Assembly: GCF_003515065.1 (NCBI RefSeq)
Contig: NZ_QXGH01000021.1
Span: forward strand, 62,001-126,000
Direction: 5' to 3'
Source of the DNA: Nocardioides immobilis
GTDB taxonomy: Bacteria > Actinomycetota > Actinomycetes > Propionibacteriales > Nocardioidaceae
DNA length: 64,000 nt
Numbering within the stretch: position 1 is the stretch's first letter; the number at the start of each line of letters is the position of its first letter. Positions 1 to 64,000 of the stretch are shown piece after piece. A program made the translations under genes and the position numbers. The notes under the pieces are model-generated. The model made no database searches. It saw only the letters and a program-made list of their open reading frames with translations, and was not told the origin of the DNA.

Positions 1-829
1 AGCCCTGGGCCACCGGATCCCACGCCGGGAGCTCGTCGCCGCGGTCCGCGTCGTACCGGACGGTGTCGACATCGGGCCACCACAGGGCGCAGTAGGTCCC
101 CGCGGTGACGCCCCGCAACGTGGCGCGCGGGATGGAGCCGCGCAGTGCGGTGTGCAGGTGCGGTGCGAGGCGTCGCTGGGCCTCGACGGAGGCGAAGTAC
201 TGCACCTTGTAGCCCGCGCACCGGCGCAGGTTCTGCCACCACCGGTCCACCAGCCGAGGGAAGTGCAGCGCGTCCAGCGCCGCGTGCCGGTAGTCGTAGT
301 AGGACGGGTCAGCCGGCACCCCGGTGCCCGGTGCGATGCGGCCGTAGGACGGCAGAGTCAGAGTGACGAACATCGAGGGCCGGAACGTCGCTCCCGTCCG
401 AGGATCGGTGAACGTCCGCCCGATCGAGACATGCTCGACTGGCACCTTCGGCAGATCCGGGAACCCCGGGAGCCGGCGGGTCGAACGCACCCGACGATCC
501 GCCCCGTCGTCACCGTCGTCATCCCTGGACTCGTCCGGGTCGTCCTCAGTGTCTTCGTCGTTCGAGGGCGGGAGTGGGTCGTCGACGAGGTGCCAGCCTT
601 CTCGGCACTGGTGCATCCTCACTCTCCGAGCCCGATCCGCGCATGCGGGGCAGACAGTGGCCCGGGTGGAGCCGCATGGGATCGGGACCGAGGCGACCTG
701 CCCGGTTGCCCGGTCGGTGACTTTCCGCAGCAACGGACGCCGGCAGACGCCTGTCGTGTCCGCGGCCGCCTGGACCAACGTGGTCGTGATCGGAGCCGAA
801 GCGGTCAAGGAAACCGACTGCCTAGTCAT
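1..829 (-). CDS. RepSA-like replication initiator of an AICE (5' part)
   Basis: Reading the minus strand from an ATG at 829 gives an uninterrupted frame to the window edge (276 codons), so the gene is partial. Near residues 44-60 it has a CPAC pair followed by further Cys/His residues (HQCREGWHLV), a zinc-binding-like motif. Further on it carries the pattern of actinobacterial rolling-circle initiators, including SVEAQRRLAPHLHTALRG, where the paired His residues resemble the metal-binding motif of such enzymes. Such proteins (RepSA of pSAM2) replicate the excised element. The ATG overlaps the stop of the WhiB-like gene by four bases, so the two are translationally coupled. The excisionase and tyrosine integrase genes usual next to repSA would lie just off the left edge. 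Family assignment rests on recognition and context. Confidence 0.75.
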   Translation of the reverse strand, partial: MTRQSVSLTASAPITTTLVQAAADTTGVCRRPLLRKVTDRATGQVASVPIPCGSTRATVCPACADRARRVRMHQCREGWHLVDDPLPPSNDEDTEDDPDESRDDDGDDGADRRVRSTRRLPGFPDLPKVPVEHVSIGRTFTDPRTGATFRPSMFVTLTLPSYGRIAPGTGVPADPSYYDYRHAALDALHFPRLVDRWWQNLRRCAGYKVQYFASVEAQRRLAPHLHTALRGSIPRATLRGVTAGTYCALWWPDVDTVRYDADRGDELPAWDPVAQG

Positions 830-1065
830 GCGGCACCACCTGCCGCCGAAGCGTCAGTTGCAGGCGTGCGGTCCCGACCTGCCCAGAATCCACTCACGAT
901 CCCGGCCCGCTGGACGTACGCCTCGCACTCCGCCCGTACTCGGCAGGCATCGCAGACGATGCACATCGCCTTACCGGCCGCCGGTGACAGATCTCGAGGA
1001 TCCGCGATCCACGGCAGGGTCCGAAAGTGTGCGCAGAGCGCCCTCATCCTCCAGGTCTCACTCAT
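826..1065 (-). CDS. WhiB-like iron-sulfur regulator within the AICE operon
   Basis: 79 residues. The cysteine arrangement fits the WhiB/Wbl family: C11, then CIVC at about 35-38 and C44, followed by a G-[VI]-x-G-F-W-A-G-like turn (IVSGFWAGRDR) and a basic tail. Wbl proteins bind a [4Fe-4S] cluster and act with sigma factors or DNA in actinobacteria. It sits between the traSA-like and rep genes with four-base overlaps on both sides, so it is an operon member. It is at the short end for the family. A role controlling transfer or replication of the element is inferred from position only. Confidence 0.75.
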   Translation of the reverse strand: MSETWRMRALCAHFRTLPWIADPRDLSPAAGKAMCIVCDACRVRAECEAYVQRAGIVSGFWAGRDRTPATDASAAGGAA

Positions 1066-2420
1066 GACGCCACCTCGCTCGAGCGCGTCCGCCGAGGGCG
1101 GTCCTGCGGGTCGGGGTCCGGCACAACAATCGGGACCGCCGCGGATGTAGCGAATCGATCAGCGACCTCCCGGATGGCGCGATCGGAAGCGAAGCCGGCT
1201 CTGACGCGGATGGGATGACCGCCTTCCTCGGGTAGCACGTAGCCGGTACCGGGCATGTCCCGAGGGATCCGATGGCAGTGCGCCCCGCTGAGCACAGCTG
1301 TCTCGCCGAGCACCATCGACGTCTCGGACAGGTCCTTGAGGCGCAGTCCGACCATCTGAGTGAACAGTCCGCGGGCGGGGATGACCTCCTTGCGGGGGTC
1401 CTGCAGGCAGGCGAAGACCATGAAGCCCGGTGCTCGACCCTGGGAGCACAGCAGGTTGATCGCTGTCTCGGCCCGCCGCTGCAGATCGCGCTCAGGGCAG
1501 TACGCAGTCAGCGCGGCCAGCTCGTCAATCATCACCACGTGCAGCGGCTCATCGACGCTCGGAACGTGCGACCGCACCTGGCCGGCGTACCGCTGGGCTC
1601 GCTCGCGCATCCAGCCGACCAACAACTCGAGCACGGCGACCGCCTCCGCAGCGTTGGTGGCTGTCGTCGTGAAAAGGGTTCTGCCCATCAGGACCTCCAT
1701 TCCGCCTTTGAGGTCGATGCCGTGCAGCTGGACCCGGCCGGAGTGGACCGCGGGGGCGAGTCCAAAGGCCAACGACCAGAAGACCGATCCCTTGCCCGAG
1801 CCCGACGACCCGGCGACGAGGGTGTGGGGGCCGATCGCCAGCCGCCACTCCAGACCGTCCTCGCGCCGGCCCATGGGAACCGCGTCCAGCTGCTCCAGCG
1901 CAGCGGCCGGCCGGGCGTCGAAGGACAGCCGCAGCGGATCGCCGACGGTGAAGGTCAACAGGACGTCGCGTGTGCCGCATGCCTCGACTCGGACCCGGGA
2001 TGCTCCGACACCGCTGCGAACTGCCTCGGCTGCGCCCTCGAAGTCACTGATCGTCTGGCCAAGCGCCGGGCGGACTTGCAACTCGACGTGAGGGAAGGCG
2101 ACGCGGCTCCGTCGTACTGCCGGCACCTCAATCTCCGCGAGACCGCAACGCGCACAGACCGTCTCCCAGTCGCGCACGATGGCCCTCCGCCAGATCCATC
2201 CGCGAAGGCAACCGCTCGCACGGCCGAAGGATGCCGGGTGCCACCAGGACCAAATGAGCGCGCCGGTGGCCATAAGAGTGACGGCCGCCGTCGGGGCGAG
2301 GCTCCACGGCCAGGCCAGCCACGCCGCACCCAGCAGGACGCACGCGTAGCCGGCGCAGCGGCCGATGAATTCCAGTGCCCCAGGGAGAGTCACGGCTCGG
2401 TCCACGGTGTCGACCGTCAT
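1062..2420 (-). CDS. FtsK/SpoIIIE-type conjugal DNA translocase (TraSA-like)
   Basis: 452 residues. Two hydrophobic segments lie at about 23-59, followed by a cytoplasmic ATPase domain with Walker A (GSSGSGKG, about 204-211) and Walker B (LHVVMIDEL, about 293-301). This is the layout of TraSA/TraB proteins, which as a single hexameric pump move double-stranded element DNA between mycelial cells without a relaxase. Its end overlaps the whiB-like gene by four bases and it starts three bases after the stop of the 88-residue gene. Length and motif spacing are normal, so it appears intact. It is the only FtsK-type transfer gene here; a separate VirB4-type module lies at 23.6-30.9 kb. Confidence 0.88.
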   Translation of the reverse strand: MTVDTVDRAVTLPGALEFIGRCAGYACVLLGAAWLAWPWSLAPTAAVTLMATGALIWSWWHPASFGRASGCLRGWIWRRAIVRDWETVCARCGLAEIEVPAVRRSRVAFPHVELQVRPALGQTISDFEGAAEAVRSGVGASRVRVEACGTRDVLLTFTVGDPLRLSFDARPAAALEQLDAVPMGRREDGLEWRLAIGPHTLVAGSSGSGKGSVFWSLAFGLAPAVHSGRVQLHGIDLKGGMEVLMGRTLFTTTATNAAEAVAVLELLVGWMRERAQRYAGQVRSHVPSVDEPLHVVMIDELAALTAYCPERDLQRRAETAINLLCSQGRAPGFMVFACLQDPRKEVIPARGLFTQMVGLRLKDLSETSMVLGETAVLSGAHCHRIPRDMPGTGYVLPEEGGHPIRVRAGFASDRAIREVADRFATSAAVPIVVPDPDPQDRPRRTRSSEVAS

Positions 2421-2423
2421 GGT

Positions 2424-2690
2424 TCAGGCCGCATCGGGGTTGTCGAGACGGATGCGAGTGATCACGCTGCTCAACAGCCCAATCGCTTCGTACGTCGCGG
2501 CACGGGCGACCCGCAGGATCTCTTCCACGTCGCACGACGGTGAGCCGCTGAGGGTGTAAAGGACCCCCGTCACCTCGTCACTGGCGTCGTCGAGCCGCTG
2601 GACCATCCGCGTGAGCTCACTGATCGCGTCCACCGCGTCGCGCGCATCGAGAAAATGAATCCACTCGCCAGCGGTTCCGGCGCCGATCAC
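2424..2690 (-). CDS. Small hypothetical AICE operon protein, 88 aa
   Basis: 88 residues with an acidic, mainly helical-looking composition (DAISELTRMVQRLDDASDEV) and no membrane segment. I recognise no family. The start overlaps the end of the 106-residue gene by four bases and the stop lies three bases before the traSA-like start, so it is co-translated with transfer genes. Small accessory proteins of this kind are common between pra and traSA in AICEs, where some assist spread; that role is inference. Confidence 0.6.
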   Translation of the reverse strand: MIGAGTAGEWIHFLDARDAVDAISELTRMVQRLDDASDEVTGVLYTLSGSPSCDVEEILRVARAATYEAIGLLSSVITRIRLDNPDAA

Positions 2691-3007
2691 GATGACCTCC
2701 CCTGTGCGTGCGCGACGAACAGTCGAAGGCCCGGAACCTCGGCGATCCAGCAGTTGTCCGTCGGCCGCCCGAAGAACTGAACCGGGTACTCACCTTGGGT
2801 GAGGTCTCGTCTGATCGAGAGCAGCCCGAGCTCACTTGGGACCACCACACGTATCTCGGGCACTTCCTCGGGCCGCGAAGGTGGCGAGACAACTACACGC
2901 TCAATATCGGTGGCGTTGCCGAGTACGTCACAGGCGCGGCGAAGGATGTCCGCGAGGTCACCGAGCACCCAGCCGCCCCATGCCCAGTCCGGGGGCGCGT
3001 CCACCAT
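2687..3007 (-). CDS. Small hypothetical AICE operon protein, 106 aa
   Basis: I chose the ATG at 3007 (MVDAPPDWAWGGW). It forms a TGATG junction with the stop of the upstream Pra-like gene; a longer frame reaching back to 3097 would overlap that gene heavily. The product is soluble, with alternating strand-like segments (RVVVPSELGLLSIRRDL, NCWIAEVPGLRLFVAH). No catalytic motif or known family is seen. It is coupled at both ends to operon neighbours, so it probably serves the transfer or replication module. Confidence 0.6.
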   Translation of the reverse strand: MVDAPPDWAWGGWVLGDLADILRRACDVLGNATDIERVVVSPPSRPEEVPEIRVVVPSELGLLSIRRDLTQGEYPVQFFGRPTDNCWIAEVPGLRLFVAHAQGRSS

Positions 3008-3441
3008 CAGGCGCTCGCCTTCTCGATGGCCGCCTTCTCGGTCGCCGGCTTCGTCGACCGGGACGGCGCTCGGACATCGGCAGCACGCAGCGACCACGCG
3101 ATCTTGGAGAAGTCTCCGTTCTCCTCGATGTACGCCGTGGCGGTCATCTTGTCGAACTCGACCGGGGTGAACGGCAGGCCGGACAGGGCTTCGGGCAGCA
3201 CCGGCTGCACCGTGGCCGTGATCTTGACCGACATAGTGCGTGTGGACTTCTTGGCCTCTGGGTCACCGTCCACCACGTCGACGGACCAGAGCAGCAGCCC
3301 CGTGTCCGGGTCGACCGCTTGGATGATCCGCTCACGGGTGGACTTGTCGTAGTCCCGGACCGGCTGGACCTCGCCCACGGCGTACGCGCCGTACGGGAAG
3401 GCCACGCCGAACTCGACCGGAAGCTTGCGGGGCATCGCCAT
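3007..3441 (-). CDS. Pra-like activator of AICE replication, integration and excision
   Basis: 144 residues from an ATG at 3441, preceded by an AGGAGA ribosome site seven to eight bases upstream (about 3448-3453). A longer frame back to 3486 lacks such a site. The sequence (FPYGAYAVGEVQPVRDYDKSTRERIIQAVDPDTGLLLW, in part) matches my memory of proteins annotated as plasmid replication, integration and excision activators in streptomycetes. In pSAM2, Pra switches on the rep-xis-int operon. It is first in the leftward operon here, which fits. The C-terminal tail is Lys/Glu/Ala-rich. Confidence 0.65.
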   Translation of the reverse strand: MAMPRKLPVEFGVAFPYGAYAVGEVQPVRDYDKSTRERIIQAVDPDTGLLLWSVDVVDGDPEAKKSTRTMSVKITATVQPVLPEALSGLPFTPVEFDKMTATAYIEENGDFSKIAWSLRAADVRAPSRSTKPATEKAAIEKASA

Positions 3442-3528
3442 GACGTCTTCTCCTTGGTCTTGGTGAGCGATTGCCTCCAACCTCATCGCTATCCACAGGA
3501 CGGCAGCACCCCCTGGAGCGGATGGTTC

Positions 3529-3567
3529 GGGACGTCTAGCGTGGTAGCCAAACGTCCCAAAACGTCC
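3529..3567. promoter_or_regulatory. Operator-like repeats between pra-like and XRE-like genes
   Basis: GGGACGT at 3529-3535 faces an inverted partner in AACGTCCC at 3551-3558, followed by a second AACGTCC at 3561-3567. The repeats straddle the GTG proposed as the start of the XRE-like gene and lie in the divergent promoter region. They look like binding sites for that regulator; no binding evidence exists here. Confidence 0.4.
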
Positions 3568-4341
3568 TCGGGGAAGCGATGGGAAACGAGCCTACGCAGC
3601 CAGATGCACCAAGCCGGCGTGACCGTCGGGGAGCTCGCGACGGGGGTCGAGGTCGATCCCAAGACAGTCGAGAGATGGCTCCAAAATGGCCGAGTCCCGC
3701 ATAAGCGACACCGGCAACGAGTCGCCAGCCTGCTCGAGAGCGACGAGATCTTCCTGTGGCCGCAGCTGCTCGATGACGAACAGGTGCATGCGACCAGCAA
3801 GGCCGAGTTGATGGGGTTCTACCCGAACCGAGGCGCCGTGCCGGCCGACCTCTGGCGCCGACTGGTCGACGGAGCCACCGAGCGGGTCGAGATCCTCGTG
3901 TACGCCGGCTTGTTCTTGGTCGACAGCCATCCCGATCTGCCGGCCAAACTGGTGGAGCGGGCTGCTGATGGCCTCAAGGTGCGTCTTCTCTATGGCGATC
4001 CCGACTCGGCCACGGTGGCCTGGCGAGGCGACGAGGAGGGCATAGGCGCCAACCTCGCAGCGCGCATCCGGCTGAGCCTCACCTACATGCAGCCAGTCCT
4101 AGGTATCCCAGGCGTCGAGGTCAGGCAACACGACAGCGTGCTCTACAACTCGATCTACCGCTTCGACGATCAGATGCTCGTTAACACTCACGTCGTCGGA
4201 TCACCGGCACCTCAGAATCCCGTCCTCCACATTCGGAAGCTGGCTGATGGCCAACTCTTCGAGCATTACCTGAAGTCGTTCGACCGAGTCTGGGACGCCG
4301 CACAGGCTTTGGACGCCGACTCGCTCGCACAACCTTTCTAG
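3541..4341 (+). CDS. XRE-family regulator with phospholipase-D-like C-terminal domain
   Basis: 266 residues from a GTG at 3541; the start is uncertain because no strong ribosome site is visible and the frame extends upstream. Residues about 26-70 form a helix-turn-helix (VTVGELATGVEVDPKTVERWLQNG, in two pieces). The rest (VEILVYAGLFLVDSHPDLPAKL; VRLLYGDPDSATV) resembles the PLD-like domain attached to many actinobacterial XRE proteins near Nudix and HD genes of AICEs. It is transcribed away from the pra operon and probably represses it and itself through the AACGTCC repeats. Its last 18 codons are duplicated in truncated form at 7106-7158, just upstream of the Nudix gene. Confidence 0.65.
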   Translation: MVAKRPKTSSGKRWETSLRSQMHQAGVTVGELATGVEVDPKTVERWLQNGRVPHKRHRQRVASLLESDEIFLWPQLLDDEQVHATSKAELMGFYPNRGAVPADLWRRLVDGATERVEILVYAGLFLVDSHPDLPAKLVERAADGLKVRLLYGDPDSATVAWRGDEEGIGANLAARIRLSLTYMQPVLGIPGVEVRQHDSVLYNSIYRFDDQMLVNTHVVGSPAPQNPVLHIRKLADGQLFEHYLKSFDRVWDAAQALDADSLAQPF

Positions 4342-4416
4342 TCCCGAGCACGGAGTGCCGAACCGAACGCGCGCGAGCCGCCGGGGAAGAGGAGGATGTC
4401 GGCGGGTCAAGCGGAT

Positions 4417-4545
4417 CACCCGTGGTTCAAGGTCCTCTTCAACCCGACCCACGCCTCCTGGATGAACCTGGCCTCGAGGTTTGGTTCGACATCGTCGAAC
4501 GCCAGGCCATCCGCCGCGACGTGTTCAAAGGACCCAACTCAGCTC
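4417..4545 (+). pseudogene. IS630-type transposase C-terminal fragment
   Basis: Two frames together read FNPTHASWMNL (from 4438) and EVWFDIVERQAIRRDVFKG (from 4476). This is the classic end of the IS630/DDE endonuclease domain (TPTHASWMNxVExWFxIxxRQ). A small indel between them breaks the frame, and nothing of the catalytic core upstream remains. It is a dead scrap marking an insertion event next to the XRE-like gene. Confidence 0.6.
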
Positions 4546-4622
4546 TGATCTGGGCCGTGAGGCGCCGGTAAAGAATGCCGTGAATGGCCGCGGGCCGGGA
4601 GACAACGCTGCATCCTGTCCAC

Positions 4623-6374
4623 ATGGGGGAACTCGCCGGACGCCTGGTAGGCACCACTACCTGGTTCTCCGTCGTCGCGGTCATGTTGACATTGCCAACG
4701 GTGGCCGCGGCTCACTCGCCCATGTCGAGCGGATCGGCTTCGGAAGCGCCAGTTGCCGCGGATCCCGATCTGAAGCTGTACCGCGGCTGGGTCGCCACCG
4801 AGTACACCTACCCCGACGATTGGTTCGGCGGGAACCCGGGCAAGCATTACAGCCGCGAATGGCATGCCGATGTGTCTACAACCTCGTTGTCCGCGACGTC
4901 GTGGGGCGAGGTCTACTACTACTTCGTCAATTCTCCGCCGTCTCAGTGTCAGAAGAGCGAGCACGCGGGCGTTGGCGGAGGCCAAGCCGACTTCGCCGTG
5001 TTCCCTTCGGAGGCAAACTCCCTCTACGGCCTCCACGATCTGCCCGAAGGCACGTCGATGACCGCGTTCCAACCACACTCGGATCTCAGAGTCGGGATGC
5101 CGGGAGTGTCCTATCTCTGCGACGATCACGGCCCCTACTACGACAGCCTCGAAGAAACCGTCACGAACACCCCGGCGACGGTGCCGTGGCCGAACAACGG
5201 GACGTACCCGACAACCGCAGGGCGCGACTACCGGTGGACCACCGACCCCTACGGGCACCTGGTCCACTCAGTCGTCTGCATGACGACGAGCAGCATCGAC
5301 ACGGACTCAGACGGCCTCCCCGATTCAGTCGATCTCGACCCACTTGCTGCTGGAGAGCCGGAGGACCTCGGTAGTCCGGACGGCGTCGATGGCCAGTACG
5401 AAGAGCCAAGGCTGGAAGGCGGGCCTGGCCACCACGAAGGCATCCCAACCTGTCCAACCCTGGATGAACGCTGCATAGACGCACCGCCGGGGACCAGCAC
5501 CGACTCCGACGGCGACCGGCTCCCAGACGTCTATGAGATCGAAGTGTCTGGGACCGATCCGGACTCCGCCGACACAGATGGGGATTGCGTGCCCGATGCC
5601 ATCGAAGTCGCAAGCGGAAGCGCCCCATGGGACCCCTCGGAGGTGCCGGACACCCTGCCGGCCGGCGGTCCACCGCGCAGGGTCGCCGGTCGCGGAGATG
5701 CCGGGATCACGTGCGGGATCACCGAGTTCAGATGGGTCACGCCCGCACTTCGAAGTCTCCGCATCCCAGCAGGGCGACGTGGCTGCATCCTGCTGCTGTC
5801 GAACAAAACAGCCAACGCCATAATTGACTTCGCGCTCGCCCACGAAAAGGAGACGCTGACCAGCGCGCTGGTCAAATTCACCGGTGACCACCTTGGTGAG
5901 GTCTACGGCGAGGAGACGGTCGACTGGCAGGAGGAATACCAGGTCGACAAGACGTTGAGCCGTGCGAAACGGCAGGCGAAGAAGGCCCTCTTCCGAGCGC
6001 TCAACCTCACCCGCCTCAACGGGTTCTACAGGGCTAGCGAGATCGCCGCACTCAGCGGCGTCGCTCTCGGCGCGGTGTGGGCGCTCAACCAGATCCGCAA
6101 CCGCGACGCCTGCATTCAGGTCCGGGTGGGGCACGGTAAGGACGGCAAACCCCGGCTCTCGTGGAGCTTGGTCTACAGCAAGGACCAGCTGACCGCAGCG
6201 GGGATCAAGGACGGCCTGCACAAAGCGGGTGTGTGGAAGAAGAAGGCGCGCACTCTCAAGGTCGACATCGCGGTCCGGAAGCACATCAATCTTGCATGCA
6301 ACCGCGGAGATGTCGTCGCCTCCGGCGGCGACGCGGACCGCGTGTTCACCCGCGCTATCTCGTTCGTCTTCTGA
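4623..6374 (+). CDS. Secreted protein with thrombospondin type 3-like calcium repeats
   Basis: 583 residues from the ATG at 4623 (MGELAGRL); a longer frame starts at 4584. Residues about 8-33 form a signal peptide (hydrophobic run ending TVAAAHS). Three Asp-rich calcium-binding repeats follow the N-terminal region: DTDSDGLPDSVDLDP, DSDGDRLPDVYEIE and DTDGDCVPDAIEVASG, the pattern of TSP type 3 repeats. The N-terminal part is rich in Tyr/Trp/Cys and the C-terminal third is basic (AKRQAKKALFRALN); neither matches a family I know. No C-terminal membrane anchor is visible. It is the only gene in the inserted stretch between the two copies of the regulator's 3' end. Confidence 0.65.
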   Translation: MGELAGRLVGTTTWFSVVAVMLTLPTVAAAHSPMSSGSASEAPVAADPDLKLYRGWVATEYTYPDDWFGGNPGKHYSREWHADVSTTSLSATSWGEVYYYFVNSPPSQCQKSEHAGVGGGQADFAVFPSEANSLYGLHDLPEGTSMTAFQPHSDLRVGMPGVSYLCDDHGPYYDSLEETVTNTPATVPWPNNGTYPTTAGRDYRWTTDPYGHLVHSVVCMTTSSIDTDSDGLPDSVDLDPLAAGEPEDLGSPDGVDGQYEEPRLEGGPGHHEGIPTCPTLDERCIDAPPGTSTDSDGDRLPDVYEIEVSGTDPDSADTDGDCVPDAIEVASGSAPWDPSEVPDTLPAGGPPRRVAGRGDAGITCGITEFRWVTPALRSLRIPAGRRGCILLLSNKTANAIIDFALAHEKETLTSALVKFTGDHLGEVYGEETVDWQEEYQVDKTLSRAKRQAKKALFRALNLTRLNGFYRASEIAALSGVALGAVWALNQIRNRDACIQVRVGHGKDGKPRLSWSLVYSKDQLTAAGIKDGLHKAGVWKKKARTLKVDIAVRKHINLACNRGDVVASGGDADRVFTRAISFVF

Positions 6375-6509
6375 TGTGGGCAAGGGGCATGCGAGGCATC
6401 CGTCCTACCGATTGGGCACAGGCGCCTCTGGCTTTGCCGGTTCCGCGCCCCTGGCCCGCGCTGGGCGAGCAGCTCGGGAAACGTGGGGGAACTCCTCGAC
6501 GATCGCCCG

Positions 6510-6851
6510 TTAGATGAAATTGCACCGCGTTAAGGTGCCGAGCTTTTCGGCGAACCTCACCGCGACAGCCTGTCTCTCCGACACTGCCACGGTCAGCAGG
6601 ACTGAACCATCGAAACACCCGGAAGCAAGAACCATCGTGCTCGGCCGCTCGATCACCACTGCGAGCGGCGAGTCCTTGCCTCCCTCGAGGTGCAGAGGAT
6701 CGGCAGCCCGCTGTTCAGGGCCAAAGAGCAGGTCGAGTGCCTCCTCCGCACGCACCTCGCCGACGACGAGGCTGTCGCCGGCCTGAGTGGCCGGTTGTGG
6801 ACCTGTGGGCCAGTTACCGAGCAGATGGCGATCGTGGTCACGAGTCCGCAT
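6510..6851 (-). CDS. Possible small hypothetical protein, 113 aa
   Basis: A frame with strong G/C preference at third positions and a plausible globular pattern of alternating hydrophobics (GSVLLTVAVSERQAVAVRF). The ATG at 6851 follows GGAGG closely, with only two bases between, so initiation is doubtful; a GTG lies three bases earlier. No family is recognised. It stands alone on the minus strand in a debris region, so it may be a remnant. Confidence 0.35.
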   Translation of the reverse strand: MRTRDHDRHLLGNWPTGPQPATQAGDSLVVGEVRAEEALDLLFGPEQRAADPLHLEGGKDSPLAVVIERPSTMVLASGCFDGSVLLTVAVSERQAVAVRFAEKLGTLTRCNFI

Positions 6852-7105
6852 CACCTCCGTGTCCCAGCGGCCTGCGTGCCGCCGCTGACCAGGTTATTGA
6901 GACCGGCACGAACGGAGGACTCGAGGAACAGCTCGGCCAACGACGTGAGGCTCAGGGTCGACCAGCTCGCACAGGCGCTAGGCCCGCACCACGAGCTTGC
7001 GGATGTTGACCGCGGTGAAGAAGGCCACTGCACGCTGACCTGGTCGAAGGTGGTCGTTCCGCGGATGACCAATGCCGGTTTACTGAGAGCACCGATTGCC
7101 CAGGA
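6852..7105. other. Non-coding debris upstream of the regulator remnant
   Basis: No convincing gene. On the minus strand, around 6975-7065, broken frames spell pieces such as TTTFDQVSVQW and FTAVNIRKLVVRA ending in a stop. They look like the eroded tail of a transposase, but I cannot name the family. Confidence 0.3.
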
Positions 7106-7158
7106 TGAAGTCGTTCGACCGAGTCTGGGACGCCGCAGAAGCCTTGGAGACCCACTAA
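7106..7158 (+). pseudogene. Truncated duplicate of the XRE/PLD-like gene's 3' end
   Basis: About 35 bases are almost identical to the end of the XRE/PLD-like gene (KSFDRVWDAA), followed by EALETH and a TAA at 7156-7158. Only the last 16 or so codons remain. It ends 22 bases before the Nudix gene, the position where a full regulator gene is expected in related elements. The segment between the two copies therefore looks inserted or recombined. Confidence 0.7.
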
Positions 7159-7180
7159 CGGTCATGACAGTGTTGGGCAC

Positions 7181-7654
7181 ATGGGACGCCGCATCGACTA
7201 CATCGACGACCCCAGTGCCCCGAAGGCCAACAGCGTCGTACCGTCCGTCGTCGCGATCGTTCAGGACGACCAGGGCCGAGTCCTCCTCATCCACAAGACC
7301 GACAACGACCTCTGGGCGCTGCCCGGTGGCGGTCACGAGATCGGCGAGTCGATCGCAGAGACAGTCGTCCGAGAAGTGAAGGAAGAGACCGGGTACGACG
7401 TCGAGGTCACCGGCATCACTGGGACCTACACGAACCCCAACCACGTGATGGCCTACGAGGACGGCGAGGTCCGTCAGCAGTTCTCGATCGCGTTCTCAGC
7501 GCAGCTCAGGGGTGGAGACGCTCGCACCAGCAGTGAAAGCAAACGCGTGGAGTGGCTGGCACCCGAAGCCACAGCCGCTCTGCCCATGCACCCGTCCATG
7601 CGCATGCGCCTGGAGCACGGCCTCGAGGACCGGTCCGCGCCCTACATCGGGTAG
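7181..7654 (+). CDS. Nudix hydrolase, Pif-like
   Basis: 157 residues. A full Nudix box runs from G50 to Y72 (G-x5-E-x7-REVKEETGY), with the metal-binding REVKEE intact, so it should hydrolyse a nucleoside diphosphate derivative; the substrate is unknown. In pSAM2 the Nudix protein Pif is the immunity factor that blocks redundant transfer into cells already carrying the element, and such genes sit beside pra or XRE genes. The context here matches. It overlaps the convergent HD-domain gene by 13 bases at its 3' end. Confidence 0.8.
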   Translation: MGRRIDYIDDPSAPKANSVVPSVVAIVQDDQGRVLLIHKTDNDLWALPGGGHEIGESIAETVVREVKEETGYDVEVTGITGTYTNPNHVMAYEDGEVRQQFSIAFSAQLRGGDARTSSESKRVEWLAPEATAALPMHPSMRMRLEHGLEDRSAPYIG

Positions 7655-8208
7655 TCGTACCGCTTCGCAGCTCGTGCCGCGGCCTCCCTGAGGTAGTCGG
7701 CGGATCGTACGACTGCTCGGTGCACCGGATGCTGAGGCTCGTAGCGTCGCAGCATGTCCGCCAGTCGCTCGGCAACAGTCATAGGTTGACCGTCGGGCCC
7801 ACTGATCAGATCGGCCAGGATGAGAGCATCGAGGTGGTCCTGTGGTGGCGAATCGAACTGGATGAGCCGATCGAGCAGGCCACGCTCGTCCGCCTCGTGC
7901 TCGGCGCCGGTGTGGAAGGCAACGAGACTGACCAGTTCCTGCGGTGCGCCCAACAGATCGAGAAAGGCGGCGCCGTCGATGGCGTGCATGCCGGTTGCCA
8001 CCAACTTGTCGCTGTACCCGATGTCATGCAGCCATGCAGCCGAGACAACGATGTCATCAGACGGCGCGGTCGACAGTCGCTTGGCGGCGTTCGCCACAGC
8101 CTGCACGTGACGCCATCGCGCAACCTGGTCGCCGATCAGTTCTTGCGCAAGGCTTCTGCAATCGACCGACCTCCACCCCATGGTCGCCAATGTACGCACC
8201 CACATCAC
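7642..8208 (-). CDS. HD-domain metal-dependent phosphohydrolase
   Basis: Up to 188 residues; an internal ATG at 8181 (MGWRSVDC) would give 179 and is equally plausible. HD-domain residues are visible: RWRHVQAVANAA, then WLHDIGYSD (the HD pair), and a later Asp in LILADLI. The family cleaves phosphate esters, often nucleotides or cyclic nucleotides; the substrate is not predictable. It converges on the Nudix gene, a pairing common in actinomycete integrative elements. Confidence 0.7.
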   Translation of the reverse strand: MMWVRTLATMGWRSVDCRSLAQELIGDQVARWRHVQAVANAAKRLSTAPSDDIVVSAAWLHDIGYSDKLVATGMHAIDGAAFLDLLGAPQELVSLVAFHTGAEHEADERGLLDRLIQFDSPPQDHLDALILADLISGPDGQPMTVAERLADMLRRYEPQHPVHRAVVRSADYLREAAARAAKRYDYPM

Positions 8209-8259
8209 TGGGTCGACCCAGACGACTAAAGTCTGTGCAGGATCCTGTCGAGCAGCGGC

Positions 8260-9322
8260 GGCTCTTCCCGCCCGGCGGGGAGCACTTCATCGAGGCCCGC
8301 AACACCGTTGGCACCCTGGGCTCATCCCCGCGCGAGCGGGGAGCACCTTCACGGTCAGGCCTGTCCGCCGCGCGAATCCGGCTCATCCCCGCGCGAGCGG
8401 GGAGCACGGTAACCACGTCCACTTCACCGGCCGCCAATCCGGCTCATCCCCGCGCGAGCGGGGAGCACACCAGCACCGAGGGCGAGTTGCTCGGCGACTC
8501 CGGCTCATCCCCGCGCGAGCGGGGAGCACGGCATCGCCGAGGCAGGGGCTACGCGGCTGTTCGGCTCATCCCCGTGCGAGCGGGGAGCACGCGCCGAGGG
8601 CGGCCGCCATGCGGTCGGTGGCCGGCTCATCCCCGCGCGAGCGGGGAACACGATCTCACTCCCGACGACACCGACGCCACCATCGGCTCATCCCCGCGCG
8701 AGCGGGGAGCACCTTGTTCCCGGTGTCACCCGGACCCGGTTCCAGGGCTCATCCCCGCGCGAGCGGGGAGCACCCCGGCGCGTGGATGGACGTCACCGGC
8801 TACCAGGGCTCATCCCCGCGCGAGCGGGGAGCACTACGTCGACGACGTGCGCCTCGACGTGGACCGCGGCTCATCCCCGCGCGAGCGGGGAGCACTCTCG
8901 GAGCACGTTCGGACTCTCGACCGTGCACGGCTCATCCCCGCGCGAGCGGGGAGCACACAGCCACGGCGATCGTCGCGGTGAGCATCTTCGGCTCATCCCC
9001 GCGCGAGCGGGGAGCACGCTGCCCGCGACTCGATCATCCGGGGCTTCAACGGCTCATCCCCGCGCGAGCGGGGAGCACGTCGACGGCGTGGCGGTGGCTG
9101 CGGACTCGATCGGCTCATCCCCGCGCGAGCGGGGAGCACCCGGATGTGGACCCGTAGCCCCAGGCGCGCTCGGGCTCATCCCCGCGCGAGCGGGGAGCAC
9201 AACTTCACCGGCGCGAAGAACGACACCGTCAACGGCTCATCCCCGCGCGAGCGGGGAGCACCAGCTCAACCCCGTCGGACTCGCCGCTCGCACGGGCTCA
9301 TCCCCGCGCGAGCGGGGAGCAC
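8260..9322 (-). CRISPR. Type I-E CRISPR array, 17 spacers
   Basis: Seventeen 28-base repeats at an exact 61-base period from 8319 to 9322, plus a degenerate terminal repeat at 8260-8285. All 17 spacers are 33 bases. In the orientation of the cas genes each repeat reads GTGCTCCCC...GGGGATGAGCC with an inverted hairpin, the I-E consensus of actinobacteria recognised by Cas6e. Single-base variants occur at 8563-8590 and 8624-8651. The degenerate repeat marks the old, leader-distal end; new spacers should enter at the 9.3-kb side beside cas2. Confidence 0.98.
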
Positions 9323-9366
9323 ACTCTCTGAGCAGCGACTTTACGCCCCGGGTGCGAGGGTCAGAA
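9323..9366 (-). promoter_or_regulatory. CRISPR leader, very short gap to cas2
   Basis: Only 44 bases separate the last repeat from the cas2 stop. The leader, which carries the array promoter and the integration signals, must be very short or extend into the cas2 coding end. No clear AT-rich promoter is visible. Confidence 0.5.
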
Positions 9367-9717
9367 TCACTTTCGGTAGCGCCTGGCGCGCTTCATGCGT
9401 CCGACCGTGCTCCAGCCTGGAGGCAAGGCTGGCACGGTGGACGGCTCAGCTGGACGCCTCATCAACCAGATGCCGTCGAATTCCTCCGGCTGCCAATCGT
9501 GCCGGTGGCAGCGATACTCCAGCCCCTGCTCGTTGCCGGACGAATGAACCATGATGGCGTTTCCCTCCTTGCACAGTTCAAGCACGCGGAGCCACATCAG
9601 CTCACGCACGCGAGCGGTCACCTGCCCCACGAAGACGCCTGGGCTGATCTCCATCAACCACCGGGTCAGATGCCCGCGTAGGCCGGCCGGACAAGCCGTG
9701 AGCACTAGGACTACCAC
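9367..9717 (-). CDS. cas2: Cas2e, spacer-acquisition subunit
   Basis: 116 residues beginning at a GTG at 9717. The start MVVLVLTACPAGLRGHLTRWL and the following region (FVGQVTARVRELMWLRV; HRHDWQPEEFDGIWLM) are typical of the Cas2e family. Cas2e forms the structural core of the Cas1-Cas2 integrase that inserts new spacers. The start overlaps the cas1 end by seven bases. It is the last gene of the cas operon and lies beside the array leader. Confidence 0.95.
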   Translation of the reverse strand: MVVLVLTACPAGLRGHLTRWLMEISPGVFVGQVTARVRELMWLRVLELCKEGNAIMVHSSGNEQGLEYRCHRHDWQPEEFDGIWLMRRPAEPSTVPALPPGWSTVGRMKRARRYRK

Positions 9718-10655
9718 GGGATGTCCTCCTCATATAACGTGCCGCCAGCCACAGTACGGTTCCCGCCGTCCCACAAAGACACGACGTTCCAGTCCTGGTC
9801 CTCGACCTCCTCGGGAGGAAGCAGCAACTGTCGAACGTCCCGGGCGCAACGGGTCAGCAGATGACCGCCCCGTACGGCGTCACGAACCGCGCGCCGGGTA
9901 TCTCGGGGGATGTCCTCGGAGTCGGAAGCGGCGATGTCGAAGGCGACCGGAATCGCGATCTCGGCCTTGTACAGGTCAGCGATGTCGTAGACGAATGACC
10001 GAGTATGACCTGTGTGCACGAAGCCCAGGCCGGGGGAGCAACCCAAGGCCACGATGACTGCATGGGTGATGCCGTACAGGCAGGTCGTGGCCGCAGAGAG
10101 AGCCTGGTTCACCGCGTTACCCGACCCGAAGTCCTTCATGTCGTAGTCACGCTTTGTCCAGGGCACGCCGGTGCGCTCGGCATGCGCACGATAGAGTCGT
10201 CGGACGCGGGCGCCCTCCCGTCCCCGCAGCTGCTGCATCGTGGCGCCGGCGACGTCCTCTTCCGGGAATCTCAGCCCGTACATCGCGCGCGCCACGTGCA
10301 GGCGTGACGATTGGTTGGTTACCGCCGCCGCCTGCGCCTGCAGTAACCGTGATGACTGCGCGAGGGGTCGGCCGTGGGCGTAGTAACGGACGCCGTGCTC
10401 GCCGACCCAGACCGCCGTAGACCCGCTCTCGGCCAGCAGCACCATCGCCTGCTGGCTGACGTTCGTGCCCGGTCCGAGCAGCAATGCACCCAGCGTCGCG
10501 GCCGGGATGTGCACGGTTCCACGGTCGTCGGTAGCCGTCACCGCGTTGCCTTCGCGGTGCACAATGCAGCGCTCGAGGTAGACGAAACTGATCCGGTCCT
10601 GGGCCCTAACCAGCTCCGAGATATCGACCGGGGGCGGACCGGGGATCTCCTTCAT
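9711..10655 (-). CDS. cas1: Cas1e, spacer-acquisition integrase
   Basis: 314 residues. Catalytic metal ligands of Cas1 are in place: E147 (GREGARVRRLY), H214 (GFVHTGHTRSF) and D224/D227 (YDIADLYK). With Cas2 it cuts and joins protospacers into the array. Its ATG overlaps the cas6e stop by four bases. Length and motifs are normal, so acquisition should be functional. Confidence 0.97.
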   Translation of the reverse strand: MKEIPGPPPVDISELVRAQDRISFVYLERCIVHREGNAVTATDDRGTVHIPAATLGALLLGPGTNVSQQAMVLLAESGSTAVWVGEHGVRYYAHGRPLAQSSRLLQAQAAAVTNQSSRLHVARAMYGLRFPEEDVAGATMQQLRGREGARVRRLYRAHAERTGVPWTKRDYDMKDFGSGNAVNQALSAATTCLYGITHAVIVALGCSPGLGFVHTGHTRSFVYDIADLYKAEIAIPVAFDIAASDSEDIPRDTRRAVRDAVRGGHLLTRCARDVRQLLLPPEEVEDQDWNVVSLWDGGNRTVAGGTLYEEDIPW

Positions 10656-11350
10656 TGCGGAGGAGCAAGCGTCATGAGGCCGCAGCCGTAGCCCTTCGCG
10701 CGACCCACGCCGTGTGTCAGAGCCATGCGCAGGCGGCCGGGATCGGTAACCCGAAGCGTCCCGTCGAAGGTGGCGACATTCAGGGTGACCGACCGGCCTG
10801 CGCCGTCGGTACGCCGCGCGAACGTGATGCGGCTGCGCGAGTGGATGGCCAGCTGTGGCACCGGCTTCGCGTCAGACGAGTGTGAGGCAGAGGAGTCGAC
10901 GAGCTCGAACCCCCAGGCGCCAGTGCGGGAGACCAGCCAGTCCTGCTGGTGGGCCACTGTGACGTGCCCGAGGCGCTTCCCGCGTCCGCCGTCCGGTGTC
11001 CGCACGCTGCGCACGGGGTTCGCCGTGAGCCGAAAGATCCACTCCTGGCCGGCCGCGAGCTGCGCGAGGAGCGGTGAGCTATCAACCGTCTGCCAGGACT
11101 TCTGAGCCGTCGGCCAGCCGGCCTGCTCAACGACGTGGGTGAGATCGGGACGCCCAACACTGCTGACGTACAGGGTGATCGAGGAGTCCTCGCCGCGGTC
11201 GACTCGCCACAGCACACGACCCTCCGGGCCGTCCACCGGTGTTCCCGGTGGGAAGGCGCACATCACTGCGGCGTGCATGCGCTGCGGTGAGGCCAGCAGG
11301 AAGCGTGTCCCGCGTCGGGACGGGTTCAGGTGCATCCGGGTCAGGAACAT
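10652..11350 (-). CDS. cas6e: Cas6e (CasE) crRNA endonuclease
   Basis: 232 residues from the ATG at 11350 (MFLTRMHLNPSRRGTR), which forms a TGATG junction with the cas5 stop; the longer frame upstream only reads through cas5. The C-terminal glycine-rich loop (GVGRAKGYGCGLM) and the N-terminal LTRMHLNP motif are diagnostic. It cleaves the pre-crRNA at the repeat hairpin and stays bound to the crRNA 3' end in Cascade. Confidence 0.95.
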   Translation of the reverse strand: MFLTRMHLNPSRRGTRFLLASPQRMHAAVMCAFPPGTPVDGPEGRVLWRVDRGEDSSITLYVSSVGRPDLTHVVEQAGWPTAQKSWQTVDSSPLLAQLAAGQEWIFRLTANPVRSVRTPDGGRGKRLGHVTVAHQQDWLVSRTGAWGFELVDSSASHSSDAKPVPQLAIHSRSRITFARRTDGAGRSVTLNVATFDGTLRVTDPGRLRMALTHGVGRAKGYGCGLMTLAPPQ

Positions 11351-12051
11351 CAGGCTCCTCCGTATGCCGCGAGGAAGTCCGGCTCGGCTCGACCCATGTC
11401 GTTCGGCATCTCGACAGGCGCGAGCCTGACGACATCGCGCCACCCGTACTGCCGCATCGTCGGGTCGAAGCTGAGCGGCACGTCGCGGGTGGTCTCGGCG
11501 TACGGCGTGCCGGGCTCGGCGTCGAGGACCAGGTCGAGCAGCACCATCTGTCCCTGTTCCCGGCGGTACCAGGGGCGGGCCTCCCATGGCGCGGACCTCA
11601 GGATGTCTTCCAGTTCACCGTCGTGGACACCCAGGGCGATCTCGCCGGCTGGGGGGCATGAGCGGCGGCCAAGGTAGAGCGGGAACCGCGGCTCGCGTAG
11701 CGCCTCGTCCAAACCGCGCAGGAGTGCTTCGTCGCCGGCCACGCCCGCGACGAAGACCGCATCGGTCAGGTAGTAGCGGTAGGACAGCGGCATCGACTCC
11801 TCCTTCCCGTCCTTGCGCCGGATCGCGGTGTGGAAGTCACGCTCAATCCGGCCCCGCTGGTCTACTCGGACCCCGAACGAGAGTGCCGCCAGGTCCTCGA
11901 TCGGGTCGGCGCGTCGGCGCCCTTGTGCCGCGGCCAACAGCCCAAGGACGCCACTCTTGGTCGGCTCGGTGCGGGTGTGCCGCTGGGTGAAGCGGCTGGC
12001 GTCCCCCCAGGACTGGAGTGGGCCGGCGAGCCGCAGAAGCAGGACGGTCAT
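11350..12051 (-). CDS. cas5e: Cas5e (CasD), Cascade subunit
   Basis: 233 residues starting MTVLLLRLAGPLQSWGDASRF, the signature opening of Cas5e, with RHTRTEPTKSGVLGLLAAA following. It caps the crRNA 5' handle and contacts Cse1. It overlaps cas7 by four bases upstream and cas6e by one base downstream. Intact by length. Confidence 0.96.
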   Translation of the reverse strand: MTVLLLRLAGPLQSWGDASRFTQRHTRTEPTKSGVLGLLAAAQGRRRADPIEDLAALSFGVRVDQRGRIERDFHTAIRRKDGKEESMPLSYRYYLTDAVFVAGVAGDEALLRGLDEALREPRFPLYLGRRSCPPAGEIALGVHDGELEDILRSAPWEARPWYRREQGQMVLLDLVLDAEPGTPYAETTRDVPLSFDPTMRQYGWRDVVRLAPVEMPNDMGRAEPDFLAAYGGA

Positions 12052-13199
12052 GCCGTTCCTCGGAGTGCTTCAAGGACGCGGTCGCCGACCCGATCGATGA
12101 GCTGCTCGAATCCGATGTGCTCACCGGTGTCGCCCAGCGCGGCCGCCACCTCACTTTTGACCGCCATCACGTAGGTGGAGGTGGGTGGAGTGCCGTACGC
12201 CGCGTCGACCTCGCGAGCTTCCTTGGCCAGTGCTTCCGCGGAGAGCACGGAAAGTGCCGCTTTCCCGTCGGGACGGATCGGTGCCTCGAAGGCGCCGACC
12301 AGGTTGACCGGACGACGGTGGCGGACCTGTACCACCACCGCATCCGGCAGCGTGCCGTTGGCGAAGGTGTTCTGCTTCCCCGACGGCATGCTCACCGAGA
12401 ACGAGCGGACGAACGCCTCGGCCGCGCGCTTGGCCACATCGGTGTCGCCGAGGTTCTTCTGGAGTTGGTCGAGGTTGATCGTCGCGTAGCGGTAGAGCGT
12501 GCTGGAGTTGAACTCGATGACACCGATCATTCCGGCGCCCGGATCGGTCTCGGCGTTGGCGTCGTCCACGGCGGTGAAGTAGTCGTACTCCGTCTCCACG
12601 GGGTGGGTGCTGATCGCGTGCGCGACCTGCACCGAGGCGTCGACGCTGATCGACTTGTCGTCTGCGACCATCCGGCCGAAGAGGGCGACCTCGATGCCAT
12701 TGTCTTGCTTCAAGACCTCCTTGGCAGCCCTCTTGTCGAGTTCGCCGGCGCGGCCGTCGACCGCGAGTTCGGCGAGCCGGTCGAGCTGTTGATTGCTGAT
12801 GAAGATCAGGTAGTCGCTGAGCCCGAACGGGTCGACGGGCGCTGCATCCTCGCCCTTCGCGGGCTTCTTCGGCCGAGGTTCCTTGAAGGTGATGTTGGGG
12901 TTGGCGGCGCTCATGACGTCCTTGGCCAACTGGAGTGCTTCGTCCGTGCTCAATGAGGCGTCAAGAGCGCTGATGCGTCCGGTCAGGTCTTCCATGATCC
13001 GGCGGGTCCGGAGACCGCGGTCGCTTTCCGGGAGGTAGGCCGCGAAGTCGCGCCGGGTGGCGTGCTTCCAGGCCTGGGAGCTCACTCGCGCGCGGCGGAC
13101 GCCGCCGAAGATCGCGGTCTTGGGGCTGCCGGTGTCGTCACGGTTGAGATTGCTCGACGGCACGGTCTGCAGCACGTGGATATCGATGAAGGTGGTCAT
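12048..13199 (-). CDS. cas7e: Cas7e (CasC), Cascade backbone subunit
   Basis: 383 residues starting MTTFIDIHVLQTVPSSNLNRDDTG, the characteristic Cas7e N-terminus, with KTAIFGGVRRARVSSQAWK close behind. Six copies line the crRNA in Cascade. A charged insertion (PRPKKPAKGEDAAP) at about 100-120 is a little longer than in E. coli. It overlaps cse2 and cas5 by four bases each. Confidence 0.96.
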   Translation of the reverse strand: MTTFIDIHVLQTVPSSNLNRDDTGSPKTAIFGGVRRARVSSQAWKHATRRDFAAYLPESDRGLRTRRIMEDLTGRISALDASLSTDEALQLAKDVMSAANPNITFKEPRPKKPAKGEDAAPVDPFGLSDYLIFISNQQLDRLAELAVDGRAGELDKRAAKEVLKQDNGIEVALFGRMVADDKSISVDASVQVAHAISTHPVETEYDYFTAVDDANAETDPGAGMIGVIEFNSSTLYRYATINLDQLQKNLGDTDVAKRAAEAFVRSFSVSMPSGKQNTFANGTLPDAVVVQVRHRRPVNLVGAFEAPIRPDGKAALSVLSAEALAKEAREVDAAYGTPPTSTYVMAVKSEVAAALGDTGEHIGFEQLIDRVGDRVLEALRGTA

Positions 13200-13840
13200 G
13201 GGGTTTCTCCTGTCGGGTCGGTGGTCGCCGCTTCGGCGTTCAGTTGGTGTGAGCGGCCGGCGTCGTTGGTGGGACGGTGGTAGTCACGGGTCCAGCGCAT
13301 CCGGACGGCGTGGATACCCTCGGGGTATTGCATGTTGTAGAGGTCACGAGCCAGGGCGCCGTAGTCGAGGGCAATCCGCTCGCCCCGGAGCTGAGTGACC
13401 AGACCACGCAAGTACTGGAGCCCGGCGCCGATGTCGTTCGACCTAGTCAGCGCCCGAAAGCGCCGCTCGACGCCCTTGCTATCGGTGGTCGCTGCAAGAC
13501 GTGCTACGGATCGACCGAGGGTGTGACCGCGGCCCTGCCGGTGCATGCCGGCATCTCTCCTCGATTGTTGGTGGGTCGCGAAGAGGGTCAGTGCTGCCAC
13601 GGCCGCGAACTCGGCCTCGCTGGGCTCGTCGCCCGCCCCCAGCAACTGCTCGGGCATGCCTTCGAAGATGTCCCAGGCGTCGGGACTGAGGTGTCGCCCG
13701 GCGGTTAAGGCTCGTCGCAGCCTGGCTAGCTTGGCGCCGGCATCGGGGCGGTCGGCCAGGTATCCCGACTGGAGCGCGGCGGCGGTGCGGCCGACGTAGA
13801 GCTCGAGGGTGTCGATCCTCGTTGACGTGTCGGTGGTCAT
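13196..13840 (-). CDS. cse2: Cse2 (CasB), small Cascade subunit
   Basis: 214 residues. Basic and mostly helical, with the Cse2 features ARLAATTDSKGVERRFRALTRS and LRGERIALDYGALARDLYNMQ. Two copies form the belly of Cascade and stabilise the R-loop. It overlaps both neighbours by four bases. Position between cse1 and cas7 is the standard I-E order. Confidence 0.94.
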   Translation of the reverse strand: MTTDTSTRIDTLELYVGRTAAALQSGYLADRPDAGAKLARLRRALTAGRHLSPDAWDIFEGMPEQLLGAGDEPSEAEFAAVAALTLFATHQQSRRDAGMHRQGRGHTLGRSVARLAATTDSKGVERRFRALTRSNDIGAGLQYLRGLVTQLRGERIALDYGALARDLYNMQYPEGIHAVRMRWTRDYHRPTNDAGRSHQLNAEAATTDPTGETP

Positions 13841-15459
13841 GCGGAGGCTCCCTCACGGGGTCGGGGGTAGGCGAGTGGTAACGCTTGGCGTAAGCGGTGG
13901 TGAAAACTGTTCTCGGCCATGGCTGCGTCGAGGTAGAGCGTGTGGTCGTTCCCGCGGTTCACCTCGCGACCGATCCAGGCAGCCTGTCCGGCATTGCCCA
14001 CCAGGTCGCGACCTAGCCGAACGAGGGTCTGACGCACCTCGTTCTGCCAGGCGGCGCGAACCTGGTCCCGCTCGGTCTCGGAGCTCAAGGTGGAGACCCA
14101 GCGGCGGTACCGGTAGTCGAGCGCGGCGTACCCCTGGTCGAAGGCTCTGGACCGGAAGGCGGTCGGGTCTGCGCCCGCGGCCTCGGCCAGCTCCCCGGCG
14201 AGCGATGCCACTGCCCGAACGGCGGCGTCGGCATCGCGGACGGCATCGAGCGCAAGAGCCTTGGCCCCTCGACTGCTGAGCACGGCAACCGAGAGCGCCA
14301 GCGCGTCATCGGCGATGTCGTCGGTCACTGCGCTCTGCGATCCGTAGTGCATGCCGACTGCCCGAATCCGCACCGGGAGGTCTCGCGGCAGGTGGTGCTT
14401 TTGTCGGAGTTCAGCGAGCCACTCGAGCCACCGTCCAGGCTTCGATGTCATGGGGGAGTGGGCGTTGCCGGCTTCTGCGATCAGCGCATCCAGACCTCGC
14501 CAGAGTGCCCGGCCGGGCTGATGTTGGCGGGGCATGAAGATGGGATCGCTGCTGCCCTGAGCCTTCTCCTGCGCCTCGCTGCGCCGCCAGCCGGTCATGT
14601 ACTCGTGGTGGAACATGTTGCGCGGATGTAGGGGATCGCCGTTGGCGATCAGTACGTCGGTTGCCCGCTGTCCGTCGTGGCCGAGTCGGATTCGCCGGCT
14701 CTGCCAGGTGAGCAGGTCCACCGGTCCGGATGGAGCGAGCCGTCCCTCCGCCGCGGCAATCTGGGGTGGGCGTTCCCACACCGGCAGGTCCGGTGTTGCG
14801 CTGTCCAGTCTGGAGCCGAGTGGCAGGTTGAGCATCAGGGTGTGGAACAGCGACGCACCCTCGACGACGATCCCGCCGAGCCACCCGCACCAGGCCACCC
14901 CGATGGGATACCCCTTCCCGCCCTTGACTCGGTCGTCGCCGAGGGCGCCGGACTTGATCCCCGAGGGGTCGAACGCCTGGCAGTGCACGATCCAGCGCGC
15001 CGCCTCCGCGAGGTCCATGGAGGTGAGGGCGCGTCCGGCGCGGGTGGTGAAGAACTGGTGCCCGGCGGGCACGTCGGCGACCAGTCGAGCAAGGTCGGTC
15101 ATGGCGCCCTTAGCCGTCGACAGTCCGGCCACCTGATAGAAGGGAGTCTCGGGGTGCAGTAGGTCGAACCGGTCGTGGTGCTGGTCTAGGTACAAGGCGA
15201 TCGGCTCAGGGTTGAAGGCCCCGCGCTCCCAGAGCTCGCTCCAGGCCTCGGCGTTGGCCGCGTCGGGGTGGCTGCGCCGGATGATCGCGAGGAGCAACCG
15301 CAGCACGGCGAAATCCTGTGTCGGGAGCTCCCCGGCCAGCGAGACACAGTTGTGGGCCCGCGTGATGATCTCGGTCAGGGAAAGTTCTGAGATCTCCCCG
15401 GTGCGCAGTCGTGTTCGGATCCACGGCTCAGAGTTCAGGTCGAAGGCGGGTGTGGTCAT
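13837..15459 (-). CDS. cse1: Cse1 (Cas8e), PAM-reading large Cascade subunit
   Basis: 540 residues starting with FDLNSEPWIRTRLRTGEISELSL, the conserved CasA opening. It recognises the PAM and recruits Cas3. The central region (WRSEAQEKAQGSSDPIFMPR, adjacent to HQPGRALWRGLDALI) is typical. The length is usual for the family. It overlaps cas3 and cse2 by four bases each. Confidence 0.95.
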   Translation of the reverse strand: MTTPAFDLNSEPWIRTRLRTGEISELSLTEIITRAHNCVSLAGELPTQDFAVLRLLLAIIRRSHPDAANAEAWSELWERGAFNPEPIALYLDQHHDRFDLLHPETPFYQVAGLSTAKGAMTDLARLVADVPAGHQFFTTRAGRALTSMDLAEAARWIVHCQAFDPSGIKSGALGDDRVKGGKGYPIGVAWCGWLGGIVVEGASLFHTLMLNLPLGSRLDSATPDLPVWERPPQIAAAEGRLAPSGPVDLLTWQSRRIRLGHDGQRATDVLIANGDPLHPRNMFHHEYMTGWRRSEAQEKAQGSSDPIFMPRQHQPGRALWRGLDALIAEAGNAHSPMTSKPGRWLEWLAELRQKHHLPRDLPVRIRAVGMHYGSQSAVTDDIADDALALSVAVLSSRGAKALALDAVRDADAAVRAVASLAGELAEAAGADPTAFRSRAFDQGYAALDYRYRRWVSTLSSETERDQVRAAWQNEVRQTLVRLGRDLVGNAGQAAWIGREVNRGNDHTLYLDAAMAENSFHHRLRQALPLAYPRPREGASA

Positions 15460-18248
15460 GGGCGGTCCTCTCGGACGGAGGTCAGTCCTTGGTCGAGGTC
15501 GTAGTGGAGGGCGAAGTTGCCGACGGTGGCGCGCCAGGACTCATCGAGATGCAGCACCAGCTGGCCTACGAGCCACGGGGACTGTTGCCAGCCTTCGTAG
15601 GCGTTGGCCTCCAAGGCGGCGAGCGTGGCGTCGAAGGCCTGTGGGGAGGCGGTCATGGACATCGGGAGCCGGACCGTCGTCGCGGCGAGTGCCCGCGCTA
15701 GTCCCGGATCCGGGGGGCTCAACGCGGTCGGGATGTGGCGGCCCGCATGAGGGCTCTCGTCAGCGATAAACCTGACTTCCCCTCCGATCCGCTGAGTCAC
15801 GACCACCTCGATGCCGTCGTCGCTGTCGCGGACCCGGGCCGATCCTTGGGAGCGCCCGTCCTCGGCCTCCGTTGAGGAGTCCTGCAACCAGCCGACCAGG
15901 GAGCCTTCAAGTTCTCGGACGCCACGCATCCGGAAGATGTCGGCACGGATGCGGGCCTCGGCAAGCTCGGCGCGATAGGTCGCGTCGGCCCGGTCGGCGG
16001 CCTCGCGCCACGACTCGGGAACCGGCGGCACGGTCGCGTAGGCGCCCTCGATGAGCGTGCGGATCTCGCTGGGCAGGGCGATGACAGTGCGGCCGTTCGG
16101 GCTGAGGCTGAGCACTCCCGCGGATCGGTACAGCCGACTCAGCCCGTAGACCGCGCGGGAGGCCCGTCCAGGCGTGGGCACTCCGCTGGCGTCCCACTCG
16201 TCGATGCCCGTCAGTACTACTTGAGGGGTACGCAGCCGGGGTGGACGCTCTGCCTCCCCGGCGCCACGTGGGTGGCGGTGCAGCCGGCCGATCCGTTGCA
16301 GCACTAGGTCGACCGGGGCCAGGTCGGTGACCATCGCGTCGAAGTCGACGTCGAGCGACTGCTCCAACACCTGGGTGCCGACCACGATCCGCCGTGCTGG
16401 CCGATGGTCTGCATCGGGCCCCAGTTCGACGCGCAGGAGTGCTTCGCGGCTCGCACGGTGGGTCGCGATGAAACGGGAGTGGTGCAGCACCACCACATCT
16501 CCGAAGCATTCACGCAGGTGAGCGGCGGTCTTCTGCGCCCGGCCGACGGTATTGCGGATCACCGCCACGCAGCCGCCTTCCACCAGCCAGCCGCCGAGCA
16601 GCCCGGTCAGCGTGTCCAGGTTGTCGTCGATGACGCGTACGTCCACCGAGTGCGTCGTCGCTTGCGCGCCGGCTCCTCGAGCGGCAGTGCCGTCCGCGGT
16701 CACGGTCGTGACCAAGGGATAGGCGAGGTCGTCGGGCAGCGGCTCGGCCGGGAGTCCGAGTCCGCGCCGGTAGGCGTCGGCCAGCTCCTGACGCTGGGCG
16801 CTAGGGAGCGTGGCCGAGAGCAGCAGCACCGGCACGCCGTACGCCGCCAGCCACTCCAGCACGCGGACGAGGAACATCCTCATGAAGTCGTCAGCCGCGT
16901 GCACCTCATCGATCACCACCACCTTGCCGGCGAAAGCAAGGTGGCGCAGCGCTGCATGTTTGGCCTGCAGCGCCATGAACAGCAGTTGGTCGATGGTGCC
17001 GACGACCATGTTGGCCAGCACGCCCTTCTTACGCCCGGTCAGCCAGGCGAGGACCTGGGCCTCGACCTTTGCGTCGGCTGTGCGTCCGGCTTCCTCGTCG
17101 TGCACATCGACGGCCCGGCTCCGCTCGATCAAGCCACGGAAGTCGTCGTTCAACCCGGCCTTGCCGTGCGCCAGGTAGGCGCTCGTGGCGCCGTGGCCGT
17201 CGAGGTGCTCCACCCACTCCAGGACTCTGGCGAACATGCCGTCCGAGGTGGCCATCGTCGGCAGGCCGACAAACACGCCACCGCAGTCGAAGCGCTGCGC
17301 GAGAGTTTCAGCGGCGAGCAGCGCAGCCTCGGTCTTGCCGGTCCCCATTCCTGACTCGATGACCACCAGCGGCGGCGAGGAACAGCCGCGGATGGCCTCG
17401 ACGACCAGGCGCTGCATGGGTCGGACCTGGGCGTCCCGCAGCCGGGGGAACCGCTGGAGGAGGTGCGCTGAGACGTCGTCGGGCGGTGCCTGCGGGTGCC
17501 ACGGCGGGGGCAGCCGGAGTGCGTCCCAGGCGAGGCCGGCGCGCTGATCGCCATCGGTTGCGTCGAACGGGAACAGGTCGGTGTTGCTCGCAAGCCAGTC
17601 GGAGACGATCACGGCGCCGGTCAGGATCGCCTGCGCGGTTGTCGGTAGCGGGCATCGAGCCCACGCGGACAGGTGCCGATCGGCGCCGGTCCAGGCGGCC
17701 ATTTCGTCCAGGATCTCCCACTGCACCTCGTGCCAGCGGCCGCGTCCGACCAGGTGCGGCCGGTCCTCGAGCCAGTCCAGCTTGGCGATCGTCGGCGGTA
17801 CGCCATGGTGACCGCCTACGATCACCGCATACGTCGTGGCGGTCTTCCATGAAGCCTCGTACCGGTCCTCCAGCCAGCGGCCGAGGACGACGTGGCCGAC
17901 CAATCCGTGCGGGGCCTTGCCGAAGTCCGTCACGTCGAGCGGCTCGACGAGCCCGCGTTCGCACATCCGATCGGCGAGCGGTGGAACCTTGGACGCAAAC
18001 GGCGGGCTGCACTTGGCCACGTCGTGGCTGCCCGCCAGCCATGTCAGCAGGACCTTTCCGTCGCGTGCATCAGGGGGAAGGGCGTCCTCGATCGTGCGCT
18101 TGGTGCGTGCCGGCAGCCAGTCCCACACGAGGGATCCCACCGCTGCCGAGTCCTCGAGATGCTGTACCAACGGCATCCACGCCTCGCCGTCGTATCCGGA
18201 CGATTTGCCCCAGACCGAGCGCGCCGCCTCGCTCCATGAATGGCCCAC
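15456..18248 (-). CDS. cas3: Cas3 nuclease-helicase
   Basis: 930 residues from a GTG at 18248 with a strong AGGAGGT site upstream. N-terminal HD nuclease: H30, HD at 75-76 (AGSHDVAKCSP), H114/H119 and HH at 147-148. Superfamily 2 helicase: Walker A SGMGTGKT at about 299-306, DEVH at about 447-450 and SATLPS further on. Cas3 is recruited by Cascade and degrades the displaced target strand. All key residues are present. It is the first gene of a tightly coupled eight-gene operon. Confidence 0.97.
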   Translation of the reverse strand: MGHSWSEAARSVWGKSSGYDGEAWMPLVQHLEDSAAVGSLVWDWLPARTKRTIEDALPPDARDGKVLLTWLAGSHDVAKCSPPFASKVPPLADRMCERGLVEPLDVTDFGKAPHGLVGHVVLGRWLEDRYEASWKTATTYAVIVGGHHGVPPTIAKLDWLEDRPHLVGRGRWHEVQWEILDEMAAWTGADRHLSAWARCPLPTTAQAILTGAVIVSDWLASNTDLFPFDATDGDQRAGLAWDALRLPPPWHPQAPPDDVSAHLLQRFPRLRDAQVRPMQRLVVEAIRGCSSPPLVVIESGMGTGKTEAALLAAETLAQRFDCGGVFVGLPTMATSDGMFARVLEWVEHLDGHGATSAYLAHGKAGLNDDFRGLIERSRAVDVHDEEAGRTADAKVEAQVLAWLTGRKKGVLANMVVGTIDQLLFMALQAKHAALRHLAFAGKVVVIDEVHAADDFMRMFLVRVLEWLAAYGVPVLLLSATLPSAQRQELADAYRRGLGLPAEPLPDDLAYPLVTTVTADGTAARGAGAQATTHSVDVRVIDDNLDTLTGLLGGWLVEGGCVAVIRNTVGRAQKTAAHLRECFGDVVVLHHSRFIATHRASREALLRVELGPDADHRPARRIVVGTQVLEQSLDVDFDAMVTDLAPVDLVLQRIGRLHRHPRGAGEAERPPRLRTPQVVLTGIDEWDASGVPTPGRASRAVYGLSRLYRSAGVLSLSPNGRTVIALPSEIRTLIEGAYATVPPVPESWREAADRADATYRAELAEARIRADIFRMRGVRELEGSLVGWLQDSSTEAEDGRSQGSARVRDSDDGIEVVVTQRIGGEVRFIADESPHAGRHIPTALSPPDPGLARALAATTVRLPMSMTASPQAFDATLAALEANAYEGWQQSPWLVGQLVLHLDESWRATVGNFALHYDLDQGLTSVREDRP

Positions 18249-18915
18249 GCCGCACCTCCTCGGTGCACGCTAGGCGAATGCCCCGACACCCGCGGCGAAA
18301 TCGCCGGGTCCGCACCCAGGCGGCCAGTCAGTGGGCGTGGGCTTCAGCGGTAAGCCCGGCTCTTCCCAACGCCTTGGCCCGCCAGACGCCGCATGTCAGG
18401 GCGATCGATGTACGTGGAGCCCGCGATCGGCACGGCCAACGTGATGAGGCATTGCCCCGACGCCCCGACCCGAGTCGCGATGTTCCAAGAGCGTAGTGCC
18501 ACTCGCAGGATGTGATACGCCACTTGATGCGCGACAGATCTCTGGCACCTGATGTGCGACGCCTTGAATACTTCGGCCACATCATGTCCTCACGGCAGCG
18601 GACCAGTAAGCCGCTCTCCGCGCTGATGAGCGGTCAACGCTCCGCCGCCGAGACGGGCAGCCGTGTGTTCGGGCGGGGCGCGGTGCTTCGCTATGCCGAC
18701 CGTCCAGTGATGGCCGACTACGACCGGTGAGCCGGCGCTCTCGGCCGCCACTCCACTCTGACATCCGTCCCGGCGACCTCGGCTCCACCGCGGCAAGGGG
18801 CCTGCGTGCGGCCAGCTCCCACCGTGCGCGACGTCCGCTCATCGGCACTATTCCTGTGATCGATCGTGCGCATGCACCGCTGCCGAAGCGTTGAGACCCT
18901 GTTGAATTGCTACTT
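18249..18915. other. Intergenic region upstream of cas3
   Basis: About 670 bases with no convincing gene. Short frames on both strands lack ribosome sites and protein-like composition. The cas operon promoter should lie here; I cannot pick a clear -35/-10 pair. The region also covers the 3' side of the serine recombinase gene. Confidence 0.5.
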
Positions 18916-20841
18916 CTAGCTCACGCGACGGCGCGCACCTGACCATGGACGATCATTGAGGTCTGCCCGCCACCGCGTCGCGAACTTGTCGACGGACTCG
19001 CGATTGAGGGAAGGCTCCCGACCGGTCACTGGCCGTTGCTTGAAGGCTCCACGGCGGAGATACCTCGTCACGGTGTATCTGTGGCAGCCGATTAACTCGG
19101 CCGCTGTCGTGATGGAGATCCATTCCGCGCTCGCACGCTGATCGGCCCGCTCGGCGGGCGAGAGTGGCGGAATGTAGGTCCTCCCGAACTGCTCGACGGA
19201 CTCCCTGGATAATGAGGCGTAGGATCGGTGGGCTGAGCGCCGCTGAATGTCGCCCCTCTTCGCTGCATTCCGGATGGTCATAATCGGCACCGTGAGCAGC
19301 TCGGCCGCCGCTCGGCTGGACATCCATGGGCTGGGTTCGGGGATGTACGCGTATGCCGCGTCGAGGGACACACCGTCCGGGACGACGGCTACAGCTGTGT
19401 CGCGCCACGTGAGAGTGACGCGGTCTTCGCGGAACGCGCGTCCGCCGCGTCGGCGCAGACGGGCGATCGTAAGTTTGTCGATCTGGTCGGCCATGATCTG
19501 CTGGCGCTGCTCATCGTTGACGCACATCCGCCAGACCTCGTCGAGAGAGCGGCTGCTACGCACAAGCTTCTCTACCGGACGGACCTTGGCGCGCCGCTTG
19601 AGCGAGTTGCGAGCAGTCTTGAGGGCTGCGACCTTCGTTGCGATGGCTTCGACGTCGGCGTCCTCGCCCGTCAGTTCCAGGGCGACCGTGCGCAGGTCCG
19701 AGTCGATCTGGGCCAGCTTGATCGAAGTGGTCGCGTCGTTGGGTACGGTCCACATAAGCCGGTAGGTCGGCCGTCGGCCCCGTTCAGAGAGCAGCCGGCC
19801 TTCGATGTAGGTCAGCAGACGGTGACGGTTCACCGAGGTTAAGCAATGCCGGCACTCAAAATAGGGCACCTTCTTGCTCGTACTGCGAACCATCGAGCGG
19901 CCACATTCGGCGCACGTGATGATCCCCGAAAGAAGGATCGACGTCTTGGCGCGGAGGTTGTTCTTGATCGCCGAATGGTGCCCCTTGTGCGTCAGCGCGT
20001 ACACCAGCGCGTCGTGCTCGCCGGTGCTGATGATGGCGTCGCCGCCGATCACGGGGTTGCCATCCTCGCCGCGCAGCACCTCCGGCCCGCGTCCGGTGCC
20101 GCCTCGTCCTGGGTTGCATGGGTACATGCCGGCCAGGACGGGGTTTTGTAGCAGGTTGTTGACCATCGAGAAGTGCCAGTGGTGGGGCCTGGAACGTGGA
20201 TAGGCCGGCGGCGGCGCATCAGAAGCGTCCAGCCACTGCACGATCGAGTAAATCGTGTCGCCGCGAAGTGCTCGGTCGGCCATCTCGCGCGTCCACGGAG
20301 CTCGCTGCGGGTCCTGAGCCCGTACCCGGCCAGGTCCGTTCGGGTTGGGGATGATCCGGAAGCCATAGGGCTGTAGACCGCCCGGCGAGCGACCATTTGC
20401 GAGCAAGTAGGCCCTGGCGGCTGCCTGGCGTTCGGAGGTAGCCGCAGTCTCGAGCTCGCCGAACACCGCCAGCATCTGCGCGAAGGCGCGGCCCTCACTG
20501 GTAGTCAGGTCGAGGCTTTGCTCAACGCAGACGATCGCGGCACCCCGTCGTTGGAGCTCCTCATCAACCTGGAGGAAGTCCATAACGCGGCGGGCGAGCC
20601 GATCGACCTTCCAGACGATGACCGCGTCGAAGGGTTGGGGGGAGTCCGTAAGTGCTTTCCAGCCGCCACGGTCTTTGGGCTTTACGTGGGTTGCCGACAC
20701 TCCTCGGTCGACGTACTCACCGACCACCTTCCAACGACGCGCTGCGGCGTACTGGCGTCCAGATTCAAGCTGCCTGGCCACCGAGACGGACTGTTCGGTG
20801 GCGACGGAGATGCGGGCGTAGAGAACGGCGCTTCGTGACAT
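18916..20841 (-). CDS. Large serine recombinase with double C-terminal HTH extension
   Basis: 641 residues from the ATG at 20841 (MSRSAVLYARIS); the frame continues upstream but this is the conserved start. Resolvase domain: catalytic S12 in YARIS, then DRGVSATHVKPKDRGGW and VWKVDRLARRVMDFL. A recombinase domain follows, then a zinc ribbon (CAECGRSM...CRHC) and a long helical segment. The last 130 or so residues hold two excisionase/MerR-like helix-turn-helix segments (SSRAAAELLTVPIMTIRNAA; ITTAAELIGCHRYTVTRYL), an unusual addition. Such enzymes integrate and excise phages or ICEs. It probably belonged to an element nested here; no att pair is obvious. Confidence 0.9.
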   Translation of the reverse strand: MSRSAVLYARISVATEQSVSVARQLESGRQYAAARRWKVVGEYVDRGVSATHVKPKDRGGWKALTDSPQPFDAVIVWKVDRLARRVMDFLQVDEELQRRGAAIVCVEQSLDLTTSEGRAFAQMLAVFGELETAATSERQAAARAYLLANGRSPGGLQPYGFRIIPNPNGPGRVRAQDPQRAPWTREMADRALRGDTIYSIVQWLDASDAPPPAYPRSRPHHWHFSMVNNLLQNPVLAGMYPCNPGRGGTGRGPEVLRGEDGNPVIGGDAIISTGEHDALVYALTHKGHHSAIKNNLRAKTSILLSGIITCAECGRSMVRSTSKKVPYFECRHCLTSVNRHRLLTYIEGRLLSERGRRPTYRLMWTVPNDATTSIKLAQIDSDLRTVALELTGEDADVEAIATKVAALKTARNSLKRRAKVRPVEKLVRSSRSLDEVWRMCVNDEQRQQIMADQIDKLTIARLRRRGGRAFREDRVTLTWRDTAVAVVPDGVSLDAAYAYIPEPSPWMSSRAAAELLTVPIMTIRNAAKRGDIQRRSAHRSYASLSRESVEQFGRTYIPPLSPAERADQRASAEWISITTAAELIGCHRYTVTRYLRRGAFKQRPVTGREPSLNRESVDKFATRWRADLNDRPWSGARRRVS

Positions 20842-21699
20842 GGACCGAGCGTAGGAAGGTCTCCCGATCCTAGATAGACGACCAGACGAGGGAAGCCGCG
20901 GGCATGGCCCTCCCTCGCACTCGCAGTACGGCACGTGGGGGGTTAACCGCTGCCGCCGGTCGAGGCGCCCGCTAAGGCTAGGGCGCTGCTTGCCCTCCGG
21001 CCGGTGGCTCACTTGGCCCTGACGCTTCCATCACTCGAAGCGCGTGGACCTGGACGCCCGCGATCTTCGCGGCCTCGGACCACGACGCCCAGTCGCCGTA
21101 GTCGCGTTGCCGAGCCACCGGCTGTTCGTACGAGAAGCCGCGCTACCCAGCCGGTGCATCTTCCCGAGGCGCGCCACGCGGGCGGAACCTTGGTTCGCCA
21201 GCGCAGACGGTTGTCGATGGCTCCGCGATGGAGGGCCGCCCTCAACGCGCAGTACCGTGTGCAGTTGCCGGATTGACCTCTATGACATCAAGGGCGCCGG
21301 CTGCGCCGGCGCCGCCGCGGGGCCCCGCGCTCCGGGCATGCGGCCTAGCGGCCGGTCCCTGCGCGCACCCCACGGCAGCGCGAGGCGACTCACCGCTTCG
21401 AGCTCGCAAGAACCCGATCGACCGGAGTTGTCAGCGCTTCGACCAACTCGGGCCCGTTGTCGCCGCGACGACTGCGGCCGCTGGGCCCGGAGAAGGCCCA
21501 TGGGATGGAAGTGTTTGAGCGGGCGGACGGACCTGATGTCGGGAAGGCGTCTGCGTCGGTGTGCGTGCCCGCGGGCTCGCGGCGTTGCCGGCACTCTTCA
21601 ACAGATTCGGCGCGAGGCCGCACGCGAGAACTGCAGCCGCGATACGTTGTCACACCACAGCAGCCACGCCAAGACGATAAGCCGGAAGGACGGTAGGGC
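20842..21699. other. Intergenic region with possible gene debris
   Basis: About 860 bases without a convincing intact gene. On the minus strand around 20980-21130 a frame reads DYGDWASWSEAAKIAGVQVHALRV before running to a stop. It resembles an excisionase-like helix-turn-helix fragment, but it is not preceded by an open gene. The attP of the serine recombinase could also lie here. Confidence 0.35.
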
Positions 21700-22134
21700 G
21701 TGAAATTCGACGGTCCCATTGGCCTAATGCTCAAGCGGCACAATCAGTACGCCAAGCGAGGCCGCAGCCGCCCGGCCGCGCAAGCCTGTTTCAGCATGTC
21801 TCTCAGCGGGGCGGTGACGGACGTGATGACCGGTATTCGTTGGGGTCTGGACAGTGGCAAGCCGACAGCGCTTAGTCCCAAATCGATCGAGCTCGTCGAG
21901 CGCCGGAGCGAGTGGCTTGCGGTGAGTCCGAGCGCGACCACGCCGTTGAGCGCACACGTCCAACACGTCAGCCGTGACTTCCGCAGTCAGATCCCGACCG
22001 GTGACGAGCTGCCGCGCGTGCAGAAGAAGGCGCTGAAGAAGCGCCTGAAGAGCGACCTGGAGAGCTACGTCGAGGCTCTGGTAATTGCTGAGCGGCGCCA
22101 CGGAACCAATTACCTGGGTCGCCGGACCAAGTGA
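21700..22134 (+). CDS. Hypothetical basic protein, cassette gene 1 (144 aa)
   Basis: 144 residues from a GTG at 21700 with GGAAGGA about nine bases upstream. The protein is basic (KKALKKRLKSDLESYVEALVIAERRHG at the end, in pieces) with no membrane segment and no recognised motif. It lies first in a rightward trio of unknown genes between the serine recombinase and the conjugation module. The next gene begins eight bases after its stop, so they are probably co-transcribed. Confidence 0.5.
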   Translation: MKFDGPIGLMLKRHNQYAKRGRSRPAAQACFSMSLSGAVTDVMTGIRWGLDSGKPTALSPKSIELVERRSEWLAVSPSATTPLSAHVQHVSRDFRSQIPTGDELPRVQKKALKKRLKSDLESYVEALVIAERRHGTNYLGRRTK

Positions 22135-22141
22135 CGCGTCC

Positions 22142-22711
22142 ATGGTCAGGGCCAAAGATTCCGCGCCGAGCCTCCCGCCGTCCCTGAACGACCGCGAGCG
22201 CTACGTGCTCGAAGTCGAAGCGGTACGCTTCGGTCGAGCCAGGCGAGCAGCCGGGATCGGTGCTGTGTTGTTGGCAGTCGCGTTGGGCTTCTTCTTCGAC
22301 GACCCTGACCAGACATGCGCCACGGACGTGGTCACGAAGACGACAACTGAACCATCGTCATCAACCACTACGGCGGCGCTTCCAGACACCACATCCGAGG
22401 TCATCACAACGCGCGACTGCGAGGTGCCGGATTGGCCGAGGGTCCCCATCGGCCTCGGTGCCGTCGGGCTCCTACTTGCTTCGCCATACGTGCTCCGGAT
22501 GTTCCCGCCGGGGTCCAAACTCGCGCTTGGGAGCCTGCTGTCGCTCGAGTCCGGAACGGATGTCTTGGCCGACCATGTCAAGCAGTCCAGCGAGACCGAC
22601 GCGACACCGCTCCTTGAAGCCGCAAAGCGGCGTTTGGCTACGAACATCTCGATTGCCGACGCGCCTACGGCGCCGCATGCAAGTGATGGGAACCACGATG
22701 CCGGACAATAA
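22142..22711 (+). CDS. Hypothetical two-span membrane protein, cassette gene 2 (189 aa)
   Basis: Starts at ATG 22142 (MVRAKDSAPSLPPSL). A membrane segment at about 37-52 (AGIGAVLLAVALGFFF) is followed by a Thr/Ser-rich loop carrying two Cys residues (DQTCATD and TRDCEVPD). A second segment (VPIGLGAVGLLLASPYVL) follows. The loop is predicted outside and may form a disulfide. No family is recognised. It ends with a soluble tail and overlaps the next gene by 14 bases. Confidence 0.5.
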   Translation: MVRAKDSAPSLPPSLNDRERYVLEVEAVRFGRARRAAGIGAVLLAVALGFFFDDPDQTCATDVVTKTTTEPSSSTTTAALPDTTSEVITTRDCEVPDWPRVPIGLGAVGLLLASPYVLRMFPPGSKLALGSLLSLESGTDVLADHVKQSSETDATPLLEAAKRRLATNISIADAPTAPHASDGNHDAGQ

Positions 22712-23135
22712 CTACAACGCTGTCATTCGTAGCCGGGAGGCTTACAGTGGACAACCGACCCAACCACGATCAGGCGTCACGACGATGACACTTCCAACGA
22801 GATCTGACCCGACGTTCGACCAGAACCTTCTAGCGGTTGAGTTGCTGTTCGCCTACGCTCAGGGCGGTCCCGTGCCCGACGATGAGTCCTTGCCCCAACT
22901 ACCGGACGAGTATCGGCGTTACATCAAGACCGCAAAGGGTCGACTTGACGTCGCCACGTGGGCGGAGTCGTTCCGCGAGACCTATGCGGACCTGTTGTTG
23001 TTCAAGTCTGCTCTACTTCGCGAGGAGCCGAACGTCAGGCTCGGCGATGTTGCGAAGGTCAACGCAGCCATGGAGACCATGTTCCACGGGCTCGCGAAGT
23101 GGCTTGCTTCTAGCCCCGAGTTGATCGCGTCGTAG
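22698..23135 (+). CDS. Hypothetical soluble protein, cassette gene 3 (145 aa)
   Basis: 145 residues from the ATG at 22698 (MPDNNYNAV); an internal ATG (MTLPTRSDPTF) is an alternative start. The product is acidic and helical (RRYIKTAKGRLDVATWAESF; RLGDVAKVNAAMETMFHGLA) with no known motif. Overlap with the membrane-protein gene suggests translational coupling and a shared function, which remains unknown. Confidence 0.5.
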   Translation: MPDNNYNAVIRSREAYSGQPTQPRSGVTTMTLPTRSDPTFDQNLLAVELLFAYAQGGPVPDDESLPQLPDEYRRYIKTAKGRLDVATWAESFRETYADLLLFKSALLREEPNVRLGDVAKVNAAMETMFHGLAKWLASSPELIAS

Positions 23136-23169
23136 TTCCCATGCCCAACGACATCCCGACTTGGCGCTC

Positions 23170-23560
23170 GCCGTAGTCACAAACTCGACGCCAGAGCCGT
23201 CGTCGCTCCACACGTCTCCTTGGGCCTATGCGCCGTGTCCGACTCCCGAGAGCATGTCCCGAGTTCTGTTCTGTTGAAGGAACTTCGGTGGCGGCCCGGT
23301 GTGCATAAGGTTGCGCTCACGCCTTGACTGTTGCAGTCGGCTCCGACAGTTTCGGCGGCGACGTGCTGTTCCAACTCAACGAGGCCCGCAGCGCGGGCAG
23401 GTACAGATGGCCCGCTCACGCGGCGAAGCTGCTTGGTCGCCTCGATCATGCCGGGCGCCGCACCAGCGCGCAGCGCCATCTGTCCGTCGCGCCAGCGCTT
23501 GACGTTGCAGGAGTGGACCCGGCCGCACAGGGTTCTGGCCGGGTGGGCGGCACGTCGAGT
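23170..23560 (-). pseudogene. IS256-like transposase C-terminal remnant
   Basis: The minus strand reads PARTLCGRVHSCNVKRWRDG, then QMALR, then GMIEATKQLRRVSG and LVELEQHVAAETVGADC. This resembles the end of actinobacterial IS256-family transposases (NVKRWRDGxMALRW...EAxKQFRRVxG). It has no start or catalytic core and differs at several conserved positions. The family name is from memory and only moderately sure. The rest of the gap between 23136 and 23591 holds nothing recognisable. Confidence 0.4.
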
Positions 23561-23591
23561 CGGACGTTTGCATGGGCAGAGATGATCAACA

Positions 23592-23867
23592 TCACTCGAC
23601 CCAGACCAGGTGGGCGGGGTATGGCTCGACCCGTGGCGGTTCCGAAGTGAACATCCAGCGGTAGTAGTCCTCCTCGCTGGCGATGTCGACGCTGTCTTTG
23701 GCGCCGTTGACGTGGATCTCGCTGATGGCGCGCATGTCGTAGATGAAGCCTTCGGGGGTGGAGAGGATGACTCGCTTTCCCCACAGCGTGGGCTCGCCTC
23801 TCGACGGTCGGGGCTGACGGGCTGGTGGGGCGCCGAAGTACGGGAGGGGTCGGGGTCGCTCGGTCAT
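23592..23867 (-). CDS. Small hypothetical protein at end of conjugation operon (91 aa)
   Basis: 91 residues with a Pro/Arg-rich N-terminus, then a compact strand-helix region (RVILSTPEGFIYDMRAISEI; DSVDIASEEDYYRWMF). No family is recognised. Its ATG overlaps the stop of the M23-nuclease gene by four bases, so it is coupled to it. It is the last gene of the leftward module. Confidence 0.55.
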   Translation of the reverse strand: MTERPRPLPYFGAPPARQPRPSRGEPTLWGKRVILSTPEGFIYDMRAISEIHVNGAKDSVDIASEEDYYRWMFTSEPPRVEPYPAHLVWVE

Positions 23868-25759
23868 CGCGTTGGACCTCCTGAGGCGGCGGAAACGTCG
23901 ATGGCGCGGGCGACGACGAAGGGGTGGTCGCTAATGCTTCCGTGGACCCCGCGTCGTACGGCCAGATGCCCGACCCAGGTGGTTCGGGTGGAGCCGAAGA
24001 TCCAGTCGATCCCGGGATTCCGCGGCGGGTTGCAGCCGCCGGCATGTGATCCCCCGGCAGAGGCTGCCAGGGTTCCCTGGGCGGTCAGGGTGCAGAACGC
24101 CTCTTCTCGCTCGTTGAAGTCCCCCATCAGGAAGACGGGGAGTTCGTAGTGCTCGATGATCGCGTTGGCCGTGGCGAGCTCGCGGCGTGCGGCCTGGTCG
24201 CGGAACCGTTCGTTGCCAGGGTGCCAGCGCGTGCTCGCCGGGTTGTGGACGTTCAAGAAGCTCGCGTCCTGGCCGGTGACCAGGTTGCGGAGCCGAACGA
24301 TCGGCATCTGTGTTGGCTTGCCGTTGAAGTACGGGACGGTGAGGACGTCGGCGCTGACCAGGGCCCAACGGTCTCGGCGCCAGGCGATGGAGTTGGCGGG
24401 CCCGTCGGGCGGTGAGTAGACCGCGTAGCGGTCGCCGGCCCGAGCGAGCAGTGCTCGTCGCTGAGGGTGTTGGAACTCTTGGAGTCCGACGACGTCGACG
24501 TCGTAGGCTTCGAGCAGGGCAATCGCCCCGCGGATGCGCTGGTGGCTGGGCGCGTATCCGGGCTTGTTCCCGCCGGGAGCGGTGTGGGAGTGGCCGAGCA
24601 CGTTGAAGCTGGCGACCACGTAGCTGGTTGTGTGGGAGGACACGGGGGGTTCGACCTGGTCGCCCGCGTGAGTTCGGAGCCAGGCGCTGGGGTCGATGCT
24701 GTCCTCGTAAATGGATCCTCCGCGGGGGTGGACCTCGAAGTGGAGGTGGCATCCGGTGGAGTTGCCCAGGTCTCCCACCTCGCCGAGCTGGTCGCCCGCG
24801 CGCACGGGTTGTCCGTCGACAACGTTCAGCGACTGCATGTGGGCGTACCAGGTCGTCAGCCGGCCTGGACCGGTGCTGACCTGCACCAGCCAGCGCCCCG
24901 ACCACGCCTCATCGGTCTTCACGATCACGGTCCCGCCGTGGGCAGCGCGAACTGGTGTGCCGCACGCGGCCGAGAAGTCGGTCCCGGTGTGTCCCCGTGA
25001 CCATCGGCCACCCTGGGCCCCGAAGTTGTGGAGATCGGTAAACGCCGACGGGTTGCCGATGGGCGCCACGACGGAGCCTGGGGAGCCAGCCAGCTGGATG
25101 CAACCCGTGTCGTACGACGCTCCGGTCCACATCGCGTCTTGGACGCCGAAGCCGTCGAGAAGGTCCTCGGCGAGGACCTCGTCGTCGGCGTATGCGTCGG
25201 GGTAGGCGGATCGCTGCACGGCCTGGGCTGCATCCGTGACCGGCATGTCCTGCCAGTTCGGGACCTGGAGCAGGCGTTCGTAGAACTTCCGCGCCGAGGT
25301 GGCGGGGTCCATCAGCTCGCGCATGGAGCCCCACCAGGGCCACTGCTGTTGGAACACCCCGAGCGACCCGTGGTCGGTTCCGACGGCTTCGTGGGGGAGT
25401 TGGAGCGATCGTTCAATGCCCTGCTGGTCGGGCTTGAGGTCGTCCCCGCGGCCATCGTTCGCGTAGATCCGGAGCCCGGACTCTTGGTGGGCGGTGGCCA
25501 GGGCAATCAGCACACCCTGCCGGGGCACGCCCATCTGAGCGCCGACGGAGACGATCGTTGCCGCGGTCGCGAGCTGTTCCGGGCGCAGTCCCTCCACCGA
25601 CTCCACTTCATCCGGGGCTGCCGCGGTCGTGCCGCACCCAGTGGTCGTCGGCCCGCTCCGGCCACCTATCAGAACCATCACCATAAGCACGGCAGGCACG
25701 AACAGGATGCCGACACCGATGACCAGCGCGCCGGCCGCCAGTGGTCCTTTGCGACTCAT
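23864..25759 (-). CDS. Membrane-anchored cell-wall hydrolase fused to EEP nuclease-like domain
   Basis: 631 residues. One N-terminal membrane segment (about 9-32) is followed by a lysozyme/transglycosylase-like region with ATAHQESGL and GSLGVFQQQ. An M23 (LytM) peptidase domain with HTGTDFS, WYAHMQ and HLHFEVHP follows, all zinc and catalytic motifs present. Last comes a full endonuclease/exonuclease/phosphatase domain with SFNVLG, GLQEF, MGDFNE and SDHPFV. The first two parts would open peptidoglycan for a transfer channel. A DNase I-like domain outside the membrane is odd; it could act on DNA or on phosphoesters. It follows the trbL-like gene by 15 bases. Confidence 0.85.
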   Translation of the reverse strand: MSRKGPLAAGALVIGVGILFVPAVLMVMVLIGGRSGPTTTGCGTTAAAPDEVESVEGLRPEQLATAATIVSVGAQMGVPRQGVLIALATAHQESGLRIYANDGRGDDLKPDQQGIERSLQLPHEAVGTDHGSLGVFQQQWPWWGSMRELMDPATSARKFYERLLQVPNWQDMPVTDAAQAVQRSAYPDAYADDEVLAEDLLDGFGVQDAMWTGASYDTGCIQLAGSPGSVVAPIGNPSAFTDLHNFGAQGGRWSRGHTGTDFSAACGTPVRAAHGGTVIVKTDEAWSGRWLVQVSTGPGRLTTWYAHMQSLNVVDGQPVRAGDQLGEVGDLGNSTGCHLHFEVHPRGGSIYEDSIDPSAWLRTHAGDQVEPPVSSHTTSYVVASFNVLGHSHTAPGGNKPGYAPSHQRIRGAIALLEAYDVDVVGLQEFQHPQRRALLARAGDRYAVYSPPDGPANSIAWRRDRWALVSADVLTVPYFNGKPTQMPIVRLRNLVTGQDASFLNVHNPASTRWHPGNERFRDQAARRELATANAIIEHYELPVFLMGDFNEREEAFCTLTAQGTLAASAGGSHAGGCNPPRNPGIDWIFGSTRTTWVGHLAVRRGVHGSISDHPFVVARAIDVSAASGGPTR

Positions 25760-25774
25760 CTCGCGTCCCGAAGA

Positions 25775-27793
25775 TCAGGCGGCGTCGTCAGTGTTGCCGG
25801 GGTTGGGGGTGGGTGGACGGTAGATCGGGTAGACCTCCTCCCCGTCGTGCCACTCAGGTTCGACGGGTGCTGGTGGCGGCGGCTCCGACCCTGGCCGCGC
25901 AACTCGGCCTGCTGGCAGCGCTCGCGGCATCTGCGCTGCGGGGGATGCGTCCAACGGTGCGGCTTCACGCCTGTGTTTCGCCTCGTACGCCGCTGACGAG
26001 CCAGCCTGGTGCGGACCCGGGTCCTGGGGTTTCGGACCTGGCCGTGGGGTCGGCTGAACCGGATCCGGTGCGTGGGTGGGACGGAGCGCCGACGGTGTCT
26101 GTGGGCTTGGGCTCTTCGCGGCGGGGCTGGGTGAGCCGGGTCGGGTTTCTGCTCGTTCCGGGGGACCTTTGGGCTGGTCGTCGTCGAGGACTTCGACGGC
26201 GGCCGCGCCGGCACCACCGCCGACAGCACTGGCGGCAGCGACCTTGGTCAACCGCCACGCCTCGGACTTGGCGCGCCGATAGGGGTCGGAGATCCCTCGG
26301 AACGGGTCGGTGTCGGGATTGACCATGGTGGTGAGCCGGCGGAACGGCTTGAGTGCCTGCCACATGATGAAGCTGAACAGCGGCATCAGGATGAGGCTCA
26401 ACCATGCCGGTGCGCCGCCGCCGGGGTGGAACAAGATGCCAAGGACCGCCACCGTCACGCCCGCGCCGATGCCGAAGATGATGGCGTTCACGACTGCAGC
26501 GGCCACGGTGCGACCGATCCCGGTGACCAAGCCTCGGGTGCTGGGGAACGCGCCGAGGACAGCAAAGGCCGGGAATAGCATCACAGCGAGCCGGACGATC
26601 AGGAAGCACCCGAGCATGAGCAGTGAGGACAGCAGCAGGAACGGCAGCGCTAGCAGGGTGGCCAGAGCGGTGAGGATGGCGTAGCCGACCCTGGTCTCGG
26701 ACCGGTTGCCGGTGAGGTTCTCGTATGCCTCGGGGTCCTCCTCCTTGATCTTGTCGGCGATCTCCTCTCAGTCCTCCTGCTTGCCCTCGATCAACTCCTC
26801 GGCCCGGTCGGGGTCCTCAGCGGCTTCTTCGGCCTCCCGCCAGGTCAGCGCTTGTGCCCTGAACAGGTCCGGCCCGTACTTGCGGGCCGTTTCGCTGTCG
26901 GGGTCGCCGAGCGTGCCGGCGAGCCAGGCGCGGTAGAGGATTGCCTCCTGCACGTGGGAGGAGACCGCGATCCCGGGATCGCTGTTGCTCCCCTCGCCGT
27001 CGAGTTGACCTACCACGGCCCCGAGCGTTCCGGTCACGGTCTCGTCCGCTGCGTTCCCGGCTTCAATGGGCCATCGGAAGATCGCGACCGCCACGATCAC
27101 GATGAACAGCGCCCAGCCGATCGCTGCGGTGGTGCTGGCCAGCGCCGAACGGCGAGCCTTGAAGATGACCAGCAGTCCGAGCAACGCCAGTACCGCCGGA
27201 ATCCATGAGGCGAACAGGCTTTCGTGGAGCGCGGTCGAGACCCGCTCCACCACCGGGTCGAAGGCGTCGAGGAAGGTCGGGTTGAACGCGACCTGGGTCA
27301 CCGATCCGGTCAACGCCGCCATCGCGATCGGCACTTGCATGATCCAGTTCGCCACCGCGGTTCCGATGACCGCGTCGGGACTGCGTACAGCATCGGGCCC
27401 GCAGCCGAGGTCGTAGGTGTGGTAGCGCAGACCGGCGAAGCCGTACTGCTCATAGATCGTGGTCGTGGCTCCAGGGCCGAAGGGGTCTTCAGCCGGTGGC
27501 AGCTCGTCTGGTGCGGTGTCGAAGAAGCCAGGGATCCCCTGCCCCGGCGAGACCGGAACGGGCGCCTCGTTGCAGTCCGGCATCGGCACCGCAGGCGCGG
27601 GACCCAACGGCTGGCCCGGCAGCAATGGCAATGGGATGTCCGACGGATCGGGCAGCCCCGGGATGTCCGGCAGGTTCGGGCCCGTTGGGTCGGGGTCCTT
27701 TGCATCGGCCGGTGGCGCGATCACTAGCACCACCAACGAGGTGACAACCAGGGTGAGTGTGGGGCGGAGCAGTGTCCGTAGCAGGGTTCTCAT
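25775..27793 (-). pseudogene. TrbL/VirB6-like channel protein, interrupted by in-frame TGA
   Basis: From the ATG at 27793 (MRTLLRTLLRPTLTLVV, a signal peptide) the frame runs 341 codons, hits TGA at 26768-26770 (after EGKQED), then continues in the same frame without another stop to 25775. The continuation begins EEIADKIKEEDPEAYENLTG and is coding-like, with four or so further membrane segments and a Pro-rich tail. A TGG-to-TGA change would explain it. Homologues are polytopic channel proteins of actinobacterial T4SS-like modules. The start overlaps the virB4-like stop by four bases. Unless read through, the product loses its C-terminal membrane half. Confidence 0.8.
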
Positions 27794-30318
27794 GCGACCT
27801 GTCCTCCCGTCACGACGGTCGGCTCGCGGTCCGGTTGGCGGCCCGCGGTGGTGTTGAGTGCTTCGAGTAGGGCTGGGTTGGCGGTGAGGTCGACGCAGAC
27901 CTTGTCCACGTGTCCGTCGACATCGCGCATGACGAACTCCCGCATCGCAGCCTCGCCCCGTCCCGAGGAGAGGGTGGCGAGTGCCCGCTCGTAGCCGACG
28001 TCCGTGGGCACCCGCAGCATCCGCAGACCGTCCCTGGCCGCCTCCTCGTCCTCGGTCCGGCCGACAAAGGCGGCGGACATGAAGTTCGCGACGTCCATGC
28101 CGAGCACGTCCGAGGGGTTCTGCGAGGACGCCAGCACGCAGGTGTTCCACTTGCGCGAGTCGCGGCCCAGCCGGGTGAACAGCGCGCGGCCGGCCGACCA
28201 CTCACCCAGGAAGTGGGTCTCGTCCAGGGCGACCAACTTCCGGTCTTGCATCGACCGTCCGTACACCGCGCGGGTGGCGTACCAGGAAGCCAGGTGCAAC
28301 AGCGGCACCGCAAGCTGCTCCGAGGTCGACCAGTGCTCGCGCGGCACCGACCGTGGCGGGAGCACCAGCCCCGGCATGGTCAGCACTGTCAGCGCCGAGT
28401 TGATCCGCGTCGCGCCCGGTTCCGCCTGGGGGAAGAACAACCGGGACAGCGGCAGTTCGGCCATGTCCCGCAGGTAGTTGGCGACCACCTGGCCATGGGG
28501 ATTGCCCTGCTTCTCCAGGTTGCCCACCACATCCCAAAGTGAGGCGTCCCGGTCTCCGCGTGTCGCGCGCACCGCGTCTGAGACGACCAGGGAGGTCTGC
28601 GGCATCGCATCCACCGATGGCGGCAGGAGCATCTTGATGACGTCCATCGCCAGGAGCTTGCGATCCTGCGCGGCGAGGACCTCGCCCTCCTGGAAGGCCT
28701 CCTCGCTGGTGAAGGACGCTCGGGCGGGTGCTGCAACGACTTCGAACGGGTTCAGCGTTCCGCTGGCTGCCGCGGTCAGGTCGAGGTGCTCGCTGTGTTC
28801 GGCGAGCTCAGGCAGCTCGGTGAGCCGAGCCAGCGGCCCGGACGGATCCAGCAGCACCGCGGGAATCCCACGCCGCACTGCGTCGTAGGTCACGAGCCCG
28901 AGCAGCACGCTCTTGCCCGCACCGAGGCCGCCGACCACCGGAACGAGGCCGGATGTCTCGCGGAGTTCGGTCGCGTAGTGGGTGTCGAACATGACCGCCC
29001 TGCGTGAGGAGCCAGCGGTGAACCCGATGTACGGGCCTTGGCGATCACCCAGCTGGCTCGAGGCGGCCGGCACACCAGCGGCGACATACAGGGCCGGCAG
29101 GCGGCGCCGGTAGGCCACAGTGGAGACCGGCTCGCCGGGGATGAACTCGCGCAGCAGCCCGTACTGGCCGCGAGGATGCTCGATGCTGACGCGGCGGGAC
29201 CGGAACGACGTGGTCACCCGACGTACCCGTTCCAGACATTCCTCCTCGCTCCGGCCCGCGACGGCCAGCCGGAACCAGCCGTGGATTCGGGCGGCGGTGA
29301 CATCGACACCTCGGGTCATCTGATCCTCGACCTGGCGGGCCTGGCGTGCCTGTCGATCCAGTGCCAGCGGTTCGTCGAGCTCGTGCTCGGCGTAGTGCCG
29401 CTGCATGTCCCGCACCACCAGCAGCTTGCGCTGGATCTCCTTGCGCGCCTCAGCGCCCGACAGGATCTCCATCTGGGCCGACCACTCAACGGGGAATGGG
29501 AGCCGGTCAGTGTGGGACAGCCACGGCTCGTGCCCGGGATCGGGTGCCTCGATCTCCTCCAGCCTGCCGACCGAGAGGACCGCAACGTGTCGTTCGATCG
29601 GATCACCAAGATCTCGACTCGTCACCCGGACGGTGCGTCCCAGTCGCGTGGTGTCGTGCTCGACGGCATCGGAGAAGCTGGACAGATCCTCCTCATCCCA
29701 CGACTGCTCGCCGGAGGCACACAGCCCGGTCGGCGCGGGAAGCCCGATACCGACAGACCGCCGCAGCAGCCACTCCATCTCCCGGGCCGTGGCGGGTCTG
29801 CCTTCCAGGCCCGGCAGCGCGACGGTCTCGGCGACCTGCTCCACCTTGGACAGCAATCGGGCGTGTTCGATGTTCCCCGGGCGACGCCAGATCGCCGCGA
29901 TCAGCCGGTGCGACGGCGCCCGGCTGGCGATTCGCACGCCGAGGAAGACCTGCTTCTCGGCCATCGTCTGGTAGCGCAGGTGCTTCTGCATCCCCACCAT
30001 GTGCTCGGTCCAGGGCTCCACCCCCGGCGTCTCCAGCGGGCTCGGGGTCAGCCCGTGGAGTCGTTTGGCCCACTCCGCAGCCGGATAGGGCCGTGAGGTG
30101 ACCCGCAGGTGCACCCGGTGGCCGGCCAGCCAGGCGAGACCGTCCGCGGCACCGTAGAGCAGTTGCTCGCGTTGCCGGTCGGAGCGGAACGCCCAACCGT
30201 GGGTCGGGAGCACGAACCAGGCCCAGACCTCGTTGGCGGTGAAGCACAGACTGTCGTCGATGTGACGTAGCGTCAGCCGGCCAGCTGTGGCCGGTGTTTC
30301 CCGAGACTTACGAGACAT
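27790..30318 (-). CDS. VirB4-like conjugation ATPase
   Basis: 842 residues. Walker A GGLGAGKS at 463-470 and a Walker B-like KLVALDETHFL about 220 residues later, then LASSQNPSD and a terminal arginine-rich region, as in VirB4/TraC/TcpF ATPases. No membrane segment is apparent. It powers assembly of, or transport through, a type IV secretion-like channel. It overlaps the small membrane-protein gene upstream by 11 bases and the trbL-like gene by four. It appears intact. Confidence 0.85.
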   Translation of the reverse strand: MSRKSRETPATAGRLTLRHIDDSLCFTANEVWAWFVLPTHGWAFRSDRQREQLLYGAADGLAWLAGHRVHLRVTSRPYPAAEWAKRLHGLTPSPLETPGVEPWTEHMVGMQKHLRYQTMAEKQVFLGVRIASRAPSHRLIAAIWRRPGNIEHARLLSKVEQVAETVALPGLEGRPATAREMEWLLRRSVGIGLPAPTGLCASGEQSWDEEDLSSFSDAVEHDTTRLGRTVRVTSRDLGDPIERHVAVLSVGRLEEIEAPDPGHEPWLSHTDRLPFPVEWSAQMEILSGAEARKEIQRKLLVVRDMQRHYAEHELDEPLALDRQARQARQVEDQMTRGVDVTAARIHGWFRLAVAGRSEEECLERVRRVTTSFRSRRVSIEHPRGQYGLLREFIPGEPVSTVAYRRRLPALYVAAGVPAASSQLGDRQGPYIGFTAGSSRRAVMFDTHYATELRETSGLVPVVGGLGAGKSVLLGLVTYDAVRRGIPAVLLDPSGPLARLTELPELAEHSEHLDLTAAASGTLNPFEVVAAPARASFTSEEAFQEGEVLAAQDRKLLAMDVIKMLLPPSVDAMPQTSLVVSDAVRATRGDRDASLWDVVGNLEKQGNPHGQVVANYLRDMAELPLSRLFFPQAEPGATRINSALTVLTMPGLVLPPRSVPREHWSTSEQLAVPLLHLASWYATRAVYGRSMQDRKLVALDETHFLGEWSAGRALFTRLGRDSRKWNTCVLASSQNPSDVLGMDVANFMSAAFVGRTEDEEAARDGLRMLRVPTDVGYERALATLSSGRGEAAMREFVMRDVDGHVDKVCVDLTANPALLEALNTTAGRQPDREPTVVTGGQVA

Positions 30319-30670
30319 TTCGCTCCCTCACTGAAACCGACGAGGCGCGCAACCGCATCGGTCGGTGGTTCTTCGGGGCACGGGGTGCGCGGAACTCGGC
30401 ACGTAGCAGCTCCCACACGGAGACCAGGGGTCGGTCATGGTCAATCACGCCAGTGAGGGCGTAGGTAGCAAGGATCGTGAGCACCAGCTCCCACACCGGC
30501 GGGACACTGACCCTCATCGGCGACACCGCCTCGACCAGCAGCACGCCGACGAACAGCACGACCCAGATGCCGTACGCCGAGTACCGCGCCGCCCACGGCA
30601 GCGTGAACCCTTGCGGGCCCAGCCACACCGCGTCGACCCGATACACCTCATCGTCCGGGCGGATCAACAT
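30308..30670 (-). CDS. Small membrane protein of conjugation module (PrgI/TcpE-like position)
   Basis: 120 residues with two membrane segments (YGIWVVLFVGVLLVEAV; VWELVLTILATYALTGV) and a basic tail (RAPRAPKNHRPMRLRAS). Position directly ahead of virB4 and size match PrgI/VirB3/TcpE-type components, but sequence alone does not prove it. It begins three bases after the stop of the pilin-like gene. Confidence 0.6.
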   Translation of the reverse strand: MLIRPDDEVYRVDAVWLGPQGFTLPWAARYSAYGIWVVLFVGVLLVEAVSPMRVSVPPVWELVLTILATYALTGVIDHDRPLVSVWELLRAEFRAPRAPKNHRPMRLRASSVSVRERNVS

Positions 30671-30673
30671 CGG

Positions 30674-30940
30674 TCACGACTCCTGGAACACGAAGTCGGC
30701 GATGTCTCCCGCGAACCCGTAGAAGAGCGCCGCGCCAGCGATGACGACACAGCCCAGCAGGATGTTCGTGACCGTCAACGCGTTCTGGCTCATCTGCCCC
30801 TTGCGGGCGCTCGCGATGATTCCGACCCCGACCACCAGCAACACGATGGGGATGATGTTCTGCACGCCCCACTCGACGATGCCGTCCGAGTTGAACTCCG
30901 GGGCCGCGGACACGAAGTTCGTCAACAGGTTGTTCATCAT
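30674..30940 (-). CDS. VirB2/TrbC-like small membrane protein
   Basis: 88 residues from the ATG at 30940; an adjacent ATG at 30937 is also possible. GGAAG lies five to ten bases upstream. Two membrane segments (IIPIVLLVVGVGIIASA; ALTVTNILLGCVVIAGAALF) with a short polar loop are the layout of VirB2/TrbC pilin-like proteins. It is the first gene of the leftward transfer operon. The assignment is by size, topology and position. Confidence 0.6.
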   Translation of the reverse strand: MMNNLLTNFVSAAPEFNSDGIVEWGVQNIIPIVLLVVGVGIIASARKGQMSQNALTVTNILLGCVVIAGAALFYGFAGDIADFVFQES

Positions 30941-31265
30941 GATCTTCCTCCCGTGAGAGCTCGCATGGGAGGCAAGACAGCCGGAGCCGCCTCTCCCGAG
31001 CGAGCGCGGACAATTCCGTTGAACTGCTGACAAAAACCGGACCACAGCACAACGCTGGGCACCAGTACGACATGGCGATCTGTGGATAAGTCCGCCCGCC
31101 GACCCGGTGCAGTTTCGGGACCCGGCAGCGTCCGGGCTGGAAGTGGCGGCGTAGCCACCCGGATAGCAACAGACCCGGATTCGAACAGACGCGACGGGAC
31201 CAGTGCGGCGCTGCCACCCACACCAGTCGGCCGGACAAGACGTGACCGGACGGGGAGGCCGAGCC

Positions 31266-31306
31266 TACGGATCAGAAGGTTTGGGGTTCGAATCCCTACG
31301 GGCGCG
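31266..31306 (+). repeat. attachment site: 3' part of tRNA-Arg(ACG)
   Basis: The sequence begins with a tRNA anticodon loop CTACGGA (ACG anticodon), then TCAGA (3' anticodon stem), AAGGTTT, the T-arm GGGGTTCGAATCCC and acceptor CGGGCGC plus discriminator G. The matching 5' half is absent: upstream bases cannot form the anticodon 5' stem or the GCGCCCG acceptor strand. Identity starting at the anticodon loop is the hallmark of tyrosine-integrase att sites in tRNA genes. I take it as the distal att of the element whose intact tRNA-Arg and integrase lie left of the window. Confidence 0.75.
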
Positions 31307-31579
31307 CAGATCGGATTCCGCGCATGACCTGCGAAAACAAGGTCCCGAGGGTCGCTTCCCCAGTGGGAGGCGGCCCTCTTCCGTCTCAAGAACCGGCCCA
31401 AGAACCCTCAGCGTTGCCGCTGTCGCGACGGGTCGGCTCGGGTCGCGTCCCCCGGCTGGGCGAGAGCCGACCTGCTGCACTCCGCTGCGTATGCGTCGCG
31501 AGTCATGTTCAGTGTCTGGCTCTGTTCAGTTTCCGTGAACGACGAGGTCGATTGAACGCGGCGACGGGTGGCGAAGGAG
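31307..31579. other. Intergenic flank right of the att-like site
   Basis: No gene seen. Short frames here lack ribosome sites. This is probably the junction with older chromosomal or mobile DNA. Confidence 0.5.
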
Positions 31580-31609
31580 TTAACACTTCTAAAGCGATAG
31601 CGCTATAGT
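31580..31609 (+). promoter_or_regulatory. Promoter with overlapping palindromic operator
   Basis: TTAACA at 31580-31585 and TATAGT at 31604-31609 are separated by 18 bases, a near-consensus sigma-70-type promoter. Transcription should begin at about 31616-31617, right at the ATG, so the message is probably leaderless. A perfect palindrome ATAGCGCTAT at 31597-31606 overlaps the -10, as expected for an autorepressor site. Confidence 0.65.
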
Positions 31610-31616
31610 TGTGCTA

Positions 31617-32336
31617 ATGGACCTTACGACCCGCGAAGCAGCCGGTCGGCTGGGCGTCAACCAGGCCCGAGTCCGGGCTCTTGCCGCAGCTGGCACCTTG
31701 GCCGCGCGCCGGGTCGGATCTCAGTGGCTCATCGACGCCGACAGTGTCGACCAGCAAGCGGCCCTGATCGGCGCGGGCGCCACCAGTCGTGCGATGGCGT
31801 CGCGCATCGCGTGGGCTGCCAGTGATCTCGCCGACGGGGGGCGGGCCGGCTGGCTCCACGCGGTCGAGCGTCACCGCGTCCGCAACCGCGTTGCCGGTGC
31901 GGCCTCAGCGCTGATCGTCCAGCGATGGTTCGGTGCGCGTGCCGTGTCGACGCGCAGGTACGCGGTCGGCGCGGACGACCTCGAGGGGATCCTCGGCGAG
32001 AGCGACGTCGTTGCGACCGGCAACAGCGCTGCGGCGGCGTACCGCCTGGGTCTCACCAATGTCGGCGCTGGCGACGCCTACGTGACCGTCGCCGCCGTCG
32101 ATCGACTCGTACGCGACCACTTCCTGATCCAGAGCACGAGCGGGAACCTGACCCTGCGCCTGGTGGACCACGTCCTCCATCTCGCTACCGCCCGGACGAT
32201 CGACGGACTGTGTGTCGCCCCGCGCCTCATCGTCGGCGTCGACCTCGCGGAGGACGCCGATGCTCGCACCCGTGCCGCCGGACTCAGCCTCGTCGATCGT
32301 GTCCTCGACGAACAGCGGACGGCCCGGCATGGCTGA
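31617..32336 (+). CDS. HTH DNA-binding protein, AbiEi-like antitoxin candidate
   Basis: 239 residues from the ATG at 31617; a GTG six bases earlier is possible but no ribosome site exists, consistent with a leaderless message. The N-terminus has an excisionase/MerR-like HTH (DLTTREAAGRLGVNQARVRAL, in part). The rest (VERHRVRNRVAGAA; YAVGADDLEGILGESDVVATGNSAAAAYRLGL) is of unknown fold. It overlaps the nucleotidyltransferase gene by eight bases. The pairing suggests an AbiE-type toxin-antitoxin set, in which this protein represses the operon. Confidence 0.6.
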   Translation: MDLTTREAAGRLGVNQARVRALAAAGTLAARRVGSQWLIDADSVDQQAALIGAGATSRAMASRIAWAASDLADGGRAGWLHAVERHRVRNRVAGAASALIVQRWFGARAVSTRRYAVGADDLEGILGESDVVATGNSAAAAYRLGLTNVGAGDAYVTVAAVDRLVRDHFLIQSTSGNLTLRLVDHVLHLATARTIDGLCVAPRLIVGVDLAEDADARTRAAGLSLVDRVLDEQRTARHG

Positions 32337-33386
32337 CCGAAGGGCGCCGGTCGAGATCCTGGCGGCGATCGCAGCCATCACCGGACAGACCTTGGAGGAC
32401 GCTCGTGAGGCATACGAGGAGGCGAAGCCACATCGCCGCGACGACCGCCCGACCTCGTCCGAGGACATCGCTTCCCTGCTTGTTCAGCTCAAGACCCGCC
32501 TGGGGCTTGCGCCTGCTGTGGACATCAGGGAGGCGGCCGAACTGCGAGCCGGTCTCGACACGATCCTGGGCGAGGATGCCGTCTTCGGCAGCGGCGAGTT
32601 CGCGGCTCTGAGTGCCGTGCTCAGGCGCACCCCTGAGCACGTCCCCACCGTGGACCGGGAGCCGGTTGCGTTCCCGCCGCTTCCGGACCACCAGGCCCAG
32701 ATGTGGAAGACGCTCATCGGACTCGAGGAGCTCGGACACCCGTGGGCTCTCGTGGGAGGGCAGATGACAATGCTCCACTGCCTGGAGAACGGCGTCACGG
32801 CGATCCGTCCCACTGACGATGGCGACATCGTTGTCGGCGTGTGGACCAGCGCGACGCGCTCCGAGAAACCAGCCGCTACTTGCGCGCCCGAGAGTTCAGG
32901 GAGGAGAAGACCAGCGACGGCTACGGCTCTCGCTTCGTGCGCGGCCAAGACACGGTGATCGACGTACTCCTCCCCGAAGGACTCGAGCGGCAGAACGACT
33001 ATCCGACCACGATCTCCGGCCGTCCCGGGTTCTCCACCGAAGGCGGCCGGCAGGCGCTCGGTCGCGCCGGGCGGGTCCCGGTGCAGGTCGAGGACGTCAT
33101 CGGGTACGTCCGCAGACCAACAATTCTGGGACCGATCGTCGCGAAGGCGCATGCGGACGTGGTCGACAGCAAGGACGTCGACCGTCACGTCCAGGACGTC
33201 GTCACCCTCGCTGAGATCGCGCTGCGCAACCCGCGTGCGGTGCTCGAGCAGGTCCGGCCATCCGACCGCAGGCCGGTCCGCAGATTCCTCCGGGACAGGA
33301 GCGCTGAGGACCGCTACTTGCGCACCGCCAGCGACCCCATGGCTGTGCACTCCCTCCTCGCTCGACTCGCTGGTCTCGACTCCTGA
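32329..33386 (+). pseudogene. AbiEii-like nucleotidyltransferase, frameshifted
   Basis: The frame from ATG 32329 contains HPWALVGGQMTMLHCLENGV and RPTDDGDIVV, a nucleotidyltransferase core (GGxxxxxH, then D-x-D-like acids). Near 32847 a one-base deletion (an ACC-CAG junction reduced to ACC-AG) moves the reading to another phase. There QRDALRETSRYLRAREF, then DGYGSRFVRGQDTVIDVLLP, continue to a stop at 33386. Read together the two halves form one plausible protein of about 350 residues. In AbiE systems the partner transferase is the toxin; here it is probably inactive unless the shift is a sequence error. Confidence 0.65.
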
Positions 33387-33871
33387 CACCGCTTCCTCGC
33401 GCAGCACCCTTGACGAAGAGCTGGTCCCGATTCGTTCGTGCGTCTGCTCGAGGGGAACGGTCGATCCGTAGTGCCACGGGCGGCTGTGGTGGCGAGCATC
33501 GGGTCTCGCGACTCCACGCATTGAGATGGGTCGGTGCGGCGGGTTGCCGGGCTCGGCCCCGGCTCGGTTTCCCGGACCCCCGATGGGGTCAGGTCTTCGT
33601 CAGGGAAGCCTTGTTTGTCAAGGCATCCTTGACTTAGGATGGAATCCCGCTGGCCCTACCTGGGAGGCGCAGTGTCGAAGAAGAGTCGAAGCAGGTTCGA
33701 CGAGTCAGTTGCCGAGCGCCAGGCGGTAGAAGGCTGAGCCGCGTCTGTTTTGGGTAGTGGTCCGGGCGAACTGCATTACCGTTTCTGATAATTGGACAGG
33801 ACCCGGAGTAGCACGAGATCTCCCTTTCGTTCCGGGCCAGTCCGCCGGCTCATGCCCATCTTCCCCAACGG
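33387..33871. other. Intergenic region with two small hairpins
   Basis: No full gene. GCCTTG-TTTGT-CAAGGC at about 33608-33624 and ATCCT-TGACTT-AGGAT directly after form two small hairpins; they may be a terminator or operator. A 21-codon frame at 33672-33737 starts with GTG after GGGAGG and is too short to judge. An alternative signal-peptide frame of the GH16 gene runs from about 33757 into the next feature. Confidence 0.4.
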
Positions 33872-36800
33872 ATGGTTCTGTCTTGCTATCTCTACTCTCG
33901 CGGCGTTCTCGCCGTCTGCTTTCAGTCGTCGTGGTCGTCGCGAGCGTCCTGGCCCCGATTTGGGGTGAGCGCCGTCGATGCTGCGGCTGCGGTTGACGAC
34001 AGCTCGGTCGGGACGATCGATGAGTTGCGTGCCGCGAGCAACAGTTGCACCGGCACGGTCGCGGACCCGACCACGATCACCCTCGCGGCCGACATTGCCG
34101 ACCCAGCCGCTCAGGTGGACATCAACTGTCACGCGGTTCTCGCCCTTGCCGGGCACGACCTGGCCGTCCGCAACCTGGTGATCAGCAGCAACCAGGCGCT
34201 GACGATCGTGGACACCGGTACCGGTGGCACCCTCACCGCCGACGCCGGGGAGACATCCGACGTTGCCGGCATCCAGAACACCGGCGCCACCCTCACCGTC
34301 GCCAGCGGCACCATCGCCGCCACCGGCGGCCTGTACGCGGCCGGTATTGGCGGCGGCCCATCCGGAGACGGCGGGATCACCACGATCAACGGCGGTACGG
34401 TCATCGCCACCACTGTCAGTGCCGGGGACTCCGGTGGCAGCTCGGCGGTCGGTCCAGGGGATGGCGGGGCGTCGTTCGGGTCGTTGTCGGTGAACGGCGG
34501 GGTGCTGCGGCTGCCCTCGGGCTTCCTGCGGGTTCCCGACTCGGCCGGAGTGGAGATCACCGTCGGCCCGGGCGGGTGATCGACGGCTCCGGCGGCCCGG
34601 GGGCGACGTACGCCACCGTCACCGGAGCCGGTCAGATCGACAACCGTGGGCGGATCCTGCTGCCGACCGAGAAGGTCACCGCCGGCGGCGTCACGGTCAC
34701 CGGCCGGCACTATGCGATCAGCTTCGACACCCAGGGCGGATCCGGTGTCCCGGACCCGGTCACCGTGTTCGCCGACACCTTCGACAACGGTGCTCGCAGC
34801 TTCCCGACGAACCCGACCAAGCCCGGCGCGACCTTCGCCGGCTGGAACTCTGCAGCCGACGGCAGCGGCGCCCGGGTGACGGCCACCAGGACGCTGCGCG
34901 GTTCCAGTCTCGGAGGCACACCCGTGCCGATCACCGCCTACGCCCAGTGGTTGCCGGTCCCCGCGATCACCGCGATCGCACCGTCCTCCGGTCCGATCGA
35001 GGGGGGCACGAGCGTGGTGATCACCGGCACCGGGTTCACCGGCGCCACCAAGGTCACCTTCGGCAAGTCGGGTCAAGCCGCCAGCTTCACCGTGGACTCC
35101 GCCACCCAGATCACGGCCATCTCACCCGCGTCGGCGACGACTGGGGCGCGCGCGATCACGGTGACCACCGCGGCCGGCCGGAGCGCCTACGTCGACGCCG
35201 GCCGGTTCACCTACACCGCCCCGGCGCCCGCGATCACCGCGATCGCACCGTCCTCCGGTCCGATCGAGGGGGGCACGAGCGTGGTGATCACCGGCACCGG
35301 GTTCACCGGCGCCACCAAGGTCGGCTTCGGCCAGGCGGGTCAAGCCGCCAGCTTCACCGTGGACTCCGCCACCCAGATCACCGCCATCTCACCCGCGTCG
35401 GCGACGACTGGGGCGCGCGCGATCACGGTGACCACCGCGGCCGGCCGGAGCGCCTACGTCGACGCCGGCCGGTTCACCTACACCGCCCCGGCGCCTGCGA
35501 TCACCGCGATCGCACCGTCCTCCGGTCCGATCGAGGGGGGCACGAGCGTGGTGATCACCGGCACCGGGTTCACCGGCGCCACCAGGGTCGTCTTCGGCCA
35601 GGCGGGTCCGGCCACCAGCTTCACCGTGGACTCCGCCACCCAGATCACCGCCATCTCACCCGCGTCGGCGACCACCGGGGCGCGCGCGATCACGGTGACC
35701 ACCGCGGGCGGCCGGAGCGCCTACGTCGACGCCGGCCGGTTCACCTACACCGCCCCGGCGCCCGCGATCACCGGGATCGCACCCTCCTCCGGTCCGATCG
35801 AAGGGGGCACGAGCGTGGTGATCACCGGCACCGGGTTCACCGGCGCCACCAAGGTCGTCTTCGGCACGGCCGGACCCGCCACCAGCTTCACTGTGGACTC
35901 CGCCACCCAGATCACCGCCATCTCACCCCCGTCGGCGACCACCGGGGTCCGCGCGATCACGGTGACCACCGTGGGCGGCCCCAGCGCCTATGTCGACGCC
36001 GGCCGGTTCACCTACACCGCCCCGGCGCCCGCGATCACCGCGATCGCACCGTCCTCGGGTCCCCTGAGCGGGGGCACCACAGTGGTGATCACCGGCACCG
36101 CGTTCACCGGCGCCACCAAGGTCGTCTTCGGCCAGGCGGGTCCGGCCACCAGCTTCACCGTGGACTCCGCCACCCGGATCACCGCCATCTCGCCCCCGTC
36201 GGCGACCGCCGGGGCTCGCGCGATCACGGTGACCACCGTGGGCGGCCCCAGTGCCTACGTCGACGCCGGCCGGTTCACCTACGTTGCGGCACCCGCGATC
36301 ACCGCGATCGCACCGTCCTCGGGTCCCCTGAACGGGGGGACGAGCGTGGTGATCACCGGCACCGGGTTCACCGGCGCCACCAAGGTCACCTTCGGCGATG
36401 CGGGTCCCGCGACCAGCTTCACCGTGGACTCCGCCACCCAGATCACCGCGACCTCACCGGCCGCGTCCGACATCGGCGCCCGCCACGTCTCCGTCAGCAC
36501 CGTGGGCGGCGCTAATGCCGAGGTGGAGGCCGACCTGTTCACCTACACCGCTGTGATCACCAGGGTCGTCCCGTCCGCGGGTCCGATGAGCGGGGGCACG
36601 AGCGTGGTGATCACCGGGACCGGGTTCACCGGCGCCACCGCGGTCACCTTCGGCGATGCGGGTCCCGCGACCAGCTTCACCGTGGATTCCGCGACCCAGA
36701 TCACCGCGACCTCACCGGCCGCGTCCGACACCGGCGCCCGAAACATCCGGGTGACCACGGCGGACGGCGAGATCCCTGCCGTGAACGCGGTCGCCGACCG

Positions 36801-37599
36801 GTTCACCTACACTGACCCGCCCGACGCCTGTGGAGATCTGCTCGTCAAGGACGACGGCAGCACCTGGACGTGCTCGTTCGTCGACGACTTCGACGGGCAG
36901 TCGCTCGACACGACCAAGTGGGGCGTCCAACAGTCGTCGATCACCGGCTTCCGGACGGGTGAGACCTGCTACGTGAACTCACCCGAGAACATCGCCGTTC
37001 GCAACGGCGAGCTCCTGCTCACCGCCCGCCGCGAGGCGCAGAATCTCGCCTGCGACAGCACGCTCGGCAGCTTCTCGACGCCGTACACCGGCGGCATGGT
37101 CGGGACCCGGGGCAAGTTCTCCCAGACCTACGGTCGGTTCGAGGTGCGTGCGAAGTATCCGGCGGTCACCGTCGCCGGCCTCCACGGCGGCTTCTGGACC
37201 ATGCCTCGGACCAACACCTACGGCGTCTGGCCAGCGTCGGGCGAGCTGGACATTGCGGAGTGGTGGTCGAACGCGCCGACCCAGGTGCTGCCGACCCTCC
37301 ACTACACCGGGGACTCCCTCGCCGACTCCGGATGGAACTGCCGGGTCAGCACACCGAGCAGCTACCACACCTACACCATGGAGTGGTACCCCGACGTGGT
37401 CAGGTTCTTCATCGACGGCGAGATGTGCTTCGAGCGCTCGTGGACGCCGACCGGCCTCATCGCCCCGCAGCCGTTCGACAAGCCGTTCAGCATGATCCTC
37501 AACATGGGAGTCGGCTCGCTGTCCGGAGGCAACAAGGTGTCGGCAGACACGCCGCTGCCTGCGACGTACACCGTCGACTACGCCAAGGTTTGGCGCTGA
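33872..37599 (+). pseudogene. Secreted GH16 glycosidase with IPT/TIG repeats, two frameshifts
   Basis: The coding signal uses three stretches. A signal peptide (RRSRRLLSVVVVVASVLAPIWG) lies in one phase up to about 33963. A middle part (VSAVDAAAAVDDSSVGTIDEL to VEITVGPGG) is in a second phase to 34579, and the remainder from about 34576 returns to the first phase. So one +1 and one -1 indel cancel. Downstream come an InlB B-repeat/Flg_new module (ISFDTQGG...FAGWNSAADG), seven IPT/TIG domains, and a GH16 domain with the catalytic GELDIAEWW motif (E-x-D-x-x-E). GH16 enzymes cut beta-1,3/1,4-glucans or galactans. As sequenced, the full product cannot be made in one frame. Confidence 0.75.
34963..36819 (+). 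repeat. Seven tandem IPT/TIG-coding repeats (about 267 bp)
   Basis: Units start near 34963, 35230, 35497, 35764, 36031, 36295 and 36553. Each codes for about 89 residues opening with AITAIAPSSGP and containing GGTSVVITGTGFTGAT and SFTVDSATQITA. The first four to five are nearly identical in DNA; the last two diverge. Such identity implies recent tandem amplification or gene conversion. The domains probably act as a stalk or carbohydrate-binding spacer before the GH16 domain. Confidence 0.9.
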
Positions 37600-37601
37600 G
37601 C

Positions 37602-37905
37602 CAGGGTCGCCAGGACCTTCTCTGCGGCCTGCTGGCCCGAGTTGGCCGCGTCAGCGAGAGAGGGCATGTCGAGCAGGTAGTCGCCGGCGAGGTAGACGGG
37701 GCCGAGGTTCTGACGAAGCGTCGGCAGCGAAGCGCGCCCGCCTGACCCCGCGCAGCACGAAGTCAGCGCGTCGCGCGTCAGCTCGCCCGGATCCGCCTGG
37801 GCCACGGCTTCTCGGGGTCTATCTCCAAGAACGGCACGTTCGCGAGGATGCGGGTTCCGACGGCCGCCAGCCCCAAGCGGTCTCGGAAGGGAGCCGTGCG
37901 GTGAT
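37602..37905 (-). pseudogene. FAD-dependent amine-oxidase-type C-terminal remnant
   Basis: The minus strand reads LGPVYLAGDYLLDMPSLADAANSGQ, in pieces, the conserved FAD-binding end of amine oxidase/protoporphyrinogen oxidase-like flavoproteins. An earlier piece (FRDRLGLAAVGTRILANVPFL) is in another frame and closed by a stop. No N-terminal dinucleotide motif is present. It is a decayed gene wedged between the GH16 gene and pyruvate carboxylase. Confidence 0.5.
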
Positions 37906-37909
37906 CGCG

Positions 37910-40900
37910 TCACAGCACGAGGAGCAGGTCTCCACCTTCGACCGACTGCGGCCGGGTGACCACGGTGCGTGACACGGTGCCGCCGATCGGCGCGGTGATC
38001 GATGCCTCCATCTTCATCGCCTCGATCGTCGCGACGACCTGACCCGCCTCGACGGTGTCGCCCGGCGCGACGACGACGGTGGCCACGCCCTGGAACGGCG
38101 CTGCCACGTGCGACGGGTTGCCGGGGTCGGCCCGCTCCTGGCTCGGGGCGTCGACGTGGACCGACCGGTCACGAACCGTGATCGGGCGGAGCTGCCCGTT
38201 GATGGTGCACATCGCCGTGCGGTAGCCGCGCTCGTCGGGCTCGCCGATCGCCTCGAGGCCCAGCAGCAAGGTCTTCCCGGGCTCGAGCTCGATCTCGTGC
38301 TCGTCACCCGCGCGGAGTCCGTAGAGCCAGTCCACGGTCGGCAGGACCGACGTGTCGCCGTACCGCTCCCGGGACTCGAGGAAGTCACGGGTCGGTCCGG
38401 GGAAGAGGAGCTCGTTGAGCGTCGTACGGCGGTCGTCGGCAAGGCCGCTGCGCTGGGCGTCGGTGAGCGCGAGCTCGGGAGGCGGGCCGGAGCGTCCCTG
38501 CAGGGCGCGGGTCCGGAACGGTTCCGGCCAGCCACCGGGCGGGTCGCCGAGCTCGCCGCGGAGGAACCCGATGACCGAGTCGGGGATGTCGAACCGCTCC
38601 GGCTCGGCGGCGAACTCCTCGGGATCCGCGCCGACCGCCACGAGGTGGAGCGCGAGGTCGCCGACCACCTTCGACGAGGGGGTGACCTTGACGACGTTGC
38701 CGAGGATCCGGTTGGCCGCGGCGTACATGCCCTCGATCTGCTCGAACTTCTCACCGAGTCCGAGGGTGATCGCCTGCTGCCGCAGGTTGGAGAGCTGCCC
38801 GCCGGGGATCTCGTGGGTGTAGACCCGGCCGGTGGGCGCGGGTAGGCCGGACTCGAACGGCGCGTAGAGCCGGCGGGTCGCCTCCCAGTAGGGCTCGAGG
38901 GCACAGACAGCGTCGAGCGAGAGGCCGGTCTCCCGGTCGCTGCGCGCGGTCGCGGAGACCAGGGCCGAGAGCGGTGGCTGGGAGGTCGTGCCGGCCAGCG
39001 CGGCCGAGGCGGCGTCGACGGCATCGACCCCGGCGTCGATCGCGGCCACCAGGGTCGCGAGCTGCCCGCCCGAGGTGTCGTGGGTGTGCAGGTGGACCGG
39101 CAGGTCGAACTCCGACCGCAGGGCGGTGACGAGGGTCCGCGCCGCCGGCGCGCGCAGCAGCCCGGCCATGTCCTTGATCGCGAGGACGTGGGCGCCGGCG
39201 TCGACGATCTGCTCGGCCAGCTTCAGGTAGTAGTCGAGCGTGTAGAGGCTCTCGCCCGGGTCGGAGAGGTCGCCGGTGTAGCAGAGCGCGACCTCGGCGA
39301 CCGAGCTGCCGGTCGCTCGCACAGCGTCGATGGCGGGCCGCATCTGCTCGACGTCGTTGAGCGCGTCGAAGATCCGGAACACGTCGATCCCGGTCTGCGC
39401 GGCCTCCTCCACGAACGCGTCGGTGACGTCGGTCGGGTACGGCGTGTAGCCGACGGTGTTCCGCCCCCGGAGCAGCATCTGCAGGCAGATGTTGGGCACG
39501 GCTTCACGGATCCCGGCGAGGCGCTCCCAGGGGTCCTCGCCGAGGAAGCGGAGCGCGACGTCGTACGTCGCCCCGCCCCAGCACTCCAGCGACCACAGCT
39601 GCGGGGTGAGCCGGGCGACATGCCCGGCGACGGCGAGCAGGTCGTGCGTCCGGACCCGGGTGGCGAGCAGGCTCTGGTGGGCGTCGCGGAACGTGGTGTC
39701 GGTGACTGCGACGTCGGCCCGCTCCCGCAGCCGGCGTGCGAACTCCGCGGGGCCGTGCCGCAGCAGCTCCTGCCGCGAGCCGTCCGGCGCGGTCTCCGCC
39801 ACGGACACGGGCGGCAGCTTGGTCGCAGGGTCCAGCGTCGTCGGCGCCGGCCCGTGGGGCTGGTTGACGGTCACGTCCGCCAGGTAGCCGAGCAGCTTGG
39901 TGCCCCGGTCGCCGCCGGCGCGGGCACCCAACAGGTGGGGGTGGTCCTCGATGAAGCTCGTGGTCACCCGGCCGCTCTCGAAGTCGGGATCGGTGAGGAC
40001 CGCCTGCAGGAACGCGAGGTTCGTGGACACGCCCCGGATCCGGAACTCCGCGAGCGCGCGGCGCGCCTTCTCGACCGCGAGCTCGTGCGTGCGGCCGCGG
40101 CAGGTCAGCTTGGCCAGCATCGAGTCGAAGTGGGCGGAAACCTCAGCGCCCGTGTACGTCGTACCGCCGTCGAGGCGCACGCCCGGGCCGCCCGGTGAGC
40201 GGTACGACGTGATCTTGCCGGTGTCGGGCCGGAACCCGTTGGCCGGGTCCTCGGTCGTGATCCGGCACTGCAGCGCCGCCCCGCGCAGCGTGATCGACTC
40301 CTGGGTCAGCCCGAGGTCGGCGAGCGACTCGCCCGCCGCGATCCGCATCTGCGACTGCACCAGGTCGACCTCGGTGACCTCCTCGGTGACCGTGTGCTCG
40401 ACCTGGATGCGGGGGTTCATCTCGATGAAGACGTACGGATGGGGGGCTTCGCCCCCCTTCGACCCCCCGAAAGACGCCGCGGCCTTGGTGTCCAACAAGA
40501 ACTCCACCGTCCCCGCGTTGCGGTAGCCGATCTCGCGCGCGAACCGGACGGCGTCCGCGCAGATCCGGTCCCGCAGGCCGGGGTCGAGGTTCGGGGCGGG
40601 GGCGATCTCGACGACCTTCTGGTGGCGTCGCTGCACCGAGCAGTCCCGCTCGAAGAGGTGGATCACCTCGCCGTCACCATCGGCGAGGATCTGCACCTCG
40701 ATGTGCCGGGGGTCGACGACCGCCTGCTCGATGAACACGGTGGGGTCGCCGAAGGCGCCCTCGGCCTCCCGCATGCAGGTCGTCACCGCCTCGCGCAGCG
40801 ACGCGCGCCCGTCGACGCGACGCATGCCGCGGCCGCCGCCACCGGCGACCGCCTTCACGAAGAGCGGGAAGGGAAGCTCGGCCGCCGACGACACGAGCTC

Positions 40901-41329
40901 GTCGACGTCGGTCGACGGCGCCACGCTGGCCAGCGTCGGGACACCGGCGGCTCGTGCCGCGGCGATCGCCCGGGCCTTGTTGCCGGCCAGCGTCAGCACC
41001 TCCGCGCCCGGGCCGATGAAGGTGATGCCGTGGTCCGCGCACGCCTCGGCGAGCGCCGGGTTCTCGGACAGGAAGCCGTAGCCCGGGTAGACCGCGTCGG
41101 CACCGGAGCGCAGGGCGACCTCCACGATCGCCTCCGGATCCAGGTAGGCCCGCACCGGGTGGCCGCGCTCGCCGATCTCGTAGGCCTCGTCCGCCCGGAG
41201 CCGGTGCTCCGACCACCGGTCCTCGTGCGGGAACACGGCAACGGTGCGGGCGCCCATCTCGTACGCCGCCCGGAACGCGCGGACCGCGATCTCGCCGCGG
41301 TTGGCCACCAGGATCTTCGAAAACGCCAC
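37910..41329 (-). CDS. pyc: Pyruvate carboxylase
   Basis: 1139 residues, full length. Biotin carboxylase domain first (KILVANRGEIAVRAFRAAYE; glycine-rich GGGGRGMRRV; EMNPRIQVEHTVTEEVT), then the carboxyltransferase domain (TTFRDAHQSLLATRVRTHDL; MLLRGRNTVGYTPYP), then the biotinyl domain with EAMKMEAS near the end. It converts pyruvate, ATP and bicarbonate to oxaloacetate. Here it could feed carbon from glycine and serine made by betaine breakdown into the TCA cycle, but it is also a housekeeping enzyme. It stands as a single gene. Confidence 0.97.
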   Translation of the reverse strand: MAFSKILVANRGEIAVRAFRAAYEMGARTVAVFPHEDRWSEHRLRADEAYEIGERGHPVRAYLDPEAIVEVALRSGADAVYPGYGFLSENPALAEACADHGITFIGPGAEVLTLAGNKARAIAAARAAGVPTLASVAPSTDVDELVSSAAELPFPLFVKAVAGGGGRGMRRVDGRASLREAVTTCMREAEGAFGDPTVFIEQAVVDPRHIEVQILADGDGEVIHLFERDCSVQRRHQKVVEIAPAPNLDPGLRDRICADAVRFAREIGYRNAGTVEFLLDTKAAASFGGSKGGEAPHPYVFIEMNPRIQVEHTVTEEVTEVDLVQSQMRIAAGESLADLGLTQESITLRGAALQCRITTEDPANGFRPDTGKITSYRSPGGPGVRLDGGTTYTGAEVSAHFDSMLAKLTCRGRTHELAVEKARRALAEFRIRGVSTNLAFLQAVLTDPDFESGRVTTSFIEDHPHLLGARAGGDRGTKLLGYLADVTVNQPHGPAPTTLDPATKLPPVSVAETAPDGSRQELLRHGPAEFARRLRERADVAVTDTTFRDAHQSLLATRVRTHDLLAVAGHVARLTPQLWSLECWGGATYDVALRFLGEDPWERLAGIREAVPNICLQMLLRGRNTVGYTPYPTDVTDAFVEEAAQTGIDVFRIFDALNDVEQMRPAIDAVRATGSSVAEVALCYTGDLSDPGESLYTLDYYLKLAEQIVDAGAHVLAIKDMAGLLRAPAARTLVTALRSEFDLPVHLHTHDTSGGQLATLVAAIDAGVDAVDAASAALAGTTSQPPLSALVSATARSDRETGLSLDAVCALEPYWEATRRLYAPFESGLPAPTGRVYTHEIPGGQLSNLRQQAITLGLGEKFEQIEGMYAAANRILGNVVKVTPSSKVVGDLALHLVAVGADPEEFAAEPERFDIPDSVIGFLRGELGDPPGGWPEPFRTRALQGRSGPPPELALTDAQRSGLADDRRTTLNELLFPGPTRDFLESRERYGDTSVLPTVDWLYGLRAGDEHEIELEPGKTLLLGLEAIGEPDERGYRTAMCTINGQLRPITVRDRSVHVDAPSQERADPGNPSHVAAPFQGVATVVVAPGDTVEAGQVVATIEAMKMEASITAPIGGTVSRTVVTRPQSVEGGDLLLVL

Positions 41330-41429
41330 GGTGCGGTTCTCCTACGCAGGTCGGTCGGTCGGAAGTGCTGGCCAGGTCAGCCCGGCACCGTCTCGGGGAT
41401 CCGGATGGGCCGGCACTCCCACGACGGGA

Positions 41430-42059
41430 TCAGTGTCCGCGTGCGATCCACGCGTCGAGGTCGGGTGCCTCGGCGCCCACCGTCGTGTCGTCACCGTGGC
41501 CGGTGTGCACCACGGTGGCCGGGGGCAGGGACAGCACCTTCTCGCGGATCGAGTCGATGATCGTGGGGAAGTCGCTGAACGAGCGGCCGGTGGCGCCGGG
41601 CCCACCCTGGAACAGCGTGTCGCCGGTGAACACCGCCCCGAGCTCCTCGGAGTAGAAGCAGCAGGCGCCCGGCGCGTGGCCCGGCGTGTGCAGCACACGC
41701 AGCCGGATGCCCCCCACCTCGAAGACGTCGCCGTCGGCCAGCTCCTGGTCCGGGGCGAACGCGTGCACGCGGTCCCACAGCACCCGGTCTCCCGGGTGGA
41801 GGTACGACGGCGCGCCGGTCGCCGCGCTCAGGTCACCGGCGGCACCGATGTGGTCGTCGTGCGCATGGGTGAGCAGCACCGCCAGCACCCGGCGGCCGGC
41901 GACGGCCTCCAGGATCGGCTTGGCGTCGTGCGCCGCGTCGATGACGATGCACTCCTCGGCGTCACCGACGACCCAGACGTTGTTCTCGACGTCCCAGGTG
42001 CCGCCGTCGAGGCTGAACGTCCCTGCGGTGACGACCCGGTCGCAACGCGCGCCGGTCAC
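41430..42059 (-). CDS. Metallo-beta-lactamase-fold hydrolase, mycothiol-linked
   Basis: 209 residues. The zinc motif THAHDDH is intact, with later ligands [15 protein letters not shown] and HTGHGDD, as in glyoxalase II-like hydrolases. It overlaps the S-(hydroxymethyl)mycothiol dehydrogenase gene by four bases, the same pairing as next to mycobacterial mscR. It probably hydrolyses S-formylmycothiol or a related thioester to finish formaldehyde oxidation. Substrate is inferred from context. Confidence 0.8.
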
Positions 42060-43141
42060 AGCTCGACCACCGAGCGCAGCACCTCGCCCTTGTGCATCTT
42101 CTCGAAGGCCTCCTCGACCTCCTTGAGACCGATGGTCTCGGTGACGAAGTCCGACAGCGGGAACCGGCCCTGCTGGGCGAGGTCGACCAGCATCGGGAAG
42201 TCGCGCGAGGGGAGGCAGTCGCCGTACCAGGAGGACTTGAGGGCGCCGCCGCGGCCGAACACCTCGAGGAGGGGAAGGGTGATCTCCAGGTCGGGGGTGG
42301 GTACGCCGACGAGGACCACGGTGCCGGCGAGGTCACGGGCGTAGAACGCCTGCTCGTAGGTCTCGGGCCGTCCCACCGCGTCGACGACGACATCGGCGCC
42401 GAAGCCGCCGGTGAGGCGGCGGATCGCCTCGACGGCGTCCTCCGCGCGGGAGTTCACGGTGTGGGTGGCGCCGAACCCCTTCGCCCACTCGAGCTTCCGG
42501 TCGTCGACGTCGACGGCGATGATCGTGCTCGCACCGGCCAGTGCCGCGCCGGCGATGGCGGCGTCGCCGACCCCGCCGCAGCCGATCACCGCGATCGAGT
42601 CGCCGCGGCTGATGGCACCGGTGTTGACGGCAGCGCCGAAGCCTGCCATCACGCCGCAGCCGAGCAGGCCGGCCGCGCTGGCGGGCGCCTGCGGGTCGAC
42701 CTTGGTGCACTGGCCGGCGGCGACCAGCGTCTTCTCGATGAAGGCCCCGATGCCGAGGGCGGGGGAGAGCGGCGTGCCGTCGGTGAGCGTCATCGGCTGC
42801 GCGGCGTTGTGGGTCGCGAAGCAGTACTGCGGCTTGCCCTTCGCGCACGCCCGGCACTGGCCGCAGACCGCGCGCCAGTTGAGGACGACGAAGTCACCCG
42901 GCTCGACCTCGGTGACACCCGGGCCGACGGCCTCGACGACGCCCGCCGCCTCGTGACCGAGCAGGAAAGGGAACTCGTCGTTGATGCCGCCCTCCCGGTA
43001 GTGCAGGTCGGTGTTGCACACGCCGCAGGCTTGCACCTGGACGACCGCCTCGCCGGGTCCGGGGTCAGGGACCACGATGTCGACGACCTCGACGGGGGCT
43101 CCCTTGCTGCGGGCGATGACTCCCTTGACGGTGACGGGCAC
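42056..43141 (-). CDS. mscR: S-(hydroxymethyl)mycothiol dehydrogenase
   Basis: 361 residues, zinc-dependent class III-like alcohol dehydrogenase. Catalytic zinc ligands lie in [14 protein letters not shown] and GHEAAGVVE; structural zinc cysteines lie in [15 protein letters not shown]; the NAD fold has [11 protein letters not shown]. The sequence matches actinobacterial mycothiol-dependent formaldehyde dehydrogenases. It oxidises the spontaneous formaldehyde-mycothiol adduct. Formaldehyde is released by betaine demethylation encoded nearby. It lies 39 bases after purU, probably in one operon with it. Confidence 0.88.
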
Positions 43142-43180
43142 GACTCTCCTTGTGCGGATGGAAGTGGGTGGGCGGGCGGA

Positions 43181-44044
43181 TCAGCGGAAGACGACGGTGT
43201 GGTGGCGGTCGAGGAGCACGCGGTGCTCGCTGTGCCACCGGATCGCGCGGGCGAGGACCTGCGCCTCGACGTCGCGGCCGGCCGAGGTCATCGCGGCGGG
43301 GTCGAGCGAGTGGTCGACGCGGACGACGTCCTGCTCGATGATCGGCCCCTCGTCGAGGTCCGCGGTGACGTAGTGCGCCGTGGCGCCGACCAGCTTGACC
43401 CCGCGGGCGTGCGCCTGGTGGTAGGGCTTGGCGCCCTTGAAGCTCGGCAGGAACGAGTGGTGGATGTTGATCGCGCGGCCCTCGAGCTTGCCGCACAGCT
43501 CGTCGGAGAGCACCTGCATGTAGCGGGCGAGGACCACCAGGTCGACGTCGAGCTCGTCCACCAGCTCGAGCAGCCGGGCCTCGGCCTCCGGCTTGGTGTC
43601 CGGCGTGACCGGGACGTGGTGGAACGCGATGCCGTTGGCCTCGGCGACGCCCTCGAAGTCGCGGTGGTTGGACACGATCGCGGGGATCTCGATGTTGAGC
43701 GCGCCGGTCGACGTACGGAACAGCAGGTCGTTCAGGCAGTGCCCGAACTTGGAGACCATCAGCAGGGTCCGGGTCGGCGTCCGCACGTCGTGCAGCTGCC
43801 ACGCCATCGCGAACTGGCTCGCGACCGGGGCGAACTCCTGGCGGAGCTGCTCGACGCCCGCACCGTCGAGCCGGAACTGGACGCGCATGAAGAAGCGGTC
43901 CGTGAGCCGGTCGTCGAACTGCTGGCTGGCGCTGATGTTGCCGCCGTGCTCCATGACGAAGCGGCTGACGGCGAACACGATGCCGGGCGCCTCCGGACAG
44001 GTCAGCGTGAGTACGTACTCGTCACTGGTCGGCTGGTGGTTCAT
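43181..44044 (-). CDS. purU: Formyltetrahydrofolate deformylase
   Basis: 287 residues from the ATG at 44044 (MNHQPTSDEYVL), eight bases after AAGGAG. N-terminal ACT-like domain (LTLTCPEAPGIVFAVSRFV), then a formyltransferase-like catalytic domain with VSNHRDFEG, ARYMQVLS, INIHHSFLPSF and the closing VRVDHS. It splits 10-formyl-THF to THF and formate, returning folate for further methyl capture during dimethylglycine and sarcosine oxidation. The shared 34-nt element lies immediately upstream. Confidence 0.95.
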   Translation of the reverse strand: MNHQPTSDEYVLTLTCPEAPGIVFAVSRFVMEHGGNISASQQFDDRLTDRFFMRVQFRLDGAGVEQLRQEFAPVASQFAMAWQLHDVRTPTRTLLMVSKFGHCLNDLLFRTSTGALNIEIPAIVSNHRDFEGVAEANGIAFHHVPVTPDTKPEAEARLLELVDELDVDLVVLARYMQVLSDELCGKLEGRAINIHHSFLPSFKGAKPYHQAHARGVKLVGATAHYVTADLDEGPIIEQDVVRVDHSLDPAAMTSAGRDVEAQVLARAIRWHSEHRVLLDRHHTVVFR

Positions 44045-44056
44045 CCCGTTCTCCTT

Positions 44057-44091
44057 TTGCGTAATACACAACACGCTGAGCGATACGCAAC
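44057..44091 (-). promoter_or_regulatory. Shared regulatory element upstream of purU
   Basis: On the minus strand: GTTGCG, 13 bases, then GTTGTGTATTACGCA followed by A. The right part is an inverted repeat TTGTG-N5-CGCAA. The same arrangement with identical spacing occurs before betB, folD and dmgO. It ends right at the purU ribosome site. A -35 (TTGCGT), 18-base spacer and -10 (TATTAC) can also be read within it, so it may be promoter and operator together. Confidence 0.65.
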
Positions 44092-44423
44092 AGCCTGCCG
44101 CACCAACCCGGGGCCGGTCAAGGGGTGATCGGGAACCTGGTGGGCAAAAATCGGCTCTTGTGATGCATCCGTAGGTCGGGCTCGGGTTGGGGTGGGCGGC
44201 CGCGCGGTAGCCGACCGTTCACCGGCTCCCGCGTGCTCCCACGGACCTCTGTGTCCTTGCGGGGTGCTGTGACCAGTCAGAGCGGCGAGGTAGTGGACCT
44301 ATCGCCGAGGTAGTGCCCTTTGCCTCTGACTACCTGGGCGGTGTGGCCACTGTCCGGGTGGTCGACCACCCGGGTGGTAGCAACAGAACCGCGGTGGTCG
44401 CCTGCCCAGGGCAAAAATCCGTA
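44092..44423. other. Intergenic region with direct repeats and a 20-bp palindrome
   Basis: No gene. CGAGGTAGTG occurs twice, 20 bases apart (44286 and 44306), and a perfect palindrome CCGGGTGGTCGACCACCCGG lies at 44354-44373. The block looks like the end of an old insertion element or an operator cluster; I cannot name it. Confidence 0.4.
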
Positions 44424-44456
44424 GCGCCCGGCCGGGAGTCGATCCCGGCCGGGCGC
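44412..44456 (-). terminator. Rho-independent terminator after opuAC
   Basis: Perfect 14-bp stem GCGCCCGGCCGGGA (44424-44437) with a five-base loop, its complement ending at 44456. On the minus strand the stem is followed by TACGGATTTTTG. It ends the betaine uptake operon 38 bases past the opuAC stop. Confidence 0.8.
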
Positions 44457-44493
44457 GTGCCGGCTCTTTCGTCGAAACAGGCGTCCGCTCAGG

Positions 44494-45483
44494 TCACTGG
44501 GGCAGCCAGGCCTCGACCTTGTCGGGGTTCTCCTCGACCCACTGGGCCGCGGCGTCCTCAGGGGACATGCCGTCCTCCGAGATGTACTTCGCGACCTGGT
44601 TCTGGTCCTCGTTGGTCCACTCGAAGTTCTGGACCAGCTCGACCCCGGGCCCGCCCTCATCGACCCAGGAGGTGGACAGGATCTTCTTCAGCACGGTCTC
44701 GGGGTAATCGCAGTCAACGTCCGCCGGGTCGTCCTGGCAGCCCTCCTCGAACGGCGGCAGTGCCACCTTGGCGAGCGGGAGCTCGGCGAAGAGCCACTGC
44801 GGCTCGTAGAAGTAGCCGATCAGGAACTCCTTGTTCTCCTCGGCCTGCTGGAACGCCGTGATGCTGGCGGCCTCGCTGCCGGAGAAAACGACCTCGAAGT
44901 CGAGGCCGAGGTTGCTGATGATGGCCTCGTCGAACTGGACGTAGGACGGGTCGGCGCCGAGGAACTGGCCCTTGTCGCCGGTCTCGGACGTCGCGAACTC
45001 CTCGGCAAAGTCGTTGAGGTTCTCCCACTCGAGGATCTCCGGGTGCTCCTCGGCCAGCCACGGCGGGACGTACCAGCCGATGATTCCGACGTTGCCGTTG
45101 GGGCCGCCGTCCATCGCACTGCCGTCGCCCTGCTCGGCGAAGAACTTCTTCTCCAGGTCCGGGTGGCCCCAGTCCTCGATGACGACGTCGACGTCGCCGG
45201 TGCCGAAGCCCTGCCAGGCCACGTCCTCCTTGAGGTCCTTGTACTTGACCTTGCAGCCGAGGGTCTCCTCGGCGACGTGCCCGACGACGTAGGCGCTCGC
45301 CTCGTAGCCGACCCACGGGTTGATGGCCATGTTGAGGTCACCGCAGTCGCCGAATTCGGCCGCCCTGTCCTCGTTTGCCGCGGTCTCCTCCGCGATGCTG
45401 CCGCCGCCGCACGCGGTGAGCGCGACCGCCACGGAAGCCGCAACCGAGGTCAAGGCGACGCCCCGCCTTCTTGAGTTGAGCAC
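44494..45483 (-). CDS. opuAC: Glycine betaine ABC transporter substrate-binding lipoprotein
   Basis: 329 residues from a GTG at 45483 with AAGGAG seven bases upstream. A lipoprotein signal (SVAVALTACGGG) with lipobox cysteine is followed by an OpuAC domain: MAINPWVGYEASAYVV, FGTGDVDVVIEDWGHPDL and GIIGWYVPPWLAEEHPE. The aromatic residues expected for a quaternary-ammonium cage are plentiful. It delivers betaine or choline to the permease encoded just upstream. Confidence 0.9.
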   Translation of the reverse strand: MLNSRRRGVALTSVAASVAVALTACGGGSIAEETAANEDRAAEFGDCGDLNMAINPWVGYEASAYVVGHVAEETLGCKVKYKDLKEDVAWQGFGTGDVDVVIEDWGHPDLEKKFFAEQGDGSAMDGGPNGNVGIIGWYVPPWLAEEHPEILEWENLNDFAEEFATSETGDKGQFLGADPSYVQFDEAIISNLGLDFEVVFSGSEAASITAFQQAEENKEFLIGYFYEPQWLFAELPLAKVALPPFEEGCQDDPADVDCDYPETVLKKILSTSWVDEGGPGVELVQNFEWTNEDQNQVAKYISEDGMSPEDAAAQWVEENPDKVEAWLPQ

Positions 45484-45521
45484 TGTGTTTCTCCTTGGTT
45501 GTTGTTGGTGCGTGTGCACCG

Positions 45522-47522
45522 CTACCGAGACGTCTTCTGTGCGGCCGCCCGCGCGATGCGGTCGACCATGATCCCGAGCAGGACGATGCTGATGCCGGCC
45601 GCGGCGCCGAAGCCCCACTCCTCCGAGCGGGCGAAGCCCAGCACGACGTCGTAGCCCAGGCCGCCGGCGCCGACGAGGCCACCGATGACGGCCATGGCCA
45701 GCACGTAGAGCAGGCCCTGGTTGGCCGCCAGCACCAGCGACGCGCGCGCCATCGGCAGCTGGACCTTGATGATCTCCTGCCAGGTCGTGGACCCGGTCGA
45801 CCGCGTCGCCTCGAGCGTCGTCGGCGAGACCGCCTTGACGCCGTCGGCGACGAGCTTGATCGCTACCGGAGCGGCATAGACCACGCCGGCGACGATCGCC
45901 GTGAACCTGGTGATGCCGAAGAGCGCGAGGACCGGGATCAGGTACACGAACGGCGGGATCGTCTGACCGGCGTCGAGCAGGGGGCGCATCACCAGATCCA
46001 ACTTGGGGCTGCGGGCCATCCACACTCCGAAGACCAGCGCCAGCACCATGACCAGGACCGTGCCGACCAGGGTCATGTTGAGGGTGATCATCGCGTCGTG
46101 CCACAGCCCGAAGTACAAGAGTCCCGCCACACAGAGCAGCGTGGGCACGAGGGCGCGGAGCCCTCCGAGCACGAACGCGAGCAGCAGCAAGGCTCCTGCC
46201 GCGAGCCACCAGGGCGACTCCGCCAGCAGCGACTCCAGCGGGTTGAGCAGGACAGCGCTCGTCAGGTCCTTGAAACCCTGCGTCAGGTCGCGGAAGTTGT
46301 CGGTGAACCAACCGAAGAAGTCGTTGACGGCGTCGGCGAGCCGCGGGCCCCACGTGGAGTCCCCGAACTCCGCGGCCCAGGGATAGGTCCGGGACATGTA
46401 GAGGCACACGAGCACCGGCACCGCCGCGGCGGCGAGCACGATCCGCCGCCGCTTCAGGTCGACACCGCCGCGCGCCGCCCGCTCGCCGTACTCGCTCGCG
46501 GCCGTGGTGGTGCGGTCGAGCATGACCGCGATCACCACGATCAGGACGCCGGGCACGAAGGCACCGCCGACGTTGACGGTCTTGAGGTAGTCCAGCACCG
46601 GCTGACCCAGCCCCGGCCCGTCCACGAAGGCGGCGATCGTCGCCATCGAGAGCGCGGCGAGGGTGGTCTGGTTGAGCCCGACGACGATCGTCCTGCGGGC
46701 CATCGGCAGCTGGACCTTGGCGAGCCGCTGCCAGCGGGTCTGGCCCGCTGAGTCGGTGGCCTCGATCGTGGTCGCCGAGACCGTGCGGATGCCGTGGCCG
46801 GCCACCCGGATGATCGGCGGCAGGGCGTAGAGAAGCGTGGCCACCACGGCCCCCGACGCCCCGATGCCGAAGAACAGCGCGATCGGCGCGAGGAAGACGA
46901 AGGTCGGGATCGTCTGGAAGACGTCCAGGAACGTGGTCATCACCGCGTTGACGGCCCGGTTGCCCGTGCCCATCAGCACGGCCAGCGGCATGCCGACCAG
47001 CACGGAGACGGCGACCGCCACGAAGGTCACGATCAGCAGGTCGACCGCGTCGGACCAGTAGCCGAAGACCCCGAAGGAGACGAACGACGCGGCGATCAGG
47101 AGCGCGATCCGCCAGCCCGCGACGGCGAGCCCGATCCAGACCGCGACGGCGGTCACGCCCAGCCAGCCGATCTCGGGCACGGGACGCGGGAAGTTCTCGA
47201 CCGACACCATCCGCTGCAGCCAGTCGACGAGAGAGGTGAAACCCGAGCCGATCTCGTAGGTGAGCTGGATGAGCGGGTTGTCGCCGCGGCTCGCGATCAC
47301 CTTGTCGCGGAACTCGGCGAGGGCGTCCTGGACGCCGGTCCGCTCGCGACCTGCGAGCGCCAGCGTGTCGTTGCCCTTCGTCAGTGCCCATATGCCGATC
47401 CAGAGGACGACCACGCCCAGGGCCCAGGCCCAGCGCGAGGACGGCACCCACCGCTTGACCTCAGCCGGCGGCGACTTGTCCGGCTGCGCGGCTTCGGGGC
47501 GCGGCGGCGCGAGCGTGCTCAT
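45522..47522 (-). CDS. Glycine betaine ABC transporter permease, two permease domains fused
   Basis: 666 residues from the ATG at 47522, overlapping the ATPase stop by four bases. Two complete binding-protein-dependent permease domains occur in tandem. The first has [27 protein letters not shown] and the second [28 protein letters not shown] (in part), each the EAA-loop region that docks the ATPase. Usual ProW/OpuAB proteins carry one domain and dimerise; this is a single-chain version seen in some actinobacteria. Confidence 0.9.
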
Positions 47523-48595
47523 GCGTGGTCTTCCTCCGCGACGACGACCCGCAGGATCGCGTCGTCGTCGACGATGCCGATCACGCGCTCGTCGCGGTCG
47601 ACCACGCGTACGGGGTGCTCGGATGCCAGCACCGCCTTGGCGGCCTGGCGCACGATCGTGTCGCAGGACATGACCGGGCCGTCCATCGAGTCGTCCGGCC
47701 GCGGGTCGCGCATCACCCACTTGAGCGTGAGCACGTGGGAGCGCGGGACCTCCGAGACGAAGTCGCGCACGTAGTCGTCGGCCGGGGCGCCCACCACCTC
47801 GTCCGGCGCCCCGATCTGGACGATCTCGCCGTCGCGCATGATCAGGATCCGGTCGCCCAGCTTGAGGGCCTCCTGCAGGTCGTGGGTGATGAAGACCATC
47901 GTCTTGCCGAGCTCGCGGTGGAGTCGGATCACCTCGTTCTGCATGTCGCGCCGGATCAGCGGGTCCAACGCGGAGAACGGCTCGTCGAAGAGCAGGATGT
48001 CGGGATCGCCCGCCAGCGCGCGGGCCAGCCCGACCCGCTGCTGCATGCCGCCGGAGAGCTGGTCCGGGTAGGAGTGCTCGAACCCGTCCAGGCCGACGAG
48101 GGACACGATCTCGGCGGCCTTCGCCCGTCGCTCCTTCTTGCCGATCCCGCGGATCTCCAGCCCGTAGGCGACGTTGTCGATGACCTGCCGGTGCGGCAGC
48201 AGCCCGAAGTGCTGGAAGACCATCGACACCCGCTTGCGGCGCAGGTCCCGCAGCTCGGCGTCGGAGGCGTTCGTGACGTCGACCCCGTCCATCTGCACGG
48301 TGCCGGCCGTCGGCTCGATCAGCCGGGTCAGGCAGCGGACGAGGGTGGACTTGCCGGAGCCGGAGAGCCCCATCACCACGAAGACCTCGCCGGGTGCGAC
48401 GTCGAAGGACACGTCCTTCACGCCGGCGACGCACCCCGTCTGCCGCTTGAGCTCGGCGCGCGGCAGGTCGGCCTCCGGCGTACCGATGATCTTGTCCGCT
48501 CGCGGGCCGAAGATCTTCCAGAGGTTGCGCACCGACAGTGCGTACTCCGCGCTGTCGGCCGTGGATTCCTCCTGGCGCTCGGACATGATCGTCAT
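47519..48595 (-). CDS. opuAA: Glycine betaine ABC transporter ATPase (ProV/OpuAA)
   Basis: 358 residues; ATG at 48595 overlaps the betA stop by four bases, and a second ATG lies three codons in. Walker [10 protein letters not shown], signature [15 protein letters not shown], Walker [14 protein letters not shown] and H-loop FITHDLQEA are all present. The C-terminus holds a CBS-like domain ([21 protein letters not shown]), which in this family can sense ionic strength. It drives uptake of betaine for catabolism. Confidence 0.95.
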
Positions 48596-50292
48596 GGCTG
48601 CTCCTCGTTGTTGCGGCTGTCGCCGGGCGGGTAGAGAGGCGTGCCGTCGCGGTAGCGGTAGAACGGCACGTCAGCCGGGGGGAGGGGAGTGTTGCCGGCG
48701 ATCAGGTCGGCAGCCTTCTCGGCCACCATCATCACCGGCGCGTAGATGTTGCCGTTGGTGACGAACGGGAAGACCGAGGCGTCGACGACGCGCAGTCCCT
48801 CGGTCCCGTGCACCTTCATCGTGCCGGGGTCGACCACCGACATCTCGTCGATGCCCATCTTCGCGGTGCACGAGGGGTGGAGGGCGGTCTCGGCGTCCTC
48901 GGCGACCCACTTCAGGATCTCCTCGTCGGTCTCGACCGACGGTCCCGGCGAGATCTCCCCGTCGTTGTACGGCGCGAACGCCGGCTGGGTGAGGATGTCG
49001 CGGGCGACCCGGATCGCCTCCACCCACTCCTTGCGGTCGGTGGGCGTCGACAGGTAGTTGAAGAGCAGCGAGGGGTGCTCGCGCGGGTCCCTGGACTTGA
49101 TCCGCACGTGCCCGCGGGTGTCGGCGTACATCGGGCCGATGTGCACCTGGTAGCCGTGCCCCTCGATGGGCGAGGAGCCGTCGTACCGGATGGCGATCGG
49201 CAGGAAGTGGAACATCAGGTTCGGGTAGTCCACGTCCTCGTTGCTGCGCGCGAACCCTCCGCCCTCGAAGTGGTTGGTCGCGCCGAGGCCCTTGCGCTGG
49301 AACAGCCACTGGTAGGCGATCTTCGGCCGCTGGTGCCACCGCAGGCCCGGCGCGATCGAGACCGGCTGCTTCGAGGCGTACTGGATGTAGACCTCGAGGT
49401 GGTCCTGCAGGTTCTCGCCGACACCCGGCAGGTCGTGGACGACGTCGATGCCGAGCCCGCGCAGGTGCGCCGCGTCGCCGACGCCGGACAGCTGCAGCAG
49501 CTGGGGGGTGTTGATCGCGCCACCGCAGAGGACGACCTCGCCCGCCTCGACGCTGCGGCGCCGGCGACCCGCGCGCTCGTAGTCGACACCGACCGCGCGC
49601 TGGCCGCGGAACCGGACGCCGGTCACGAACGCCATGGTCTCGACGTCCAGGTTCTTGCGGTGCCGCACGGGGTGCAGGTAGGCGCGGGCGGCGGAGAGCC
49701 GGCGACCGCGGTAGACGTTCCGGTCGAAGCGGGCGAAGCCCTCCTGCCGGTAGCCGTTGACGTCGTCGGTGAGGGGGTAGCCCGCCTCCTGCACGGCCTG
49801 GAAGAAGGCGCCGAACAGCGGGTTCTCGGCCGGGCCGCGCTCGAGCTTGAGGGGGCCGTCGCCGCCGCGCCACTCGTCGGCACCGGCCAGGCAGTTCTCC
49901 ATGCGCTTGAAGTAGGGCAGGCAGTGGAGGTAGTCCCACTCCTTCATCCCGGGCTCGCCCGCCCAGCGCTCGTAGTCGAGCGGGTTGCCGCGCTGGAAGA
50001 TCATCCCGTTGATGCTGCTCGAGCCACCCAGCACCTTGCCGCGGGCGTGGAAGACCCGGCGGTCGTTCATGTACGGCTCGGGGTCGGTCTCGTACTTCCA
50101 GTCGTAGAGCCGGTTCCCGATGGGGAACGGCAGCGCGGCCGGCATGTGGACCAGGGGGTCGATGCGGTAGTCGCTGTGGCCCGCCTCCAGCACCAGCACG
50201 CTGGTTCCGGGGTCGGCCGAGAGCCGGTTGGCGAGGGCGCACCCTGCTGAGCCGCCGCCCACGATCACGAAGTCGTAGCGCTTCGAAGCCAT
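48592..50292 (-). CDS. betA: Choline dehydrogenase (GMC flavoprotein)
   Basis: 566 residues. FAD-binding [19 protein letters not shown] at 6-24, then [25 protein letters not shown] with the GMC signature, and the C-terminal catalytic His region ([20 protein letters not shown]). It oxidises choline to betaine aldehyde and possibly on to betaine. It begins 10 bases after betB and overlaps the transporter ATPase gene, forming one operon. Confidence 0.94.
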
Positions 50293-50302
50293 ATCGTCGT
50301 CC

Positions 50303-51772
50303 TTATCCCGCGAACCAGCGCTGCTCGGCCGGTCGGATGTTGTGCCAGATGTGCTTGGTCTCGCGGTACTCCTCGAGACCGGCCAGCCCGAGCTCGCGCC
50401 CGATGCCGGACTGCTTGAAGCCGCCCCACTCCGCCTGCGGCACGTAGGGGTGGTAGTCGTTGATCCAGACCGTGCCCATCCGCAGCCGGTCCGCGACGCG
50501 CTGCGCCTTGCCGGCGTCCTGGGTCCAGACCGCGCCCGCGAGCCCGTAGATGCTGTCGTTGGCGATGGCGACGGCGTCGTCCTCGCTGGTGAACGTCTCC
50601 ACGGTCAGCACCGGGCCGAACGACTCGTCCTGGGTGACCCTCATGTCGCGACGGCAACCGTCGAGGATCGTCGGCAGGAAGTAGTAGCCGTCGGCAAGGG
50701 CGGGATCGTCCGGCCGCCGGCCGCCGCAGCGGAGCACCGCACCCTCGGCCAGGCCGGCGGCGACGTACGCCTCGACCTTCTCGCGGTGGGCGGCGCTGGT
50801 GAGGGGCCCGGTCTCGGCCTTCTCGTCGAAGGGCCCGCCCAGCCGGATCCGCTCGGCCCGCTCCACGAGGGCGTCGACGAACTCGTCGTGCACCGACTCC
50901 TCGACCAGGAGCCGGGCTCCGGCGGAGCAGACCTGGCCGGAGTGGAGGAAGACGGCGGTGAGGGCGAAGTCGAGTGCCACCTCGAGGTCGGCGTCGGCGA
51001 ACACGATGTTGGGGTTCTTGCCGCCGAGCTCGAGGGCGACCTTGCTCACGGTGCCGGCCGCAGCGGCCATCAGCAGCTTGCCGGTGGACAGCCCGCCGGT
51101 GAACGACACGAGGTCGACGCGGGGGTCTTCCGCGAGCGGAGCGCCGGCGGTCGGACCGGCGCCGAGGACGAGGTTGGCGACCCCGGCGGGCAGCCCCGCC
51201 TCGGCGAGCAGGTTCATCAGGTGGATCGCCGTGTGGGGTGTCAGCTCGCTCGGCTTGAGCACGAAGGTGTTGCCGGCGGCCAGGCAGGGCGCGACCTTCC
51301 AGGAGGTCTGCAGCAACGGGTAGTTCCACGGGGTGATCAGTCCGCAGACGCCGATCGGCTCGTGCACGACGCGGCTGACGACGTCAGGGTTGCCCGTGTC
51401 CACGACCCGGCCGGAGTCCTCGGCGGCGGTCCGTCCGTAGTGCCGGAAGACACCGACGACGTCGTCGACGTCGTACTCGGACTCGACCAGGCGCTTGCCG
51501 GTGTCCGACGACTCGAAGCGGGCGAGGACGTCCTTGTCGCGCTCGAGGAGGTCGGCGACCCTCAGCAGCAGGTCTCCGCGCTCGCGGCTGGAGGTCCGTG
51601 GCCAGGGGCCGTCGTGGAAGGCGCGATGAGCGGCGCCGATGGCGGCCTCGGTGTCCTCCCGGCCGGCCTCGTCCACGTCACCGACGCGGGTGCCGTCGGC
51701 GGGGCAGCTGATCTCGCGGCGCCCGCCTGCGAGGGCGGCCACCCAACGACCGTCGACGTACAGTTCCGGCAC
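50303..51772 (-). CDS. betB: Betaine aldehyde dehydrogenase
   Basis: 489 residues from a GTG at 51772 with GGAAGG and GGACGG upstream. An ATG at 51811 is also in frame but lies inside the shared 34-nt element, so I prefer the later start. Aldehyde dehydrogenase features: [48 protein letters not shown], catalytic Cys in [12 protein letters not shown], and ESFGPVLTV. It makes glycine betaine from betaine aldehyde with NAD(P). First gene of the betB-betA-transporter operon. Confidence 0.92.
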
Positions 51773-51804
51773 GATCCGTCCCACCTTCCGGGAGCCAGGA
51801 GAGA

Positions 51805-51838
51805 TGCGCATCGCGCAACTCTTTGCTTCCCTCGCAAC
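51805..51838 (-). promoter_or_regulatory. Shared regulatory element upstream of betB
   Basis: On the minus strand: GTTGCG, 13 bases, then GTTGCGCGATGCGCA. Spacing is identical to the purU and folD elements. It covers the upstream candidate start codon of betB at 51811. Confidence 0.6.
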
Positions 51839-51883
51839 TACTTGGTGGGTTGAGAATGGTGCCGAGTCGTGCCGGTGTCAAGG

Positions 51884-51900
51884 GTTACGGCAGCCGTAAC
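51884..51900. promoter_or_regulatory. 17-bp perfect palindrome upstream of betB
   Basis: GTTACGGCAGCCGTAAC is an eight-base inverted repeat around one base, between iclR and betB. The one-base loop rules out a terminator, so it is an operator candidate distinct from the GTTGCG element. Confidence 0.5.
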
Positions 51901-51962
51901 GCAACGTTCATCAGCGCTCGTGGCTGCGCGAAACCGTGTTCGCAGCCCGTTCGACGTGACCG

Positions 51963-52772
51963 CTAGCCCAGCCAGCCCATGCGCTGGCTGATGCGCTCGC
52001 CGCCCGCCTTGAGGTCGTCGGCGAGCGCCTCGATCCGCGCCTTGTCGAAGCGGTACGCCGGACCCGACGCGCTGAGGGCGCCGACGACCGCGCCGGTGTG
52101 GTCGCGGACCGGGACCGCTGCGGCGTTGAGGCCGGTCTCGAGCTCCTCGTACGCCGTCGCGAAGCCGTTCTCCCTCGCGTCGGCCAGCTGCTTCATCAGC
52201 GTCTTGCGGGACGTGATGGTGTGCTCGGTGTAGGCCTTCAGCCCGGCGACGGCGAGCACGCTCTCGAGCTGCTCCTCGTCCATGTGGGCCATCAGGATCT
52301 TGCCGCTCGAGGTCGCGTGCAGCGGGGTGAGCTGGCCGACCCAGTTCTGGCTGGCCACAGCAGCCGACCCCAGGGCCTGCTGGACGTGGACCGAGTAGTG
52401 CTCGCGGACCACGGCGAGGTTGATGGTCTCGTCGAACCGCTGGGCCAGGTCGTCGACGACCGGGCGGGCCTGCCGGACCATGTCGAGGCGGGAGGGGATC
52501 GCGCTCGCGAGCCGCAGCACTCCGAAGCCGAGCTGGTACTTGCCCCGCTCGGAGTTCTGCTCCACGAGGTCGCGCTCCTCGAGTGCGGCGAGGAGGCGGA
52601 ACGCCGTCGACTTGTGCACGCCGATCTCGGCAGCCACGTCGCTCACGCCGGCGCTGCCCTCGCGGGCCAGGATCTCGAGCACGCTGACGGCCCGATCGAC
52701 GGACTGGACGCCGCCAGGGGCGTCACTGTCCCGCGCGCCTCGTCCGTTCGCCTTCTGCTCTCCGTTGCTCAT
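51963..52772 (-). CDS. IclR-family transcriptional regulator
   Basis: 269 residues. N-terminal winged HTH (SVDRAVSVLEILAREGSAGVSDVAAEIGVHKSTAFRLLAAL, in part) and C-terminal ligand-binding domain (HATSSGKILMAHM; LETGLNAAAVPVRDHTGAVVGALSASGP), the family hallmark. It stands 190 bases upstream of betB on the same strand and faces folD. It is the obvious candidate to control the choline/betaine island. A half-site, GTTGCGCTATGAGCA on the minus strand at 52766-52780, covers its own start codon, suggesting autoregulation. Confidence 0.9.
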   Translation of the reverse strand: MSNGEQKANGRGARDSDAPGGVQSVDRAVSVLEILAREGSAGVSDVAAEIGVHKSTAFRLLAALEERDLVEQNSERGKYQLGFGVLRLASAIPSRLDMVRQARPVVDDLAQRFDETINLAVVREHYSVHVQQALGSAAVASQNWVGQLTPLHATSSGKILMAHMDEEQLESVLAVAGLKAYTEHTITSRKTLMKQLADARENGFATAYEELETGLNAAAVPVRDHTGAVVGALSASGPAYRFDKARIEALADDLKAGGERISQRMGWLG

Positions 52773-52780
52773 AGCGCAAC
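52766..52780 (-). promoter_or_regulatory. Half-element at the iclR start codon
   Basis: GTTGCGCTATGAGCA resembles the right half of the 34-nt element (GTTGYGYRNTNCGCA). The left GTTGCG is missing at the usual distance. The ATG lies inside it. Confidence 0.4.
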
Positions 52781-52902
52781 TCTACGCGATCCGTGGGCGG
52801 AACGGGCGCTGAAACCGGTCATGTGACCCGGATCATCCGGCGCTCCCGGATTCGCCCTTTCGGCCGACCCCCTTGACAGCGGCTGGACCGGACTCCCAAA
52901 CT

Positions 52903-52936
52903 GTTGCGCATCGTGCACGACGTTGTGTAATTCGCA
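52903..52936 (+). promoter_or_regulatory. Shared regulatory element upstream of folD
   Basis: GTTGCG, 13 bases, then GTTGTGTAATTCGCA, matching the purU element at most positions, including part of the spacer (ATCG...CA). It lies 62 bases before the folD start. Confidence 0.65.
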
Positions 52937-52998
52937 CCAAGGTGGAGAAATGATCCGAGTCTGCCCCCTGTCTGCACTCCCCCCAGGGGAGGCCTGAG

Positions 52999-53895
52999 AT
53001 GAGCAACATGACCACTGCGACACGGATCGACGGCAAGCGGGTTGCCGCTGACATCAAGCAAGAGCTGGCAGTGCGGGTGAGAGCCCTGCGCGGTCAGGGG
53101 AGCCGGCCCGGGCTGGGCACCATCCTGGTCGGCGACGACCCGGGAAGCCACGCCTACGTCGCCGGGAAGCACCGCGACTGCGCCGACGTCGGGATCGCCT
53201 CGATCCGGGTCGAGCTGCCGGCGACCGCCAGCCAGGCCGAGGTCGAGGACGCCGTACGCCGGCTCAACGACGACCCGGCGTGCACCGGCTTCATCGTCCA
53301 GCTCCCGCTGCCGGCGCACATCGACACGCACCGGGTGCTCCAGCTGATCGACCCCGACAAGGACGCCGACGGCCTGCACCCGACGAACCTCGGCAAGCTG
53401 GTGCTCGGCATGCCCGGCCCGCTCCCGTGCACGCCGCGCGGGATCATCGAGCTCCTCCGTCAGCACGACGTGCCGATCACCGGCCAGCGGTTCTGCGTGA
53501 TCGGCTGCGGCCTCACGGTCGGCCGTCCGCTGGGCCTGATGCTCACCCGGCCCACCGAGCACGCGACCGTCACGCTGTGCCACGAGGCGACCGTCGACGT
53601 CGCGGCGCACACGCGCGCCTCCGACGTGGTGGTCGCCGCGGCCGGCGTCGCGCACCTGGTCAAGCCGGACTGGGTGCTGCCCGGCGCGACCGTGCTGTCC
53701 GTCGGGATCACCCGCACCATCGAGGGGATCCTCGGCGACGTCCACCCCGAGGTCGGCACGGTGGCGGGCAAGGTCAGCGGCGCGACCGGCGGTGTCGGTC
53801 CGATGACGCGCGCCATGTTGCTCACCAACATCGTCGAGATCGCCGAGCGGGACCTCGACCTGGATCCTCGCGCGATCTCCGTCGAACGGGCATGA
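52999..53895 (+). CDS. folD: Bifunctional methylene-THF dehydrogenase/cyclohydrolase
   Basis: 298 residues. Conserved motifs: [25 protein letters not shown] (partly), [39 protein letters not shown] and [14 protein letters not shown], plus VGITR near the end. It oxidises 5,10-methylene-THF to 10-formyl-THF, giving NADPH. Here it takes methylene-THF from dimethylglycine and sarcosine oxidation and feeds PurU. Its stop overlaps the MTHFR-like start by four bases. Location suggests a catabolic rather than the only housekeeping copy. Confidence 0.95.
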
Positions 53896-54761
53896 CGACG
53901 GAAGGCAGGGCTCCGAGGCTCACCCGCACGCGCGCCGACGTCGTACGGCGGCTGCTGGCCAACGCCCGCTTCGAGGTTCTCCCGACCGCGCGGGTCGAGG
54001 ACGCCGTTGCCACGCACCTCCCGCCCGGCCGCACGGTCACCGTGACGGCGTCCCCGTCGAAGGGGCTGGAGGCGACCCTCGCGCTGACCGAGCGGCTCAC
54101 GGCCCGCGGCTACGACGTCGTGCCGCACCTCGCCGCACGGATGATCACCGGCCGCTCCGAGCTGGTGGAGATCGCCGACCGCCTCCGGGCATCGGGCGTG
54201 ACGACGGTGTTCGTGCCGGCCGGGGACGCAGACCCGGTCGGCAGCTACGCCGGCGCGCTCGACCTGCTCGACGACCTGGTCGCGATCGGCAGCCCCTTCC
54301 CGCAGGTGGGGATCACCGGCTACCCCGAGTCCCACCCGACCATCCACGACGACGTCACGGTCCAGACCATGTGGGACAAGCGGCAGCACGCCACCCAGAT
54401 CGTCAGCAACCTGACGTTCGACCCACGGGTCCTGACCTCCTGGGTGCGACGGGTCCGGGCGCGCGGCGTGACGACGCCGATCCTCGTCGGGCTCCCCGGC
54501 CCGGTCGACCGCACCAAGCTCCTGAGCATGGCCACGAAGATCGGCGTGGGTGAGTCGACGAAGTTCCTCGCGAAGAATCGCGGCGTCTTCGCCCGGATCG
54601 CCGTCCCCGGCGGCTACGACCCGCTGCGCCTGCTGAACCGCGCGGCGGGGGTCCTTGGCGACGAACAGATGAACGTCTGCGGACTCCACCTCTTCACGTT
54701 CAACCAGGTCGCCGAGACCGAGGCCTGGCGCCGCGCCCAGCTGGCCCGGTGGGAGCGGTGA
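53892..54761 (+). CDS. Methylenetetrahydrofolate reductase-like protein
   Basis: 289 residues from an ATGA overlap with folD. MetF-family barrel features are present ([86 protein letters not shown]), but the canonical FEFFPP opening is replaced by FEVLPTA. This short, divergent type occurs beside demethylation genes in other bacteria. It could convert methylene-THF to methyl-THF or act in reverse. Direction and electron donor are unknown. It overlaps folC by four bases. Confidence 0.75.
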
Positions 54762-56092
54762 GCGCGGTCGCGGCCGGGGCACCGGCGGTCTCGCTGACAG
54801 GCGTCGAGCAGCACCTGCTCGCCCGCTGGCCCGAGACCCGGATGGACCCCACGCTCGACCGCGTCGCCCTGCTCCTCGGCCTGCTCGGGAGGCCCGAGAC
54901 GGAGTTCCGGTCGATCCACCTGACCGGCACCAACGGCAAGACCAGCACGGCCCGCATGGTCGAGGCACTGCTCGCCGCCTCCCGGAGCCGGACCGGCCGG
55001 TTCACCAGCCCTCATCTCGAGAGCATCCGCGAGCGCATCAGCCTCGAGCAGCGCCCGATCGACGTACCGCGCTTCCTGCGCAGCTATCAGGCCGTCGCCG
55101 AGCAGGCGGCGCTGGTCGACGCGGTGTCGACCCACCCGGTCTCCTTCTTCGAGATGACCGTCGCCATGGCCTACCACGCGTTCGCCGACCACCGCGTCGA
55201 CGCGGCCGTGGTCGAGGTCGGCATGGGTGGCCGCTGGGACGCGACCAACGTCATCCACGCCGAGGTCGCCGCGATCCTGCCGGTCGCGCTGGACCACACG
55301 GACTACCTCGGCCCGACCGTCGAGGCGATCGCCGCCGAGAAGGCGGGCATCATCAAGCGAGGCGCCGTCGCCGTCTCGGCACGGCAGCCCGACGAGGTCG
55401 CGGCCGTCCTCCGCGCTCGCGCCGACGCCGTCGGCGCCGATCTCAGGGTCGAGGGCAGGGACTTCGCGGTCGGCCGGCGCTCGCCGACGGCGCGTGGTCA
55501 GCTCGTGTCGTTCCGCGGACTCCACCGGACGTACGACGACGTCCCGCTCGCCGTGCACGGGGAGCACCAGGCGCAGAACGCCGCGGTGGCGATCGCCTCG
55601 GTCGAGGCCTTCCTGGGCGGACCGCTCGACGTGGACCTGGTGCGCCGGGCGCTTCGGCAGGTCACCTCGCCCGGGCGGTTCGAGATCCGGGCCGGCTCCC
55701 CGCGCGTGGTCCTGGACGTGGCGCACAACCCGCACGGAGCCCGGGCGCTGGCGCGCAACCTGGCCGAGCACGGGCCGGGTCGCACGATCGCCGTGCTCGC
55801 GGTCATGGGGGACAAGGACGTCGCGGGGGTGCTCCGTGAGCTGGAGACCGTGGTGGACACGGTCGTCTGCGCCCGCAACTCGAGCCCACGGTCCCTGCCG
55901 GCCGAGGAGCTCGCGGCGCGTGCGACGGACGTGTTCGGCGCGAGTCGCGTCCGTCGCGCCACCGACGTGCCCTCCGGGCTCGCCGCTGCCCGCGCCCTTG
56001 CCGACACCGGTCCCGGGTCGACGGACGTCGTCCTCGTTACCGGGTCGGTCGTGACGGTCGGAGATGCGTGCAGCGTGCCCACCGACTGCTGA
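54758..56092 (+). CDS. folC: Folylpolyglutamate synthase
   Basis: About 444 residues from a GTG at 54758 in a GTGA overlap with the previous stop; a GTG nine bases upstream is possible. P-loop LTGTNGKTST, then FTSPHLESIRERI, EVGMGGRWDATNVI, HTDYLGPTVEAIAAEKAGIIK and LDVAHNPHGARAL are Mur-ligase/FolC motifs. It adds glutamates to THF cofactors, raising folate retention for heavy one-carbon flux. Co-operonic with folD. Confidence 0.92.
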   Translation: MSAVAAGAPAVSLTGVEQHLLARWPETRMDPTLDRVALLLGLLGRPETEFRSIHLTGTNGKTSTARMVEALLAASRSRTGRFTSPHLESIRERISLEQRPIDVPRFLRSYQAVAEQAALVDAVSTHPVSFFEMTVAMAYHAFADHRVDAAVVEVGMGGRWDATNVIHAEVAAILPVALDHTDYLGPTVEAIAAEKAGIIKRGAVAVSARQPDEVAAVLRARADAVGADLRVEGRDFAVGRRSPTARGQLVSFRGLHRTYDDVPLAVHGEHQAQNAAVAIASVEAFLGGPLDVDLVRRALRQVTSPGRFEIRAGSPRVVLDVAHNPHGARALARNLAEHGPGRTIAVLAVMGDKDVAGVLRELETVVDTVVCARNSSPRSLPAEELAARATDVFGASRVRRATDVPSGLAAARALADTGPGSTDVVLVTGSVVTVGDACSVPTDC

Positions 56093-56135
56093 CGGGTCGC
56101 TGCGCGAGCAGCCCTGCCCTGCCCGGGCTCGCCCG

Positions 56136-56783
56136 TCAGCTCGGGGTTGGGTGTCGACGCTTGCGTCGGCGCCCAACCCCACCTTCCTCGAACCGGGTGT
56201 CACCCCGCCGGAGGAAGTTCCCGACCAGCCGGGCGCCGTACTGGCTGAGGACCGACTCCGGGTGGAACTGGACGCCGTGCAGCGGACGGGTCCGGTGGCG
56301 GACGCCCATCACGACTGTGCGCTGGTCGGCGTCGCGGCAGGTCGCGGTGACGATCAGGTCGTCGGGAACCTCGGTGGCGGCGAGCGAGTGGTAGCGCACC
56401 GACGGGTACGGCGACGGGATGCCGGCGAAGACCCCGGTGCCGTCGTGGTGCACCAGGGCGACCTCGCCGTGCGCCGGCCGGACCCTCTCCACGATGCCGC
56501 CGTAGGTCGTGACCAGGCCCTGCATGCCCAGGCACACCCCGAGGACGGGGACCGTGGCCTCCCGCAGGACCTCGCTGCCGATCGCGAAGTCGCTCGGCTC
56601 CAGCGGATGGCCGGGGCCGGGGGAGAGCACCACCCGGTCGTAGGACAGGACGTCCGCCACGGTCGTCGCGTCGTGCTGGACGACGTCCGGCAGCACGCCC
56701 GTCACCGCGGCGACGAGGTGCACGAGGTTCCCCACGTAGGAGTCGTGGTGGTCGACCACGACGACACGTGGATGCGGCGTCAT
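56136..56783 (-). CDS. PabA/TrpG-type glutamine amidotransferase
   Basis: 215 residues. Class I amidotransferase: DHHDSYVGNLVHL, SPGPGHPLEPSDF, nucleophile Cys in LGVCLGMQG, and the VQFHPES His/Glu pair. It supplies ammonia to an aminodeoxychorismate or anthranilate synthase. Placement next to folate genes favours p-aminobenzoate (PabA), but no PabB is visible. The extra basic tail is coded by a G/C hairpin shared with the convergent folC end. It reads against its neighbours. Confidence 0.75.
   Translation of the reverse strand: MTPHPRVVVVDHHDSYVGNLVHLVAAVTGVLPDVVQHDATTVADVLSYDRVVLSPGPGHPLEPSDFAIGSEVLREATVPVLGVCLGMQGLVTTYGGIVERVRPAHGEVALVHHDGTGVFAGIPSPYPSVRYHSLAATEVPDDLIVTATCRDADQRTVVMGVRHRTRPLHGVQFHPESVLSQYGARLVGNFLRRGDTRFEEGGVGRRRKRRHPTPS
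56143..56180. terminator. Bidirectional hairpin between folC and pabA-like gene
   Basis: GGGGTTGGG...CGACGC, loop TTGC, GTCG...CCCAACCCC forms a long stem 51 bases after the folC stop and inside the last codons of the convergent amidotransferase gene. It has no strong T-tract. It is a probable terminator for both strands. Confidence 0.5.
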
Positions 56784-56853
56784 GGCGTCCCTCCAAAACC
56801 TCTGAGAAATCGGGCTTCAAGCCCCTTGACGCCACACTCCAGCAGAAGGCATT

Positions 56854-56887
56854 GTTGCTGTCAACGCAATGCAGTGCAGATTACGCA
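56854..56887 (+). promoter_or_regulatory. Shared regulatory element (weaker) upstream of dmgO
   Basis: GTTGCT, 13 bases, then AGTGCAGATTACGCA. End points and spacing match the purU, betB and folD elements, but the middle is less conserved. It lies immediately before the GGAGG site of dmgO. Confidence 0.45.
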
Positions 56888-56901
56888 ACAGGAGGAACCC
56901 C

Positions 56902-59340
56902 ATGGCTGGACGACGGACGGTCATCATCGGCGCGGGAGTGGTGGGGGCGGCTCTGGCCGACGAGCTGTCCGCGCGCGGCTGGACCGACATCACCGTCGTC
57001 GACCAGGGTGACCTGCCCGTGACCGGCGGCTCGAGCTCGCACGCCCCCGGACTGGTCTTCCAGGCCAGCGGCTCCAAGGTGCTCACCGAGATGGCCCGCT
57101 ACACGGTGGAGAAGTTCGTCTCGTTGCAGCACGAGGGCCAGTCCTGCTTCCTGCAGGTCGGCGGCCTCGAGGTCGCCACCACGCCGGAGCGCCTCGCCGA
57201 GCTGCACCGCCGGCACGGCTGGCTCACCTCCTGGGGCGTCGAGGCCGAGGTCGTCGACGCCGACCGCTGCGTGGAGCTGCACTCGCTCGTCGACCGCGAC
57301 CAGATCCTCGGCGGCCTGTGGTGCCCGACCGACGGTCTGGCCAAGGCGCTGTGGGCCGTCGAGGCGCAGATCGAGCGGGCCAAGGGCCGTGGCGTGAAGT
57401 TCCTCGCCCGCCACGAGGTCACCGACATCCGCGTCGAGGACGACCAGGTGGTCGGCGTCGTGACGGACCACGGAGAGCTCCCGGCCGACATCGTCGTCTC
57501 GTGCGCGGGCATCTGGGGCCCGAAGGTCGCCGCCCTGGTCGGGCTGGACCTCCCGCTCACCCCCCTCGCGCACCAGTTGGCCGTGACCGGCTCGATCCCC
57601 GAGGTCGCCGGCCAGACCGACGAGGCGATCCGCCCGATCCTGCGCCACCAGGAGCATGGCCTCTACTACCGCGACAGCTTCGACGGCCTGACCATCGGCT
57701 ACTACCACCACGAGCCGATGCCGATCTCGGCGTACGACATCCGGGCGGTCGACGAGACCGAGGAGATGCCGTCCGTCCTCGCGTTCACCCCGGAGGACTT
57801 CGAGCCGGCCTGGGCCGAGACGCAGGTCCTGCTCCCCGCCACCAACGACACCAAGGTCGAGGAGGGCATCAACGGCCTCTTCTCCTTCACCACCGACGGC
57901 ATGCCGCTGCTCGGCGAGTCGCGTGAGGTCAAGGGCTTCTGGGTCGCCGAGGCCGTGTGGGTCACCCACTCCGCGGGTGTCGGCCGTGCCATGGCCGAGT
58001 GGCTGGCCGACGGCTACTGCGAGACCTTCGACATCCACGAGTGCGACGTGAACCGCTTCGAGGACTACCAGGTCGCCCCGGCGTACGTGCTCGAGCGTGA
58101 CTGCCAGAACTTCCGCGAGGTCTACGACATCCTGCACCCGCTGCAGCCGATGGACTCCCCGCGCAACGTCCGCCTCTCGCCGTTCTTCAGCCGCGAGGAG
58201 GAGCTCGACGGGTTCTTCCTGCCGGCCAACGGCTGGGAGCGCCCGCACTGGTACGGCGCCAACGCCGGCCTGCTCGAGCGCTACGACATCCCGACCCCCA
58301 ACGACTGGGCCGCGAAGTACTGGGACCCGATCGTCGGCGCCGAGGCGAAGGCGACCCGCGAGGGCGTCGCGATGTACGACATGACCGCCCTCAAGCGGAT
58401 CAACGTCACCGGGCCCGGCGCCGTCGACTTCCTGCAGCGCCTGTGCACCAACGACGTCGACAAGTCGGTCGGCGCGGTGGTCTACACCCTGCTCCTCGAC
58501 GCCGACGGCGGCATCCGCAGCGACATCACGGTCGCCCGTCTGGGCAAGCACCACTACCAGGTCGGTGCCAATGGTGCGCTGGACATCGACTGGTTCGAGC
58601 GCCACCTCCCCGAGGACGGCACCGTCCAGGTCACCGACATCACGCCGGGCACCTGCTGCATCGGCCTGTGGGGCCCGAAGGCCCGCGACGTGCTCGCCGG
58701 CATCACCGACGCGGACATGACCAACGACGGTCTCAAGTACTTCCGCGCGAAGTCCCTCACCATCGGCAACGTCCCGGTCACCGCCTGGCGCCTGTCGTAC
58801 GTCGGCGAGCTGGGCTGGGAGATCTACACGACCGCCGACCTCGGCCAGCGCCTCTGGGACACGCTGTGGGAGGCCGGCCAGGAGCACGGCATCATCGCCG
58901 CCGGCCGTGGTGCCTTCAACAGCCTCCGCCTGGAGAAGGGCTACCGCTCGTTCGGTGGCGACATGACCAACGAGCACGACCCGTACGAGGCCGGCCTCGG
59001 CTTCGCGGTGAAGCTCGACAAGGGCGACTTCATCGGCCGCGACGCGCTGATCGCCCGCAAGGAGCACCAGACCAGGACGCTGGCCTGCCTGACGATCGAC
59101 AGCACCGAGGACGTCGTCCTCGGCAAGGAGCCGGTCTTCGCCGACGGCGAGCCGGTCGGCTACGTCACCTCCGCGGCCTATGGCTACACGATCGAGAAGG
59201 GCATCGCCTACGCCTGGCTGCCGCTCGAGGTCGCCGAGGTCGGCACCGAGCTCGAGATCGGCTACTTCGACAAGCGGGTCAGGGCCGTCGTCACCGCCGA
59301 GCCGCTCTTCGACCCGAAGATGACCCGCCTCCGCGGCTGA
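56902..59340 (+). CDS. dmgO: Dimethylglycine oxidase (FAD plus THF-binding GcvT domain)
   Basis: 812 residues from the ATG at 56902 after AGGAGG. N-terminal DAO-type flavoprotein with VIIGAGVVGAALADEL at 7-22 and SSSHAPGLVFQ (H47), the His that carries covalent FAD in Arthrobacter dimethylglycine oxidase. The C-terminal half is an aminomethyltransferase-like THF domain (GPGAVDFLQRLCTNDVDKSVG; ELGWEIYTTADLGQRLW; AYGYTIEKGIAYAWLP). It demethylates dimethylglycine, and probably sarcosine, passing formaldehyde to THF as methylene-THF. First gene of the rightward catabolic operon. Confidence 0.9.
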   Translation: MAGRRTVIIGAGVVGAALADELSARGWTDITVVDQGDLPVTGGSSSHAPGLVFQASGSKVLTEMARYTVEKFVSLQHEGQSCFLQVGGLEVATTPERLAELHRRHGWLTSWGVEAEVVDADRCVELHSLVDRDQILGGLWCPTDGLAKALWAVEAQIERAKGRGVKFLARHEVTDIRVEDDQVVGVVTDHGELPADIVVSCAGIWGPKVAALVGLDLPLTPLAHQLAVTGSIPEVAGQTDEAIRPILRHQEHGLYYRDSFDGLTIGYYHHEPMPISAYDIRAVDETEEMPSVLAFTPEDFEPAWAETQVLLPATNDTKVEEGINGLFSFTTDGMPLLGESREVKGFWVAEAVWVTHSAGVGRAMAEWLADGYCETFDIHECDVNRFEDYQVAPAYVLERDCQNFREVYDILHPLQPMDSPRNVRLSPFFSREEELDGFFLPANGWERPHWYGANAGLLERYDIPTPNDWAAKYWDPIVGAEAKATREGVAMYDMTALKRINVTGPGAVDFLQRLCTNDVDKSVGAVVYTLLLDADGGIRSDITVARLGKHHYQVGANGALDIDWFERHLPEDGTVQVTDITPGTCCIGLWGPKARDVLAGITDADMTNDGLKYFRAKSLTIGNVPVTAWRLSYVGELGWEIYTTADLGQRLWDTLWEAGQEHGIIAAGRGAFNSLRLEKGYRSFGGDMTNEHDPYEAGLGFAVKLDKGDFIGRDALIARKEHQTRTLACLTIDSTEDVVLGKEPVFADGEPVGYVTSAAYGYTIEKGIAYAWLPLEVAEVGTELEIGYFDKRVRAVVTAEPLFDPKMTRLRG

Positions 59341-59392
59341 ACACCTTCGTCACTCCTTCCTACTCAACCCCTTCTTCCTTCGGAGGTTCCCT

Positions 59393-60712
59393 GTGAGTTT
59401 CAAGACCGCCCCCGCGGCCAACATGGGCGAGATCGCCGCCATGGTCGAGCGCCGTGAGGTGGGCTACAGCCTGGAGTCCGCCTTCTACGCCAGCCAGGAG
59501 GTCTACGACCTGGACATGAAGGCGATCTTCGGCCAGCACTGGCTCTTCGTCGCCACGGAGGCCGAGATCCCGGAGGCGGGTGACTTCGTCACGGTCGAGA
59601 TCGGCACCCAGTCGCTGATCATCGTCCGCGACGACGAGGAGGAGGTCCGCGCGCTGCGCAACGTCTGCCGCCACCGCGGCTCGCGTCTCCTCGAGGAGCC
59701 GTGTGGCGCGATCGGCAACCTGGTCTGCCCCTATCACCAGTGGACCTACCGCGCCGACGGCGAGCTGGTGTACGCCGAGAGCCAGTCGCCGTCCTTCGAC
59801 AAGAGCAAGTTCGGCCTCAAGCAGGTCCACGTGCGCACCGTCGGCGGCCTGATCTTCATCTGCCTCGCCGACGAGCCACCGGCCGACTTCGACGAGGTCG
59901 CCTCGGTCATCGAGCCCTACCTGCGCTCCTACCGCGTCGCGGAGGCGAAGGTCGCCCACCAGACCGACCTGGTCGAGGCGGGCAACTGGAAGCTCGTCAT
60001 GGAGAACAACCGCGAGTGCCACCACTGCGACGCTTCCCACCCGGAGCTGATCACGTCGTACTTCCCGTTCCTCCGGTATGACGAGTCCGACATCACGCCG
60101 CGCCTCCAGCCGCTCTACGAGCGCTACCTGAAGGCGACCGAGGACCTTGACAACGTCTGCAAGACCAACGGCGTCCCGCGGGAGCTGGTCCACGAGCTCG
60201 ACACCCGCGAGACCGGCTTCATGATCATGCGCCTTCCGCTGGACGGTGAGGGTGCCTCGTTCGGCATCGACGGCGCCCAGGTCTGCAAGAAGCTGATCGG
60301 CGACTCGCCCACCCCGAAGTTCGGTGACCTCTCCCTGCACATGCAGCCCAACTCGTGGTTCCACCTGCTCAGCGACCACGTGATCGTCTTCAGCGTCCTG
60401 CCGATCTCTCCGGACAAGTCGATGGTCCGCACGACGTGGCTGGTCCACCCGGACGCCGTCGAGGGCGAGGACTACACCATCGAGGGGCTGACCAGCGTCT
60501 GGAAGGCCACCAACGACCAGGACCGCGCGCTGGTCGAGAAGGCCCAGCGCGGCGTCACGGACCCGAGCTACGTGCCCGGTCCCTACGCGCTGGTCGAGGA
60601 CGACGTCGAGTCGTTCATCAACTGGTACGTCGGCCGGCTCCGCGACTACCTCGAGCCGCACCGCGAGAGCGCCGAGCGACTCGGTCACCTCAACGCGGTC
60701 GCGGCCCAATAG
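59393..60712 (+). CDS. gbcA: Glycine betaine monooxygenase, Rieske oxygenase subunit
   Basis: 439 residues from a GTG at 59393 behind GGAGG. Rieske centre C92-R-H94 and C112-P-Y-H115. Mononuclear iron site in ENNRECHHCDASHPEL (H211, H216). This NRECHHC pattern is typical of GbcA/choline monooxygenase-type enzymes. It hydroxylates a methyl group of glycine betaine, releasing formaldehyde and dimethylglycine, the substrate of the preceding gene. It needs electrons from GbcB, encoded next. Confidence 0.9.
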   Translation: MSFKTAPAANMGEIAAMVERREVGYSLESAFYASQEVYDLDMKAIFGQHWLFVATEAEIPEAGDFVTVEIGTQSLIIVRDDEEEVRALRNVCRHRGSRLLEEPCGAIGNLVCPYHQWTYRADGELVYAESQSPSFDKSKFGLKQVHVRTVGGLIFICLADEPPADFDEVASVIEPYLRSYRVAEAKVAHQTDLVEAGNWKLVMENNRECHHCDASHPELITSYFPFLRYDESDITPRLQPLYERYLKATEDLDNVCKTNGVPRELVHELDTRETGFMIMRLPLDGEGASFGIDGAQVCKKLIGDSPTPKFGDLSLHMQPNSWFHLLSDHVIVFSVLPISPDKSMVRTTWLVHPDAVEGEDYTIEGLTSVWKATNDQDRALVEKAQRGVTDPSYVPGPYALVEDDVESFINWYVGRLRDYLEPHRESAERLGHLNAVAAQ

Positions 60713-60739
60713 TCACCTGATCTCCGGGAGGAGAAAGAA

Positions 60740-61882
60740 ATGTCGTCCACCCAGGCGCTCGAGAGCCTCGTGCCGTCCCTGCAGTCTCAGGTCTGCTGGG
60801 CGGACGAGGACCAGACCGTGCTGGTGTGCACCGCGGTCAGCGACGTCACCCACGACGTCAAGAACTTCGTGTTCGAGCCCGAGGGCGACCAGCTCTTCGA
60901 GTTCGACGCGGGCCAGTTCCTGACCCTGATGCTCGACATCGACGGGACCCGGGTGAACCGGTGCTACACGATCTCCTCGCCGCCGACCCGCCCGAACCGC
61001 ATCGCCATCACGGTGAAGCGGGTCGCGGGCGGCAAGGTCTCCAACTGGGTCCACGACAACATCGTGCCCGGCAGCAAGGTCACCGCACTGGCGCCGCTCG
61101 GTGCCTTCACGCTCACCAGCCGGCCGGCGGAGAAGCTCCTCTTCCTCTCCGCGGGCAGCGGGATCACCCCGCTGATGTCGATGCTGCGGACGCTCTACGA
61201 CCTCGGGTCGGACGCCGACGTCGTCTTCCTGCACAGCGCGCGCACGCCGAGCGACATCGTCTTCCGCAGCGAGCTCGCGGCCATCGAGACGCTCATGCCC
61301 AACCTCCGCGTGGTGCACGTCTGCGAGGCCGACTACCCGTCGGAGCGCTGGGGCGGTATGCGGGGACGCCTCTCGCCGACCATGCTCCACACGATCGTCC
61401 CCGACCTGCTCGAGCGGACCATCTTCAACTGCGGCCCGGTGCCGTACATGGACGCCGTACGCCGGATCCTCGGTGAGCTCGACTACGACCTCGGCAGCTA
61501 CCACGAGGAGAGCTTCACCTTCGACGACCCGGCCATGCCGGGCGCGACGCCGCCTCCCGAGGGGGTCGCCTACGAGGACATCGCCGTCGCGGCGCCGCCC
61601 GCCGGCGACGACGGGGTGGCGACGTACTCCGTCGAGTTCACCAAGAGCGGCCGCACGGTCACGTGTCGCGCGGACGAGAACGTGCTCGACGTGGCGCTCG
61701 CCGCGGGGGTGCGCCTCCCGTCGTCGTGCAGCCAGGGCATGTGCGGCACGTGCAAGCTCTCCAAGCTCTCCGGCGAGGTGGAGATGAACCACAACGGCGG
61801 CATCCGCCCCCGCGAGATCGCCGCCGGAAAGATCCTCGTCTGTTGTTCCAAGCCGCTCAGCGACCTCTCGCTCGACGCCTGA
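60740..61882 (+). CDS. gbcB: Glycine betaine monooxygenase, ferredoxin reductase subunit
   Basis: 380 residues, ATG behind GGAGG. An FAD-binding region (RCYTISSPPTRPNRIAITVK), an NAD site (LLFLSAGSGITPLMSML), and a C-terminal plant-type 2Fe-2S ferredoxin with LPSSCSQGMCGTCKLSKLSG and the last cysteine in LVCCSKP. It carries electrons from NAD(P)H to the GbcA Rieske centre. The gap from gbcA is 27 bases. Domain order and length match known GbcB proteins. Confidence 0.92.
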   Translation: MSSTQALESLVPSLQSQVCWADEDQTVLVCTAVSDVTHDVKNFVFEPEGDQLFEFDAGQFLTLMLDIDGTRVNRCYTISSPPTRPNRIAITVKRVAGGKVSNWVHDNIVPGSKVTALAPLGAFTLTSRPAEKLLFLSAGSGITPLMSMLRTLYDLGSDADVVFLHSARTPSDIVFRSELAAIETLMPNLRVVHVCEADYPSERWGGMRGRLSPTMLHTIVPDLLERTIFNCGPVPYMDAVRRILGELDYDLGSYHEESFTFDDPAMPGATPPPEGVAYEDIAVAAPPAGDDGVATYSVEFTKSGRTVTCRADENVLDVALAAGVRLPSSCSQGMCGTCKLSKLSGEVEMNHNGGIRPREIAAGKILVCCSKPLSDLSLDA

Positions 61883-61933
61883 CCGCACCAGCAATCTCAC
61901 CCCCCATCACCGAAGCAGAAACGGAGTCACCTC

Positions 61934-63148
61934 ATGGCCGACAACAAAGTCGTCGTCTACGCGGGACCTGGCCAGGTCGCGATCGAGAACATCGAGTTCC
62001 CCAAGCTGGAGATCCCGCGTGAGGTCGCCGAGGGGCTCGGCATCAAGCAGGCCGCCCCGCACGCCGTGATCCTCAAGCTCGTCACGACCAACATCTGCGG
62101 CAGCGACCAGCACATGGTCCGCGGCCGTACGACGGCGCCCGTCGGCCAGTCCCTCGGCCACGAGATCACCGGCGAGATCGTCGAGATCGGCGACGACGTC
62201 CTCTTCCACAAGGTCGGCGACATCTGCTCGGTGCCGTTCAACATCGCCTGTGGTCGCTGCCGGATGTGCAACGAGGGCAAGACCGGCATCTGCCTCAACG
62301 TGAACCCGGCCCGCGCCGGCGCGGCGTACGGCTACGTCGACATGGGCGGCTGGGTCGGCGGCCAGGCGGAGTACGTGATGATCCCGTTCGCCGACTTCAA
62401 CCTGCTGAAGTTCCCCGACCGCGACGCCGCGCTGGAGAAGATCCTCGACCTCACGATGCTGTCGGACATCTTCCCGACCGGCTACCACGGTGCCTACACC
62501 GCCGGTGTCACCACCGGCTCCACGGTGTACGTCGCCGGTGCCGGCCCGGTGGGCCTCGCCGCGGCGTACTCGGCGCAGCTCCTGGGCGCGTCGACCGTCA
62601 TCGTCGGCGACATGAACGCCGACCGCCTCGCGCAGGCCGCCAGCTTCGGCTGCGAGATCGCGGACCTGTCGAAGGGTGACTCGTTGGTGGACATCGTCTC
62701 CGACATCCTCGGCGAGCCGGAGGTCGACGCGGCTGTCGACGCCGTCGGCTTCGAGGCGCGCGGCCATGGCAAGGACGCCGCCGAGGCGCCCGCCACGGTG
62801 CTCAACGACATCATGAACGTGTCCCGTGCCGGTGCCTCCCTCGGCATCCCGGGCCTCTACGTGACCGGCGACCCGGGCGCGGTGGACGACGCTGCGAAGG
62901 TGGGCCAGATCGGCGTGCGGCTCGGCCTCGGTTGGGCGAAGTCCCACACCTTCGTCACCGGCCAGTGCCCGGTGAAGCAGTACAACCGCAAGCTGATGAA
63001 CCTGATCCTGGCCGACAAGGCGCACATCGCGAAGGCCGTGAACGCCACCACCATCAGCCTCGACGACGCCGCGGTCGGCTACGCCGCGTTCGACAAGGGC
63101 GCCGCCCAGAAGTTCGTCATTGACCCGCACGGCATGGTCCGGGCCTGA
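61934..63148 (+). CDS. fdhA: Glutathione-independent formaldehyde dehydrogenase
   Basis: 404 residues, zinc-dependent. Catalytic zinc ligands in TTNICGSDQHMVRGR and GHEITGEIVEIG; structural zinc in CGRCRMCNEGKTGIC; NAD fold VYVAGAGPVGLAAAYSAQL. Pseudomonas FdhA-type enzymes keep NAD tightly bound and dismutate or oxidise formaldehyde. It disposes of formaldehyde released by GbcA, in parallel with the mycothiol route at 42-43 kb. The gap from gbcB is 51 bases. Confidence 0.93.
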   Translation: MADNKVVVYAGPGQVAIENIEFPKLEIPREVAEGLGIKQAAPHAVILKLVTTNICGSDQHMVRGRTTAPVGQSLGHEITGEIVEIGDDVLFHKVGDICSVPFNIACGRCRMCNEGKTGICLNVNPARAGAAYGYVDMGGWVGGQAEYVMIPFADFNLLKFPDRDAALEKILDLTMLSDIFPTGYHGAYTAGVTTGSTVYVAGAGPVGLAAAYSAQLLGASTVIVGDMNADRLAQAASFGCEIADLSKGDSLVDIVSDILGEPEVDAAVDAVGFEARGHGKDAAEAPATVLNDIMNVSRAGASLGIPGLYVTGDPGAVDDAAKVGQIGVRLGLGWAKSHTFVTGQCPVKQYNRKLMNLILADKAHIAKAVNATTISLDDAAVGYAAFDKGAAQKFVIDPHGMVRA

Positions 63149-63163
63149 CCGATGAGAGATGTC

Positions 63164-64000
63164 ATGACCTCGCAGATTTCCGTTCTCGATCGGACCCTCG
63201 CCGACTTCGACCCCGAGGTCGCCGAGCAGATCGAGCGCGAGCTGGTCCGCCAGCAGACGACGCTCGAGATGATCGCCTCGGAGAACTTCGCTCCGAGGTC
63301 GGTCATGGAGGCCCAGGGCTCGGTCCTGACCAACAAGTACGCCGAGGGCTACCCCGGCCGGCGCTACTACGGCGGCTGTGAGCACGTGGACGTGGTCGAG
63401 CAGCTCGCGATCGACCGGATCAAGGAGCTCTTCGGCGCCGAGGCGGCGAACGTGCAGCCGCACTCCGGCGCCCAGGCGAACGCCGCTGCGATGTTCGCCC
63501 TGCTGGACCCGGGCGACACGATCCTCGGCCTCGACCTGGCGCACGGCGGCCACCTCACGCACGGCATGCGGCTCAACTTCTCCGGCAAGCTCTACAACGT
63601 CGTGGCCTACCAGGTCTCGGCGGAGGACTTCCGGATCGACATGGCGGAGGTCGAGCGGCTCGCTCTCGAGCACCGACCGAAGCTGATCGTCGCCGGGTGG
63701 TCGGCGTACCCCCGCCAGCTGGACTTCGCCGAGTTCCGTCGCATCGCCGACCTCGTGGGTGCCTACCTGATGGTCGACATGGCGCACTTCGCCGGCCTGG
63801 TCGCCACCGGCCTGCACCCGAGCCCGGTGCCGCACGCCGACATCGTCACCACCACCACGCACAAGACGCTCGGTGGCCCGCGCGGTGGCGTGATCCTGAG
63901 CAAGCAGGCGCTGGCCAAGAAGATCAACTCCGCGGTCTTCCCGGGCCAGCAGGGCGGCCCGCTGGAGCACGTCATCGCCGCGAAGGCCGTCGCCTTCAAG
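63164..64000 (+). CDS. glyA: Serine hydroxymethyltransferase (3' end beyond window)
   Basis: Partial: 279 codons visible from the ATG at 63164; an ATG at 63152 is also in frame. Motifs: [61 protein letters not shown] and the PLP lysine region [14 protein letters not shown]. It joins glycine from betaine breakdown with methylene-THF to make serine. It starts 15 bases after fdhA and closes the visible part of the operon; the C-terminal part is off the right edge. Confidence 0.95.

Follow-up and report, generated by a model that had tools for sequence, protein, structure and literature searches.

What would a phosphoesterase domain do on the wall hydrolase of a DNA-transfer machine? The question is raised by the window, the 64,000-nucleotide stretch of DNA from the soil actinobacterium Nocardioides immobilis analysed here, in which one gene of a T4SS operon encodes a membrane-anchored hydrolase ending in an endonuclease/exonuclease/phosphatase (EEP) domain:

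23864..25759, minus strand: T4SS wall hydrolase, VirB1-like, 631 aa, in the order anchor, GH184, M23, EEP
25667..25738, minus strand: predicted membrane anchor, aa 8-31 (Kyte-Doolittle windows reach 2.95)
25145..25594, minus strand: GH184 muramidase-like domain, aa 56-205, with catalytic-type E93 and D129 (phmmer)
24716..24994, minus strand: M23 (LytM) peptidase domain, aa 256-348 (Pfam Peptidase_M23, E 4.3e-24)
23900..24622, minus strand: EEP phosphoesterase domain, aa 380-620, with Cys556 and Cys576 (Pfam and AlphaFold2)

The reading frame starts with ATG and contains no internal stop; the end of the preceding gene lies at 25775, and the following gene overlaps by 4 nt (23864-23867). The earlier note had described a single polypeptide joining a wall hydrolase to an EEP domain in a transfer operon, and had asked whether the two halves might be separate proteins. 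The only possible internal starts between aa 341 and 400 are three GTG codons with no convincing Shine-Dalgarno sequence, as judged by eye, and the GH184-M23-EEP fusion stays in frame in syntenic relatives. A chance ORF or two proteins is therefore ruled out, and the single polypeptide stands. Hydropathy analysis gave one strong hydrophobic stretch (about aa 8-31); from this topology and three possible Cys pairs we infer that the hydrolase domains would lie outside the membrane, in agreement with the earlier prediction for the EEP domain.

The first domain had been called transglycosylase-like, an identity that is ruled out because it matches GH184 instead (PDB 8b2h, E 2.5e-21; 8b2e, E 3.2e-16; phmmer). 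Like the fungal GH184 enzymes from Kionochaeta and Thermothielavioides to which these structures belong, it has both active-site acids: E93 and D129 fall where, in the available text of PMC10394673, the fungal enzyme has the catalytic Glu41 and Asp66, and this Glu and Asp are invariant in 12/12 alignment rows. On the similarity and the catalytic pair, the domain is assigned to the GH184 family by sequence. Whereas the fungal domains occur alone or with an SH3-like domain according to that text (PMC10394673), the GH184 domain of the window is fused to M23 and EEP domains and anchored. The M23 domain is full, as the earlier note had it, with both zinc motifs, HxxxD and HxH, intact (H257, D261, H307, H338, and H340). 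The EEP domain is matched by Pfam Exo_endo_phos at aa 383-612 (E 9.5e-14) over the whole 225-position profile, and its AlphaFold2 model is confident (pLDDT 90.4, pTM 0.90). Its motifs are complete as claimed: all eight catalytic-type residues (N386, E428, H505, D547, N549, D585, D611, and H612) are present, unvaried across an 8-row alignment, and line up with those of 3g6s and 3mpr in profile alignments, so that both the fold and the N, E, H, D-x-N, D, and D-H residues of the superfamily are found.

The rest of the operon and of the element consists of the following features:

23592..23867, minus strand: 91-aa protein, next operon gene (50-65% identity in syntenic loci)
25775..27793, minus strand: VirB6-like membrane protein gene, with an in-frame stop at 26768-26770
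27790..30318, minus strand: VirB4-like ATPase (AAA_10), 842 aa (Pfam E 1.1e-26)
30308..30670, minus strand: 120-aa membrane protein, VirB3/PrgI-like as inferred from place and size (synteny)
30674..31045, minus strand: small membrane protein, putatively VirB2-like by place and size (synteny)
31265..31312, plus strand: right attachment repeat, 48 bp, identical to the 3' end of a tRNA-Arg gene
1062..2420, minus strand: FtsK/SpoIIIE-type ATPase of the same element (Pfam E 4.2e-12)

We ascribe a T4SS role to the hydrolase because its gene lies directly behind the VirB6 and VirB4 genes, and because the gene order is identical in nine other loci, where VirB4 is 73-79% identical. With its membrane anchor, its wall-hydrolase domains, and an operon shared with VirB4 and VirB6, the 631-aa protein is, by prediction, the VirB1-like surface wall hydrolase of this T4SS. 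The VirB6-like gene, labelled from its place, size, and membrane stretches, is a single open frame in nine relatives but is broken here by the in-frame stop. These uninterrupted relatives rule out a programmed frameshift, with two frames meeting at 26768, and indicate that the window copy is interrupted; the window element may therefore not transfer now. The true start of the VirB2-like gene may be near 30940.

The tRNA-Arg gene that matches the repeat is located beyond the left edge of the window, at a distance of 2.4 kb, and a tyrosine integrase and part of RepSA are also found on that side. FtsK homologues 58 and 62% identical occur near the operons of two syntenic loci, L044 and L064. With an integrase, attachment repeats, a Rep, and a DNA-transfer module (FtsK and VirB4), the element is, judged from its gene content, a ~33.8-kb RepSA/FtsK/VirB4 integrative element at tRNA-Arg. 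It resembles AICEs of the pSAM2 type in its integrase, RepSA, FtsK, and tRNA attachment site, and T4SS-type actinobacterial ICEs in its VirB4 and VirB6; whereas FtsK-type and T4SS-type ICEs are counted separately in the available part of PMC3218068, this element joins RepSA and FtsK with a VirB4 operon. CRISPR spacers targeting rival elements were rejected, since matches reached at most ~20 nt in the 2.55 Mb of collected sequence and none occurred in phages. The plasmid matches occur all along the array and resemble the repeats of other arrays; no protospacer was picked out.

As far as the accessible text of PMC12857230 goes, the hydrolases PrgK (pCF10), TraG (pIP501), and Orf14 (Tn916) carry CHAP, SLT, MUR, and LytM domains only, the extracellular domains of PrgK including a muramidase and a LytM domain, and Gram-positive conjugation hydrolases have so far been described there by peptidoglycan-directed domains only. 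The protein of the window shares with these three the membrane anchor, the extracellular wall-hydrolase domains, and the transfer operon, but differs in its GH184-type muramidase and its EEP phosphoesterase; the extra EEP therefore places it outside the domain classes described in that text. No description of an EEP domain in a T4SS wall hydrolase was found in the literature searched, which consisted mostly of abstract openings.

What the EEP domain acts on can only partly be approached from solved structures. Its neighbours 3mpr, 3g6s, 4c1r, TDP2, and nocturnin share the fold over ~210-240 residues (Z 23-27), at an identity of ~20%, and the substrate can therefore not be transferred from them. 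The earlier label "DNase I-like" is justified as regards the EEP superfamily and nothing beyond it; the 50 matches listed in either structure comparison do not include DNase I, an absence that excludes nothing. Among the nearest solved folds listed is the mannosyl-6-phosphatase BT3783 (4c1r, Z 25.6), and close to this glycan phosphatase come TDP2, nocturnin, and CCR4-type enzymes (CCR4/CNOT6L), with Z 25.1 to ~22. The latter three act on nucleic acid or nucleotides. We know of no EEP enzyme of known structure that is fused to wall hydrolases.

It is possible, though rather unlikely, that the domain is an extracellular nuclease at the channel that removes competing double-stranded DNA or matrix DNA hindering contact, the transferred strand being shielded by pilot protein and channel. 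The full catalytic set of the superfamily, the presence of TDP2, CCR4/CNOT6L, and nocturnin among the nearest folds listed, and the fact that the machine handles DNA are consistent with such an activity, but, as described below, the non-T4SS homologues and the taxonomic distribution argue against it. We consider it highly improbable that the domain works as TDP2 does and frees DNA of a tyrosine-linked pilot protein (Rep or relaxase) at the surface, for instance as a means of keeping incoming elements out. In favour of this, TDP2 ranks with the best matches by both fold and profile, the profile alignment ends in GDxN-x-R, present in both proteins, and the element has a RepSA-type initiator; against it, the alignment covers only the common superfamily core and brought out no TDP2-specific feature, and for most tasks of this kind the predicted location of the domain is the wrong side of the membrane. 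A phospholipase- or sphingomyelinase-like enzyme on the membrane surface is very unlikely as well; the fold is common to neutral sphingomyelinase (8j2f, Z 23.1) and bacterial sphingomyelinases (Z ~20), but these values are below those of the glycan phosphatase and TDP2, and sphingomyelin is, to our knowledge, not known in these bacteria, which we count against this reading.

The closest non-T4SS homologues seem to point to the envelope rather than to DNA. In all 15 M23-EEP proteins, from 13 non-T4SS loci, the M23 domain lacks both HxxxD and HxH. No VirB4 was found in the stretches around 27 chromosomal EEP loci (the stretch at L249 being 6.3 kb), and polymer-type genes of at least one kind occur at 12 of the 27, the kinds sought, which were chosen from some of these same loci, being absent at 15. 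By kind, LicD was counted at 7 loci, sulfotransferase-like genes at 9 (their Pfam matches being under the curated cut-off or absent), PLD at 6, LytR-CpsA-Psr at 5, and UDP-galactopyranose mutase at 2; the later-added loci L246-L261 have polymer-type genes at 6/16. The contrast set of 2.47 Mb consists mainly of mobile-element loci and not of random chromosome. LicD is single-copy in 5/5 genomes, four of them from one genus, and lies within ~8.2 kb of an EEP gene in four; in genome G018 the distance is 1.6 Mb. Chromosomal loci with EEP, LicD, and sulfotransferase-like genes may make an undescribed Nocardioidaceae surface polymer.

Because of the 15/15 dead M23 domains, the 12/27 loci with polymer genes, and the mannosyl-6-phosphatase fold, a phosphodiester-bearing surface glycopolymer is favoured over DNA as the putative EEP substrate, and we suggest, with a confidence that falls just short of an even chance, that the protein is a VirB1-like T4SS wall hydrolase enlarged by an EEP domain acting on such a polymer. 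For the same reasons, of the functions offered in the earlier note, the cutting of an envelope phosphoester fits best, ahead of the removal or processing of DNA. The hydrolase would be held in the donor membrane by its anchor, its enzymes facing outside; GH184 would cut glycan strands, M23 would cut peptide cross-links, and EEP would hydrolyse phosphodiester links in a phosphorylated glycopolymer attached to the wall or the cell surface. Genes of the LicD/LCP type, such as those that neighbour the chromosomal EEP homologues, would make or decorate this polymer. The joint action of the three enzymes would open all polymers at the channel exit together, and in some elements an EEP domain without catalysis may only bind the polymer.

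The architecture search across mobile elements proposed earlier showed that hydrolase-EEP fusions recur in several arrangements. Among ten syntenic operons, six carry the EEP lineage of the window, one (L044) has an intact EEP of another lineage at the same operon place, and three (L064, L071, and L073) have a third domain without the catalytic residues. In L073, the N, E, H, D, N, and last H are replaced, and the domain has the EEP fold by model and Foldseek; the corresponding domains of L064 and L071 escaped the EEP profile at E 1e-3 and are assigned from their alignment to L073 (32% and 26% identity). A search with GH184 only, whose alignment was drawn for the most part from proteins with an EEP, gave 16 loci: seven with an intact EEP, three with a dead third domain, and six with none. 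A second T4SS class and the plasmids pNOCA01, pTC1, pCHL, pA-N39, and pB-N39 encode hydrolases with one or two EEP domains, placed N-terminally, internally, or C-terminally beside GH184, M23, or SLT; the CHAP domain of pNOCA01 and pTC1 scores below the Pfam cut-off. Pfam finds no EEP in L048 or in the three dead third domains, and the L048 EEP is recognized from our own profile, which was trained with L048, and from its eight residues.

Since three syntenic operons have a dead third domain, the machine can do without EEP catalysis, which some elements dispense with. This brings in the reading, which we regard as unlikely, that the EEP fold serves chiefly for binding or adhesion, to recipient surface polymer or to DNA, with the ancestral catalysis being lost. 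In its favour, the dead domain of L064 and L071 is still constrained (dN/dS 0.39, bootstrap 0.25-0.56), and it is in line with L073 keeping the fold, with the EEP of L144, whose last part is absent or out of frame, with the second EEP of pNOCA01 and pTC1, which lacks one Asp, and with the proposal, in the available text of PMC12857230, that inactive VirB1 homologues are adhesins. Against it, all eight residues are retained in 30 of the 34 other EEP domains linked to a T4SS, and the EEP of another lineage in L044 is intact at the same operon place.

Of the 64 Nocardioidaceae loci with an SCO6880-type T4SS that were examined, 42 gave a hydrolase, and 11 of these carry the EEP domain; the other 22, in which the profiles used gave no hydrolase, are uninformative. 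The corresponding figure is 0 of 15 hydrolases detected at 40 loci of other families, hand-picked from the upper part of the matches listed, 25 of these loci being likewise uninformative. EEP-bearing hydrolases are mostly from Nocardioidaceae, the exceptions being pTC1 (Micrococcaceae) and L072 (a Mycobacterium MAG), and plasmid matches of three EEP lineages come from Nocardioidaceae and pTC1 only. DNA is universal, yet these hydrolases are mostly confined to one family, which speaks against a nuclease. The tree of EEP domains has 55 rows; identical domains were entered once, and those below 170 aa or with a profile E above 1e-9 were excluded, a filter that left out the dead EEP domains; 24 rows are labelled chromosomal, and the flanks of the M23-EEP and single-EEP loci, checked afterwards, contain no VirB4. 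The T4SS label takes five changes on this tree (4-5 on bootstrap trees); because the starred branches force only one and the T4SS rows L048, L142, and L015 are long branches, five is a tentative count of EEP recruitments.

That the EEP domain matters is supported by the GH184-only search, the family survey, the 30/34 intact domains, and the constraint on a live EEP pair (dN/dS 0.27, bootstrap 0.19-0.38). The several arrangements in which related mobile elements have added an EEP to their wall hydrolases suggest that DNA transfer in these bacteria may have to cut more than the usual wall mesh. A recurrent phosphoesterase module would mean that another barrier confronts some donors, or that they deal with DNA at the surface. 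Possibly, and at rather less than even confidence, the Nocardioidaceae proteins are "three-polymer" wall drills, with a muramidase, a peptidase, and an EEP recruited repeatedly for a phosphodiester glycopolymer of the wall or surface, the product of an uncharacterized set of LicD/LCP/sulfotransferase-like genes of that family. If so, the recruitment of EEP domains, the swaps of lineage and position, and the decay would record a non-peptidoglycan barrier to DNA transfer. With such a module, what a T4SS must cut through in the actinobacterial envelope becomes a matter of direct enzyme assay, and pNOCA01 and pTC1 are named plasmids of environmental bacteria in which the role of EEP can be tested.

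A search of 50,697 phage records gave no match to the window EEP; this also counts against a nuclease and rules out the whole protein as a phage-derived lysin. Like the protein of the window, phi29 gp13 (described in the available text of PMC10394673) and Streptomyces phage tape-measure proteins pair a muramidase-like with an M23/LytM-like domain, but they are without EEP. The GH184-M23 combination itself is common to the hydrolase and phage tape measures.

The domains named for VirB1 homologues in the portions consulted of a 2025 T4SS review are CHAP, SLT, MUR and LytM (PMC12857230), and no description of an EEP domain in a T4SS hydrolase was found in the passages of the literature that were searched. 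Annotated records already include such proteins, labelled for example as 'endonuclease/exonuclease/phosphatase family protein' or as 'transglycosylase, SLT family'. We file the EEP-bearing protein as a variant of the VirB1-like hydrolases, new relative to the domains named in those portions of the review. In the 6.5-Mb source genome, where the window is G000:C5:62001-126000, the gene is as follows:

23864-25759, minus strand, hydrolase ORF of 631 aa

Pfam identified an M23 domain (E 4.3e-24) and an EEP domain whose profile was covered whole (E 9.5e-14). An assignment of the N-terminal enzyme to SLT was rejected, its best matches being fungal GH184 muramidases with solved structure (E 2.5e-21 and 3.2e-16). 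Both active-site acids of GH184, the catalytic Glu and a second one, are conserved, and the catalytic-type residues of M23 and EEP are complete. Six Cys residues make three possible pairs (42/220 around GH184, 266/337 in M23 and 556/576 in EEP), which would fit an outside location of the enzymes. The GH184-M23 pair is also matched by Streptomyces phage tape-measure proteins (e.g. MT952852.1) at 33-35% identity, and in Mycobacterium hubeiense (L068, 9797-11005) a GH184 domain adjoining a distant VirB4 match is fused to NlpC/P60 instead of M23.

The AlphaFold2 model of the window EEP has a pLDDT of 90.4 and a pTM of 0.90. Among the matches listed, the closest solved structures were 3mpr (Z 27.4), 3g6s (25.9) and the mannosyl-6-phosphatase BT3783 (4c1r, 25.6), with TDP2 (25.1), nocturnin (23.9), PDE12 (23.2) and neutral sphingomyelinase (23.1) next among those listed. 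In profile alignments, the E, H, D-x-N, D and D-H motifs fall on those of 3g6s and 3mpr.

Upstream of the hydrolase gene are a VirB6-like gene, a VirB4-like gene and genes for two small membrane proteins, and downstream is a gene for a 91-aa protein. This order is also present in the relatives' loci L038, L039, L042, L043 and L044, and a GH184 search added L059, L064, L071 and L073 with the identical order; L044, L042 and L043 each have a second copy (L060, L067 and L070, respectively). VirB4 identity is 73-79% throughout these operons. Six of the ten complete operons (the window, L038, L039, L042, L043 and L059) have the same EEP lineage, with 46-54% identity to the window EEP, compared with 61-70% for GH184 and 64-68% for M23. 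In L044 and its copy L060 the EEP is intact and belongs to a different lineage (26% identity), and L073, L064 and L071 carry at the same place a third domain without the catalytic residues. In L073, the domain is still detected by the EEP profile built for this analysis (E 6e-9), although six of the catalytic-type residues (N, E, H, D, N and the final H) are replaced; its AlphaFold2 model (pLDDT 75.5, pTM 0.81) matches EEP structures, among them TDP2 (Foldseek E 3.1e-10). The third domains of L064 and L071 are shorter, and their assignment is based on alignment to L073. The dN/dS of this pair is 0.39 (0.25-0.56) for the third domain and 0.12 for M23, and that of a live EEP pair is 0.27 (0.19-0.38); the values come from pairwise counting at high dS and are rough, and they suggest that the L064/L071 third domain is still constrained.

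The SCO6880-type T4SS class also has EEP hydrolases, in several domain orders.

Domain orders of EEP hydrolases in other T4SS loci (L) and plasmids
GH184-M23-EEP: L040, L048, L072
GH184-EEP-M23: L053 (also in the N. immobilis genome G000), L144
EEP-GH184-M23: L049
EEP-GH184-EEP-M23: L150-L153, L162; plasmids pCHL, pA-N39
M23-GH184-EEP: L142
GH184-EEP: plasmid pB-N39
EEP-EEP-SLT with a weak CHAP match: pNOCA01 (Nocardioides sp. JS614), pTC1 (Paenarthrobacter aurescens TC1)

Pfam reports EEP in eight of ten proteins checked, the two without it being L048 and L141, a Rhodococcus protein included as an EEP-less comparison. All eight residues are kept in 30 of 34 T4SS-linked EEP domains, not counting that of the window; L073 does not keep them all, nor do L144, whose EEP lacks its end or has it out of frame, and the second EEP of both pNOCA01 and pTC1, with one Asp replaced. 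Both of these plasmids are typed as conjugative in PLSDB. Within the Nocardioidaceae, a hydrolase was detected in 42 of 64 SCO6880-type loci, 11 of which have EEP, including the closely related L150-L153 and L162. From other families, 40 loci were picked from among the matches listed, and none of the 15 hydrolases detected has EEP, with no EEP match at E<1. L072, from a Mycobacterium MAG, is the second case of an EEP hydrolase outside the Nocardioidaceae. Of four EEP lineages used to search plasmids, three had matches, which lie in Nocardioidaceae plasmids and in pTC1, and the other had none; phage records searched with the window EEP gave no match.

In a tree of 55 EEP rows, the T4SS EEPs are in several places, with five label changes (four to five in bootstrap trees), but the well-supported branches by themselves force only one, and long branches meet. 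A stronger argument for repeated EEP recruitment than the tree is the occurrence of distinct EEP lineages at the same operon place (L044 versus the rest), together with the varied positions in the protein.

Outside T4SS, the closest EEPs are encoded chromosomally, and many of these proteins have a hydrophobic stretch at the N-terminus. VirB4 was sought in 27 such loci (6-20 kb each) and found in none. EEP is fused to M23 in 13 of them (L050, L051, L052 and L246-L255), where all 15 M23 domains are without both zinc motifs; in the T4SS EEP proteins inspected, the zinc motifs are present. So, judging from these motifs, proteins outside T4SS pair a dead peptidase with an EEP that matches its profile strongly, whereas within T4SS the peptidase is alive and the EEP either alive or dead. 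A chromosomal cluster (L241, 8120-12235) encodes proteins that have two to three EEP domains in a single chain.

Two EEPs of N. immobilis (L056, G000:C1:298000-312000) adjoin PLD, UDP-galactopyranose mutase, PAP2, GT2 and LytR-CpsA-Psr genes. Neighbors across the 27 loci are sulfotransferase-like (9; Pfam matches below cut-off), LicD (7), PLD (6), LytR-CpsA-Psr (5) and UDP-galactopyranose mutase (2) genes, at least one of them being present in 12 loci, and in 6 of the 16 loci added last, which were chosen regardless of neighbors. An earlier count covered another 2.47 Mb of sequence and detected such genes only in short loci with an EEP of their own. LicD is single-copy in each of five genomes searched. 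Its distance to an EEP is 20 bp, 21 bp, 1.6 kb and 8.2 kb in four of them, and 1.6 Mb in G018; four of the five belong to the same genus, the query was taken from one of them, and the tests are not independent. Surface glycans receive phosphodiester links from LicD and LCP enzymes, a kind of bond that EEP can cut. Given this role and the proximity of these genes to EEPs, we favor a phosphodiester of a surface glycan as the putative EEP substrate. A serious rival is that the EEP acts on DNA. DNase I does not appear in the 50 structure matches listed, and such an absence excludes nothing. In L056, L242, L244, L245, L051, L258, L259 and L261, EEPs are accompanied by one or more of the five gene types counted above, and these loci may belong to a surface polymer of Nocardioidaceae, phosphorylated or sulfated, that is so far undescribed.

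The operon lies in an integrative element of about 33.8 kb, whose length is set by a tRNA-Arg(acg) gene, which lies 2.4 kb to the left of the window, and by a repeat on the right:

8319-18248, type I-E CRISPR-Cas (Cas3, Cse1, Cse2, Cas7-type, Cas5, Cas6e-type, Cas1)
31265-31312, right attachment repeat, a 48-bp exact copy of the tRNA-Arg gene 3' end

Besides the CRISPR-Cas system and the T4SS operon, the element carries a tyrosine integrase, part of RepSA (E 5e-42) and FtsK; a related element, in L077, combines an integrase, FtsK and RepSA (E 1.7e-91) with a GntR regulator. AICE-type and T4SS-type elements are counted as separate kinds in the portion consulted of PMC3218068, whereas the element of the window joins AICE maintenance genes (RepSA, FtsK) to a T4SS VirB4/VirB6 operon. 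The VirB6-like gene, intact in nine relatives, has an in-frame stop at 26768-26770, so this copy of the element may be unable to transfer. In the CRISPR array, 17 repeats enclose 16 spacers, each of 33 nt, for which no protospacers were found in the sequences searched. A large serine recombinase (18916-21012) is present within the element alongside the tyrosine integrase, and just outside it an ORF at 34045-37599 has seven IPT/TIG matches and a glycosyl hydrolase 16 domain.
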